Below, in pieces: positions 1 to 64,000 of a DNA stretch of 64,000 nt. Within the stretch, counting starts at the first letter, position 1. Each line of letters opens with the position of its first letter. The stretch covers positions 1,302,001 to 1,366,000 of the forward strand of contig NC_063154.1 of NCBI RefSeq assembly GCF_020921035.1, written 5' to 3'. A program made the translations under genes and the position numbers. The DNA comes from Rhodamnia argentea (taxonomy: Eukaryota; Streptophyta; Magnoliopsida; Myrtales; Myrtaceae). The notes beneath the pieces were generated by a model. The model was not told the origin of the DNA. It did no database searches and saw nothing but the letters and a program-made list of their open reading frames with translations.

Positions 1-741
1 CAAACGGGACGGGATGTAAGACAGTGAGAATGGCATACATGTCCTCCACAGCTAAGTCTTTCAATTTCATGGCAACAAACAAAATTTACTGCTTATCTAC
101 ACTTCACTGCAGTTGACATGATACATAGTGATCAACACGAATGAAAAGTCAAAGCACTCAAGAGAGATGGAGGACTCCCTAAACGAGAAGAAAGGGAATG
201 GCTAGTTTGCTCCAAATTGCATCTAAATCGGTTGCCCTTTTATCCTATACGAGAATTGCAAGTTGGATAAAGGAACCGAAAACTTGAAAACTATGAGCAG
301 TTCGCTCATCCTCAGCTATAGCCACATATGCTCCAACCTCTTCTTCTTATTCGCTATAACAAATTTGCCTCTAACTTGAATCGAACTGAAAGTCATCTTT
401 CAACATACAAGACGTAAACAGATAGCTCAAGCTGAAAATGTTATCGCCAGATCCAACCTGATGATTAGAGTTCAGTGCAGTCGCTTGCCAATTGAGAGAG
501 TTATCGTTTTTTCACTAGGAGTTGTGGAAACGGTCCCGATAGCTGAGGCAGAGCCAAATTGACTCTTTACGAATAACCCCGACGCAAAAGATGCGATGCA
601 TAGAAGAACCAATCAAATAGCAAACACAAAACTGATACACTGGCACTGGCGCTAAAATCAGGACCAAAAGACTCACTCGCCGAGACGAGAACTCGGCCAA
701 AAAGAGGTTAAGAGTTGCATTGGTGAATACTTTGCACTTAC
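1..741. other. No gene recognised (possible intron)
   Basis: Moderately AT-rich sequence with only short frames in both strands and no recognisable protein. It may be the intron downstream of the minus-strand donor at 741. Confidence 0.3.
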
Positions 742-1060
742 CTTCGATTCAGGAGAAGGAGAGAGCGTTTTGATCCGGACCCGTGGGATCGAAAATGCTA
801 TCGAGCTCAAACTCGGGGTTCGTTCTGGAATCGAGTCCTCTTCCTCGCACCGAAGCGATCAACTTTCGCTGCCGCGCGATCCCGCTTTGGAACTACGGCG
901 AGCTTGGAAGAAGAGGGACAGAGAATCTGAGAAGATGGAGAAACCCTAAGACCCCCTTCTCTTTCGGGCGCTCCCTCTCTTCTCTCTCTCCCTGACTCGG
1001 CGTCTCTTCGTCCAGGGTCGGGGGATGCCGCCGGCAAAGCTTCTCCAACGCTGGGGATTG
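742..1060 (-). other. Possible first (leader) exon of a minus-strand gene running off the left edge
   Basis: This is a GC-rich island in otherwise AT-rich DNA. On the minus strand it ends in a good splice donor (exon ...CGAAG, then GTAAGTGC; donor bases 741-740). No reading frame runs open through the whole block into the donor, so if it is an exon it is probably 5' untranslated. The sequence from 1 to 740 would then be the first intron. No family is recognised. The right boundary is only the point where the GC-rich stretch ends. An ordinary GC-rich promoter fragment is an equally good explanation. Confidence 0.25.
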
Positions 1061-1642
1061 CGCCTTCAAGATCTGATAAGAGGGGAAAGAGCCAAATCGT
1101 TTTTCCTTCTTTGAAAATTGAATGATTGGAACTTTTTATTTTTCGAAGTTTTTTTTTTTGTCATATTATTTTTCTAAGTTAAATAATTGGTTTTTTGGGA
1201 GGACAGCATAATTAAGTCTTGTTAAAAAATTTTATTTATTTTCGGCTAAAAAAAAAAGGTCCCGACCAAAAAAACAAAAGCTAAAAAAAAGGTTCATCAC
1301 GTATGAGACTCTTTTGACTCGAGAGAAAGAATAATCGTTACGAACTTAAATGACAAGATAATTTAGTACGATTTGAGGGAGTGTTTTTCTTAGGACTGTT
1401 CGAAAAGATAGATTAGCTGTAGTGTAAGAAAACCGCATCGGATATCATTTTACCATTAAAACTTACGAAAGAAATATAATGAATCTTTATTTGTGGCGAA
1501 TAAAAAAAGTCAAATTCCATTTGGAAATCTTCTTTCGTAGTAGAGACTTCATTAGTGTTTTGGCACGAATTTTTTTTTTGTCAACATTGGCATGCGTTGA
1601 CCGCACCAACAAACTTGTCCAAAGTGCGTGATATTAGACTTT

Positions 1643-1863
1643 GCTTGTTTCGGAGAAAATGAATGACTTGACAAATATTTTCCCGAAATGATTGCTTGTA
1701 TCGTTTATAAAAATAAATGAAAAAAATATTTTCATATCCCACAAGAATGTTTAGACGTTTGTTAATAATAAAAATATTTTTTATTGGCTAATTATTTTAA
1801 GCAATGGAAGCTATCATTTCTTAGAAAAATATTTTTAAATTATTTATTTTTTCGCAAAAAAAA
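1643..1863. repeat. MITE-like inverted-repeat element, copy 1 (degraded)
   Basis: The AT-rich block opens with TTGTTTCGGAGAAAATGAAT and closes with a degraded inverse (...TTTATTTTTTCGCAAAA). Inside are runs of AAATATTTT. It resembles the blocks at 16039-16257 and 16513-16740 in ends, length and interior. No transposase is present. The rest of 1061-2250 is AT-rich upstream sequence of FY in which nothing else was recognised. Confidence 0.45.
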
Positions 1864-2277
1864 TTGAATATCGAGAAATTTTTTCGCTATGTATTATGGT
1901 TACGTGCGAAATGTCTTGTCTCCCTTCTAACCAAGATAAATATGGAATGAAGTGGGGGGAATTAGCGTTTATCCAACATAAGGGTAGTTTTGGAACGTAA
2001 AAAAAAAAGAAAAAGCGAGACGAGCCTCGCTTTTGCAGTTACAATTTGGATAGTGAAAAATAATGAAATAAAACAAAATCCAAATTTAGGTCGAAAGAAA
2101 AGAAAAATAAAATCCCAATTTCGGTAGAAAAAAAAAAGGAAGAGAAAATCCCAATAAAACGGGGAAGCTCCCTTCCCGGGCCAGAAAAGAGAAGCCTGAT
2201 GGGCTCAATTCTTATGCAGTCTCCTTTTTCCTTTCCCGCTCTTCTTCTTCTCCTCTGCGTCGAAGAACAGAAGTGAG

Positions 2278-2287
2278 CTAGGGTTTT
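2278..2287 (+). promoter_or_regulatory. Telo-box-like motif in the FY leader
   Basis: The motif CTAGGGTTTT lies about 115 bases before the FY start codon, in a pyrimidine-rich stretch that looks like a 5' leader. AGGGTTT/AAACCCT telo-boxes are common in leaders and promoters of broadly expressed plant genes. A role here is inference. Confidence 0.4.
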
Positions 2288-2399
2288 GAAGGTCCCCCCA
2301 TTCCCTGGTCTCCGGTCCACCTGAGCGAGCCACACTCCGCGGGAACCACCCTCCCTCTCTCCATTCGCGGGAGATTGCAGTCGCCGCGCATCCGTAAGC

Positions 2400-5300
2400 A
2401 TGATGTACGGCGATCCTCAGCAGCAGCAGCAGCAGCAGCAGCACCCAGGTGGCGAGTTCCACCGTGGCCCACCGCCGCCACCGCCTCCGATGATGATGAG
2501 GCAGCCCTCCGCTTCCTCCACTAACCTCGCCCCTCCGGATTATCAACACCACCAGCCTGGCCCGCCTCCTCCGCATCAAGCTCATCCATATGACGGTACA
2601 GTGTCTGCATCATATGTACATTTGTGGCATTGGATGTGTCATCGAGAAATGTATTGCCCTAGGGATTGGCGAAGGGTATAGTCTGTTCGCATCTTATTGG
2701 ATTTGGCTATTAAGCTATTGGCATTCTTGCTTATAAGTCGGAATTATCAGAAGCTTCTGTTTTACCTGGCTAGTAGCATGTGCCTGTGTGTGTCTGAAAC
2801 TTTGGAAGTGTTGGCCCGTTGCAAAAAATGTTGCCTCGCCTCTTCTTCATACTGGCATGGACAATTTAGAAGTTCTTCTGCATTATTATAAGAAATAGAC
2901 TGAGATATTGATCACTGATCTTTTGGAGCTATGCATTGTATGCAAGTGCAATACCATGAATGACGAATTTTGGGAAGAAATGACTAGGCTAATATTAGTT
3001 AGTGCTGGAATGATCTATTGGGTTCTCATACTGTTATGAATAATGTTGTATGCTCAGGAGAATGATAGGAGAATCTCCTTTCAGTTTCGTCTTTCTGTCT
3101 TTATATGCAGCTCATAATGATAATTTTGCTGCGAAAAGAATGAGAAAGCTTACACAAAGGAGGGCAGTTGACTACACTAGCACTGTTGTTCGGTATATGC
3201 AGGTATCTTTCTTACCACCTTGTGCATACTCCTACTAAATGCAGGTGGTTCGACATCTCCTTGTGCCATTGGTACTCTCTGGTTTTCACAAAAAGCTGCA
3301 TGCCTTTTAATTTTTGGCTTTTTCTATCTAATAATTTTGTTTTCTCTGAATTGGTTGTATAAATATTACTTACCTCCCTTTAGATGCTTTTAATTTTCTG
3401 AAGCTGTTAGTCAGTTGAGATGCTGTGCAAGTCTGTTTGAGTTTGGTTGTGAAGCTTGTAACTGTGTTTTGCAGATTCGTATGTGGCAGAGGGATTCTAG
3501 AGACAGGACGGTGTTGCAGCCTACACCAGCTGCAGCCATTGATGTGGGCATTATCTGTGCATTTTTTATCTTTCCCCATTATATGTTGAATTGATAATTT
3601 TTGAGGATCTTTTATTATCTACCTATCCTTCATGCAGATGTTACCAGCTGTTGCATATTCGGATAATCCTTCTACAAGCTTTGCTGCAAAGTTTGTGCAT
3701 ACGTCCGTAAACAAGAACCGTTGTTCAATCAACCGAGTTTTGGTGAGAGAAATCATCTTTTAGAGTGGGAAGATATTTCTTTTTGAAGGAGAGAAACAAC
3801 CTGCTTCTTGAGTTTATACATCTTTTGGACCTAGCATATAAATTCTGGTTTTCCTGCTAAACTTGACCAGTACTTGTCATTTAAGTTCTTTTCCATGCTG
3901 TGGTAGGCCCACAACTTTCATCTAATTGTTTGCTGACCTTTTCTTTGTCTTTCTAAGTGGACTCCTACGGGGCGGCGTCTCATTACAGGTTCTCATAGCG
4001 GCGAATTCACTCTTTGGAATGGACAGTCCTTCAATTTCGAAATGATTCTTCAGGTATTATTGTGGCCAGGTCTTTATTCCTTGTTTTTGAGGAACCAGGA
4101 GGAATGTTTAGTTAATCGGCTTTGGTGCATTGTCTGATTTCTAGGCACATGATCAAGCAATTAGGTCAATGGTGTGGAGCCACAATGACAATTGGATGGT
4201 TTCCGGTGATGATGGAGGAGCTATAAAGTACATCATTCAATAGTTCCCTTTTTTGGAGGACAAATTTTCACATATAAATTATACTGCCCCTCCCACCCCC
4301 CCCCACACACACACACACAAAACTCATGGATGCACAAATGTGTTGATCTCAGTATTATCATTGACTTATGTAATTGTGTTTGGTGGGAATATCTCTCAGG
4401 TATTGGCAGAACAACATGAACAATGTGAAGGCTAATAAATCTGCTCATAAAGAATCAGTTCGAGACTTAAGGTCAGCCTTATGAATGCGTTGTTTATGCC
4501 TGCACCCTAAATATATGGAGCATGTCATGATTGAACTTTTGCAACAGCTTCTGTAGGACAGACTTGAAGTTCTGTTCCTGCTCTGATGATACTACTGTTA
4601 AAGTCTGGGACTTCGCTCGATGCCAAGAAGAGCGTTCGCTATCTGGTAATGTGACCACACTCTATTGCAAAATTGTGTTACTTTTGCTCCATAGTCAGTA
4701 TGGAGCTATCTCCCTTGCCTTTTCATTTTACATTAGTCATAGGAATTTGCATGGTGTGTTTTTTAGTTTGAGCTTTGGTGAAGTTGCATGAATTATCTGC
4801 ACCTTTTGTTGGTTATAAATGTTCTAAATTTCTGGAGTTCCTTTGGACATGCAAAGAAAAACATAGTAATTCACTTTAATTGTCACCGTAGAATTCTTTT
4901 GGGAGTTTCTTCCTGCTGTACAAAGCTTACTGCTTATATTCATGTACTTGTTCCATTTTTCAACCGTCTTGTTATGTTTAACATCATTTTAATGGAGATT
5001 GATAGTTTGTTTAGTGTTTGACTAGTTTTGAGTTCAAAGAGGAGAGTTGAATGGCTTAGCATCTTTTAATTTCTTGCAACTGTAGCGCAAGATGACATAG
5101 GTTTTGTAGAACATAATATCTTAAAAACTTTTGCGCATCCAAGCCATTTAGTTCCGAGAGCTGTGTATACAGTAAAAGGAGTTAATTTGAAAACAATCAG
5201 TCTTTTGAAAGAATGAGTTTAAAGGAGTGCATTCCAATTATGAGCCGGTATCAATCGAATAACTTTCTGGTAATGGTACAACTCCCCTTGGAAATCAACT

Positions 5301-8300
5301 AAACTGGTGTGCCCATTTATTGGTGTTCTTATTTCGGAGGCTCCTCCACCAAGGAGGCCATGGCTCTAAGACAATTGTTGGTTGTTAGTTTTGTGATGGG
5401 GGTCATGCATCCTTGGGTGAATCTACAGACTGTAGTTGATGTCTTGTTTTTTCAAACTTTGAGACAATTAAGTCAAATAACCATGGAGCTTTTGAATTTT
5501 TCATGTGAACTTAGGATAATAGTTCCCTATATACTAGCTTTCACGCATGTGACCTATTCCTCCCTGTTTTCACCTGGAATGACCAGATGTATAAGTTTCC
5601 TTTTTTCCCCTGGTACTGGCAGTTACATTTTATATAGATTATATGGCAGGAAAACTTATCTTTTGAGTCCTTTACTGTGAAATACAAGTGGTCTTTGTGT
5701 ATATGTGTTATGCCAGCTTTGCTGACAATAAACCAAGACTTCTTTTTATGTGTGGGTTGAACTCAGGCAGGTCATGGTTGGGATGTGAAGAGCGTTGATT
5801 GGCACCCTACCAAATCGTTGTTAGTTTCAGGTTTACAAAGTTTGCATAATCTTTTCCCTAAGATTTAAGTTTCTCGGGCACCATCATCACTTTTTTTGCC
5901 GAATATTAGGTGGTAAGGACAATCTTGTAAAACTATGGGATGCTAAATCAGGAAGGGAGCTTTGTTCATTGTAAGTGCTCTGTTTCTTTGAACTTTTGAA
6001 GGGTTAGTTTATCATCATACTTTCTGAGATGTAATGCGTGTCTGTTGAAGTCATGGCCACAAGAATACCGTGCTTTGTGTCAAGTGGAATCAAAATGGAA
6101 ACTGGGTGTTAACTGCGGCTAAGGATCAAATCATCAAGGTACTTTCTCAATTTGGCAGTCATTAAATGGAAGGCTTGGCCTTGATACTTGATTGTCATCA
6201 AGCTTTGTCCTTCCATGGTTTTTGATATATTTTTTGCTTTGCCCTCCTTCGATTGTAGACTAAGCATATTATTTTGTGACTGCAGCTCTATGACATCAGG
6301 GCTATGAAGGAGCTTGAATCCTTCCGCGGTCATCGGAAGGATGTCACTGGTGAGTAATGACCAAATGTTTTGTTGCTTGCTATAGTTACAAGTATTAGTT
6401 AGAGCTAGTTGAGTAAGATCCACTCTAGTTTCTCAGTATGTTGGACTAAAGTTGATGTCTCATTCTACCACATCGATACATTTGTTATCCATATTGAAAC
6501 ACTTACTTTTCAAATTTTTATAGCATTGGCTTGGCATCCATTCCATGAGGAGTACTTTGTCAGCGGGAGCTTCGATGGATCCATCTTCCATTGGCTTGTT
6601 GGGTAAACATCTAGTAGATATTTAAATACCATTTGGCCCACCTTGTCAAATGTTCTTTCACAGCTTGTTACTTCGCTTTGCAGACTAATTGTGTAAGCTA
6701 GTCTTAGTATACCTACATTACTATTATATTAACATAACTTCGTAGACAAAGTTGAAGTGGAAAAGGTGATTGGTTGAACAGTAGCTTTTGATAACATTCT
6801 TTACAAGACTTAACATCTAGTGATGGACTTGCCCCTTCCTAGAGGCCCTTAGGTTCTGTCTAGTAAACAACTAATGATGGACTTGCCCTTTCCTAGTGAG
6901 GTGTGAAAATATGGAATGTCATGTTTATGCCATCTGAGGAATTATTTCCTCTGTAGAATGTATGTCTAGTAGATGTATGAGTCGTTCTTCCAGTCAGGCA
7001 TGAAACTCCCGGACTTCAAATAGATGTTCTACATGTACATAAAACATAAGGTCTTTGAACAATTTAAGACCTCATCTGTAAAAGTACAATTACCTTGAAT
7101 GAGAAAGAACACGATACTTGCAGATGGACTAAAGTTGCTTTCTAGAAGCAAGGTAAAAACGGAACTTACCATGTCCTCCTCTAAAGTAAACTCACCTTGA
7201 ACAGGAAGAGGAAAAGATACAGTTTTGTTGGACAGACTGAAGTTGGTAGTTGGAGCAAGTTAAAATGAGAAATTTAGTGGGACTTGACCTCGGGTCACTC
7301 TTAAATTGCGTGTAAATTCACTTTCATGCCACTCTTCTGTGGACTGCGTGGACATATTGGTTAATTAGTCAGCTCTGTTCCTTGGCTTATTCCAACAATT
7401 ATTATTGATTTTATTTTCTTTTGTACTTTAAGTTTTTGGCCGTCTTTAGTGTCTTCTAACTGTCCGAAACAATTTATCAGGCATGAAACTCCTCAGATTG
7501 AAATACCCAACGCGCATGATAACAGTGTATGGGACCTTGCATGGCATCCTATTGGCTATTTGCTCTGCAGGTAAATCTGAGTTATTTTTATGGGTGCGCT
7601 TTGGGTGGTTTATACTTCTGGCCTTTTGCTTTTCCCTGTGATTTTAGCATCTGTACTTTGTGTGATATTGAAAACCACAAATCTTTTAGAACACGTAGAC
7701 ATGGGCATTTTGTCTTTTTAAAAAAACGAAAAGCAGTAATTTTTTTAAGGGACGGGAAAGCTAAAACTACTAATTCTAAGTTGTGGTAAACAAACCCTAA
7801 GTCCCTTTCATTTGCTAGAAAAGGTGTAACTGGGTGATCTGCTATCTTGTGCTATATTGTCTGCAATCACCTGTATTTTTTATGATTTCTTCAGTAGTGT
7901 CTAATTGTAACTGACTGATGCTCTCAACTACTAAACGTGTTTTGTTCTTACTGCAGTGGTAGCAATGATCATACGACCAAGTTTTGGTGCAGAAATAGGC
8001 CAGGTGATACTCCACGTGATAAATTTAACATGGGACCCAACCAAGGTTAGGTTCTGGTCTGTTTTGTGGACCCACTGTACTAAACTTAGTTGAACACTTC
8101 CTGGTTTACAGTAGACTTACTGCTTTTATCATATAGAGATGAGAAAATGCAATTCTTTTAGGCATGAGTTAGCATGTATGCTTCATCACATACTGAAGGA
8201 TTTTATGCATCCGATGTTAGATATTCCCTCGAAACTAAGCATTGATCAATTTGTAGCAGGTTATGGTGAACAAAACCCTGCTCTTGCTGGCCGCATGCCT

Positions 8301-9901
8301 GGCAATTTCCCTGTACCTGAAACCCCAACAACTCCAGGACCATTTGGTGCAGGCTTGTCTCGAAATGATGGGACCATTCCAGGTGTTGGAGTTGCCATGC
8401 CGCTGTCAATTCCATCTTTAGATTTTTCTTCTCAGGGAGAGCAGAAGCAGCCTCTTCCAGGTTCAATGCCTGTAGGAGCTCCTCCTCTACCACCTGGTCC
8501 ACATCCCTCCCTTCTTGCTGCTCATCAGCAGCAACCTTATCCACAAAATCCGCAGCAAATCCAGCAACAGCAACAACATCAGCCATTCCCACAGCAAATG
8601 GCTGCCTTGCCTATGCCACCTCCAAATATGGCACAGTTACAACCTCCATCGCATTTACCTTTGCTCCCTCATCCTCATCTACCTCGACCTCCGCCCCAGA
8701 TGCCTCCACTTAATATGCCTTCACAGGTACCTTCTTCAATGCCTGCGCCTTTTTCAAATCTTCAGGAACTACCTAACATTTACTGCAAATGCATATATTG
8801 GAAAAAGGATATTTTCTTGATCTAATTGTGCCAGAGTTATATTGTCGGTTAAATTGTTTTCTCCCAGAAGCATTAAACACCGAGTGTTGCTTATTTTTTT
8901 ATTGAAGGGCATGCAAGGTACAATGAATCAGATGGTTCCTCCCATGCCACAAGGCCATTTTATGGGCATGAACCCAATGCACTCGGGATCGTTGCCCTCA
9001 AGTGGTGGACCTCCAGTTGGTGGTTTTCCTGGTAATTTGCCAAATATGCAAGGACAAACGGGTGGAGGTGGGGCCCAAATGTATCCGACAGGTGGTCCGT
9101 TTAACCGTCCACAAGGTGGGCAAATGCCTATGATGCCAGGTTTCAATCCTTTTCAGGTATGACAGTCTAAAATGCTATGAGAAAAAGGTCTCGTTTTTCG
9201 CCATTAAATTGTTGAACTATCTTCTGTGGTTTTTGAATTATAACTGGGAAGCCTTTCAGAATTTTCGGTTATTGGCCGAATCTAATGTTCATTGTAAGAG
9301 AGGCCTTTTGGTTGGTAACTTGAGGATGCAGTTGCCATGACCTTAGATACTTCCATGTAGTGGTGAAAGGACCAGAGGGCATCGTGATAGAAGCTAGCTT
9401 AGAGGCAGTTCAAGGTTCTTGTTTATATTGTTAATCATGGTGACAGATGCTGGAAAATCTTGCTTCAGAAAATCTAGTGAATACCTATTACTGACTGTTA
9501 ATTGAAGTACTTTAGGAGTTTTGAGTAGTAAGATTTCATACAAGACAGAAGGCTAATGACACAAAATGCTTCGTTTTTGTCATCGCTGCTGCTGTGAGAA
9601 CTTTTTGAACTTTTCTCTTTCTAAGCACTACCTTTTATAAGCTTGTATTTGCACTCCTATCCTGTTAACATTTTGCTGGGTGACTAGATAATCATCTCAT
9701 TCTATTATCAGTAGTATTATTTTCCACTGCGACTTTGATGCATTTGGTCATTTTTCTAAATGGCGATCGCCTTGGTAAGAAGCATGGTAATTCTGAATTG
9801 GCAGAAGCTGACCTGTATCTTCTTTGCAGCCTGGAAATCAATCTGGTATGCCTCCCCCGCCACCACCCGGTCCTCCACCACATGGTCAAGCACCTCAATG
9901 A
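2400..9901 (+). CDS. FY: FY-like WD40 protein, 3'-end mRNA processing factor (WDR33/Pfs2 family)
   Basis: Nuclear subunit of the polyadenylation machinery. In Arabidopsis it partners FCA in autonomous-pathway flowering control. Exons: 2400-2595, 3111-3202, 3475-3543, 3638-3742, 3958-4053, 4145-4227, 4400-4471, 4548-4645, 5771-5830, 5910-5970, 6051-6138, 6286-6349, 6524-6602, 7481-7570, 7957-8045, 8260-8726, 8908-9156, 9830-9901. They sum to 2130 nt, 709 aa, in frame throughout. The N-terminus has a polyQ run (residues 7-14) and a polyproline patch. Then come the family signature [19 protein letters not shown] and a WD40 propeller to about residue 445 (e.g. [29 protein letters not shown]). The tail is Pro/Gln/Met-rich with one PPLPP motif at 522-526. 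The start is the first ATG of the exon and matches the family N-terminus. Exon 3 uses a weak donor (GTGGGC). The 8726/8908 junction is the least certain. Confidence 0.95.
2418..2441 (+). repeat. CAG microsatellite encoding polyglutamine in FY
   Basis: Eight CAG codons in a row encode Gln 7-14 of FY. The tract is pure and in frame, so its length is likely to vary between alleles. Confidence 0.85.
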
Positions 9902-11100
9902 CTTCCTTGTGTCAAAGTTCGTCGCATTCTGAAGGGGCTTCATTATAATTTTTTGTCTCCTACTGTTGTAGTTCTGGTCTCTATTTTATTTTTCTTTCTT
10001 CCTTTCTGTAAAACATGTATCGAGCTCTTTTATGTGGCAATGCATCCAAAAACACTATTTGTGTCTTCTTGGTTCTTAGTTTCATGATCTGTTGGCAAGG
10101 GGCTAAGATTCTGAAGATGTTTTATTGAAGTGCACTTAATAGTCCAAGGAAAAGAATTTCTTGAATCTTCATGGCTGTTGACGATAATTTTGTTTGAAGA
10201 TGTGGATGTGAATGGAAGGGGAGGACGACTAATTTGGTGTATAATGCATTTTAATGCCGTATTCTAGTTTTGTTTGCGCATGGTATCCCTTTAAGCTGTG
10301 TAGTTTGTATTAAAAAATGGGCCATACCAGTCGGTCGTGGTATTAAAAAAGAAGTCCAAATTAAGATCCGTTTGTAATAAATTTTAGGTTGTACTTCTTT
10401 TTTCTAACAATTTCGCGTTGTATCGGAGAATTGTTTCAATGACCACTCTTCCCATTTAGAAAGAGGGGGGTGGGAGTTCGAATCCTACCCTTTGATGAGA
10501 GTGAGGTGGAGTGCCCACAGTATGGCTTGTAAAGTAATATGGACTGTTTCAGAAGCAGGTTCATATTCATCGTATGGCATGATGCATGGTTTTTATGGAA
10601 TCTCTTGGCTTCCCCACCCACGGTGAACCTCTCCTTGTGATCTGGGAAGGCGTTTTAGCTGCCTAAACTGAATAAAGAGGACTGCTATTTTTTCGGATTT
10701 GCTTGGACACCTTATTGAAAAATTCTTGGTTCATCGAAAGAAATTCCAAATTCCACCCCGAAACAAAGGAGCCGTCTTGATCGTCAAATTCATGATAAAG
10801 TCACCTGGACAAATTCTTTTGTATCGGGATATTCTACAATAATCGTAAAATCATAGGGGCAAAATGTAAGCTCCCCTGAATTTCCTGCAAATCCGTGCCC
10901 TTCGTAGCTGGCACCATGAAAGTCATGTGAGGGCATGCAATTGAAGTTTTGCCTAGAATTTGATCGGACTCAAAAGCAGGGGCAAATTGAAACAGATTCC
11001 AAAATGTCGGGGTGGATATTGAAGAAGTTGAAATATCGGGGGTCGATTGGCACAGCCTTAAAAAAATGGATGAAATTGTCCCGTTTCTAACAACCGGACT
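9902..11100. other. Intergenic: FY 3' region; one box-B-like motif
   Basis: The first few hundred bases are T-rich FY 3' untranslated sequence. Around 10471-10490 is GAGTTCGAATCCTACCC, which resembles the box B/T-arm of tRNA-derived SINEs. No cloverleaf or clear box A could be paired with it. No gene was recognised. Confidence 0.4.
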
Positions 11101-11224
11101 CAAAGCAGTTGTCTTGTCGCCGGATCAAAACTGATCTTGCTTTGTTGAAAGAGCTTGCTCTGTTTCGTTTTCTTCGACCTTCCAATTGTTGCTTGCTTCG
11201 CGCGTTTCGGTCTCAAGAATTGGG

Positions 11225-11988
11225 GTGAGTCTCCTCCCTTTTCATTTCAATCACAACGCAAATCGGATGGCTATAGCCATTTTCACATTCTTTTTGGTTA
11301 TGAACAGGAAATCCTGGAACTGTGCTTTGTTCTTACAGCTGATCAATTTAGGTGGCAGCTCAGTGCTTTTGCATGCGATGTCTTGACTTTGTGGTATCTG
11401 TTGATGAAACTGGTTGGCCCATCGCGTTCTTATTCTGATCTTGTTTGATGTACCATCTCTCCGTCTGATCTTGATAGAACTATGTTGTACTCTTGTCTGG
11501 AGAATCAAGAAGAGAAATGTGCTGTCATAGAACCAAAATGGACAAGACATCGTTAAGCCCTCGCTTTGACGACATCTTGCAAAACTCGTCCAGGAAAAAG
11601 GAAACATTTTGTAAAACTCCGATAAATCCTGCATTTGCACTTGAACATTCCTAAAGCGATATCTGTAACATTCCATTATGTGATGCTGTGTTTGTTTTTC
11701 AACAAGAGGCATATGCAAAGAACAGTAATTTGATGACCATCTTGGACGAAAAGCCTTCTTCCCAAAGTGGCAATGGATGGAACCGTGTAATAGTATCTGC
11801 TGTGGTTTTGTTACCCTCCCCTCGCTTTAATTAGCTGCTACTTATTTAACTGGAAAGTGGGACATCACAGTGTTAAGCAAATGCTGGAAGGTTGGCTTTT
11901 GGAACCAGTTGCCTTGATTATCATGCATTTTTCTTGTTGATGCAAGCCTACAATTTCAGCAACTGATTCATAAAATCTCCTGATGCAG
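11225..11988 (+). other. Probable 5'UTR intron of the Yos1-like gene
   Basis: A GTGAGT donor at 11225 and a GATGCAG acceptor ending at 11988 fit a leader intron whose downstream exon carries the start codon three bases later. The upstream exon boundary (about 11100) is not determined. Long open frames within this stretch do not match any family. Confidence 0.5.
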
Positions 11989-11991
11989 GGA

Positions 11992-12225
11992 ATGGGTTTG
12001 TGGACGTTGCTTGAAGGCCTTTTGCTCTTTGCAAATGCGCTGGCAATATTGAACGAGGACCGTTTCCTCACTCCACGGGGGTGGAGTTTCCAAGAATTTC
12101 CAGGAGGCAAGGTCAAGTCACTGAAAGGGCAGGTTATTGGTCTTATCAATGCAACCCAATACTTAAGGGTTCCGCTTACCATCTTAAACGTTGTCAGCAT
12201 AGTGGTAAAGCTGGTCTCGGGCTGA
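11992..12225 (+). CDS. Yos1-like protein (IER3IP1 family), ER-Golgi transport
   Basis: A 77-aa membrane protein of the Yos1/IER3-interacting protein 1 family, known in yeast to work with Yip1/Yif1 in ER-to-Golgi vesicle transport. The protein starts MGLWTLLEGLLLFANALAIL, contains the hallmark NEDRFLTPRGW, and ends in VVKLVSG. There is a hydrophobic segment at each end (about residues 2-20 and 55-75) around a short polar loop with KSLKGQ and NATQYLRVPL. Length equals the family's usual size. The start at 11992 was chosen over an in-frame ATG at 11983 because a splice acceptor (CTGATGCAG, ending 11988) lies between them. The coding sequence is therefore a single exon behind a leader intron. A donor (GGG|GTGAGT) at 11225 is a likely start of that intron. 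It converges on the response-regulator gene. Confidence 0.93.
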   Translation: MGLWTLLEGLLLFANALAILNEDRFLTPRGWSFQEFPGGKVKSLKGQVIGLINATQYLRVPLTILNVVSIVVKLVSG

Positions 12226-12995
12226 ATTTCCCCACCAAGCGTAGATCTTTGCATAGATGTCCAGAGGTCGTATCCTCAATGCCTTGTCCGTCATTTTTGG
12301 AAATATGGATCATAGAATCAATCTTGCAGTACATAGGTTGTGTCGAGTAAACTAAGTTTTGTTAGTCAATAATGTAGGTCGTGACTCGTGAGAGGAGCAG
12401 GTGGCGTAAATTTGAAATGTGTCACTTATCAACTCTGAAACTAATTATCGTCCAGTTTCCGTCCATGTTGATGACATGCTCAATAACTACTCAACATCTG
12501 TTGATGACATTCTTTAATCATGTATTGAAGATGATGCTCAATTTATGGCTTCAAGAGAGAGCATTCTCCCTTCTTGTCCAGAGTAGAGAAATACTGGTAT
12601 TCAGAACAAGTAATACGTTTGTCTTATCGGAGCTTCAAAGAGCATGGATTACTTTGAAAAATTATTAGGTACCTTTAGAGTCCATCCTTTCACTAACATG
12701 TCTTAAGGATCACCATTCATACAAACCACGTTAATGTGGGAGGATGTTGTTTAATTTTGGTGATGAATTCCTCAGGATTCCTCCGAGTCTTCCTCGATGC
12801 GATTCTAATAGTTAATGTAGAATCAGCTTCAGTTTGTGTAGTGAAGAGCCTCAGATTACTTCAAACTACCATTGTCCCAGAAACATCTTAATTGGGACAA
12901 AGAGTAAAATGACAGCATATGGACAGTCATTCGAGTTTTTCTATATTCTTAAAAAAAAAAAATGGTCTTGGGTGCATCAGGAGATTCAAATGCCC

Positions 12996-13030
<35 letters not shown>

Positions 13031-13226
13031 TGCCCTAAAAGTTTTGTTTAGAGAGAATCCTCTCTAACCAGAATTCTTTGTCTCCATTAAGTTTGTATGA
13101 TCTATAGTTGAGAGAGACAAGACAAAGAGTATCTACATAGACCACATCTCAACGAGCTACCCTGAAGTTCTTTTCTCTGCGAGTGTTCACCACAAGAACC
13201 CCGCATTAGCTGTATCTAGTTCTCAG
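12226..13226. other. Convergent 3' spacer with a GA microsatellite
   Basis: Spacer between the converging 3' ends of the Yos1-like and response-regulator genes. A (GA)14 tract occupies 13000-13027. A stretch around 12468-12600 reads as a stop-interrupted peptide with two VDDM/I-type motifs. It may be a decayed coding fragment but was not recognised. Confidence 0.4.
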
Positions 13227-14500
13227 CTAAAACACTTCAGGGACATCATATCTTGTTCTTGTCCTCTCAGGTGATAAGATCTCTTCCCTGTCCTTCCTCT
13301 TTTCGCTGTTGGGATGCTGTTCTTTAGATCTCCCTCTCAACAAATGGGGTCGAAGCTTGTTGACATCTGATAGTTGAACTGGTTTGAGAAAGAACTCTTC
13401 AGCCCCATCTTCCAAGCATCTGATCAGGCATTGCCATCAAGTCATGTCAAATTCCATGGTCATGGAACATAATTGAACTTTGAAGTATTAAAGGAAAAGC
13501 AAATATTTTCCCCTTACTGGCTGATTCTTGAGGGAACATTCTCAGACGACATAATCACAACTGGTACGTCTTTGTAACTTTTCGATTCCTGCTCATTGAA
13601 TAGATTTTTGTAAGGGCCATAACTATTAAGAAGTTAATTTAAATAATTAGCTACAAGTTCCACTCCTGAAGAAAATCCTTGCATGCTTTCGACCAAAAAA
13701 AAAAAAAAAAAAGAAAAGAAAATCATCGCATGTTCTCAAATTCTTGTGTCCTTAGAAAAACTATGGCCGATAACTTTAAAAAGTTTTGAATTTCGAGATA
13801 GAGGCAAGTACACATTAATTGCTGGGAGTTAGGGTAATACTGCATTAAGTATTGCCAAACTAGGTGAGAGATTTGAATTGGATCTAGCACAACTTGAGCA
13901 CAGCCACTAGACTTTTGCGTGGCCAATCAACAATGGAACATTTAAATCATAAGAAGCGTAACCCAGACCGGAAAAAAAAAAAAAAAAAACCCATATTACC
14001 TTGATCTTTCTCAAGAGATCATAGCCTGTCATTTCTGGCATGAAATAGTCTGTGATGATCAAATTCACTTGTATCTCCTGCATATGAACAAGGGCAAAAC
14101 CATTTGAATTCTAATACAGCCGGGACAAAAAGTACAACCAAATACAAGACAACAATCTTGCTGAAGCGTACCTGATTATGATAGTTTGGAGAGACAGAGG
14201 TGGTGTGTGAATTTCTGGCCTGCTCCGCATTCAGGCCTAGAAACTCCAGAGCCTTACTGCCAGAATCAACTGCGGTCACTGTCACCCACCAAGAACATGA
14301 ACAAAATGCATAAGAACCAAACAAATTAAGAAAGATTGAACAATATCAGACCCAAAGCTCATTCATTCAATCGAACGGACCCATCAAAGACGGCTACCTT
14401 GATAAGAAGAGGTTTTGAGGAGCCTCTCAATCAGCTTTCTGTCAATAAGACTGTCATCAACAGCCAAGACGTGAAACTGCGACTCCGCGGTGACACCCAT
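13227..14500 (-). CDS. Type-A two-component response regulator (ARR8/ARR9-like)
   Basis: Cytokinin-signalling phosphoacceptor of the type-A class, normally primary cytokinin-induced and a negative regulator of the pathway. Exons on the minus strand, 5' to 3': 14398-14500, 14172-14278, 14000-14077, 13518-13588, 13227-13419 (552 nt, 183 aa, all phases join). It is essentially a lone receiver domain. The N-terminus is [20 protein letters not shown] with acidic residues D15/D16, the phosphoacceptor is D80 in [12 protein letters not shown], the conserved lysine is K132 in [11 protein letters not shown], and [10 protein letters not shown] precedes the exon 4/5 junction. The short basic/acidic C-terminal tail and absence of a Myb/GARP domain exclude type B. 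An in-frame ATG upstream (14809) was rejected because the family N-terminus begins here. The gene lies divergent to LAF3, about 3 kb apart. Confidence 0.94.
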
Positions 14501-16038
14501 TTCGACTGGCGTTCGATCAGGAGCAACAGCAGCGAGGAATGACAAGGAGGAGGAGAAAAAGGATGAAGGAAGAGAACAGGGTGGTGGGTCAATTTTCAAA
14601 TGGGAACCCATTTCGGAGTGGGAGAGAGGTATAAGAATCCCCTGGTGGGGGAGGATAAATCTTTGACAGTTTGGAAAGCAAGATCCGACAGATTTCATCC
14701 AGAATCCGCAGGATCTTCTTTGGGGGGGTGTTGATTTTTGAATTCGAGAACAAGCAAAGAAGGTGCTCTGTTCCACTATTCTATTTACGACTTTTGCGTG
14801 CCGAGGCAATCATCATATTCTACCGACCTTCTCGATTGTATTTTATGCATGAGGGCAACTCTTCAGGTGCGTCCAATGGCCTTTGGACCAGAGCTAAAGC
14901 TACAGTTCAAAAGGGCCTCCTCTCGCATTCACGATTGTCCACCCAAGACTGTTGATGCGGGAAACAGAGCCGATCGCTGTACAGAGTCTTATCCTGGTGC
15001 TTCGAATTCAAGATCAAATCTTTCCTCGTTTAACCACTCACGGTGCACTTTGCGAGCGTGATACATGAGCAGATCCGATCAGACGTGCCACCTTTTCCAC
15101 AAGTCAAGTCGTGCTTGACTTGCTAATATTGTATTCAGATGAGGCGTTCTGGATCAAGTTAAAATCTTCCCTTGGTCCCTCCACTCCGAGATACACAGAT
15201 CAAAGAGAAGATCTCTGCAATTGACCGCGTGAAGCAGACACCCAGGGAGACTTGTCAAAGAAAACTTTGAAAATTTCAGAGCTTTGAAGGCAAGAATCAT
15301 CCATGATCTTTCCCTGTAATGTTCCACCACGTTCCTCTAGCGGGGTCCTCTTTTTCTGACCAAAACTAAAGATATCAAGAAGCAAGCATAGCATACCTTT
15401 TTTTAATTTATTGGACTTTGGGATAATTATATTTTGATTGAATTATCGTCCACGATAAATTATATCCCTTAAAATGAAAAAAAAAAAAAACAGAGCACGG
15501 TACGCCAAAAAATCTTTCTTTGAACTCGCCCAATAAAAAAATCCTTCAATTCTAAAAAAAGAATAAAAGAAATGATACATGCCGACGCATACAGTCAAAA
15601 CACCTAATGTGCGGATGTTAACTTTTTCTAATTGCAGATAATTCTCGTAGGCCCTCTCGATGATGCGGAATGGGATTTTTTTCGCACGAAAATTATGGAA
15701 TTTCCCTAGATCCAAATGAAAAATCTCGCAGATAAAAAATGAACGAAAAATCAGAAAAATTAAAAGTCTAATTTGTTGAGGATCTCCTTCTTTCATGTTG
15801 ATTGCGTGCAGTTCTTTACTGAATTAAAAGTCTCTTTAAACTTGGCAAAAGTAAAACTAGTTCTCCACGATGAGATGGCCGCCGTGGGCCTTCACTGGAG
15901 GTCGCCAAAAGTAATTCCGCACCTTTTCCCACTCTCATAACTTTAATTTGACTAGCTTTATCGTAAATTTTTGGTTGACCAACCTCTCACTCTTAACTTA
16001 AGGTGATGTAGGGTCCATAGGTTAAGTGCATATTACCC
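14501..16038. other. Response-regulator promoter/leader and spacer
   Basis: The first few hundred bases upstream of the response-regulator start are purine/pyrimidine-biased leader-like sequence. Beyond about 15.4 kb the DNA is AT-rich with poly-A/T runs. No gene was recognised. Confidence 0.4.
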
Positions 16039-16257
16039 CGTTTATTTTCCGAAAAGTGAATGAATATTTTTATAAAAATAATCACTTAAATTGTTTGAGA
16101 GCCGATAAAATATATTTTCACTATCGACAGTAATTTGTGCCCAAATATTTTTCCGAATGGTGAAAGTATATTCTATTAATATATTTTTACAAGGGATACG
16201 AGTGATTAATTTTATGAAAATATTTTTGTAAAATATTCGTTTTTCACGAAACAAACG
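16039..16257. repeat. MITE-like inverted-repeat element, copy 2
   Basis: It opens with CGTTTATTTTCCGAAAAGTG. The inverse complement of its right end reads CGTTTGTTTCGTGAAAAACG, giving an imperfect terminal inverted repeat of about 35 bases. The interior is AT-rich with several AAATATTTTT blocks and no coding capacity. It belongs with the blocks at 1643-1863 and 16513-16740. Target-site duplications are not clear. Confidence 0.55.
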
Positions 16258-16512
16258 TGCTCGCGCATGTTTATTTAGAAAAAAAAAAATTTATGATTAA
16301 AGGAAAATACTTTTCAAGAAATACTTATCTAGGAAAAGGTTTTCTCCTTTTCAAGTTATGAAATTAAATTTCTTTACTTTAAGCATGCATTCTTTTCTTT
16401 GACTGCAAATGGTTTTTCGTTGAGTGATCATTTTCAACAAACCAAGCGGGTGAAAATCTAGAAAAATAATTCAGGAGATATTCTTTATTGCTAACAAACT
16501 CATCATGATTCA

Positions 16513-16740
16513 TTTGTTTGGCGAAGACGAATGATTTGAAAAACATTTTCCTTTGCTTATATCGCTTGAAATAAATAGTCAGTGAAAAATGTCTCTATCA
16601 TCATCAACAACTTACGTCTAAACTATTTATGTGGATGATGAAAATATTTTTCATTCATTTATTTTTGTAAGAGAGATAAAAATTCATTTTTAAGAAAATA
16701 TTTTTTAACTTGTTTATTTTTCACGAAAACAAACAGAGCC
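16513..16740. repeat. MITE-like inverted-repeat element, copy 3
   Basis: The left end TTTGTTTGGCGAAGACGAAT and the inverse complement of the right end (TGTTTGTTTTCGTGAAAAAT) are similar. The interior shares the AAAATATTTTTCATTCATTT block with the other copies. It is non-coding and about 230 bases long. Confidence 0.5.
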
Positions 16741-16781
16741 TAGTATTTCTCAACCGGGAATCTAGTTACAAGCATAGCCAC

Positions 16782-17114
16782 TAGAGGTGTCAAAGGGCCG
16801 GGTCTCGGCTCGGCCCGAGCTGGCTCGAAGCGAACAAGTGCCAATCCCGATCCGACTCGAAGCTTCTTCGGGCCGGGTCGGGTCAGTTTCCTTTTTTTTT
16901 TTTTAATCAAAATCATTTGACATGTCCATAGAATGAAAGAATATAAAAAATAAAAATGAAAATAAGATAAATTAAAAAGAAACTGTGGGTGAAAAAAAAA
17001 AGTCGGAACCGAGCCGGCCCGATCCTAACAGTACCAAGCCGGCCCGAAAGGCTCGAAAATTAAGGTAAATTTTCGGGCCGGCTCAGATCCACGCGGGCTT
17101 TTTTGACACCCCTA
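16782..17114. mobile_element. Non-autonomous hAT-type MITE with perfect 8-bp target duplication
   Basis: The element begins TAGAGGTGTCAAAGGGCCG. The reverse complement of its right end begins TAGGGGTGTCAAAAAAGCCC. That is 13 terminal bases with one mismatch, followed by a GC-rich subterminal stretch. It is flanked on both sides by the identical octamer ATAGCCAC (16774-16781 and 17115-17122). An 8-bp target duplication with TAGRGGTG-type ends is diagnostic of hAT-superfamily insertions. The 333-bp interior is AT-rich and has no transposase. It sits about 380 bases upstream of the LAF3-like start codon. Confidence 0.88.
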
Positions 17115-17495
17115 ATAGCCACGTTATTGCTTAAGGAATTCAGATCTTCCAATGTGCGGAATCGTACGAGGACGCGTTGAATATGCTGTGAGGAATTCAG
17201 TTCTTCCAACGCTCGTAGAATTTTCTGGCTTGTCATATGGTATAGTACGAAGACGTGTTAATTCGTGTCGGAAATTGTGGGCCCTCACGAAAGTCCTCTC
17301 TCTTATGGGCCTGTCCGGATCGTTCAACTTTCTGGTTTTGATTCGGCCCATTTGACCAACCTCATGTTCTCTTCCTGGCCTGAGAATCTTCACCGCCGAT
17401 GATTCTCTCTGCCCGTGGTCGTGACCGTTGGTTTTGGAGGGAGATAAAGAGCGAGAGGGAGAGCACGCAGCGAGAGCTCAGCTGAAACCGAACGC

Positions 17496-20400
17496 ATGAA
17501 TCTCTCCATCGTCATCTCCGCCTCCGCCGCCCTCCTCCTCTCGATCCTCTCGCTCCGTCTCCTCGACGCCTACTGTAAGTCTCCCGCCGCTCGTTTCGCG
17601 AGTTCTTATCCTTCGTTGCAGCGAGAACGTGCGAGTTCTACTCGTTTTGATTGCGCTCGCTGGAATTTTGTTTGATTGTTAAAGACTGGTCGAGCATACG
17701 GTCGTTGCTTCCCTTCACCCGGTCGTCTCCGGTCGCGGACCTGATCGTGTGGAACGGCACGATATACACGAGCGATGCGTCCCTGCTGTTCGCCGACTCC
17801 ATGGCCATTCGCAGTGGTCGGGTCCTCCGAGTCGGAAGCTACTCGTCTCTCAAGGTTCTCCCTCTTCGTTTTCTGTGGCGTTTTTTAGTTTTTGTTTTCC
17901 CCTTCTTTTTGGAGAAATGGCTTGAATTGGCTGGTGTCTCAATGCTTTAAGTATGGGCTAAAACGGAATGGTTAGGGATCTCTCGGAGTATGTTCCTAGT
18001 ATACAGAGAGAGCGTCTTAAAGTTGGTTGTGTTATGACAAACTCAGGGGCTGCTTGTAATTCTTACTTTATCATAGTTTCGTAAGCTCAGATAGATGCCT
18101 TCTTTACATACACGGACTGTGTGAATGCAGGAGTTGGTACACTCTGGTACCAAACAATTGGATCTTGGAGGAAAAGTTGTGGTCTCCGGGTTCATCGACT
18201 CCCATGTGCACATGATTTTCGGAGGACTGCAGGTCTACAAACCATCCCACCTTAAAACATATTGTTTGTACTATAAATTCGAATATGCTGCTGCGCTCCT
18301 GAATTGCACTTGCTCGTCCTTTGCATTCTCCCATCAGCAGATAGGGAAAAGAGCAAAAGGAGAAAAAGACAGGCATATCAAGTTAGCTTGAGTTTGGGCC
18401 AAGTACAATTGGATGATATATCTATTGTTTTTCTTTTGGGATTTAGCAGATGTTATATTTACATTATATGTGGTCCATAGATTCTGGCTTAGTGTATTTC
18501 AGCGCAGTTCTGTTTACACTTCTCTGGTGACAGCTAAAGCTGTCAAGGGTACTTTGTTCTTCTATGCAATAGCCTTCTTCCTTATCCCGCCAAAAAAGGG
18601 GTTTGTCCGACATTCCTTAAGAAGAATTAAGTGGGCAATGTTTTCTTGAGACTTGTTTAGCCCATGAACAGGATCAAGCTCATTCCGTGGTAGGTAGAAT
18701 GGATTCCACATTGTGTCAGAAAAACTTTTATGGACCTTAGCAATGGTTAACAGGCCAAAATGCATAGAACAACGCAATATTTAACCTGCAATCAATCCCT
18801 GATCAGTGGGGAGCCCAATTCCTGCTATAGGCCCCATTTAAACAGAAAAAATGCATCGTGTCCCAACTTAGAGAGAAATTCGAATTTAGCAAAATCTGTC
18901 CTTCCTTTCTGGTAAATTTTATGAATGCAGTAGGTTGAGCGTGGATTATTTATTTGCTATTATTAAGATGAACAGCATCATTCTTCACTTAAGTGGCCGC
19001 ATATAATATGTCAGCTTCTGCCTGTGAAACTTTTGTCTAACCCCTCCCCAACAAGGGCACAACATGGGAGCTTTTAGACAAACTATGACCATTTGCATTA
19101 TGTACCTTAACTTTGCCCAGTGGTTTGTCTTTCTGGTAAAACTTACAAAGAATAATTCTTCTTTTGCGTTGTCTATTTGGTTTTTCCATCTGATCCTTCC
19201 ATATTTTCATGTAAATACTTGTTGATGTTGATGGAAAACAGATGGGCCGGGTGGAACTCCGTGCTGTTAACCGTAAAGAAGAGTTTGTGAGGACGATTGA
19301 AGAAGCTGCAAGAAGTAAATCTGATCCTGATTTTCATCTAACTAATATTGAACTAGTACATATACCTTGTAGCCTGTAGTCACATTTTTTGTGCATTTTT
19401 CGGAAATAGCCGGTTGATTTCCCGTTGAAGATCTCACTGTGTGTTTATTCTTGATATACCAGGAAAGATTCCTAAGGTCATTCTCAGCCATCCATTCTCC
19501 TACATACCTTTTCCTACAGCTTAATTTTGTGATTCACGTATAAACTTTTTCATTTCCTTTTCTTCTGCGACTTTGACAAGCTACTAATTTGTCAACTTCC
19601 TAGCACTAGATTGTGATGTCATCCCTCAATAAGGTCACAGCGGCATCTAATCTTTTGATTGTGAATGTTCACGTCAGGAATAGACTCCTAGTCATATTTC
19701 TGTCTTTGATCTTGTAGAAAAGTGAAGGCATCCTGAAGTGTGAAAATAGATGCTGCAGATGTAGTGAAAACGTTTGTCATTGGCTAAATAGTTCGGCAGT
19801 TCTATTTCAATTTGATTTTTGGAAATCGAATACCTGGTGTTCGATCATGTGATTTTTAACATGCTGGAAGGCTTCTTTCATGGTAATCATTGCAGATTCC
19901 AAATCTGGTTCTTGGATATTGGGTGGTGGATGGAATAATGACCTATGGGGAGGAGAATTGCCTGTAGCCTCCTGGATTGATGAAGTTACACCTGCAAATC
20001 CTGTAAGGAGCTGTACTTTGTGTGATTAACATGCTCTTGTAATTTGTTTATAAATACCAGATTGATATCTCATTGGTCCTTTTGTGTACATTGTTACAGG
20101 TCTGGGTCACAAGGATGGATGGTCACATGGGCTTGGCTAACTCTGTGGCACTGGAGGTGGCAGGTGTTTCTAAGCTGTCGAAAGATCCAAAAGGGGGAAC
20201 TATAGCTAGAACTGCTGATGGAGGTAATATTGATACTGTCCAAGTGTTCCTAAGATTCAATGAATCAAATCAGATTAGAACATGATTTTTGGCACATGGG
20301 CATAATTGTCGCAAGTTAAGAGAAGCTATCGAGTTGAGTAGCTAATTTAATCGGTGATGCCTCAATCGTGTATGGGTTGTAATTCCCAGTAAATTCCTGG

Positions 20401-23400
20401 TCATGGGTACTAGGATGGCGAGTGGGTGCTTCTGTGCATGATACCTCTATTAATATTCTCCCTACAGAGCTGTGGTTTCTTTGAGAAGTACCTCAACTAC
20501 TACTGTATTTGGGAATCGGCATTGTCCGTTGGCAGGATATCAATCATTTTGATGCAAAATAGATGTTAGTTGAAACTGCAACAATGTTCCCTTATACTAG
20601 CAAATGTATCAGAACTTGCTGGCTTACTGATTCTTGCTGGTTACCTGGGAAATCCATAGCAGACACTGGAAATTGTTTTGGGGAACTAACATACTGATCC
20701 TCCTTTGAAGTATTTTATGTCATGTTTTACTTGATTCTAGTTTTCTTTATCAAGACTTTCCCATTGTTGCCAAATGTGCTGTATATGTAACTTTCATCCA
20801 AAGTTAATGCGGGCAATTCTGCATCTGTTGTTGTATTGTTATGCAGAACTTACTGGGTTACTGATTGATTCTGCAATGAAGCTGTTTCTCGGATCCATAC
20901 CGGAAGTTTCTTTGAATGAAAGGAGAGAGGCTCTTGTCAGAGCTAGCAAATATGTTTTGACAAAGGGTGTGACCACAGTTGTTGATTTTGGAAGATACTA
21001 TCCTGGTGCTCCAGTGGAGTTCTCTTGGCAGGATTTTTCAGGTTTCAGTGAATAATACTTGTCGTAGGCACTAATCATGAATTGAATATGATCTTGTCAT
21101 GAACTGTGTGAATTTTATAATGGTGTCTTCTACTTTGAAAATCTCAGCAGATTCGACTTAACTGCTTCTTTCTCCCTAAGAGAATGTTCATGTCTCCTAA
21201 TGTGTACATGGTTTGTTTCCTTATCGATTCTGCCTGTTGAAAGTTTGTACTTGAATTGCTTTCATCTCAACCAGTCTTATATGATAGTATAGAAAGAAGA
21301 AGTTAGTATAGAAAAAAGAAGTTATTCTCTTTGTATATCATGTAGATTCAACTTTTTATCGCAATAATGCTCTTGAACCTGGTATTTGTAAGAGGGAAGG
21401 CACCCCTCATTAAGACATCAATAAGGTATCTGTAAATGTTGGCAAAAAGATGATGCGCTTTGAAACATCATGTGTTAGTCATCAGTATTATGACTTCCTG
21501 CTGTCTCTTGCAGATGTTTATCAGTGGGCCGACTCTTCAGGGAGGATGATAATGAGAGTTTGCTTATTTTTTCCCATGGAGACATGGCAGCTTTTGCTTG
21601 TACGTTGTCATAGGAGCTACAATATGAAATATGCATGCTTATAATATGTTTGTGCTGCCTAATGCTCTCAGTCAAGTGGATGTTACCTCTATTCATTTTT
21701 TCTAATAAATCATGACGAGCTATTGTGTAGGTGAATAATGACATTTTACTTACTTAGGTAGACAGTTTGGAGTTTGTTTGATCACATTTTCTTCATGGTC
21801 TGTAAATCTTCCATTTCTTTCATTCTCTCTATGAAACATGCAAAAAAATCAAGATGTTGTATCTGGGCATCAGTTAGGAGAAATTTTGCTAAAAAAGAAG
21901 TGACAAAATCTCCTATAAGATCCTGCATTTTCAGTTGATACTTGTTATAACAGTTGGCGTCATCTGTAAGTTTCTCCATCAATATACAGTCTCTTGGGCA
22001 CCGTAATTATCTTTTACACAAATTATTTGTGATAGAAATTGTGTCAATTGTTTTCTTGTTCTTTTATCGAAGCAAGTGTCGAGGTCACATGTTTCTGGAC
22101 ATGGATGTCAGTAAAATTTATGGTCTGCTTTTTTGCTTTCCTTCCCTTTCACTTAATATAAAACTGTGATTCTGTCTCTTAGGATCAAATTAACAAATTT
22201 GGTCGAGTCTTGAGCCAATGGATATACTTGGGTGGCGTTAAGGCTTTTGCTGATGGATCTTTGGGTTCTAGTAGTGCACTTTTTCATGAGGTTAGAGACA
22301 ATCATTCGCGTAATATTCTATGTAATATGTCTGAGCATGTACCCTTGTTTAGCGGAATAGTTGTAGGATGTTTTAGTCTTCTCTCTTCCATTACCTGGTA
22401 GTGACAATCTATTGTATAATGTATGACAAGAACATAAATTTTCTATTCATGTAACCTGGTTATTGTTGTTGTTCATGCGTGCTTTGTTTTCCCAGCCTTA
22501 TGTAAATGAGCCTCATAATCGTGGTTTGCAACTGATAGAACATGAGAGGCTTCTCAACATGACTGTTGCATCAGATAAATCTGGGCTTCAAGTAATTGCT
22601 CAGCGTAAGCTACTTGAAACTCATATACTTCTCTAATCTTTGACAATTGAAAGCTTTGTTTTGTTGTTTTCAGGTTGCTATTCATGCTATTGGAGATAAA
22701 GCAAATGATTTAGTTTTGGATGTGTATCAGTCAGTCACTTCTATAAACGGAGTGAGAGATCGCAGATTCAGGGTGATGTTTTGGCTAAAGAACAGAATTA
22801 GCTGTACTGTCTCATTGGGCTTTTTCACAGATTGTGGAGGGTTCTGTTTGACTTTAGTCGATGACTTTGTACTGCCATTTTTTTCATGAATAATTTGGGC
22901 ATTTTGCAGATTGAGCATGCACAACATTTGGCAATGGGAGCAGCAGCTCGATTTAGTCAGCACGGGATCATTGCCTCTGTGCAGGTACATAAACTATCAC
23001 CTTTTGAGTTTCCCACTTTAAACCTTGTTTAAGAGATGCTTACAAGCAGAGGTTTGTGGTGATCTCTAGGGAGGGGCCATTTCTGAATTATATCTTCTGC
23101 AACTTCCTGATTTCTTTTCATGTACCTCTATTTCAATCTAAAGCACTTTGTAGTAAAGCATTTTACATGTGATGCTTTCAGCTGGATGCAACTGATGGTC
23201 GGATCGCCCTTTTGCCTTTTGATCTGGTTAAACGTATGAAATTGTCACTGCACAGATTAATGCTTACTTTTTACAGCCAGACCACTTACTTGATGATGCT
23301 GATTCTGCATCAAAGAAGCTTGGAAAGGAAAGGGCTGACCTTGGATCTTACTTATTTCAATCACTTTTAGGCAGCAACGGAAGCTTGGCTTTTGGTTCTG

Positions 23401-24519
23401 ACTGGCCTGTAAGAATAATGTTACCAACTGCTATGTTTGTGTTGCTTAAGAGCAGGATATTCTACTTTGATGCATTTGGGATGCTCTGATTTCAGGTTGT
23501 AGATATTGATCCTTTACATAGCATCAGGACGGCAATTAAAAGAATACCACCTGGTTGGGAAGATCCTTGGGGTCGAACAGAATGCCTTACATTGAAAGAA
23601 GCCCTAAATGCGTAAGCTGAATTTTCCTTTTTTGATGGCTTGTCAAGCTTGCTGCTTGCTGCTATTCACGTACACATTATGATAATCGATTTAGCAGTTA
23701 ATCGCAAATGAGTATCATTGTTAGCATGTTTTGCTGGACTGCTAGCCTAACGAGGAGAATTCCAGGGGTTGGCCAGATTGCTGATTTTCAAAATCATCCT
23801 ATTGGGACTGTATATGTCAGAACATTCATTTAGTTCTGTCCGGCAAAGTCATGTTAATCAAGAGTCCATATGGGGAGTTTGCTGTCGGGTTAAGGGCCAT
23901 TGCTGTGGTGGAAAAAGACTAATCAACAATGGCAAAAATGGAGGATGATTTAGCTCGGATTTGATGGAGGGGCTGGGCTGCCTAGGAAGCATTAGCTGCT
24001 ATTTACTTGTTCTGGGAACATTTCTCTCTCTTGACCCTACCAATTTTTATCAGTTGGCACCTTTCTTGTGCCATAACTCCCTGCATTCCTCTACTTTTCG
24101 GGGTGCAAAGGGGATTCTTTTATGTTTTTTTCACTGATCGGGTCCTGCTAATCCAAGAGTCGTTTATAATGAATCTGAAAGCTGTTAATGCAACTTTTCT
24201 ATTTACCAAGGGATTGGCCATCTCTCTCTGTGATGTGCATGAGCGACTGCACATGGATAGTTGTTCCACACGTCACTCTGCCCTGTTACTGCATTGGATT
24301 GTAAGCCCTTGTCAGCTTGTTGATCATAAATCTTGCCTCTGCAGATACACCATTTCAGCTGCCCAGGCATGCTTCCTGGACAATGACTTGGGCTCTTTAG
24401 CTCCTGGAAAGCTGGCAGACTTTGTCATCTTATCCACCGACTCATGGGATCAGCTTGCAGCAGGAGGATCCGCATCAGTCGTTGCAACATACGTGGGCGG
24501 TGTCAGATCATTCCCGTGA
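17496..24519 (+). CDS. LAF3: LAF3-like amidohydrolase (YtcJ-type metal-dependent hydrolase)
   Basis: Homologue of Arabidopsis LONG AFTER FAR-RED 3, needed for phytochrome A responses. Its substrate is not established. Exons: 17496-17574, 17685-17854, 18131-18232, 19242-19314, 19896-20002, 20100-20223, 20847-21041, 21514-21599, 22183-22290, 22496-22591, 22674-22772, 22910-22984, 23277-23408, 23496-23611, 24345-24519 (1737 nt, 578 aa). A hydrophobic N-terminus (residues 2-25) suggests a signal peptide or anchor. The catalytic fold is visible as H108/H110 in GFIDSHVH, K332 in GGVKAFADGSLGS, H384 in AIHAIGDKAND, H416 in EHAQH and D480 in FGSDWPV. It ends with the amidohydrolase tail LGSLAPGKLADFVIL. 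The length matches the Arabidopsis protein. The exon 8/9 junction spans a long intron. A further mini-exon there is not excluded but is not needed for the family alignment. Confidence 0.93.
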
Positions 24520-25411
24520 GTGTCTAAACTACAACAGCTCATATGGAGAAACAAAGGTAGAAGAAACGGCACTCTGTACGAGCACAGACTACAGTGTAGG
24601 AGAAGGTCGCCAGAAGTGTGCTTAGAAGCTCTTAACTAAGCTTTTCGACGTAGAAGAAGGCGCTAACAAACTTATCTGCAATAAATCCGCTCGAAGTCGT
24701 AGTGATCTGTGGGTTTTTCTACGTTTCTATGTTTAGTATGTGCTCTGCATCATACCTGTCACCTTAGTAGATGTCAGTGTTGACATGGATCCATGTATTT
24801 ATCTTTGATTGTCTGGCCAAATACCTTGACAGGATGAGATGATAGATGGGAGATATCCATGTGGTTGTCACCGATACTCTTTATTGAACTCTGATGCACA
24901 AACCCACGAAAAGCTAGTGGACAAAATTTAGGTCGAATTTCAATTCTGTCCCGACTTTTTTTTTCCTCCGACAAAATCACAAGTTTTTAGTTTTGTTCCA
25001 AATTTTTGCGCCCATGTCCAAAACATGTCACTAGTTTCTTAAAAATTCTTAACATTATCGCTAGTTCGAGCTTCATTATCAGAAACTCGCTCATGCCGTG
25101 CGAGTCTGATCCGCAAATTAATTCTCATCAAGCTGAAATTATGACATAAGCGACTCATTTTATAATGAAGAATGCATCATGATTTAAATTAAGTTCGAGG
25201 ATTTGGGAAATATTATAATCTGTACTTTTATACACAAAAAAAAAAAACGAAAAGAAAAATCTAACCCGAAGCCGAAATATGTACTCGCTCCGTGTTCCTC
25301 CAACGACATCCACTCTCGCCCAATCGATATTTCTCCGTTCCCCGTAGAGATAGCTTTCCTGCCCGCGGCGCCGTCCTATTCAACTCGATCTCTCTCGATG
25401 CGACTGTGAAA
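24520..25411. other. Short spacer between LAF3-like and SirB1-like genes
   Basis: LAF3 3' untranslated sequence followed by AT-rich DNA. The last 100 bases or so become GC/CT-rich and look like the leader of the next gene. No other gene was recognised. Confidence 0.4.
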
Positions 25412-28400
25412 ATGATGAACTCCATGGCAACAGCCGCCGCTACCCCTTCTCCTTCTCCTTCTCCTCCCTCTCAATGCGTCAAATTCAGGGCGCCTCATCA
25501 TCCCTCCGCGAAATTCCCGCGATCGTCGCCTCCCCGGTCTTGCCGTCGTCATCATGTGATCTGCTGTTCTCGGTTTGTGGCCAGCGACCTCAAGTTCGTG
25601 TTGCACGACGCTTTGGACTCGTCGGGCGTCGACGCTACTCTTGCCAGAGTGAGTAATTATTGACTTGTGAGCGTAGTTCGTGTATGAGAAAATCTCACGA
25701 CTCTATGCGTTGGTCGGATGTAAGTTTGCTTGACCAGGATTGTGCGATTTCAATTTCGTTATGATGCTCATGTCGTGCTATGTTGCTTCGTTGTTTGAAT
25801 TTGAGATGTCCTTTTTGTTTTTGTTTTCTCGTTTTTGATAATTGAGACCGATATGTCATATGAGACACGTGCAATGCATGGCTAGGCCAATCAGGTACTA
25901 TAGTATTGTTTGTCCAGGTTTTGGTCTCCGGCGTTTCATTGGTTTCTCCTTGACGATTGCTGGATGTTTTTGGTTTCTGTTCTTGTTTTGTCGGGACTGT
26001 TTTTGGATACTGTTTGTTATCAGTTTCCCTTAAATTTCCTATACAGAAAACTGAATCTATTATTGTGCTTATTGTTGGAAAGTCAGATGAAACTCTTGAG
26101 AAGTGCTTTAATTGAATCCCACTAATTGGTAAGGCAGGTTCTTGTTTGGTGACTTAAGTCAGTTCAGTTTGAAATGTGGATCTATTCTAATATAGGAATG
26201 TCGGCTCCTTACTCCTTTTAGAGATCTGCTTATACAATATAGTAATTGATGTCGTGTGTGCATGTTTCCCCGGCAAACTTGATGCCGATGCATATTCAGT
26301 ACTGTAATTGGTGCTTAATTGATGTCCTGTAGGAGGCAAGGAAGGATTTCCGCTCGCAGATTGGAAACTTGTCTGATATAGAGAGAGAAACCAGCATTAG
26401 CATTAACAGAGGTGTTGATTTGGGGAAAACTGCTCTCTATATAGCAGCGGAGGATGATTCCCTTGTTTCTCACTCTTCAGTACCTCTCCCTGTGGAGGCA
26501 TTTATTCAAAGACTGGATGACCTCTCGATGGGATACTGCTCCCACTACAATTCTCGGTTCAAGTCATCACCAGAGACTTTTTTGGACAGTTTAGATAAGT
26601 ATTTATATGCGAGGAAGGTATCTGAGTGCAAACTTTGTTTTACTTACGTTGAGCTATGCTTTTTCTAGTTTTGTGCCTGTTTTTTTTGTTTTCGATTGTT
26701 GATATGCCTCTATCGGAAGATGGTTCTACATTTGCTTGATCAAACGAAGAATTGTCATTGGAATATGATTCCATAGATTTTAGATGATTAGAAAATGAAC
26801 ACACTTTTTGGTTGCAATTAATTCTGATGCGAGGATTTGGTCCTCAATTATCATCTATCGTGGTAGTACGCACAGTCCTGACTATCTCCCTATTTCTGTC
26901 TATCGATGGAAACATTCACAGAAAAGTTTATTTCCAGAATACTTAATGTTTCACAGATCTTCACCCTGATACTCTAAGATGGTTTTATTCTTTCCACTAG
27001 CTAGTTTTTTCTTTATATATAATTTGCTAGCTGAAAGAAAGGTTTATCGATTTTTCTGCATTGCCTACTAAATATAGCGTTCTCTCGAAATAAATGATTC
27101 TCCTTGTGTTGGCATTTTTTGATAAAATCTAATGCTCCACTTTCTTCGCTTCTATGATTTTTGCTATGTTTTAGATCTTTTATTTTTCTTAATAAAATTT
27201 TGGGTTGCCTAACCATGATACCATCTTGATCAGGGATTTCGCAGAAGCAATGCCAGGAGTTTGCTAGATTTTCGATCTCTGTATCTCCATTCGGTAAATA
27301 CTTTGTTTTTGAGCTTATGCCCATTTTGTGAAGAGAATGAGTAGAATCAGAACTGGGCCTTTCTTCTAATAATTCATCATATCTTGTGTTCTGAGTAGGT
27401 TTTGACGCACCGCTCAGGGTCAGCTGCAATGCTTTCCCTTATCTATTCAGAAAGCTTGAAAATGCTGAGACTTTGGGGTCTTCTGAATTTTGATGTGGAG
27501 ATATTCTTTCCACATGATCTTGAAGGTCTTCCAAGAGGCTATGATAAACAGAAAAGCAAAGATTCTGATCAATCACACATAATGACTTCGCAAGCCCTAC
27601 TTGTGGAGGTCATTTCTCTCATATTCTCCTTATTTGGCTTATCTAAATGATGTCAGGAAAAGTTCGATAAAAGATTATGCTGATTCTAATTACGACGGCA
27701 AAAGGTCATCTGTCATTCAAGCACTATTTTTACTTTTTCTTTTTTCTTAATTTAAACCTGCGCTCACGGGACTTGACTTTTTTCAAATCCAAAACTCTTG
27801 AAACTTTCACCACACTAAAGTGTTGACACATAGATTCACATATAAATTTTATGATAATGTTCTGAGATTCGAATAATGTTTTAACTCTGTTGGGAAAGCA
27901 AACAGTACTTTTTTTTATTTTGTTTATATGCAAACAAACATGCCCTTCATTACTTGGACTGCAGATGCTCCTATTTGATTTTGACAATTTATGTGGGGAT
28001 GAAAGCTGAATTATATTTCCCATGGCATGAGGTCTATGGTCTCTAAAGTTAACACAAAGAAAGAGAAGGGAGAAAAGCCAATATGAACATATAAAACAAC
28101 AAAAATGACTGGAAGGAATTTTGTCAGTGTCAGTTTCAAAATCCCTATTGATATTCACTTGATTCTTGTGTTCATAGCACTTTGATGGCGTATTAAAATT
28201 TCGGGATGCACCCTTCTCGATATGGTTCTTCATGGTCTGGCTTGTGGCATAGTATTTATGGGATTGATTCTATTGATAACTAGTGTCTTATATTAGGATA
28301 TTCCTTTGCAACTACAGGGGGTTATTTATGGAGCTTTCTGCCTGATAACTTATGCAGATTTTGAGAGATTTAAAGGGTGCTTTCTGGCCATTTCAACATA

Positions 28401-30053
28401 ACCGTAACGAGAGTCTATTCCTAAGGGCTGCACAAGCTGCTAATTGTTCCGACAGATCCAACGCTAGTGAAGAAAGGTAGTCGAGTATGCTTCTATGGGT
28501 ATTACATTTTATAGGGTTGCACATGCTGCTAATTAAATTGATAGATTCGATCTTAGTGGAGATAATTGAGTTTGCCCTATGCAGTTGATGTTTTATTTTG
28601 TTTAGATTGCAACTATAAAACTGCAATTTAAGTTGGTTGTAGTCATTTAGGTCTATTTTGGGCATGTTACAGTGGCTTTCAGCTTGCATCTACCAAGGCT
28701 GCTCAATACAGATTGGATCGTGGAGTTTGGACTAGTGTTCGTCTTGGGGATATGAGGCGTGCATTAGCTGGTGCGTAATGTGCATCTTGAAAGAGTTCCT
28801 ACCCTCATTGGCCAAAAAATAATAGCAATAAAGTGTTTACTGTTGAACCTGCCATATTTAGACCTCAAATTCTTGAGTCATAGACACTATTTCTGCTGCT
28901 TTAATTGCCCATGCATAAAAGGTGATTTCTTCTTGTCTATTGGTTTTTTAATCGGTACTGCTGGAAATTGCCAATGGAAGTGTGGAAATAATGTGGATCC
29001 TTATGATACACACGACATGTTCCTGTGGCGTTGGGCATGTCTTCCTGAAAGGCCATACGTTCTGGAATGAATGTCATAGGCTGGACTCTGGAGGAACATG
29101 ATCCGTGTCTTAAATAGTTTTTCTTCTTTGTAAGGTCCTTGGTTGATTTTGGGGAGGCAATGGCCTATGTTGGCAAAAGACAAGTTATCAGACTTCTCTA
29201 TATGCATATCAACTTAACCGCTGGTTTATTTGGGTAGATTTCCATAATTTGAGTGGATGCCAATGAAGTTCTTCGTGTTCGGCAGTGGATTTGCTTTAAG
29301 TCAAATACTTCGTGTGTTCTCTGTCTGCCTCTTACTAGTTTGTATCATCTGTACTTAATCGGGGAACCAAGGATTTTGGGATGCCATTGTTGAATGTTCT
29401 TGAATGTCATTTTATTTAGCTTTCTGATCTCTAGTAGAAGGCAATTTAACTGGCATTTTCATTGTTCCAGCATGTGAGCGTCTTATCCTTCTCGAGTTTG
29501 ATCCGAAGGAACTAAGAGACTACAGCGTTCTTCTCTATCACTGTGGTCTATATGAGCAGTCTCTGGAATATCTCAAGTTGTACAAGGAGACAAAGGTAAA
29601 TTTTTATATACAAGTATTTGCCTCTAAACTGAGCAAGAGCTGTCTAGCTACTTCCTTACACATGGGGGGTTGTACTTGTGATTGGCTGTGTGAAGTTGAA
29701 AATTGCACATACCTAGATTAGGACTACACGCGAGTGGCTGGTGGAAGTATGAAAAATCTCCATGTAGGAGGCAAGAGATAGCTCCTGCATGGATTTGGAG
29801 GCAAATATGCTCAATTTCGAAAGAGACGATTCAACTTTTCTGGTAAGTTATTTGTCTTCTTATTTAGTTATCGCTACCTCTGTTGCTACAGATTTCCTCT
29901 TTAAAAGATATACCAAGTGATCCTTCCAGCATCATGGAGGATGATGCTGAAGAGAAACTCATGGTACGCCTCAATCTCATATTGATGGAGGACGGCTGGG
30001 GAAGTCCGACACATGCTAGGAATTTTCTCAGTAACAATTCAGAACCATGGTGA
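25412..30053 (+). CDS. Probable plastid protein with SirB1 / transglutaminase-like (Transglut_core2) domain
   Basis: Function unknown. Exons: 25412-25648, 26333-26617, 27234-27293, 27399-27608, 28358-28476, 28673-28770, 29471-29595, 29768-29842, 29892-30053 (1371 nt, 456 aa). Residues 1-60 are rich in Ser, Pro, Arg and His and low in acidic residues, like a chloroplast transit peptide. The next part has ALYIAAEDDSL...VEAFIQRLDDLS, the N-terminal SirB1 pattern. Then follows YLHSVLTHRSGSAAMLSLIY, which aligns with the bacterial SirB1 segment (YLNEVL...G.P..LS.IY). The C-terminus (LILLEFDPKELRDYSVLLYH, CGLYEQSLEYLKLYKE) resembles the TPR-like tail of the family. The 75-nt exon at 29768 has good splice sites and phase 0, so it could be skipped without a frameshift. 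Two adjacent ATGs (25412, 25415) are possible starts. One at 25292 would add 40 residues. Confidence 0.8.
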
Positions 30054-31839
30054 AGGCTCATCTATAGTAGGGGACAGTAACAACTTGAGATGCTTCTGTC
30101 ACCATTTAGGTTTGTGAATGATAAGACTAGAATGAACCCCCAGGAACAACTGACTAGAGTTGAACATGCAACCACAAGGATTAGAAGGACCATGGGCGAT
30201 TGTAGTCTTTGGGGAAGAGGAGCAAAGGTCAAGTGAATTGCACGAAATTCAGGTCCGAAAAGAATTGTTCACCCTGGTGGAAAAGCTCAAAAAGCTTCCT
30301 TTTGATTTGCCTTGCTGTGCATTCCGTGTGGTTCACGTCGTTGGCAACTCTTGTAAATTTTAGTAAGTCATTCTGTATATTCCAAGTAATCTCACGTTGG
30401 CGATCACATAACTGCACCTTCAGTTTTCTACCAAGTTGTACTTTATTCTGGCATGATGCTTGAGATTTTTTCCTGTGTCTGCGAAATGCATTTTCGAGCA
30501 CCTGACATGATGTGTGGGACTTCTGAGTTCGAGATGTCCATCTCAGTTCTTTCCCTATCGCCAACACCGCTGCTTGTGTGATCTCCACCTTCTCTACTCT
30601 CACTACTTATAAGCCAACATGAACACATTACCGCCGGTGGCCGCCACCTCGCCAAGCTCTCTAATTTCCACCACCATAGTTCCTACCATTTCCACACCGG
30701 TCACGTCTCTTAACTAAACACGCCATGACTGCAGTCCACGCAGAATTCAACACTTCCATCTCCATTGTCGCTTGCCAATCTGCCCCTTCCACAGGTCAGT
30801 CCATCGCTAGGCAATCTGCGTCCCCCACCTCCCACCAGTATATATCTCCAACAAGATCACGTTTGACATTTCTATCTCCGTTACCGCCGTCGTTCGATGC
30901 CTTTCCTCCACTTCATCCATGCACCTCCACTCTCACTTCTGGTACTGCATTACCAACCCCAACTGCTTCACTGAAACGACTCGACCCAATTTGCTAACGC
31001 CATTGCTGCTTTCCGGATTACTGCGTCTTTGTTTATGTTAAATGGCAGTCAATATAGCACAAAAGCTTGGCTAGACCTATCCAAGCGCAAGCGGGGGACA
31101 TGTTATGAGATGATACGTATACAGTTTACGGTCCTATCCTGTTATATCTAACTCCAAACATGGTAGATCCGTTGAATTCTAGACGAAAGGAAAACAAAAC
31201 CAAGGTGAGAGAAAATTTTGGGATGAGTTCATTTTACCTCTAATTTTTTAGGAGACTGAGGTCCGGGCTACAAAAGGAAGGTCGCTCATTTTCTAGCCGG
31301 AGATCATTATTAGCCAAGGTTTTGGATCCTTCTGTTCCTTTCGGGGCCTCGTCAAGCAATGTGCAGCTGTCTGGTAATTTGTCCGCCAGAAAACAATCAT
31401 GATGCCTCAACGCCGTCTACATCTCAAGCACGTGTCATGAACCACCCTACGCATTTAGCTTATACTATCATTTCATTATAGAAGAGAAGTCGTAGGGCAT
31501 TGGAACTGTCCTACAAACAAGTAAAACATCATGCGGGGTCGTGCTCACTCTAAGAGGCGTTCACGAGATGGGAAACCTCATACAAATGCCTAAGTTAAGT
31601 GACGGCCGTTGCTCATTCTCTTTTGAGACCAGATTGTTTGCTGACACTGTGAATTAAGAAGTCGATAATACCGATTGCATGTCGTAAATGGGATGATAGA
31701 TTTCATGTGATGAGATTGTGTGCATACATACGAGGGGTCTCGATTTACTGTCTCAAGCCCACCTGCACGTCAGCTTCAACCTAGGATGGTAGACATGTGC
31801 TAAGGCGACCTTTTTTTATCAGCAACTTTAGACCACAGG
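30054..31839. other. Intergenic; nothing firm recognised
   Basis: 3' flank of the SirB1-like gene, then unique-looking sequence with scattered short frames. A Thr/Ser/Pro-rich frame at 30725-30997 has no recognisable family and no leader or splice context. Confidence 0.35.
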
Positions 31840-32190
31840 TGATCAAGACGGACCAAACGAACTGCAAACCGTTCGGATCAAGTCGAAACCGGCTCTGAGA
31901 GTACTGGTTCAGTTCTCGGTCTATAAAATTGGAATCAATTTTCGGTCCGGTTCCCTACACCCATTATTTTTTATTTTTTGAATGTAAATATAAGAATTCA
32001 TCATTTATTTTTTAATTTATCAAATGTAAACGTAATTTTATTTAGTATTTTCAAATCAAAGTCCGTATTGCTTATCTTTACTAATAATTCATCTGTTCTA
32101 TTAGGCCATTCGAGAATCGGATTAGACCTACCGATCCAATTACAGATTTCTAGATGGATCAGACCGAAACGATAACAGATGGTCCCTGCT
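31840..32190. repeat. GGTTC-rich repeat, related to those at 54.5-55.4 and 58.7-59.4 kb
   Basis: The left end (AGGTGATCAAGACGGACC) and motifs such as TTTTCGGTCCGGTTCCC and GATCAGACCGAAACGATAAC resemble the ends of two other blocks in the window. GC-rich ends surround an AT-rich centre of TTTATTTTTT type. No coding capacity was found. Exact borders and target duplications were not found. Confidence 0.4.
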
Positions 32191-32296
32191 TCAGCCTTCT
32201 TGATCGGCTATTGCTGGCTTGGCTATGGCATTAACATATTTTAGGGTGATGATTACAAAAAAATTCTGTTTGTTTTCTCCGTCTCCACTAGCAAAA

Positions 32297-32317
32297 GTGT
32301 GTGTGTGTGTGTGTGTG
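32297..32317. repeat. (GT)n microsatellite
   Basis: About ten GT repeats in intergenic sequence. Confidence 0.85.
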
Positions 32318-33790
32318 GGTGTTATACGAGCTGAACCAAGTTTAGGTTGCCGCTAAACTGCTCGTGATGTTGAAGTTTTGTTCGGATCAAGGTGTCGAGA
32401 AATTGACCCTTGGCCAACTGGTGAGCGACGCGCGCACGCCCTAAGCCCTATGCCCTCGGAGGTCACTGTTCGTAGATGCTGCAGTTATAGGCAAGCGACG
32501 TGATGTAGATCTGCACTACGATTTTTACCCAAACAAGGGCGTGAAAGAAGAGATCTTGAGAAGCCAACTCTTTTGCCGTTCTTGCTCCACGAATTGCAGA
32601 AAAAGGGTTGAAAAGATTCTTGGACCTTTTGATTTTGCTGGGCGCCTTTTTCATATACATTCATCATCATCATGAAAAAATAAAACTGAAAATCGTAGAA
32701 GAATGGACAGAATTCGTGTGCCGTGTTAGAAAGTTTAATCCAAAAAAATTAAGTTAATTGATACGAAAGAAACTTCAACGCATAGAATAAGCCATTTTTT
32801 AATGCAAGTGGGATGGGGTTCTTAGAATTTGGTCTGTCCCCCAAATTTTCACCTTAAATATGTTTCAAAAGATAAGTTCTGATGATGTTTGTTGCGCACT
32901 ATTTTCTTGAAGAAACCATAATTGTGTCTGCTACAAACACACACCCCTGGTCCAAATTAAACAGCGCTCTCCCCCAACGATCCGTGAGAAGGTTGAAGAC
33001 AAAGACAGAAAAAGAGAGAAACTTTTCACCGACCCACATTTTTCCGGTTCCTTCTAATTTCAGTCCCCGGGAACTTTCCGTCTTCTTGTATATCTACCAT
33101 CTGAGTTTTGGATAATTCAAAGTAACATATGCACAATGAACTTTCCATGATCTCCATCTCCACCACTGTCAGTCCCAAAGTTGTGCAGGTCAGTAGAGCA
33201 GAGAGCGGCGCTGTTTCCCTCAACCCCCTCCTTCACCTTAATGAACAAAGGTGGAGGGAAGCAAAAGCTCTCGGGGCTTTGCTTTGGAGGAAGAGAAACG
33301 CCAGCAGCAGCAGCAGCAAAAGATGGAGCGGTGGAGTGGAGTGGCTTGGAAGCCAATTCTTTGAACCGAGCCATTCAATTAATCATCCCCCACATAAAAA
33401 AAACACTCCCGACCCAACCCAAGCCAAAACCTTCACCGCCAATTTAGCAAAAGCCAATAATGACAAGTAGTGATCTGATCATCCACCCCTTTTCCTTTTT
33501 TTTCTCATTGAAGAGATGGGATTCCCTCCTCCTCCTCCTCTTTTTTTTTTTTGGCCTTTTTTTATAAAACGCCTGTGTCAAATCGTGGAATACAGCCAAG
33601 CCAACTAGGGAGGGGAGGGGAAGGCAATAGGGGGCTAAGAATTGAGCTATGAGAAGTAGGGTGGCTAGTGGGACCCATGTAGTTGGGGCCTAGAAGACTA
33701 CCTAGTCCCAACCTAGTAGTCTATTGTCTAGACTTGGTTCCTAGACACCCTAGTCAGCAAGCAAAAGGCTGGTCCCTTCCGAAAACCCAC
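32318..33790. other. Intergenic; nothing firm recognised
   Basis: Mixed composition. Frames around 33117-33470 on both strands are low-complexity (Ser/Ala runs from an AGC repeat) and match nothing known. Confidence 0.35.
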
Positions 33791-33857
33791 CTCTCTCTCT
33801 CTCTCTCTCTCTCCTCTTTACCAGTCTAGTTTGAAGTGTAGAGAGAGAGAGAGAGAG
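33791..33857. repeat. (CT)n and (GA)n tracts facing each other
   Basis: A (CT)11 tract at 33791-33812 is followed after 28 bases by a (GA)n tract at 33841-33857. The two are complementary and could pair into a stem of about 17 bp. Another CT-rich run (TCTCTGTCTC type) follows at about 34044-34083. Confidence 0.75.
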
Positions 33858-34719
33858 TGTGTGACTCCATTAGGAATTCAATTCAATTCAATTTAGTGTC
33901 ACTGGCAGTTTTGCCTGTGGTGAGGGAGGGGCTATGCCTGTATGCCTATTTGCCTACACCATCCTCCAATTCTTCTCCACCTTATCGGCCGCCTGTCGCC
34001 GTCGCACTCACTTTCTCATCCTCCCTCCATAAGTTAACCGCTACTCTCTCTCTGTCTCTCTCTCTGTCTCTCTCTCTCTCTCTTAAATTTTGCCCCCATG
34101 ATTTGCTTTGCCTTGCAATTTATTTGGACATATTTGACAAAGAAAAGAAATTATTTTTTATGCTTAGTCTCCATTTCCCACGAAATTCTTTGTATGAAGA
34201 AGTTCCGAGGATGATTGGATATAAGAGGTTAGATCAATCATGGTCTGCTAGATAGAATGTACATGAGAGGATGCTGGGATAAAGACCTAAGCTAAAATTC
34301 TTGGGGTGAATGACCTTTCGTCGATACAGTAAAAAATAAGGCGAATTCAAATTCTTCGTAAGCAATCAAACGGCAAGGATATATTTTACGAACACGTGTA
34401 ATATATGTCTAAATGTAATTAATGTCCAAGCCAAATTCAATTGGTAACATGAGCAAGATAAGCTTTGCTCATTAAAATGGGTTACAACTTGGCAAAGCAC
34501 TATCAAGACCTAGGGAACACCGCCCTTTTTCATTTTTAGCATTTTTAGCGGAGCTATAAAAAAAAAAAGATTTGCAAAAATAGTCGTGTTATATTGATTT
34601 TTATGCGGAAAATTATTTATGACTCGTTTGCTCCCACAAATTAAGAAAAGTAAGCCGAAGATTAGAACTCAAATACCTCGTTAAAATTTTTTTCCTTTTT
34701 CTTAAGAACAAAGAACATA

Positions 34720-35559
34720 GGGAAATTTTCAAAAATAAGGTCTCAAGTATCCTCATTTTCTTAAATAAAGACTTGAAATGAATTTTGTTTAAAATAAGGA
34801 CTTGAAGTGCGATCATTATCTCATAAAAGGGCATGAAGTGGTTATAGTTATTTCAAATAAGGGTCTACCCTTGCCGATCGGCCAAATTTTTCAACCGATT
34901 CGGGATATTTACGTAAAAATACAAATTTAATCTAATTTTTTATTAACTTAAAAAAAAAGTAGGTGGGAGGTTTTAACCTCCTATCTATAGCCTCCGCTCC
35001 ACCATCGGTTGGGGGGGGGGGGTGGGGCAACGACTTTGGCCGTCGGGGTCATCGGTGCCTCGATGGGGGTAGGCGAAGGGCGCCGACACACCCCGATCTA
35101 GTCCCAGCCGGACTTGGGCGAGGGCTAGTAGGCCCTCGTCGTTGGTCGGTGGGATCGTCGGCCCTCGTCGAGACGCCGGCAACCCCAACGGCCATGGCCT
35201 GTAGTGGGGCGGCGGCCACATGGGAGAGGTCAAAACCTCTCGCATGTGTTCTTCTTTTCTTCTTCTCTTTTTTTCAAAATTTCTTGAAAAATAGAAAAAG
35301 GAAAAAGTAAAATAAAATAGTAAATGACCAAAATGTCGCTACCTAAAATAACTCAGCCCTTTTTTGAGATTAATATAGTAACTTTAGGCCCTTAGTTAAA
35401 ATAACATGCACATCATGGCATTCTTTGACATAATCATGGCACTTCAAGCCTTCATTTGACACAATTAGGGCATTTCAAGCCCTTATTTGAAACAATGTTT
35501 ATTTTAGGCTATTATTTGAAAAAATGAGGGCATTTGGAGCCCTTTTTTGAAATTTTCCC
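34720..35559. mobile_element. Mutator-like non-autonomous element with GC-rich core
   Basis: The ends are GGGAAATTTTCAAAAATAAG and, inverted on the right, GGGAAATTTCAAAAAAGGGC. Flanks are AAGAACATA (34711-34719) and AAAAACATA (35560-35568). This is a 9-bp target duplication with one mismatch, as expected of Mutator-type insertions. Subterminal regions carry repeated 'CTTATTTGAAA'-type units in opposite orientation on the two sides. The centre (about 35000-35250) is strikingly GC-rich, including a G12 run and repeated GGCCCTCGTCG motifs. No intact transposase was seen. Element length is 840 bp. Confidence 0.72.
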
Positions 35560-35678
35560 AAAAACATATAGTAGTACAAAATAAAAAACTTGATTATTTA
35601 AATTTTGGAAAATCTGCAGCATTTTCATGGGAAACGGATAAAAATGACAAAAGGATACATAAGTGTCAATACTTAAGT

Positions 35679-35971
35679 ACAACGTTCACTTTAATATTAA
35701 TATTTTTTTTATCACTTAAATATTATTTTTTTACAATGATTATTTAAGTGCCAACTCCGATGAGATCGTAGGAATTTCTTATCGTTGGCACTAAAATGAT
35801 CGTTTTTTGGATCACTTAAGTGTCAATTTTTAAAAAAAATATTATTTAAGTGTCAACTCCGATAAGATCGTCGGAATTTATCGCCGTTGGCCCTAAAGTA
35901 ATTATTTTTTTTCGATTTAATACCTAAGTGATTTAAAAAAAAATATTAATATCAACGTAAGTAAACGTTGT
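35679..35971. mobile_element. MITE with about 45-bp terminal inverted repeats and internal tandem repeat
   Basis: The left end ACAACGTTCACTTTAATATT and the inverse complement of the right end (ACAACGTTTACTTACG...ATATTAATATTTTTTT) pair imperfectly over about 45 bases. Inside, a unit of roughly 90 bases is repeated twice: 'ATTTAAGTGYCAACTCCGAT' begins at about 35742 and again at about 35843. Length is 293 bp and it is non-coding. It lies only 120 bases from the Mutator-like element and 450 bases upstream of the LRP1-like start. Confidence 0.6.
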
Positions 35972-36161
35972 GCACCAATATTGGCAAGGTATCTTTATGC
36001 CGGGTAAAAATGGAGGATTGGTGGGGTTTTTGGTTTCTGGGGCCAAGGCGTTGAGAATAGATAGAGGAGGAAGTGGGGAAAGCTGGTTTTGATCATCATT
36101 CCTCACTTTCCCATTTCCTGCAACACCTTCTGCAGTTTCTGGGCGTTCGTTTTCCTTCTTC

Positions 36162-36381
36162 CTCTCTCTCTCTCTCTCTCTCTTCCCAAAGACGAACAAA
36201 AAGATCAAAACCATTTCAAAGATGGAAACTTGTCGTCCCAGCAAGCAACAACGACAATAATATCTCTCTCTCTCTCTCTCCTTGGTCTTATTTAGCAGCG
36301 CATGCAATTATTATTACTTTGTCACATATAACCTCGAGAGATTCTCATCACTCTCCATCTTCACTCTTCCTCTTCCAGAAG

Positions 36382-36413
<32 letters not shown>
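36162..36413 (+). promoter_or_regulatory. Three CT tracts in the LRP1-like leader
   Basis: Pure CT dinucleotide tracts at 36162-36183, 36263-36280 and 36385-36413 lead up to the LRP1-like start codon at 36418. GA/CT repeats in plant leaders are bound by BASIC PENTACYSTEINE (GAGA-binding) proteins. That they act here is inference. Confidence 0.55.
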
Positions 36414-36417
<4 letters not shown>

Positions 36418-37192
36418 ATGGCCACCACTCACCACTTCAACTACACCTCGGCCGACCACATCAACATGCTTGGCCTCCGAGACGTCGTTTTCATTGCCCC
36501 GCAGTCCTCCTTGCACCCCCAGCAACCCCAGCAACCGCCCCCCATCTCCGACCACCACCACCCCCCGAGCTTCCACTTGCCCTCGTCGACCGCCTTAGGC
36601 GTCGGCGTCAGCATATTCCCGGTTCTCACCGCGACGCCCTACAATGTCGTCGAAGACTGCGGGAACGCCAACAATAACGGGGAGGCCAGCAACACCGCGA
36701 ATTTCTGGAGGAGATGCGATGATCAGTCCAGCTTTTCCAAGAAAGACGTGTTGGGTGTCGGTGAAGACGAGAGCAACAGAGGCGAGAAGCTGGAGGAGAT
36801 TGGTGGGCTGAGCAATAGCAATTTGAGGGTGTGTAGGGACTGTGGGAATAGAGCCAAGAAGGAGTGTAGTTATAGGAGGTGCAGGACCTGTTGCAAGAGT
36901 AGAGGGTATGATTGCTCCACCCACGTAAGGAGCACGTGGGTGCCGGCAGCGAGGAGGCGGGAGCGGCAGATGGCCCCGGTGGGGATTGGCTTTGTCGGCG
37001 GTGGTGAGGGAGGAGCAGGAGGTGGCAGTGGTGGCGGCGGTTCTTCGGGGTCGTCTTCTGGAGTGAAGAGACCAAAACTAGTTGATGGGTCATCAAATCA
37101 CGGTGGAACTAATGCTTCTTCAACCTCGAATGCTACCACTCCTAGGAGCTTTGATACTAGTTCTTGTCATCATCAAGGTCCTCCCCCTCCCT

Positions 37193-37244
<52 letters not shown>

Positions 37245-37958
37245 AGATGGAGTATTAGGGGGCCACCGAGAGAAGGCGCCATCTGGGCAGCTTTAAATGA
37301 CGTTTTAAAATTGGCTGAAGCTAAGTAGTTCAGAAGATCTTAAGTCTCATGTGTTAGAAGTGTGAATCTTCAACTGAAAATAGAAAGGAAGATTGATCCA
37401 CGGGGTGGTAATTGGTGATGGAAAGCTCGGATTCTTATTATTTATATTGTCTTCTAGTGATTTCTTTAACGCGGGTATTTAAAGGAATTTATCCTCCTCT
37501 TGATTGATCAACTGATCTGCTTATTGGATCTTTATTCTAAGACCGATGTAGTGATTTCTTGGATTCCAGATGCTAGCTTCAAGCAGTCCTTACCGGGCCA
37601 AGTCCGTGCTCCCGCAGTTTTCAGGTGCATTAGAGTCACTGCAATTAGTGACAATGCAGCTGAATTCGCCTATCAAGCATCTGTTAGCATCAGCGGGCAT
37701 GTATTCAGGGGCTTCCTCTATGATCAGGGGATCGATGAGAAGAATGCGTTTCCATGTATTTCAGAACGTCGATTCGGAGGAGCCGCTGGCACAAGGATCG
37801 GGGATTCTTCTCCAATCGTCGACCCGCCAAATGCTTATGCAGCATCTGGTTGTCGCAGATTGCTTGAAGGTATAACCTCTCGTAGGACTAATCAACTATG
37901 TGTTCTACATTCTTCTTTAGTTAATGTCAGTGCAAGCCAATTCATGAATTTAATTTGA
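36418..37958 (+). CDS. LRP1: LRP1-like transcription factor, SHI/STY (SRS) family
   Basis: Zinc-finger transcription factor of the SHORT INTERNODES/STYLISH family, linked to auxin biosynthesis and organ primordia. Exons 36418-37177 and 37570-37958 (1149 nt, 382 aa). The N-terminus contains [12 protein letters not shown] and [16 protein letters not shown], as in Arabidopsis LRP1 rather than other SRS members. The RING-like finger starts at C139 ([20 protein letters not shown], followed by [11 protein letters not shown]) and runs into [13 protein letters not shown]. Exon 2 holds the second conserved domain: [18 protein letters not shown] ... [15 protein letters not shown] (residues about 262-308). 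The usual IGGH is ISGH here. PIVDPPNAY matches the LRP1 C-terminus. The last 30 or so residues are doubtful because a GTATAA donor-like site lies at 37870. An in-frame ATG at 36073 would translate the CT-rich leader and was rejected. Confidence 0.92.
37199..37242 (+). repeat. (CT)n microsatellite at the start of the LRP1-like intron
   Basis: About 22 CT repeats follow a CCTC-rich stretch, starting some 20 bases after the splice donor of the LRP1-like gene. Confidence 0.9.
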
Positions 37959-40900
37959 TGATTCAGGCTGTAATTACATGACATCATATGCATTAGCACG
38001 TTGCCTCAATTACGCTTTAGCATAATATGGATGTAGGAGGGGTTGTGGAACTAGTGCACCATTCCGCCCTTGAAAATTCGAAATTCATACTTCATCATAT
38101 TTTTGGAGGAACCTTGTTTTCCCATATCATAATGCGCATTATTTGATACTTAATTCATCTATTTCTTCTGTAATTATATTTTGGTGGAAGTTATATAATG
38201 GAAAATCAACAGAAAGCAAAGAAGTTCTAAAGATTCATGAATGAGGTAGCGGATGTCACTATCAGTCTCTAAGGGGCAGGATGTATGAGCAGACAGAGCA
38301 CTCCAATAATCCATTTCTGAATAAATTTGTGCATCTGTTATGTGCAAGTTGCTCGTGATTAGACTCATGCACTTGTCCTTGTTCTCGCTGTCACTGCTAA
38401 ATGCTAATTTACCATAAAATTTTTAAAACTTTGTTCTCGTCTCTTCCATTAGGTTTTGCCATGCCAATCTGATTTTGTATGCACTTTCTTCGGTAGTTCA
38501 GTCACTTCTCCATTACACACTGTATACAGACATGATATATCGATTGTTCACATATGAAATCCCTGCCTGAACCATATAGTATTCATCCTTCAAGATGTCA
38601 CGTGAAATGCCATAATCAGTAAAGGCTTACTTTGAAAGTATAGTGCCACGCTGTGTCCTGTGATTCCATTTGCCGTTTGTTGGTCAATTTTTTGTTATTT
38701 TTTGGATGAAAGCGAATAAGGAAATTGCTGGTGTTTCCTTTTTCCGTGGAACTGCCTACTGATGATTACCCTTACACATGGATAATAGTGCCACATGGCC
38801 TTTCAAGATCATTCGAGAATTTGGATGGTTATGGCACATGTAAAGATCCCTCGTCAAGAGAGGAAAAATTTATAAGAAATCTATGTATCCTGTCAAACGG
38901 GGTTAAGAAGATCCTCCTTGCCCTCGGGTAATTGCAGATGGAGAGTAATATCTGGTTTCATGCAATTTTAGACTAACCACTTCCTTCTCAAATTACAGAG
39001 TTCTTTCCAAATTTCAGAAAAAGTAATGTCCTTGTAAGTACCTAGCCTTGATTGATTTCTTTTACACAACTGCTCTTCCACAATTAAATCCACGTTAAAC
39101 CTGCCATACAGTCCTTTATATGATTATCCCTTTACCTAAGCTTCTATAATACATGCAGAGAATTCATAGATGAGCTCCATTTTGTTTGTATTTCATTGGT
39201 CGTGGACAAGCCTGTTACGTGTATCTCTAATGGTTCAAAGAATCAGAAGAGTATACACTGTAGTTTTGACTTCCATGGACTGCTTTTTCCTTTGGTATTA
39301 GGCAATCCTTAGGAACTGCTTTTTCCATTTTTCGACCTACAGTACCTGAGACTCCATGTTTAACATATCCTGTAGAAGCCAGCTATTGAGAGGAATTCGT
39401 CATGATTAGTTATTCGTCGCTATGTCTTTCCAAGTTTTGAGAATAATCAGTCAATGCTGAATATGTCTAAATACTGTCACTAGTCGAAGCTCACTCCACT
39501 TTTCTTTTTGGGGGATAATTCGGCCACAGGTGTCTTATATCAAGGTGTTCATGTGGCCACTGTAATTTTTAATTGCTCTCCGGCCACTTAGGATACTTTA
39601 TGATGTGACATTCACCACGAGGACCATCTTAAGTGTTACATGATCAAGGGCAGCTATAATAAGATTCTTTCTGGTCAAATCAACTGAAAGAACATAGCGT
39701 GCATTCCTAATCCATTTATATTTGGAGACTGGAGTAATGCATGGCCAGAAGACAGTGTAACCTTTCACTTGCCCTTCTTCGCCGTTGACAAACTAGAAGG
39801 GGGCCTCCAGCTAATGCTTGAAGAAGGATTCTTATGATTCTCTAACCACTAAACTTCGAAGCGTGATCCATTGACTCAGTTTTTTTATTTTTTATTTTTT
39901 TTTCCTCAGGAAGGTGCTATTTCCTGTGAGGATAAGCTTTTACAGTTCTTTGCATATAATTCCCATTAACACTCGTGCTATCCCGATTCACTGTTAGTTC
40001 ATCTTGTATTTTCTTCTACTTTATTTTGGGTGTTCTCTCTCCATTCATACTAAGTTGAAATAATTCTTTCATTTGGCAGTTCCTGGCGATGAACAATAGG
40101 ATTAGCATTAAAAACAGGGCCAAGAAGAGCAGAACCGGGACATATTCACTGTATAGGAATGCTACGGTCATCACCTGCATGTGAAGCACAGTAATGGAAC
40201 ACGCATCGCAGGATGGAAGGCACTACTTTTAGATTTTACCTTTGTAAATGGTACGAGATTATCTTCTGTAGTATGTTCGGAACTTTATTTTCGCTATATG
40301 GTATGAATCAACTCAATCGGCGACTTTTTCCAGCTATATAAAATATTCTAGTTCTGGAAATAAATTGAGCGGGTCCAATTCCAACTCCTCGCCCTGATCC
40401 CTCTGTGATTTGATGACTTTGTGCCATTAAGGAGTTTTGTCAGACACATGAGCAGTATTGTTTGTGGTTGTGGCTGATCCTCAATCACTGAAGTTTCACT
40501 GGAATGAAATAGAGGTTTGCAGCAACTTCATGGTTGTTCTCAGCAAGCCTGTTAAGAGTAGGGAAGAAAAAAGACGGATTCATTTTTGATTGGCGAAGAT
40601 GTACGAGCGGGTTGCTCCCCATTGGGATCAAGCAGAGCCATAGCCTTTGAACTGTATGGTACTGATTGTCCCTCTGGGCTTCTTCACCTTCTCATGAAGA
40701 CATAATCATGATGTTATGTTGTTCTGTGTGTAGACCACCTCAAAACTCACACATAAACTACAATAAAAGTGGTCACCACTGCTGCAACTTCTTCATGACA
40801 TCAACATGGTCGCCACTGCTTGCTCTGTGCCCTCCACAATGCCAAAGAGTAAACATGTCTTCTGTTTACTTTATTTTCCCATCCTTTTCCTTTATGATAG

Positions 40901-42185
40901 TTCCCCAACTCCCCAACCCAAAATTAAAAAAAAAAAACAGAAGTAAAAAACAAGTGAAGGTCAACTACCTAGGATATAGGGGATGAAGGGAAGGTTAGAG
41001 GATTTGGACATAAAATATTCCAACGTGGTAACATCATCCAGCAATTAGGCAAGAACCTAGGCAAAATAGTCCGGTGCATGGAGTCTTTCTCAATGGAAGA
41101 GAATCGCAGCTGCTCCAAGAAAGAATTGGAACCAGAAAAGAATAAAAGTCAAGTAACCTGCTTTTGATTCCGTTGCGAAATCGGATAACAAACAAGGAAG
41201 AAGTACTAAACAGTTCATCAATCTATTTGTCCACGGAAGATTATACGAAGACCCTTTGTGGAAGTTGGAAGAATTTGCAAACTTTAGGTAAGATCACGTG
41301 ACTTCTTACAGCTCCTCACATTAAACTCGCCCAGCTATATTCTGCACGTGTTTTCCTCCATCAGATCTTGAAGCTTGATTTTTTACCAATGCGTTACCTC
41401 TCATTCATGCTTCCAAACAATAGCAGGTAGAAAATAAGAGTAAAAACAAAGAAAAGGAATGGAGACTCTGAGTCCATATAAATATTATTTTGGGTTTCTC
41501 CAGTTCTGCTACATATCCTTGTTTGGGTCATAGAAGATCAGATTTAGCACCTGAATGCACAAAAACAGCACCTTCCAGCTACTTGATGTTCTCCCCAAAA
41601 CTGGTATATACGACAATTTGGAGCTCAAAAGCAGACTTAGAAGCTTCAACATTGGCTGTCAGTAATTTTTTTTTCCTCAGTCCAAGTCTACAATAAATAA
41701 CACCGAAGCGAGCCTAAGATCATTCAGCACGAATCTGAGTACCATTTGTAGTACTTTCCTTCTCATTAGTCTATTGTACATCATAACTCATCCTGAATTT
41801 CGAGACCCCCTCATCTCCTGGGAAATTTTTCGGTACAAAAAACATGGCGAACTTCCCATAATCAATTGCCTGTTGGTTAGTGCATTTACATTTGAAATAG
41901 GCTTGGGGGGCAACTTCTCTTCATGGCACCAGTCAACATTTTTGCTTCAACATGAATCCTGTGCCTATGGAACTGTTTACTTAATGAGCCGCTGCTAAAA
42001 AATCGCAAGCTGATTACGAGACACATGTTCCCACAGAGTCAGAATGTCTTGCTCGCAATTCCAGCTCAAACAACTGGGGGCCGTGATCTGATGATGCAGA
42101 TGAGAATCACCTTCCCGAACAAAAATGGGCTGTACATGGATGTACACCGTGTGTGATTGATGAAAACACTTGTCAATCTGAACCT
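37959..42185. other. Long convergent spacer; nothing firm recognised
   Basis: It contains the 3' regions of the LRP1-like (+) and PIP5K (-) genes. Short frames here (e.g. 38725-38931, 40666-40986, 41490-41696) match no family and lack supporting context. A pyrimidine tract and acceptor-like CAG at about 40080 could belong to a spliced LRP1 3' untranslated exon. The evidence is weak. Confidence 0.35.
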
Positions 42186-43511
42186 TCAGGTATCTTCGAC
42201 AAAAATTCTGAATATGAAATCCCGGAAGCGTCTAGAGTACTGCTTTGGATCAACGGCCGATATCGAAGTCGGATCATATTGGAACGATTTGTACGCGTGC
42301 TCAATCTTCTTGGTGATATCATAATCTTGCAATATGTCTATTATGCCGAAGTAGACGATAACATCATACAGTTCTCCTGTCGGAACTCCAATCAGCTGAG
42401 ATTCACAATCAGTCCTCCTCACTGTTAATTCGGCCCGAGCAGGCATGTTTACTCCCAATTTAATGGAAGCCCACCTGATTAGTAGAACAAAGAATAAGAT
42501 CAATCTATAGCAAACAACTGAGAATACCCAGTATTTCATTCAAGTAAAATGAATAATGAAATCAAGGATGGAGATTTACTTTGGGTGATTCGCTATAATG
42601 CAGGGAGAGCGAATCCCTCTGTGGATAACAGCTTCAGTTATATCTACCAAAGCTCATTAAAAAAAGTGAATCTAACCTACTATCATCAATAAAGAGTGGA
42701 GGCAGCGAAATACGTTTCTTTATAGTGCAGGTGACTCTTATCTTAGTAGAAAAGAGGGATTGAGCTTGCAACCATCTTCCCTAATCTAGACATTGACTAT
42801 GAGAATAGATTATATATTAACAAAGCAACTGGTAAATAGTCTTAGACTCCCTTTGATGCTATACGTCTTCTGCAATTTCAGAATTTCCCCAACGTTTTTC
42901 ATTTACCTGGTAGGATCCAAGAGATTTCTGTCCACCTCTACATTTGAAAATCGTCCCATGCCACTGTCAGTGTCCCCAGTCCCTGAAGAAGCATTCATAG
43001 TAATTTAATTCCACCAAGAGGCATGGACATACACTCAACTGCTTAATGATAGTAGCAATGAGAAAGAAAAGACAACCTCTAGGAGTTTGAGCCCTGGAAG
43101 GACGAGCTCCCCCCACAAGCAAGTCTTTGCTATAAGATATATCCCGGAAGTGAAGACCAATCAGAAGACTATAGTCCATTATCCTCTCCTGTTCAAGGAA
43201 GTCACAATCCCTGTCCACTTGTCTGCATAAATGAACACTTTGTATCAAATATAGAAGGTGGAAGCATATTCAAACATCATATATGAAATTATGAATGCAT
43301 TAACAAACATATATACAGATGGAAGTTGATTATTCAGATTGCACGGGTAGCACTTCACTCAATAGCATCAAAGAAGCTATTTTTGTGCATAATATCACTT
43401 TCTAGAGAGATCTTTACAGGATAAACAGCATTTTTAAACCTGAATCTATGAATTTAGAAAGTGAATGACAAAAAGCTGAGTACTGCAGATCTTCTGTATA
43501 AGGATTTATCG

Positions 43512-43556
<45 letters not shown>

Positions 43557-46500
43557 GAAAAATGAAGGAGAACTGTTCCAAAAAGCAATTTCACCTGCAA
43601 AGCTCTTGGAACCAAAACTTCTGCAATCTAAAAATAAAGTTGAGGTCCAGGTCTTTTAGGGTGGTGGTTGCATCAATGTCTGCCGCTGGTTTCTCAGTGA
43701 TACGACCATGTGAAGAACCTTTTAAGTCGAAGCGCCTGTGTATAGTGTTCTCCGAACAGAACAGATTTCCCATGATGACAAATCTTACCTGAATTAAGGA
43801 TTGTGCATTAGATGTATCAAAATTCAGTGAAGCTTATTAAAACATCAGGTTTTGTCTGGTTCTTAGTACCTCACATTACCTTCTTTTGGGTAGCCCCTGT
43901 CAATTTGACACAATGTAGGCCAAAAAATTTGGTAACTAGAGTATTCTCGTATGCCCTAAAGTGATTATAGTAAGCAGGTAGCATCCTCAAGAGCATCTGG
44001 ATCACATCAAGAGGCACGGTATTATTAAGGCACGTTCCAGATACTTAAAATAAGTCTGTCCAATAAGAAAAAGATACTTCCTAGAAGAGCAGAGTTGATT
44101 TCAATGATAACAATTCATGCAAAAAAGAAGTAATTAAGCCAAGGAAGTCTCTCGCTTATGGAAATAATCCAAATTGGACACTGTCTCAATTTGATTTAAA
44201 TGCCCTTTAATTTAGTCTTAGAAGTTTTTGCTATTTTTCTACAGGAGCTGCCATCCATGACACCAAAAATTTTGGAAGGCATCTAAATTCAACATCAAAT
44301 TCAACATCATTTCATGAACTTTGGATAAAGCTTTGTTTTTTCCAATAAACCAAACAGAGTACAGATTATTTATTTCATATTTTTGTGCAAGCTCAGAAAC
44401 TGACCTTCCCTTCTGCTTTCTTCACTGTCTTAATCATATAGCGGTCATCATTGGTTAAGTAAAAGAAACTTCCACTTTTTCCTGGGGATGAAAGTTCACG
44501 AAGAGCGTCATTTCCACATATAGAAATCATGTAATCTGCTGCGTCCACCTTGAACAACTTTCTGAGAGTCCTGTAGGGATAATGCAGGATGACGTATCAG
44601 TGCAGTTGACCTGGAACTAAACTGGTCTTATAGTCGGTGGCACTGAATATACTTTGGTAATGTTTTATGTACTCGAGAACTCAGAATGGATGGCAATACA
44701 TCTAGCCACTTGTTCATGAAATTGTTGTCCATGCATCTGAAAATCAGAAGACATTTCTCTCAAATCGCAAGAGTACACCTAGGCATTGTCAACATCGCAA
44801 AGAAGTATGTACTGAAATCAGAGTGCATGTCATATGAAATTCTCTCAAAATTTTAGTGTACCATAGCACTGATTGGCACGCATATCACAAAATTTAGCTA
44901 ATAGGAATTTATTATTTCAACAGTGAAAAGGTTTAGAGGTGTGACCTGAAAACCACTGGGCAGTAATCCTTCCACTTGAATTCACAAGATTGGTGAGGAG
45001 GAGTATGCTTAGATCCTTCAGGGGGAAATCTTGTCCACACCTTCTCTTTAGGATCAAAAGCTGAAGCCTTCAGATCCAAAGAGGTTGCTGGAGCGGGCCG
45101 CCCAACAGAGTGCCTGCAGGTTTCGAATAGCGTTATCGACAAGATTACACATCAGTTAATATAACTGCATCGATCTTCCTAGAATATACTACTTCCTGTT
45201 GCCAATCTAATCATTTGTTCATTTCCTTTTCCATTAGTTTCGTCCATTTTCTTCAAACAAAAAATCCATCATGGAAGCGCACTCTTTGGTTTGTTGGGCT
45301 GGTACTCTTACAAATTTCTAGAGAAATTAGAGATGAAAGCAACAACAGAAACTATATTGGTAGGACTAGATTTACGAGGAAGAGTTAGAATCTAGTCCAT
45401 CTGTCCAGAAAAAGGGAGCATCAGATTGATCTACAAAACTGAACCATGACCTCAATTTGAAAAATATTAAGCATATTTGATGCTGAGTCTGTTAACGTAA
45501 GGAAGACAAAAGTTCAAGAGGTTAATACAGCTACATATACCAAGGTGAAAACTCCTAGCTTGATCCGGATCAACTATGCATTTCATGATAAACACAGAAC
45601 AGACCACACAAAGCAAAAATCGTTTCAGCCTTAAAAAAGGGAATCTGCAATCGCCAATACCTGATTCCTAGTTGCAGATTGAGCATTAGCTCATAGTTCT
45701 TGTGCCCCTTCGTTATTGTCTCCCCTTGTCTCTTGACTGGCTGTATTCTTGAAGCCCGTTGCCTTGTGCGTGCTGTTCTCATATCCAAATCATCAAGCTG
45801 AATACTTCCTAGCCCTTCGACCATATTCCTAGGTGTCGCGTCTCCGTTTCTATCACCATGAGAATCCCAGCTATAATCACAGACCTTTGAGGGCTTGAAA
45901 ACCCCCTCAACAACAGGAGGACAGCTTAGCATCTTCTGTGAAGGCAAAACCAGCACCTTTTCACCAGTTGATACTCTACAGTCGTTTAAATCCACTGCAA
46001 AAACCTTTTGTGGGTCGAAATCGACATTACCCGCCATTGAGCCGGATCGATAGAATGTTCCACTCTGCTCCTTCGGGTCTGTGCTCCAGACACCCACGTA
46101 GGAACTCCCATCTGCCCATCTAAGAGTCCCATTTCCTTTAGGCAAACCGTCTTCCCATAACCCATCATATCGGTTTCCGTTAGTCCAAAGCATCGTGCCA
46201 TTTCCATTGATCACCCCATTTTTCCATTGTCCAACATAGTGGTTACCATTCATCCATCGGTACCTCCCATGACCATCCTGCAACCCGCGTTGCCATTCGC
46301 CTTCGTAATAATCCCCATTGGCATAACTCTTAGTCCCCTGTCCATGTTTCAAGTTCGTGGTCCAATAACCTCTATAAGTATCCCCTGAGGCACCTGTGTA
46401 AGTCCCTTTACCCTCCATATACCCGTTCTTGAATTCACCCTCATAAGTGGCTCCACTAGGCCAGCAAAATTTCCCTTTCCCGTTGGTCTTGCCTTTGTGC

Positions 46501-46799
46501 CACTCACCAACATACATACACCCATCAGTCCATAGGTACTTCCCGTGAACGTGGGGGAGGTTATCAGCCCACTGGCCAGTGTAGAAGTCGCCGTTGGAGA
46601 GGAGCTTCTCGGCATGGTAGACCTCGCCGGGGCTGGCATTGCAGCCGTCCTCCTCCTCCTCCTCCTCCTCCTCGTCGACGTGCGCCACCGACATCACGGC
46701 AAAAATGCTGTTTGCCCTTCTTTTGGTAGCGGCAGCAGTTTGCGATTTGCGTACCGTTAATTCCCAGGCCTTGACAATGCCAACATTTTCTTTGCTCAT
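42186..46799 (-). CDS. Phosphatidylinositol-4-phosphate 5-kinase with MORN repeats (plant subfamily B)
   Basis: Makes PtdIns(4,5)P2 at the plasma membrane. Plant members control polar growth and endocytosis. Exons 5' to 3' on the minus strand: 45661-46799, 44946-45113, 44405-44570, 43880-43996, 43595-43788, 43077-43222, 42907-42982, 42186-42474 (2295 nt, 764 aa). After [20 protein letters not shown] and an acidic run comes a block of about eight MORN repeats (e.g. [20 protein letters not shown]) at roughly residues 60-260. A Lys/Arg-rich linker follows. Then comes the kinase, with [42 protein letters not shown] (M610-D611-Y612) and the activation loop [20 protein letters not shown]. It is closest to PIP5K4/5/6. 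The start was chosen at MSKEN because PIP5K4/5 begin MSKE. An upstream in-frame ATG (46871) is less likely. Confidence 0.94.
43515..43552. repeat. (GA)19 microsatellite in a PIP5K intron
   Basis: A pure dinucleotide tract in the intron between PIP5K exons 5 and 6. It reads (TC)n on the coding strand, about 45 bases after the splice donor. Confidence 0.9.
46650..46674 (-). repeat. CTC/GAG trinucleotide tract encoding polyglutamate in PIP5K
   Basis: A GAG run on the coding strand encodes the acidic stretch [10 protein letters not shown] between the PIP5K N-terminus and the first MORN repeat. Related kinases have a shorter or Asp-rich acidic patch here. Confidence 0.8.
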
Positions 46800-46901
46800 T
46801 TCTCTCGTCAATACACCGAGAGAGAGAAAAGGCCCTCTCCGTTTACATTCTTTCTTCCTCGTCGCCTCCACGCATCTGTACCCAGATGAAAATCAAGCTC
46901 T

Positions 46902-46905
<4 letters not shown>

Positions 46906-46933
<28 letters not shown>
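46906..46933. repeat. CT tract in the PIP5K leader
   Basis: CT dinucleotides (GA on the PIP5K coding strand) lie about 107 bases upstream of the start codon, probably in the 5' leader. Confidence 0.75.
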
Positions 46934-46936
<3 letters not shown>

Positions 46937-47840
46937 GTGGGTGCTTTCCATTCAAGACCGAGAAACCATTTCAGGAACAAGCTCGGAGCAGGGGACGGCA
47001 ATCTTGAACAGGATCGACGTCGCGGGCAGGGAAAGAAAAGAGGAAAGACGAAACAAGATGTCTGTTTTATTGCTCTCCCGAGACGAAGCTGTAAGATTTG
47101 AACAACAAAACGATGAAAAATGTCGGATTGATGACGGCAAAGCAAAAGTTCGGATTGTACCATTGCCACCAACTCTGTATGACCGGCTTTTTCCTTTGTT
47201 TTTCCGAGAAATTTGTTTTCTTTTTCTTTTTCTTTTTCTTCGCCTTCTTTCTCTCTCTCTTTTTTTTTTTTTTTTGGGAAGGTTGCGTTTGGGACAAGAG
47301 AGATTCAAACAGCGTTGTCTGTTGTTTTTGATTCCGGATTTGGCTCGTAATGACCACTTACAGGCCAACCATTTGGAAGGAGGAGAGAGACGTGGTGGTG
47401 GAGATGTTGTCCTCTCCATTCTCAGTGTCTCGTCGCCATAACTTTCTCTCACATTTTAAAAAAAAAAAAAAAACTCTTTCTCCAATATCTTAAAAAAACA
47501 TTGTTTTGTGATTTGATGTCTCAGACTCCCCCCAGTCATGTTCTTATGATTCGTCACGTTCCTAATCATGGCCCTTGATTTCTCCGGATGATCCACACCA
47601 GTCGAGCTCACGGTCGTACAGATGTAAGCCCTGCTCGTCGAGAAAATTTATGTTTGATGGGAGAATTTATTGAATCGAAAAAAAATCCAATTATTCGAGT
47701 TATTGAACGAAAAGAAAAAGCGCCCTGAATAACTCTCGATCTCGGCGACTAAATTGGTGAAATAACGAGGACATGGATGAATTATGAATTCTAAAGGAAT
47801 TATAATATACAATAACAGTAATAAAAATCACAACGTCATT
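46934..47840. other. PIP5K leader/promoter region
   Basis: It contains a polypyrimidine stretch (about 47216-47276) that generates long but low-complexity Lys/Arg/Glu or Phe/Leu frames on both strands. None is a credible protein. It turns AT-rich after 47450. Confidence 0.4.
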
Positions 47841-48318
47841 TAATCTCGAGAGGCGGGTCGAATTAAAAGCTGTTGAATGAAAAAAAAATTAGGACGGAAA
47901 TGAGGCAATTATGATAATAAAGATAGATGGTGGCCGTTCATGCAAATTCTCAAACATCTCTCCCCGAAAGTCCTGTTGAGCGAAGATCCTTAAATTAATT
48001 AAGTAGTGTGTTTTTTTTGTTTTTGGTCGAGAATTAAGTCGTGTTTTTAATTTTGGTTATTTGATGGGACATTGATTAATAAATTAATCTCGAGGGGCAA
48101 GTTGAATTAAAATCGGCTGAACAAGAATTTTTTTAGGACAGAAGCGAGGCAATTACGGCAATAAAGATAGATGGTGGCCACTTATGCAAATTTTCAAACG
48201 TCCATCCTTGAGAGTCCTGATAAGTTAATATCCCTAAATTAATTAAGTAGTGGATTTTTTTTTTTTTTTGTTGGTCGAGAATTAAGTAGTGTGTTTAATT
48301 TGGTTTATTTTGATTGGG
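47841..48318. repeat. Two diverged tandem copies of a unit of about 244 bp
   Basis: Copy 1 begins at 47841 (TAATCTCGAGAGGCGGGTCG) and copy 2 at 48085 (TAATCTCGAGGGGCAAGTTG). Shared landmarks in the same order are AATAAAGATAGATGGTGGCC, ATGCAAATT.TCAAAC, AATTAATTAAGTAGTG and TTGGTCGAGAATTAAGT. A short third start (TTAATTAATAAATT) follows at 48323. Non-coding. Confidence 0.8.
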
Positions 48319-49630
48319 ATCCTTAATTAATAAATTGCTGGATGCGGCTTTAGCGCCTCGTCGTGCCGCCCTGAACCTGAGAGATGCCTACACAATCGGA
48401 CAAGGTCAAACCAAATCCGTAACTATCTTGGGACCCACACGAAAAGCGTGCATTGGCTCGATGTCGTTGCGACACTTGTCCCCTTCGGCGCAAGCCCCAC
48501 TCATTAATACATGATTATTACCGGGCACAACATTCTAAACAAGCATTTTGCTAACAAAAGGCTAAGAAAGCACTCATTTTGGAATAATTAATTATAGAAG
48601 TGTTTGTAATTCTTTCAGTGCCCCAATTTTTTCTCATAACACATGATTTTAATAATTTGATAAATGAACCTTTTAATTAGGTAGGTTCAAAATTTATCTA
48701 AGTCCGCCCGTTAACGTGCCTCATATTCTGAAGATTGAGGTAAAAAATCATATTTGACTAACCATTAAAAAGTGCTTCATCTAAATGCAAATGAGTTTTA
48801 TTGATAACCGCTCGAAAGATATCCATTCAAAATATTTTATGAGGATAAGTTCATTTCGCAAAGCATCGATTAAGCATGGCTAATCTTGAAAATCTTGAAG
48901 TTTAAGCTTGTAGCTACAAAGCGAGCTTTAAACGGAAAGTGATTATTGGAAGGATAACTAAAAGACTCGAAACAACGGTGTTTTCGTGCACCACCAAATA
49001 AAAAGTTGTTACCTTGCAAAAATGTTACTTTTTTCCCTAGGTCTGGTTAAAATAAAAAAAAAATTATGAATTGAAATAGAAATCGGATTTGACTTAGCTT
49101 TTCCGCCATGATTGTGTCAACTATGCAGGTGGGTATTCACCAAATGATGTATAGATATAGGAATTTTGCATATATCTCGACTCATTTTGGTTTTCGAGTT
49201 TCGATTACCATCCCCACGAAACGCCTCGGGACATCTATTTCGCGAAAAACATGCAATTGTGGTCAATCATGATCTTATCATGTCGTCGACTTCATCGGTT
49301 TTTTTTTTTCTCTCTTTGATCATTGATGTGATGGTATCTGGAATACTAAATGGTAATTTGCACGGCGATATTATGCATTGTTGGGAGTTGCTCGAGTACC
49401 TTCACCTTCCACGTTAGATCTCCATGCACATGGGTGGCCAACTTCTTCATGTGCTTTATTTTGCAAGTTAGAAGTGAAGACAAAAAAAAAAAAAAACATT
49501 AGATATCAAGGCCTAACATATTGGAGGGCTGCAGCGACAAGCTCGACCGCACGTTGATTCGATAACGATGTGGAATAATCACGGCCGAAATCAAACATTC
49601 CGTACTGGATAGAAGCGGTTAGAAAGTCCA
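48319..49630. other. Intergenic; nothing firm recognised
   Basis: AT-rich sequence with no convincing frame or repeat structure beyond poly-A/T runs. Confidence 0.35.
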
Positions 49631-49990
49631 ACCCTAACATGGTATCGAAGCAATCTCTCTCTCTCAATCTTTCGATATCCATTTTATTATCTATTTCTCT
49701 AAATCTAACATGGTATCAAAGTCGGTGTTATCCGCGATTGTGTGTCCATCCTCTATTAGTCAAATTTCACGTGCCACTCGAATTCGGCTTGCACGTAAGA
49801 TGGGAGTTGAAGTTATTATCTCACATTACTTGACAACGAGTTTTATATGTTTTTTATATTCACGTGGCCTCATTTCACTTATTAGTTTAAACTTTTGAGT
49901 TGGACTTTCTAATATGATATCAGAGCAATCTTTGCATCTCAAATATCCATTTCTGGTATTTGTTTCTTTAAACCTAACATAAACAATCAT
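49631..49990. repeat. LTR-retrotransposon remnants with tRNA-primer-site-like motifs
   Basis: Three variants of the plant initiator-Met-tRNA primer-binding site occur: TGGTATCGAAGC (49640), TGGTATCAAAG (49711) and TGATATCAGAGC (49915). The first and last are preceded by 'AAGTCCAAC'/'TTGGACTTTCTA'-type sequence typical of LTR 3' ends. No gag/pol frames remain. Confidence 0.45.
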
Positions 49991-50273
49991 CGAGAAAAGG
50001 TCGCCGGCCCTGGTCGGCTCCCCCTAGTTTTATCCATGGCAAAGTTTCAATTTGAGTATGCAAGAAAAAACCTAAGAAAAAGACATCGTTTTGGCGAAGC
50101 ATTAAATTTGAGGGACAGAAAAGAGCACACAATTTGAGCGGTCGGCGGGGTGAAAGGAAGCGTCTTTTCTGAGGCTGCACAAAAAAAAGGTTACTGAGAA
50201 GTAGGACCGAATATGGCAAACCCCATTCGCCTTTTGGATTCCCAGTTCGGCTTTCGTCAGTACCCAAATCCAT

Positions 50274-50304
<31 letters not shown>

Positions 50305-51654
50305 TCTCTTCATTTCATCATTACATTTCCAGATCCCACCCTCCACCACCACAGCACCACCATCAACACCTCTTTCGTGTTCAGATCGGACACTGCAGTA
50401 GGCGGCGGAGGAGGCCGTAGCCACCCTCTTTCACTCATTTATGAAGCTGACGATCCGTACCCAATAGAGAGTAATGATGAATGGTGTTCAAAAGCAGCTA
50501 AGCAATGTTGGTTCTTGATCTTGTCAACCCGCCATGTTCTCCATTTAGGTACACTCATTAATTGCTTGCGAAAAGAACCTGTTTTTGTTTTTGTTTTTTT
50601 TTTTTAAATTTGGGTTCTTTTGCAGAGCTGCAGGTCCAACCCTGATTCACTTTAGCATTTCTCGCCTCTTTCATCGAATTTCTTCTCGGCTTTAGCCTTT
50701 GCCTCACCCGTCAATTTCTTTCATTCGCTTGGTGGAATTCGATCTTGGTCTTTCGGTATGTTTCGAAATGACCACCGAGTTGAATCGTCTTCATTTCGTG
50801 TTCCAGCTTCCTATCGATCCGATCTTCCTTTGCACTGTTCTGGGCTTAAGTTGAAAACGTGAAAATGGTGCTTCACACACTACGATCATCCAGAGATGTT
50901 TTGATGCTGCTATACTCCTCTGCCACCAGATTTATTCCTTCTCCCTCGCCCATGACCACTTGTCAATAGCTTCGCTATCATTAAATTTTTAAAAGATGCT
51001 AAAGAGAGAACCATATTGAAACACCTCCCACCAAGAAAAAGTACATAAAATGGAGCCTGCTAGCCGGAAAAGGCGCGATTGGTCATTGCCGCAATGGTCG
51101 TCTAGCTACCAACAGAATAATATAGTAGCTGACTTAAGGTAATCCATCGCATCTCGTCTTTACATGTACAGACAGAGCCCATAGTTTCTCTAGTGTTCCT
51201 AAATCTTGTTCCAACATAAAATGGAACTAAGATAGAAAACAGTAAAGACCATAATAAAGTTAAAGCAACCCTCACTCCCGTTCTTTCTGTTTTTTTCTTT
51301 TTGTGTTTAGCTCTCTATCTGCATGACTAAGCTCCAGCATACCTTGTTCCCTAATTCCACCCAAAGAAAGAACATGAGCGAGCGAAGTGGGGAACAGAAA
51401 ATATTCTGGGTACTTCTCGCCGCCCAATCACTGTTATGGAGATGGTGATGTTTAGCAGTCGTTAGCACACCTTGGTTTTAGTGGACTTGGACCAAGTCCA
51501 GTCAAGGGTTTTCCCTGTTCTTTTTCCTAAACAATGCAGCACGTCATTGGGTCGTCGACTTCGAATCATTCATCTGAATCCAGTACGTGAGTATGTGCCA
51601 AGCACACAACAGAGCAGGAACAAATAAAGGGAACCCTAGCAAATTAATAAAATT
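49991..51654. other. Intergenic with a CT tract; possible transcript start
   Basis: A CT-rich run (50277-50309) is followed by moderately GC-rich sequence to about 50460. An acceptor-like TTTTGCAG ends at 50624. This could be the leader of a non-coding transcript. The frame starting at 50272 is low-complexity and unrecognised. A 34-codon frame at 50865 (MVLHTLRSSRDVLMLLYSS...) is also unrecognised. Confidence 0.3.
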
Positions 51655-52501
51655 GAAGAGGACAAGTAGCCGGTCTCTGATAATTTCCAATTCGTGAAGA
51701 GACGGAGTTAAAAGGGTTTGTTGATTGAGGACCAGATGATGAGTCGCACGATCGCGCACACACATTTAGGAAGTAAGGAATGGCAAAGAGCATGGAAGTT
51801 TGTTTTGTTGATTTGTTTGAAGGGGTAAGAAGCTGAAAATTATACAGGAGGAGGAGAAGAAACACGTTGATTATCGCTATAGATTTGTAGGTATAAACTC
51901 TGAGAGAACGCATATTGCTCAACGTGAAAATGCAGCAGTAACGACAAGATTCAACTGGTGGGCAGACATTTATGCCAACTTGTTTTGCACGCAGATGGAG
52001 ACAAGCATCAGTTGCTAAAAGCTTTAGAGTGTGTGATCTCAACTCTGGAATAATCAAATTCAGGCTGACTAACAAGTTAATCAAAAGTGCAAGCTATATC
52101 AGATTTATGGTGGTAAGAAGGCTCCTCCGGCGGAGCAGCTGACCAGCAAAGTGCAGAAAAGACAATTCAAAGGAGTCTCCAACTTTGTGTTAATTTGATT
52201 TGGATCTAATTGCTCTTGGAAAGCGTAATGTCACTCAAGTCTTGAGAAACCAAGAGAATAAAGCACGCTATTGAAACTCTCAAGCATAACATCATTTACA
52301 TAATAATAACATGAACGCATTGACCGTTTGCTCAGGCTGCTAGCCAACAACACAAGCTTTAAACTGAATTTCACAATTTTGCATTCACTATCAAATTGAA
52401 GTCACTAGATAACAAACAGATTTACGCAATAATTGAATTATCAAAGAGCTAGAATCTCTTTACCCAAAAAAAACAAAAGAGCTAGAATCTGAGATCTCAT
52501 G

Positions 52502-53835
52502 TCAGCACTGACCCCGGAGTTGCAATGTGAATTTCTGCAGTGAAAGCAGAACCTGCTTTAGCCTCTCCTTGACCTCTGCATCGATCAAGTTTCCATCGGC
52601 ATCAAACTTTGCAGGAGGTTGAAATGCATATACGAAAAGCTCGGGCTTGTTAATGAAATGAAGATCGACGTACACCCCTGTCTGCCGGAGATGATATTGC
52701 GCTCTTCCGCCGCCAAAATTTCCTCCAGCACTTACTATAGCAGCAGCTTTATCGGCCCAAACATTCGGTGGCCTAGATGCCCAATCTATCGCATTCTTGA
52801 GAGGCGCTGGCACAGCAATAGAACTTTCTCAAGAAATAGGACGCATGACTCAGTTTTTCTGCTAATGATGATATGTCTTATGCCCTCATAACTTTGATTG
52901 TTCTTTTTCATTTCGTGCCTTTGTTTTCAACTCAGCAAAAAACACAAGGAATGTACGTCTAGTCAGCTGATTTATAGCTGCTGCAGTCCAGTTGCAAGAA
53001 CTGAGATTGATCAAGAAAAATGCAGCTTCCCAATTGTTCAATAGTCATGAGCCTAAATCATATCTACTGGACTCCATGCTCATTCATGGTTTTAAGTAGC
53101 TGTAACATCCCGAAGCTGGTAAGGAAAGACTTCTTAATCTTGTTAAAACTGGCTGATCTAAAGGAGTGAGTGCGGTCTGTCACCGCACAGCCATCACTCA
53201 CCAGGTGTTCGGCAAAATTCTCGGCTACAAAATTCACATATAGTTTGGTCTCCTCAATTGAAGGCAATTTTCTTTTTTTTTTCACTTCAGCCCCATCGAA
53301 GGCCAGCATAATAACAAGTCTTCAACTTCCTGAATCAAGAACTAGTTCAAGTGCTCGATTCTCAAGTGCCATATCAGATACCACCATCACAACAAAACCC
53401 GATTTCAATAGGCAAAAGCAAAACAAAAGGAGAGAAAAGGGCAAAGAGATTTACGAGCAATGGAGTAGTTGTACTCGGGAGAGGCAAAGAGAAAGCTATC
53501 GGCTCTCGAAATCTTGCGACGGAACTCTTCGACCACAGCCGGGAATTTGCCGCCTTCTTCTTCGAGGTCGGTGTTGATCATGGGGAGAGGCGACACTTCC
53601 ACGTACTCGATTTGCATACCAGGGATCGACTCCTTGCATATCTCCATTGCTTCAATCGAACCGAAACAGCAAACGAGGGACCAAATCACCTCACTACACT
53701 ACAAGATTCTCAGAGCGCGAGAGACGCACAGAGACAGAGATTTTCACCTGAACGGACGAGGCCTCCGTTATAGGAAGCTTTCCGAAGAGAACCGCAGAGG
53801 GCTGCAACTTTGATGGCAGATTTAGTTGCTTCCAT
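52502..53835 (-). CDS. NQR: NADPH:quinone oxidoreductase (FMN flavodoxin-like)
   Basis: Soluble flavoenzyme that reduces quinones by two electrons with NAD(P)H, protecting against oxidative stress. Exons 5' to 3' on the minus strand: 53748-53835, 53455-53649, 52502-52806 (588 nt, 195 aa, the usual size for plant NQR). The start MEATKSAIKVAALCGSLRKA contains the phosphate-binding GSLRKAS motif. Exon 2 gives SPLPMINTDLE and FASPEYNYS (FMN site). Exon 3 gives PPLKNAIDWASRPPNVWADK, GGGRAQYHLRQ, HFINKPELFVYAFQPPAKFD and KERLKQVLLSLQ. The exon 3 acceptor was set at 52807 (GTGCCAG|CGCC), the only position that keeps phase and family length. A pseudogene copy lies 4.3 kb to the right. Confidence 0.93.
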
Positions 53836-54059
53836 CTCTTGCTCTGTCTCCCCTCTAAAATTCCTGTCCGAGTGAAATTGATCCCTTGCAGTTTGTTGGA
53901 GAATCTCCGCTCTATTAGAAGACGGAACGGATCAAATTCGGAAATCTTCAATAATAGCAGGGAATATTCCAACAAGGAAGTGCGCTCATTTTTACAAATA
54001 AAAATCTGACATGGGTCCTACGAGTTTTAAGTGCATTCAATAGAGGAAATTTGGATCAG

Positions 54060-54540
54060 GGGCCTCTGTTATAGGAATCTTCGTGTCCTTATTTGAAAAA
54101 TTTGAGCATATTTCGGATCTTTAGTTGAAATTTTCTCTATTCATCATTTCAAAAAAGGGTCTAATGTTATTTTGTCATTTATGTTTTCTAATTTTTTTCA
54201 TTTTTTTTTTCCTTTTTCTTTCTTCCTTTTTGCCAATGGTCAATTTCGGGCGATGGCCAACCATCGACGAGGGTCGGGCGGCCACAGGCAAGGTGACCCT
54301 CAATGACCACAGCGAGGGTCAATGAGGTCGTCTAGCCCTATTCGATGGCCGGCCATCGCTTGAGGCCACCGGAGAAAAGGAAAAGAAAAAAAAAAAGGAA
54401 AAAAAGTAAAAAATCAGAAACTCTAAATAACTAAAACATCATTGGTCCGGTTCTTCTTCGAAACATAAAAGCACTTTAAGCCTTATTTGAAACAATATTC
54501 ATTTCAGTCTCTTATTTGAAATTTTTGCATAATAGTATTG
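54060..54540. repeat. AT-rich repeat with GC-rich core (copy A), related to the Mutator-like element
   Basis: It has opposed 'CTTATTTGAAA' units at the edges, poly-T/poly-A inner arms, and a GC-rich centre (about 54240-54370) with GGCCGGCCATCG-type motifs. Organisation is the same as the 34720-35559 element. Clean ends and target duplication were not found. Confidence 0.5.
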
Positions 54541-54544
54541 TAAC

Positions 54545-55420
54545 ATCTAGGATGAGCAACATGGATCGATCGAAACGGGAATCGCCCGGCCCGGCCTGGC
54601 CGGTCGGTCCGATTCTCGGGGAGTGTCGGTCTTGGTTCCCCGATTCAATAAAAGTGGAATCGGTGATTAATTTTTGGTTTGGTTCCCGGTTCTAGGAGGG
54701 AATCGAACCGCCCTGACTAGACCGATTATAATTTTATTATTTTTATCTCTTTACAAAAAATTAAAGGATAGAGTATAAATCCTAAATGTTTACACTTTAC
54801 AGGCAATCGACTTGCATAATACTCATGCTTACTCCTCTTTCGTCTATCCCTCCTAATGCTCTCACGCGGTGCCTTTGCCTCTTAACACTCGCTCTTCTTT
54901 CCCTCTCAACTCTCACGCTTCTTTCAGACTTGCACAATCACAAACCCTAATCAGCTAATCGCTCTCGCCCTCTCTCGCCTGAGTGACTGACTAATTTGCG
55001 GGCTCTCATCAGGGTAAGGTAATATCCAATGCTCAAGACAACTAGTCCAATGAGGTAATTAATCTTTTTAAGTGATATTTTTAAGTGGGGAACTGGAACC
55101 TTCCATTTTGTGTATTTACAGTTGGTGGACGGGAAAAACAGGTGATTTTGAATGAAGCTTCTTGATGTTGTTATGTTTTTACTTTTTCGTTCTGAAATGG
55201 CTTTTGAAAATTGGAATATGCTCGTCTTGATGTAATTATTGATAATGCGTCCAGTCAAATGATTAGACCTCCCAAGAACCCAACCGGTTCCAAGACCATA
55301 TAGTCCAGTTCCCGATTTCAGAAACAGAAAACCAGTTCTCCCGGTCCGGTTCCCCGTTCATGGTGCGATCAAACTGGTTTGAGAACCGATCCTCCCTTAT
55401 AATAGTCAAGTCCAACGAAG
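54545..55420. repeat. GGTTC-rich repeat with exon-like interior (copy A)
   Basis: The left end (CTAGGATGAGCAACATGGAT) and right end (inverted AGGGAGGATCGGTTC) are GGTTC/CCGG-rich and resemble each other in inverse orientation. The interior holds a leader-like pyrimidine-rich stretch with a telo-box (AAACCCTAA at 54942) and a strong splice-donor-like GTAAGG at 55014. The sister copy lies at 58700-59420. Confidence 0.5.
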
Positions 55421-55715
55421 GCGAAGAGTAGTTGCCGGGGCCCAAGGACTCGGACAAAGAGCGACTCTTGATAGGCTTCTAGGATAACGAAAATGGCATG
55501 AATTTATCGAACCGCACACTAGACATGGGGAAAGCGTGCTTTATATAGATATATACGGAGGCGCCTTTTAACATAAGGCAAGTTTTCCTTTGAAATTCCA
55601 AAATTAAGAGTGCTAAGGTTAGATTACTATCAAAACGGGAGACTTATTGAGAAAGTATTTGGCGAAAACCATGAGGCTCGGTAAGGGACAAGTCACAATG
55701 ATAATATCTCGATGT

Positions 55716-55981
55716 GTGTTGGGATCAAAATATTCGTTATATCCTTTCCATCAGTGACATTTGACAGAGTGATTGAAAAGTATCATGCACCAGTGCTAGT
55801 TAGGTTCGTCAAACTGGTTAATAGGAGGGTTTAAGCTTGATAATAAGACTGGCTTTAAATAAGAATTTGAACGAGGGAGACGTATTCAACATTCACGATT
55901 AGTTTTGGACATCATGCTAATAGCTTATTACATCAGTCTTACCACAACTTAACGTCATTAAAAGATGAAATAAACAGAACC
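55716..55981. other. Junction between the two duplication units
   Basis: Sequence separating the recognisable homology of copy A and copy B. Nothing coding was seen. Confidence 0.4.
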
Positions 55982-56792
55982 GAAGAGGACAAGTAGCCGG
56001 GCTATGAAAATTTCCAATTCGCGAACGGACGGCGTTAAAAGGGTTTGTCGATTGAGGACCAGATGACGAGTCACGTGCAAATACACGTAGGTTTGGTACG
56101 GAATCGTGGTCTTGGGAAGAAAGTAATGGCAAAAGGCATCGTATTTTGTCTTGTTGATTTGTTTGAAGGGGGTAAGAAGCTGAAAATTATACAAAAGGAG
56201 GAGAAGACATACTAGGATTATCGACATACATTTATCGGTATAAACTCCGAGAGAATGCATATCGCTCAATGCGAACATGCGGCAGAATCGACGAGATTCA
56301 ACAACCACTAGGCATGAATCTCTATAGGGAGACAATCATGCCAACTCGTTTTGCACGCAGGTAGATACAAGCATGAGTTCCTAATATGTACTTGCAGTTT
56401 CAGAGAGAGTGTGATCTGGACATAGAAATAATCAGCTAACAAGTTAATCAAAAGCGCAAGTTGTATCAGATTTAAGGTGCTAAGAAGACTCCTCTGGCGG
56501 AGGAGCTGACCAGCAAAGTGCAGAAAAGACAATTCAAAGGAGTCTCCAACTTTGTGTTGGTTTGATTTGGATCTAATTGCTCTCAGAAAGCGTAATGTCG
56601 ATTTGAGTCTTGAGAAACCAAGGGAATAAAGCAGACTATCAAACCATTGATCGCTTGCTTATGCTGTTAGCCAACAATACAAGCTTGAAACTAAATTCCA
56701 ACAATTTTGCATTCACTATCAAATTGAAGTCACTAGAGAACAAACAAATAATGTACCACACCATAATTATCAAAGAGCTGGAATTTGAGATC

Positions 56793-57712
56793 TCATGTCA
56801 GCAGTGGCCCCGGAGTCGGCAATGTGAATTTCTGCAGTGGAAGCAGAACCTGCTTTAGCTTCTCCTTGACCTCTGCACCGATCAAGTTTCCATCGGCATC
56901 AAACTTTGCAGGAGGTTGAAATGCATGTACGAAAAGCTCGGGCTTGTTAATGAAATGAAGATCGACGGACACCCCTGTCCGCTGGAGATGATATTGCGCT
57001 CTTCCGCTACCAAAATTTCCTCCAACACTTGCCACAGCAGCAGCTTTATCGGCCCAAACATTCGGCGGTCTAGATGCCCAATCTATTTCATTCTTGAGAG
57101 ACGCTGGTACATCAATAGTAACTTTCTCAAAAAAAATTACGACGCATCACGCATCAAGTTTTTCTGCGAATGATAATATGTTTTATACCCTTCGTAACTT
57201 TGATCGTTCTTTTTCATTTCGTGCGGTTTTTTGGGTAAAATGCTCTGCTGTAAAATTCACACATAGTTTGGTCGCCCTTTTTTTTTAAAAACGTCAGCCC
57301 CATCGAAGGCCAGCATAGTAAGGGCAAAGTGATTTCCGAGCAATGGAGTAATTGTACTCGGGAAGAGGCAAAGAGAAAGCTATCGGCTCCCGAAATCTTG
57401 CGACGGAACTCTTCGACCACAGCCGGGAATTTGCCGCCTTGTTCGAGGTCGGGGTTGATCATGGGGAGAGTCAACACCTCCACGTACTCGATTTGCATAC
57501 CAGTGATCGACTCTTTGCATATCTCCATTGCTTCAATCAAACCGAAACCAGCAAATGAAAAATCAAATCAAATCACCTCACTACCCTGCACGATTCTCCC
57601 AGCTCAAGAGACGCATAGCGACAGAGATTTCTCCGGAACGAACAAGGCCTCTGTCGTAGGAAGCTTTCCGAGGAGGACCGCAGAGAGCTCCAACTTTGAT
57701 GGTTGCCTCCAT
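56793..57712 (-). pseudogene. NADPH:quinone oxidoreductase pseudogene (tandem copy)
   Basis: Exon-equivalent blocks on the minus strand: 57634-57712, about 57354-57540, 56793-57103. Several lesions are visible against the intact copy. The exon 1 donor GT is GA (57633-57632). The exon 2 donor GT is GG (at about 57353-57352). One extra base near 57373 shifts frame just before the FASPEYN motif. GSLRKAS has become GPPRKAS. Exon 3 remains open and well conserved (RPPNVWADKAAA, HFINKPELFVHAFQPPAKFD) but with KNEIDW for KNAIDW. A 411-bp insertion separates the start codon from its former leader. A functional protein is not expected. Confidence 0.88.
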
Positions 57713-57713
57713 C

Positions 57714-58124
57714 TGTCACGGGGTCAATTACAGTGACCAGAGAATGTGTTTAGAGAAAAAGTTTTGAAAGAAAATGATTTGTATTTCTTATGCAAAGGAT
57801 TGAGAAAGTCCTCTATTTATGCAATAAGCCTGTCGATGGATATCGTTAATCAAACTCTAAATTTAATGGTAGAGATTGCACCTAAGGAATGAGAAAATAT
57901 TTCTCTTTCTGGTATTCACATTACAAGGTATATTAATTCTTGAGAATATACTTCTCTTCCTAGCAATCACTTTAAATATTCTAGAATACGATACATTTAC
58001 CATATCGTACATCCCTAAGACTATCTTAGAGGACTTAAGAAAATCCTAGAAACACTCCAAGTCATGTGGTTAATCCTGGTTACGTCGTTGATCGGTTGGC
58101 TTACGGAACCTCCAGTCTATGACA
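57714..58124. mobile_element. Probable solo LTR inserted at the NQR pseudogene start codon
   Basis: This 411-bp block is absent from copy A. It begins TGTCACGGGG and ends CTATGACA, i.e. TG...CA with a 5-bp inverted TGTCA/TGACA terminus. It is flanked by CATC on both sides (57710-57713 and 58125-58128). A TATA-like CTCTATTTATGC lies inside. No coding frame is present. A solo LTR is the best reading. Only 4 bp of target duplication are visible where 5 are usual, so a TIR element is an alternative. Confidence 0.65.
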
Positions 58125-58269
58125 CATCTCTATCTAAGATTCCTGTATGAGTGAAATTGATCCTTGTTGTTTGTCGGAGAATCTCCGCCCTATTAGAAAT
58201 TCCAAACAAGGAAGTGCACTCATTTTTACAAATAAAAATCTAAAATGTATCTTTCCTCAAATAAGAGTT

Positions 58270-58690
58270 TAAAGTGCATTCATCATTTCAAAAAATGGCC
58301 CGATGAAAGGTATTTTCGTCATTTATATTTTTTGATTTTTTTCCTTTTGTTTCTTTTTTTTCTTCTTTTGTTTCTTTTTTACTTTTTTCTTTCTTCCTTT
58401 TCGTCGATAGCCGGTCTTAGGCAATGGCCGGCCACAGGCGAAGCCGCCATTGATAGCTGCAGTGAGGGCCAAAGAGGCCACCTAGCCATCGTTTGAGATC
58501 GGCCACCGGCAAAAAAGAAAAAAGGAAAAAAGGAAAAAAATCAAAAAATTTAAATAATGAAAATACCCTTAGCCATGCCCTTCTTTGAAATAATAAGAGC
58601 ATTTTATGCCCTTATTTGAAACAATATTCTCTTGGGATCCTTATTTAAGAAAACAAGGCCACTTTAAATCCTTATTTAGAATTTTCCAAT
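58270..58690. repeat. AT-rich repeat with GC-rich core (copy B)
   Basis: Counterpart of 54060-54540 in the duplicated unit, with the same order of poly-T arm, GC core (AATGGCCGGCCACAGGCG) and CTTATTTGAAA units. Confidence 0.5.
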
Positions 58691-58699
58691 AATAATATT

Positions 58700-59420
58700 G
58701 TAACAACTAGGGCGAACAACACGGATTGACCAAACCGGGAACCCCCGGCCCGACTAGTTCGGTTCGGTTCGATTCCCGGAAGTGATGGTCCGGTTCCTGG
58801 TTCCTAGTGTAATAAAAGTGGAACCAGTGATTTTTGTTACGCTTCCCAGTTTTAGGAGGGAATCGGACCGCCCAGCTCTCGTACGGTGCTTCGCCTCTTA
58901 ATGTTCGCTTTTATTTCCCTCTCAATTCTCACGTCTATTTCAGAGTTGCGCAATCACAAACCCTAATCGACTAATCTCTCTTTCCCTCTCTCGCCTAGGC
59001 GACTGATTGAGTCGCCTCTCATCAAGGTAAGGTAATATCCAATGCTCAAGATAACTAGTCCAGCGAGGTACTCAATTAATTATTCTTTTTAAGTGATGTG
59101 AGTAATTTTTAAGTGGGTACCTTCCATTTTGTTTATTTACTGTTGATCAATGGGAAAAAGAAGTGATTTTGAATGAAGCTTCTTGATGTTGTTATGTTTT
59201 TACTTTTTTTCTTGAAATGGCCTTTGAAAATTGGAATATGCTCATCTTGAGGTATTCATAGAAAATGCTCCTAGTCCAATGATTACATCACCCGGGAATA
59301 AAACCGGTTCCAGGATTAGGTAGTCTAGTTCCCGGTTCCAGAAATAGGAAAACAGTCCTCATGGTCCGGTTCCCCGTTCAAGTTGGACCGGACCATTTTG
59401 GGAACCGATCACCCTTTGTA
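58700..59420. repeat. GGTTC-rich repeat with exon-like interior (copy B)
   Basis: Counterpart of 54545-55420. Left end CTAGGGCGAACAACACGGAT. The telo-box (AAACCCTAA at 58958) and donor-like AAG|GTAAGG (59027) are kept. Confidence 0.5.
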
Positions 59421-59755
59421 ATAGTCAAGTCCATCGATGGCAGAGAGTAGTTGTCAAGGTCCAAGGGCTAGGACAAAGGGCGGCTCTTGGCAAGTTTCTA
59501 GGATGACGAAAATGGCATGAATTAACCGAGTCGCACGCTAAACAAGGGAGAACATGCTTGAGAAAGTACCTATCAAAAACCGTGAGCTTGATAGGGGACG
59601 AGTTAGAGCACTATCAAGTTTAAGCGAGTTAAGGCTAGAGCACTATCAAAATTAAGTGTGCTAAGGTTAGAGCATTATCAAGATAGGTAACTTACTAAGA
59701 AAGTACCTAGTAAAATCGCGAGGCTCGGTAGGAGAAGGGTTAAAATGGATAATAT

Positions 59756-60165
59756 TTTGAGCGAGTTATTCCAAGAATGTCATAATATGATATCGGAGCG
59801 GGACCCCGAACCACGTGAAAGCTGGTGAGCCCGTAATAGCTCGATTCAACAAGGGTGATGAGTTGTCGCCGGGGTAAGAATGCTCAAATAAGGAGCGGCT
59901 CCTAGCAGGCTTCTAAAATAACGAAGGAGGCACGAATAAACCAAATTGCTCGCCGAACGTGGGGAGAAGGTGCTTGGGATTAATAACGATGAACTTCGTT
60001 TTGAAATTCCAAAATTAAGCGTGATAAGGTTATAGCACTATCATGATGGAAGATCTCCTGGGAAAGAGTCTGCTTGCACGTCAAAGAACAAAACCATGAG
60101 GCATAGTAAGTCACATATCAAAGCGGACAACACCTCGAGTGAGTTAATCGAGAGATGTCTCAAGT
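59756..60165. repeat. Partial third copy of the duplication tail, with primer-site-like motif
   Basis: It contains TGATATCGGAGC (about 59789), similar to plant retrotransposon primer-binding sites. A further diverged version of the tail seen at 55425-55715 and 59440-59755 follows (GGAGCGGCTCCTAGCAGGCT, GGCACGAATAAACC). It suggests that the tail is itself an LTR-derived repeat. Confidence 0.45.
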
Positions 60166-61690
60166 ATGGCTGGCGTTGATAATTACAAGAATAGGTTCAA
60201 CGAATTGACAATGCCTCATAATTTTAGATGGAGAAGCGAGCCATGGCAACTTTTAGCTGGATCTATCAATGATCCTAATGCCATGTCGAGCGTCTGTGAT
60301 TTGCAACTCTTTCTACTCGGTTTTTGCCCGATTGAATGCATTCATGTTCAATCCATCTCTCCACACTGGTCCCGTCCTGCGTCAGGCTCGGTCCCACGAA
60401 CGTGGAATTAGGGCCGAAGACATGAAAGCAGGCTTCGGCTCATCCTTTGGTGCTCTTGCTCGCGTACGTGTCGTGTTTGCACGTGAGGGCGCCAGTTGAC
60501 GCGTTGACTCTACCCATCGCTTTCTTTATGTCGTCTCAAGCCCTGTGAAATTATTTCACTGCTTCTTTTTCAAAATTGTTTCTCTCTTGATTTAAAGGAA
60601 GGTCAATGAATTAGCATGCCAGTGAATTTTACCTAACAGTAGTAGTAAAGACCTATTGCGGATTTGACAAGTCAAATTAGCAAAAACCGGCCACATTGAT
60701 TGATGAATGGACCCAAGGCATTTTATCAAACATGCTTCACAATGAATCTTATTAATGAGTGCATCGGAGCACTCGTCAACCATGCTCAATAGAGAAGCAC
60801 TTTGATTTTCAATGCACCGATTACACGTGATAAGAGAGAGGCCGAGCATTGGGAATAGTAGATTTTCTTTGTTTGGGTGTTTCACAAGTGCCCTAAAGTT
60901 CCTTTTCCAACAAAATCCTTGTGGGTCAGCACAGTGATAATTATGACCTTATCTTTCGTTCGTGGAGGATTTGACCAAATGCGATTAGTGGCCCCAAATC
61001 GTATAGATGAGGGAAAGCCTCAAAGGGACATTGATGCTACCATCATGCAAGTTGGGTCCTAAATTTGACGACAATGGCCAAACTCAGCGCAAGCTATTAT
61101 AGTCCCCGGTCACTCTATAAAGAAGCGCTTTAACTAGATCCGTGTATTAATTAAAGTCTCCTTCACATTAACTTCCTCACCATTAATTGCAATACCTAAC
61201 TTTGATGTTCGCTACGTGGGTGACTTTATTGATAGATTCGGTAGGTGATTCTTTTCTTTAGCTGATTGGGCTCGCCTAAATCCGGATTTATATGAATCGA
61301 ATTGGTACGACCTTCGATCGCTGGCACGACGAGCGATTATAAATTAAATTTGGATTCGCGAACTTTGGTTGAATGCCAGAGTTTCTCCCGTCCCACGTCC
61401 ACGATCGACTCTCGAGAATTTCACGTTCATCGAGAAGCTCAATAGGACAGACCCTCTTTCTCTTTTTCCCGTCTTATCCTTTCTTCCCCCCCAAATCGCG
61501 GATTAAAAAAAGGGGGGAAAAGACAAGCCCGGGCGCCACGATGACGTGGCAGCCGACGTGGACGTCCAAACGCGCGAAGGAACGATGAAGCCGTGCGCAA
61601 CTGCGAAGGAAGTGAGCAAGCGGAAAACGACAAGGCCCAGAGTATGTCTTCATCTCTCTCCACCGACCTCCTATTTCCGTGATCCGAGAC
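60166..61690. other. Intergenic / upstream region of the arabinosyltransferase gene
   Basis: No gene recognised. Composition becomes GC-richer after 61450, where the promoter or leader of the next gene probably begins. A (CT)n tract lies at 61698-61724. Confidence 0.4.
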
Positions 61691-61978
61691 ACGATATCCT
61701 CTCTCTCTCTCTCTCTCTCTCTCTTCTGTGTTGTGGCCACGTCGATCTCGTGAGTTCTCTGTTCGCACTTTCTGAATCTTCCCGATCGATTATGGCGCGT
61801 TTCCTTTCCTTTGCCCTTTGCTTTATTCCTTGATTGACTCGCACTCCTAGCAATGCTTTTCGCGCTGCGGTTCGTCATTGACCGTCAGTATATTCGGCCC
61901 CTTCCGTTCGCTCTCTCTCCTCCTCCGAATTGAATTTAGAATTTCATCTGCCGGGATTGAGGTTCTTCAGTTTCTCCG

Positions 61979-62249
61979 GTGAGTTTTCGTTTCCGGAGGT
62001 TTTTCACGTTAATTACGTTTACGACACTCCGCTTCTGTGGACTCTGACTGTCTCTTGTCTGAGAATTTCCGTGCTTGATTGGATTTTCGACCGAGTTTTT
62101 CTTTTAAGGCAATGTGAATGGGTTTGTTTCGGGTATGGTGCGTTATAGTTAGCGGCGACTTTTTCTATTTACGTTGACTTCCTTCGGGCACTGCGCTATG
62201 CCTGACTGTGTCCGGAAGATCCCTAAGATATCTTGGTTTATGTCTGCAG
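61979..62249 (+). other. 5'UTR intron 1 of the arabinosyltransferase gene
   Basis: Donor CTCCG|GTGAGT at 61979 and acceptor TGTCTGCAG ending 62249. The spliced leader exon would be 62250-62291. Confidence 0.6.
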
Positions 62250-62291
62250 ATCGCCGCCTCAGCGTGCTTCTTCTGGTGAATCGAAATCGAG

Positions 62292-62898
62292 GTGAGTCGC
62301 CGAGGAGTGAGAACTCTGTCTGACTACTTCATTACTCGGTTAAGTTTGTCTTCCTCCCGCGGTTTTTCTCTGTTTTCTGTCCTCACTGTATGTCGTACTT
62401 TCAACCTGGTATCTAATGGCAATAACAATCATGATGAATGCGATTACGATGATTGTGACTTGCTGCTGCGTTTTTTGTTTTTTCTCATTGGGATCTGTTG
62501 GTCTGGCTTTGGCTATACAGATAGGACTTCCTTGGCCTGCATTTTTTCCCTTTTTTCAATCGTGTTACTTGAGGTGCCGGCAAGCTGTGATCGTGGCTCC
62601 GTATGGCTGTATTCTTTTGGCCTTGAGTTGTATTTTGCGATAAACAGTTAAAACAATTTAAATACTCGGCAGAAGTATATTTAGCAATTCAGTCCTTTCT
62701 TTGGCATTTGAAGTTTATCAATGTATATTGCAGTCATAGTTATGCTCCCTCTATCGTGTCTTCTGTGAATAAAACTGAATTTGCAACTCTGATTTTGGTT
62801 ACTGGCTACCGCATAGGAACGCGCTCATCATGAATTGACCTGGAAAGTTGGAGAAATTCACTAGGAGTATTGGAAGCTTGTTAATCCACTTCAAATAG
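62292..62898 (+). other. 5'UTR intron 2 of the arabinosyltransferase gene
   Basis: Donor ATCGAG|GTGAGT at about 62292 and acceptor TTCAAATAG ending 62898, 58 bases before the start codon. Frames within it (62292-62651) read a Leu/Phe-rich peptide that matches nothing. Confidence 0.6.
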
Positions 62899-62956
62899 GA
62901 AGGCACTCCGGACATTGACAACGGCGTGATCGTCTTCTGTTTTGTCATCTGGAGTT

Positions 62957-64000
62957 ATGTTCGGAAGGAAAGCCATGGGAAGGGCATCCCCAGTCTTACT
63001 CTTTCTTTTGGCTCTACTGTTTTCCTTTGCTACATACAACATCCTAACTATGATACGGCACAACAGAGCAATTAAAAATTTGGTGGGCGCTAATACAAAT
63101 GGTGTGCTAGTATCAGATCCAATTGTTGAGATGCCTGAGAATGTGAAGAAACCAAAACATGCAAAGTCGCCTTTCCACGTCGCCCTTACAGCAACAGACG
63201 CTCCTTACAGCAAATGGCAGTGTCGCATTATGTATTACTGGTATAAGCAGAAAAAGGACTTACCAGGTTCAGAGATGGGAGGATTTACTCGGATTTTGCA
63301 TTCTGGAAGTCCCGATAACTTGATGGGCGAGATTCCTACGATGGTGGTGGATCCTCTTCCAGCAGGCCTGGATAAGGTAAGTCATTTTCTCTGTCAATTG
63401 TCCAATAGCTCATGCTTGTCTGATACTGCTAGTTTTTCAATTGTATCACCTGCGAGATACTAAAAAACTCTGGTTTGTTGGCTTTGTCTTTTGGTGTATG
63501 TGCCCACAATACTTATAGAACTTTTGTGCTAGCTATGGTGTGCTTTCTCTTGGTATTGTGAGCATTCTGAAATAAATGAGTTAGCTATACGTTCTTCATA
63601 GCTGTCTGAACACACAATAAGGAGATATAACGTACCTGAAATCTACCCCCTCAAGGAGTCAGATGCGAGTATTTCTTTGGTTTTCTAAGTAAGTTGCTAA
63701 CAGACCAGGGTGTAGTGGACGTTTGCAGTAGCTTTCTGATGTGGGGTTTCTCAAATGATCAGTACAGAAATTTCCTTATTGCAGCAGTAATATGTGATAT
63801 GTACAGTTGGAAGAATTTTGCTTGATTCTCATTCTAGTTTTGTAGCATGTATTGAACTTATTTTCTTCAGAGTCGCACGCGTTCGAACACAATAAGCAAT
63901 CTTTCAGAAATATACTGGGATGAGTAGCTGTGGTTATACATTATTACTTTGAGATTGTCTGATGCCATTTTTGTGCACCATAATCAGGGATACGTCGTCT
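62957..64000 (+). CDS. Hydroxyproline O-arabinosyltransferase (HPAT/RDN1 family), 5' part
   Basis: Golgi type-II membrane enzyme that puts the first arabinose on hydroxyproline of extensins and CLE peptides. Coding exons seen: 62957-63376 (140 aa) and 63988-64000, where the window ends. The rest lies to the right. The short basic N-terminus MFGRKAMGRASP is followed by a membrane anchor (about residues 13-32, LLFLLALLFSFATYNILTMI). The lumenal start of the family domain reads FHVALTATDAPYSKWQCRIM, YYWYKQKKDLPGSEMGGFTR, then ILHSGSPDNLMGEIPTMVVD and PLPAGLDK|GYVV. The start at 62957 was preferred to an in-frame ATG at 62942 because family members begin close to the MGRASP block. Two leader introns precede it. 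Confidence 0.93.

Follow-up and report, generated by a model that had tools for sequence, protein, structure and literature searches.

The two adjacent blocks of about 4 kb that lie in direct orientation near the right end of the analyzed window (the whole stretch of 64,000 nucleotides) each carry a copy of an NQR-type flavin reductase gene, one intact (copy A) and one damaged (copy B). Taken as a whole, the sequence very probably records a tandem duplication in which a gene copy arose and then died. The ancestral locus would have contained the reductase gene with a fold-back element, a GGTTCC-rich element and a Cassandra-type TRIM already present upstream. The gene, its flanks and these resident transposons would then have been copied together, as one stretch of about 4 kb, into a direct tandem arrangement. 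Afterward, copy A would have been kept under purifying selection, while copy B would have lost constraint and both 5′ splice sites and gained two frameshifts. An LTR retrotransposon presumably entered copy B at its start codon and would have left a solo LTR there.

Organization of the Tandem Blocks

A blastn comparison of positions 50000–62000 against the window gave eight collinear direct matches with E-values from 0.0 to 1.1e-10 (Table 1), and the homology of the two blocks is far above chance. It spans the distal 3′ flank, the gene, its 5′ region, two nested repeats and the tail, so that a homology confined to the gene is ruled out; adjacent direct copies with collinear homology reaching past the gene represent a tandem segmental duplication. 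The copies are offset by 4327 at the left end, and by 4013–4048 from position 54873 rightwards (from about 4.3 to about 4.0 kb). The initial annotation had described two direct blocks with the same order of landmarks and a left offset of about 4.3 kb, and both descriptions agree with the matches and the alignment; its limits (51655–59755) are correct within about 15–35 bases. It had also named a self comparison of both blocks as the check on the duplication, which stands, since the homology extends outside the gene. The last 20 or so bases of copy A, within the end of a Cassandra-type LTR, are weakly supported as part of the block.

Table 1. Features of the duplicated locus (window positions; A and B denote the two copies, T_A, T_B and T_C the three Cassandra-type LTRs).
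Feature	Position	Strand/orientation	Evidence or remarks
Copy A of the block	51641..55741	.	blastn self comparison, alignments; A/B LTR alignment to 55741
Copy B of the block	55968..59787	., direct	blastn self comparison, alignments, LTR alignment
Stretch between the copies, ~230 bp	55742..55967	.	no relative in the window (queries 55715-55975, 55710-55967)
blastn match 1	51641-52926/55968-57232	direct	78%
blastn match 2	53208-53314/57231-57321	direct	71%
blastn match 3	53437-53816/57320-57702	direct	88%
blastn match 4	53854-53920/58133-58198	direct	88%
blastn match 5	53966-54039/58199-58282	direct	79%
blastn match 6	54139-54713/58278-58873	direct	66%
blastn match 7	54858-55529/58875-59548	direct	80%
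blastn match 8	55599-55707/59647-59755	direct	75%
NQR/FMN reductase gene, A, exon 1	53748..53835	-	ATG at 53835; 5′ splice site CAG/GTGAAA
Exon 2, A	53455..53649	-	acceptor GAAG/CAATGG, donor CTC/GTAAAT
Exon 3, A	52502..52806	-	acceptor CCAG/CGCC; stop codon 52504-52502
Exon 1 relic, B	57634..57712	-	ends placed by alignment to A; 9 bases fewer than A; 5′ splice site GT to GA
Exon 2 relic, B	57338..57530	-	frameshift 57363; 3 bases fewer than A; 5′ splice site GT to GG
Exon 3 relic, B	56798..57103	-	1-base frameshift 56818; C terminus altered
Solo-LTR-like insertion, 411 bp, B	57714..58124	-	TGTCA...TGACA ends; empty site in A
CATC target-site duplication, left copy	57710..57713	.	minus strand GATG contains the start codon of B
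CATC target-site duplication, right copy	58125..58128	.	alignment
Fold-back (inverted-repeat) element, A	54040..54530	.	ends approximate; self-inverted match 54163-54443; relative 58278-58629
Fold-back element, B	58212..58664	.	arms 58212-58364, 58512-58664
Second nested repeat, A	54547..55397	.	sequence of the GGTTCCCGGTTC type close to each end (by-eye assignment of type and ends)
Second nested repeat, B	58707..59416	.	ends by eye
Cassandra-type LTR T_A, single, right end of A	55398..55741	+	5S-like stretch from 55594; aligned to T_B and T_C
Cassandra-type LTR T_B, right end of B	59417..59787	+	left LTR of the element
Primer-binding-site-like TGATATCGGAGC	59788..59799	+	2 mismatches to TGGTATCAGAGC
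Right LTR T_C, behind B, outside the block	59832..60163	+	5S-like stretch from 60005; LTR alignments

Mobile Elements Present in Both Copies

Two nested repeats lie upstream of the gene in each block. The first is a fold-back element with an identical insertion place in copies A and B; its arms in copy B are 153 nt long and 72% complementary. The second is GGTTCC-rich and appears, by eye, DNA-transposon-like. Both repeats occupy matching places in the two copies and are hence older than the duplication, as the initial annotation had proposed.

In both blocks, the tail can be assigned to an LTR of the Cassandra TRIM type, and the element behind copy B seems to be full length; neither had been recognized in the earlier reading. 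T_A, T_B and T_C are the three best places in the 64 kb for a plant 5S sequence, with scores reached by 0, 1 and 0 of 2000 shuffles, respectively, and the LTRs thus contain the 5S-rRNA-like promoter region of Cassandra elements. Compared with two boxes from PMC7215508, T_B, which carries a local 32-bp tandem expansion, has a single mismatch (among 20 shuffled windows, the lowest count is three). T_A has four mismatches to the two published boxes, which alone is not significant (6 of 20 shuffled windows have four or fewer), and T_C has six, not significant on this test. Rfam 5S gave no match at the gathering threshold in the whole window, nor at E-values up to 10 in 51000–60600 and 59960–60130; the 5S likeness of the LTRs therefore comes from the scan with the plant 5S sequence and the alignment to the published boxes, with no contribution from Rfam.

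Directly after the left LTR, at position 59788, TGATATCGGAGC is a candidate tRNA-Met primer binding site with two mismatches. Seven other places in the window match the 12-mer as well or better, and its position weighs more than the match. No polypurine tract was seen by eye before the right LTR (59800–59831). The element, which looks full length with an LTR–PBS–LTR organization, comprises 747 bp with an LTR/LTR identity of 71%; in PMC10853983, the Cassandra data set ranges from 563 to 968 bp with an LTR/LTR identity of at least 74%. Cassandra TRIMs as described in PMC7215508 and PMC10853983 resemble the element found here in the 5S-rRNA-like LTR stretch, the tRNA-Met-like primer binding site after the left LTR, a total length of about 750 bp and the absence of visible coding capacity. 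The present element differs in being decayed, with its divergent LTR pair, two mismatches in the primer binding site and a polypurine tract that is not recognized. T_A is 78% identical to T_B, and the fact that T_A and T_B are more similar to each other than the two LTRs behind copy B (T_B and T_C) is expected if the TRIM was present before the duplication. The identity of T_A to T_C (75%) is almost equal to this, however, and speaks against such a history.

Origin of the Duplication

On the right, the breakpoint coincides with the end of a Cassandra LTR or is near it. Positions 55710–55967, covering the stretch between the copies, match neither the left flank of copy A (score equalled or exceeded in 105 of 200 shuffles) nor the sequence after copy B (53 of 200), which favors a non-homologous or template-switching event as the most likely route of duplication. 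Judged from these comparisons, no flanking homology accounts for the breakpoints. A model of unequal crossing-over, acting on Cassandra LTRs or other repeats on either side of the ancestral gene and followed by loss of the left repeat, would agree with the rightward end of both blocks at a Cassandra-type LTR and with the further LTR after copy B, and recombination between Cassandra LTRs is described in PMC7215508 as giving tandem arrays of the element itself. We nevertheless consider it unlikely: to the left of copy A nothing Cassandra-like was found, the best 5S-like places in the window being the three LTRs themselves, and neither this left flank nor the inter-copy stretch supports a classical crossing-over between flanking repeats.

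Fate of the Two Gene Copies

The gene is encoded on the minus strand. In copy A, three GT-AG exons form a CDS of 588 bases with 195 intact residues. The predicted protein matches the Pfam profile PF03358 (FMN_red; E-value 5.4e-39, 133.6 bits with a cut-off of 24), residues 8–153 aligning with positions 1–147 of 152, in a search that covered this protein and nine of the 50 listed ORFs. It also matches PDB entry 1rtt (E-value 3.9e-45, aligned residues 7–187) and chromate reductases. From its sequence, the protein is clearly an NADPH-dependent FMN reductase of the NQR type, which supports the NQR-type gene reported earlier inside the blocks; it covers nearly the whole family profile and shows no notable difference from the plant NQR type. 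The name ‘plant NQR’ is presumably appropriate.

Relative to 63 prokaryote homologues, copy A retains 46 of 49 conserved columns and departs at three, versus ten in copy B (seven in B only, none in A only). The 26 residue differences between the copies favor A in 20 cases and B in three, with three ties. Copy A still looks functional. Copy B has lost both 5′ splice sites and has 1-base insertions at 57363 and 56818, lesions that block the normal product, and translation of the unspliced sequence from its own ATG meets a stop after 43 codons. Its changes at conserved residues include two in the GSLR loop. Exons 3 and 2 remain about 93–95% identical to those of copy A, and about 420 bases of intron 2 in copy A are absent from copy B. 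With its splice sites and reading frames broken, copy B is rejected as a second working gene and is taken to be a pseudogene that would make no enzyme; the earlier description of one intact and one decayed copy is thereby borne out. In gene annotation, copy B should not be labelled as an expressed gene.

Copy B also contains a solo-LTR-like insertion with TG...CA ends, a 4-base target-site duplication and an ATAAATA site at position 305, read in the gene direction. Usual LTR target-site duplications are 5 bases long. No second copy was found in the window (query 57716–58127), and the insertion is considered a putative solo LTR based on its ends, the target duplication and the ATAAATA site. It occurs only in copy B, with the CATC target duplication and an empty site in copy A, and is therefore younger than the duplication, in line with the initial annotation. 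That the insertion falls on the start codon had been missed.

The orientation and place of this LTR, with ATAAATA preceding the start codon by about 100 bases in the gene direction, and the start codon retained inside the target duplication would allow it to drive an alternatively spliced transcript, keeping copy B alive. Against the destroyed normal 5′ splice sites, the two frameshifts, the early stop and the changed conserved residues, including those in the GSLR loop, this is highly improbable. Downstream of both gene copies lies a strongly conserved block of 164 bp (52069–52232 in copy A) with 12 differences (7%); as an exon it was rejected, as the differences are without codon periodicity (by eye) and the three peptides without a Pfam match. 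It is even more doubtful that an LTR-driven copy B transcript might regulate the live NQR gene in trans, as small RNA or decoy, with this block acting in shared regulation.

Divergence Between the Copies

Where introns and non-repeat flanks can be aligned, the difference is mostly about 12–21%, with many indels, and the non-coding K2P distance is about 0.2 in most non-repeat segments. The fold-back element (0.42), the GGTTCC element (0.32) and the tail (0.38) are more divergent than this, of which CpG change explains only part, so that further change within the repeats at a later time has to be supposed. Ks between the copies is 0.12, below the non-coding divergence, and the date of the duplication therefore depends on the yardstick. 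Ka/Ks is 0.53 (bootstrap 0.28–1.12), which alone is no proof of relaxed selection. Alleles would not be expected to diverge as much as the two copies do. An assembly artefact or two haplotypes joined end to end, which the initial annotation had named as a possible refutation and nothing specific favors, is thus very unlikely and the least credible of the readings, given the non-coding divergence (7% even in the 164-bp block), the indels, the LTR-like insertion unique to copy B, the intron 2 sequence unique to copy A and a window that contains no N.

Biological Meaning

Tandem duplications are the subject of PMC4419795 for Eucalyptus grandis; no NQR tandem pair was found among the titles and abstract openings of literature on Eucalyptus or Arabidopsis. 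We take the pair as an ordinary instance of gene birth and death. It does not differ in kind from other plant tandem duplications with pseudogenization of one copy, sharing the direct adjacent copies of which one is constrained and the other damaged in splicing, reading frame and by a transposon, but here nested elements make the order of events readable. From a single locus, this order would run from the TRIM, the fold-back element and the GGTTCC-rich element, via the duplication, to the lesions and the LTR insertion that affected a single copy. The locus may therefore serve as a worked example in which a single gene duplication is framed by four mobile elements.

The duplicated blocks and the gene of copy A

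When the region is compared with itself, 51641-55707 and 55968-59755 are joined by eight direct matches in collinear order (66-88% identity). The two copies, A (block 51641-55741) and B (block 55968-59787), are offset by 4327 at the left end and by 4013-4048 rightwards from 54873, and the window contains no N bases. Self-comparison and alignments agree with the initial annotation in the limits and landmark order of the two blocks.

Each block carries an NQR-type gene on the minus strand. The three exons of copy A form a CDS of 588 bases, encoding 195 residues. The protein matches the Pfam family FMN_red (E 5.4e-39); among PDB entries 1rtt scores highest (E 3.9e-45), with chromate reductases next. 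NQR is the name used for the plant group. A tblastn search of the whole window with this protein (E up to 1) found no NQR loci besides copies A and B, an extra match of 11 residues (53970-53938, E 0.95) being at chance level. Four of the nine ORFs scanned (from 50) matched Pfam; the DUF702 gene is of the SHI/STY type. In its genes the window resembles a flowering plant.

Features of the window
Feature	Position	Strand	Length	Remarks
Copy A exon 1	53835-53748	-		GT-AG junctions
Copy A exon 2	53649-53455	-		GT-AG junctions
Copy A exon 3	52806-52502	-		GT-AG junctions
GGTTCC-element borders, copy A	54539-54547 / 55398-55405			TGTAACA-like before, TATAATAG after
GGTTCC-element borders, copy B	58699-58707 / 59417-59424			TGTAACA-like before, TGTAATAG after
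Solo-LTR-like insertion, copy B	57714-58124		411 bp	TGTCA start, TGACA end, CATC either side
Cassandra-type LTR T_A	55398-55741			ends by alignment
Cassandra-type LTR T_B	59417-59787			ends by alignment
Cassandra-type LTR T_C	59832-60163			ends by alignment
Amidohydrolase, C-terminal part	24007-24519			Pfam
DUF702	36073-37296			Pfam
Seven MORN repeats	45570-46871	-		Pfam
Hydroxyproline O-arabinosyltransferase, N-terminal part	62942-63463			Pfam

Decay of copy B

Exon 1 of copy B is nine bases shorter than in copy A, with its 5' splice site changed from GT to GA; in exon 2, one base is inserted at 57363, three bases are missing and the 5' splice site reads GG in place of GT; and a 1-base insertion at 56818 in exon 3 alters the C terminus. 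Unspliced, the frame from the ATG reaches a stop after 43 codons. Copy B also contains a 411-bp insert, where copy A has a single CATC. We call this insert a putative solo LTR from its ends and its target duplication of four bases; target duplications of LTR elements usually have five. Because CATC reads GATG on the minus strand, the start codon of copy B lies inside the target duplication. In the direction of the gene, ATAAATA occurs at position 305 of the 411 bases inserted, about 100 bases upstream of this start codon.

Codon comparison of the two copies gives a Ks of 0.120 and a Ka of 0.063 (ratio 0.53, 95% bootstrap range 0.28-1.12). Which copy changed was judged against 63 prokaryote homologues (63/63 used, best segment of each), which are partly close kin of each other and cover the end columns less, down to two at residue 194. 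Among the 26 residue differences, the commoner residue is that of copy A at 20, that of copy B at three and tied at three (sign test worked by hand, 20 versus 3, P ~0.0005). In 49 conserved columns (one residue reaching 70%), copy A departs at three and copy B at ten, seven being departures of B only and none of A only; two of those in copy B are within the GSLR loop. Both counts point to copy A as the constrained copy and copy B as the decayed one.

Nested repeats and the Cassandra-type tail

A fold-back element (arms 58212-58364/58512-58664 in copy B, a self-inverted match in copy A) lies at the same place in both copies, as does a GGTTCC-rich element with similar ends. Both elements are bordered by the same sequences in copies A and B, which argues that they predate the duplication, though they are more diverged than the rest of the block. 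Within the fold-back element, 54% of CpG columns differ between the copies versus 28% of other columns, and CpG change explains only part of the extra divergence. About 95 bases at its left end in copy A are absent from copy B. More pieces of this family occur, in both orientations, at 34733-34835 and 35414-35573. By eye, the GGTTCC-rich element of each copy apparently sits right where the Cassandra LTR begins, and it is possibly a DNA transposon that inserted in the first LTR bases and duplicated them.

Three Cassandra-type TRIM LTR modules were found, T_A and T_B at the ends of copies A and B and T_C behind copy B, with identities of 78% (T_A/T_B), 75% (T_A/T_C) and 71% (T_B/T_C). They are the window's three best places for a plant 5S rRNA sequence, scores as high being reached by 0, 1 and 0 of 2000 shuffles for T_A, T_B and T_C, respectively; Rfam 5S gave no match. 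Against the Cassandra pattern of two 5S boxes and a primer-binding site (PBS) in PMC7215508, T_B has one mismatch in the boxes, T_A four (equal to a reverse-strand site at 11851) and T_C six, and a PBS-like site with two mismatches starts at 59788. The best values in 20 shuffled windows (one strand each) range from 3 to 6, with six of the 20 at 4 or below, so T_B alone stands out here; the identification of T_A and T_C comes from the 5S comparison and their homology to T_B. T_B, PBS and T_C form a 747-bp element with 44 bp separating the LTRs. Its length is within the 563-968 bp of the Cassandra data set of PMC10853983, but its two LTRs, 71% identical, fall short of the 74% minimum there. No polypurine tract was seen in the element, which we take as a probable old, decayed Cassandra. 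At 59604-59684, the 5S-like stretch of the copy B LTR is expanded locally into 2.5 tandem copies of a 32-bp unit.

Origin and age of the duplication

Our best guess is that the duplication would have arisen by a non-homologous or template-switching event. The main rival is crossing-over between LTRs, after which the left repeat would have been lost, a reading that fits the right limit of homology, which coincides with the end of the Cassandra LTR in both copies. However, no Cassandra LTR was found left of copy A, and the sequence between the copies (55710-55967) resembles neither the left flank of copy A (105/200 shuffles reach the score) nor the sequence after copy B (53/200).

By K2P, the exons of the two copies diverge by 0.05-0.16, the introns by 0.16-0.20, the sequence immediately 5' of the gene by 0.14, and the distal 3' flank and 3' UTR by 0.21-0.23, except for one conserved block at 0.08. 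The fold-back element reaches 0.42, the left part of the GGTTCC element 0.32 (0.20-0.26 in the part to its right) and the tail 0.38. Divergence of this size in practice excludes a haplotype duplication. At substitution rates of ~2-7e-9 per site and year, a divergence of 0.2 would correspond, as a guess, to roughly 15-50 million years.

Identity between the copies rises to 93% in a 164-bp block (52069-52232/56436-56599) lying ~270-430 bp 3' of the stop codon, against ~81% in its neighbours (binomial P ~2e-5, before allowing for segment choice). Codon periodicity was not apparent in the block by eye, and none of three peptides from it matched Pfam; possible explanations are a conserved 3' regulatory element or a conversion tract. 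In intron 2, 52925-53215 (~290 bp) and 53316-53436 (~120 bp) of copy A are absent in copy B, through either insertions in copy A or deletions in copy B.

The proposed history, with the repeats first, then the duplication, then decay of copy B and a post-duplication LTR insertion, is borne out; within copy B, the LTR may have inserted before or after the splice sites were lost. The locus is an ordinary tandem duplicate with one pseudogene.
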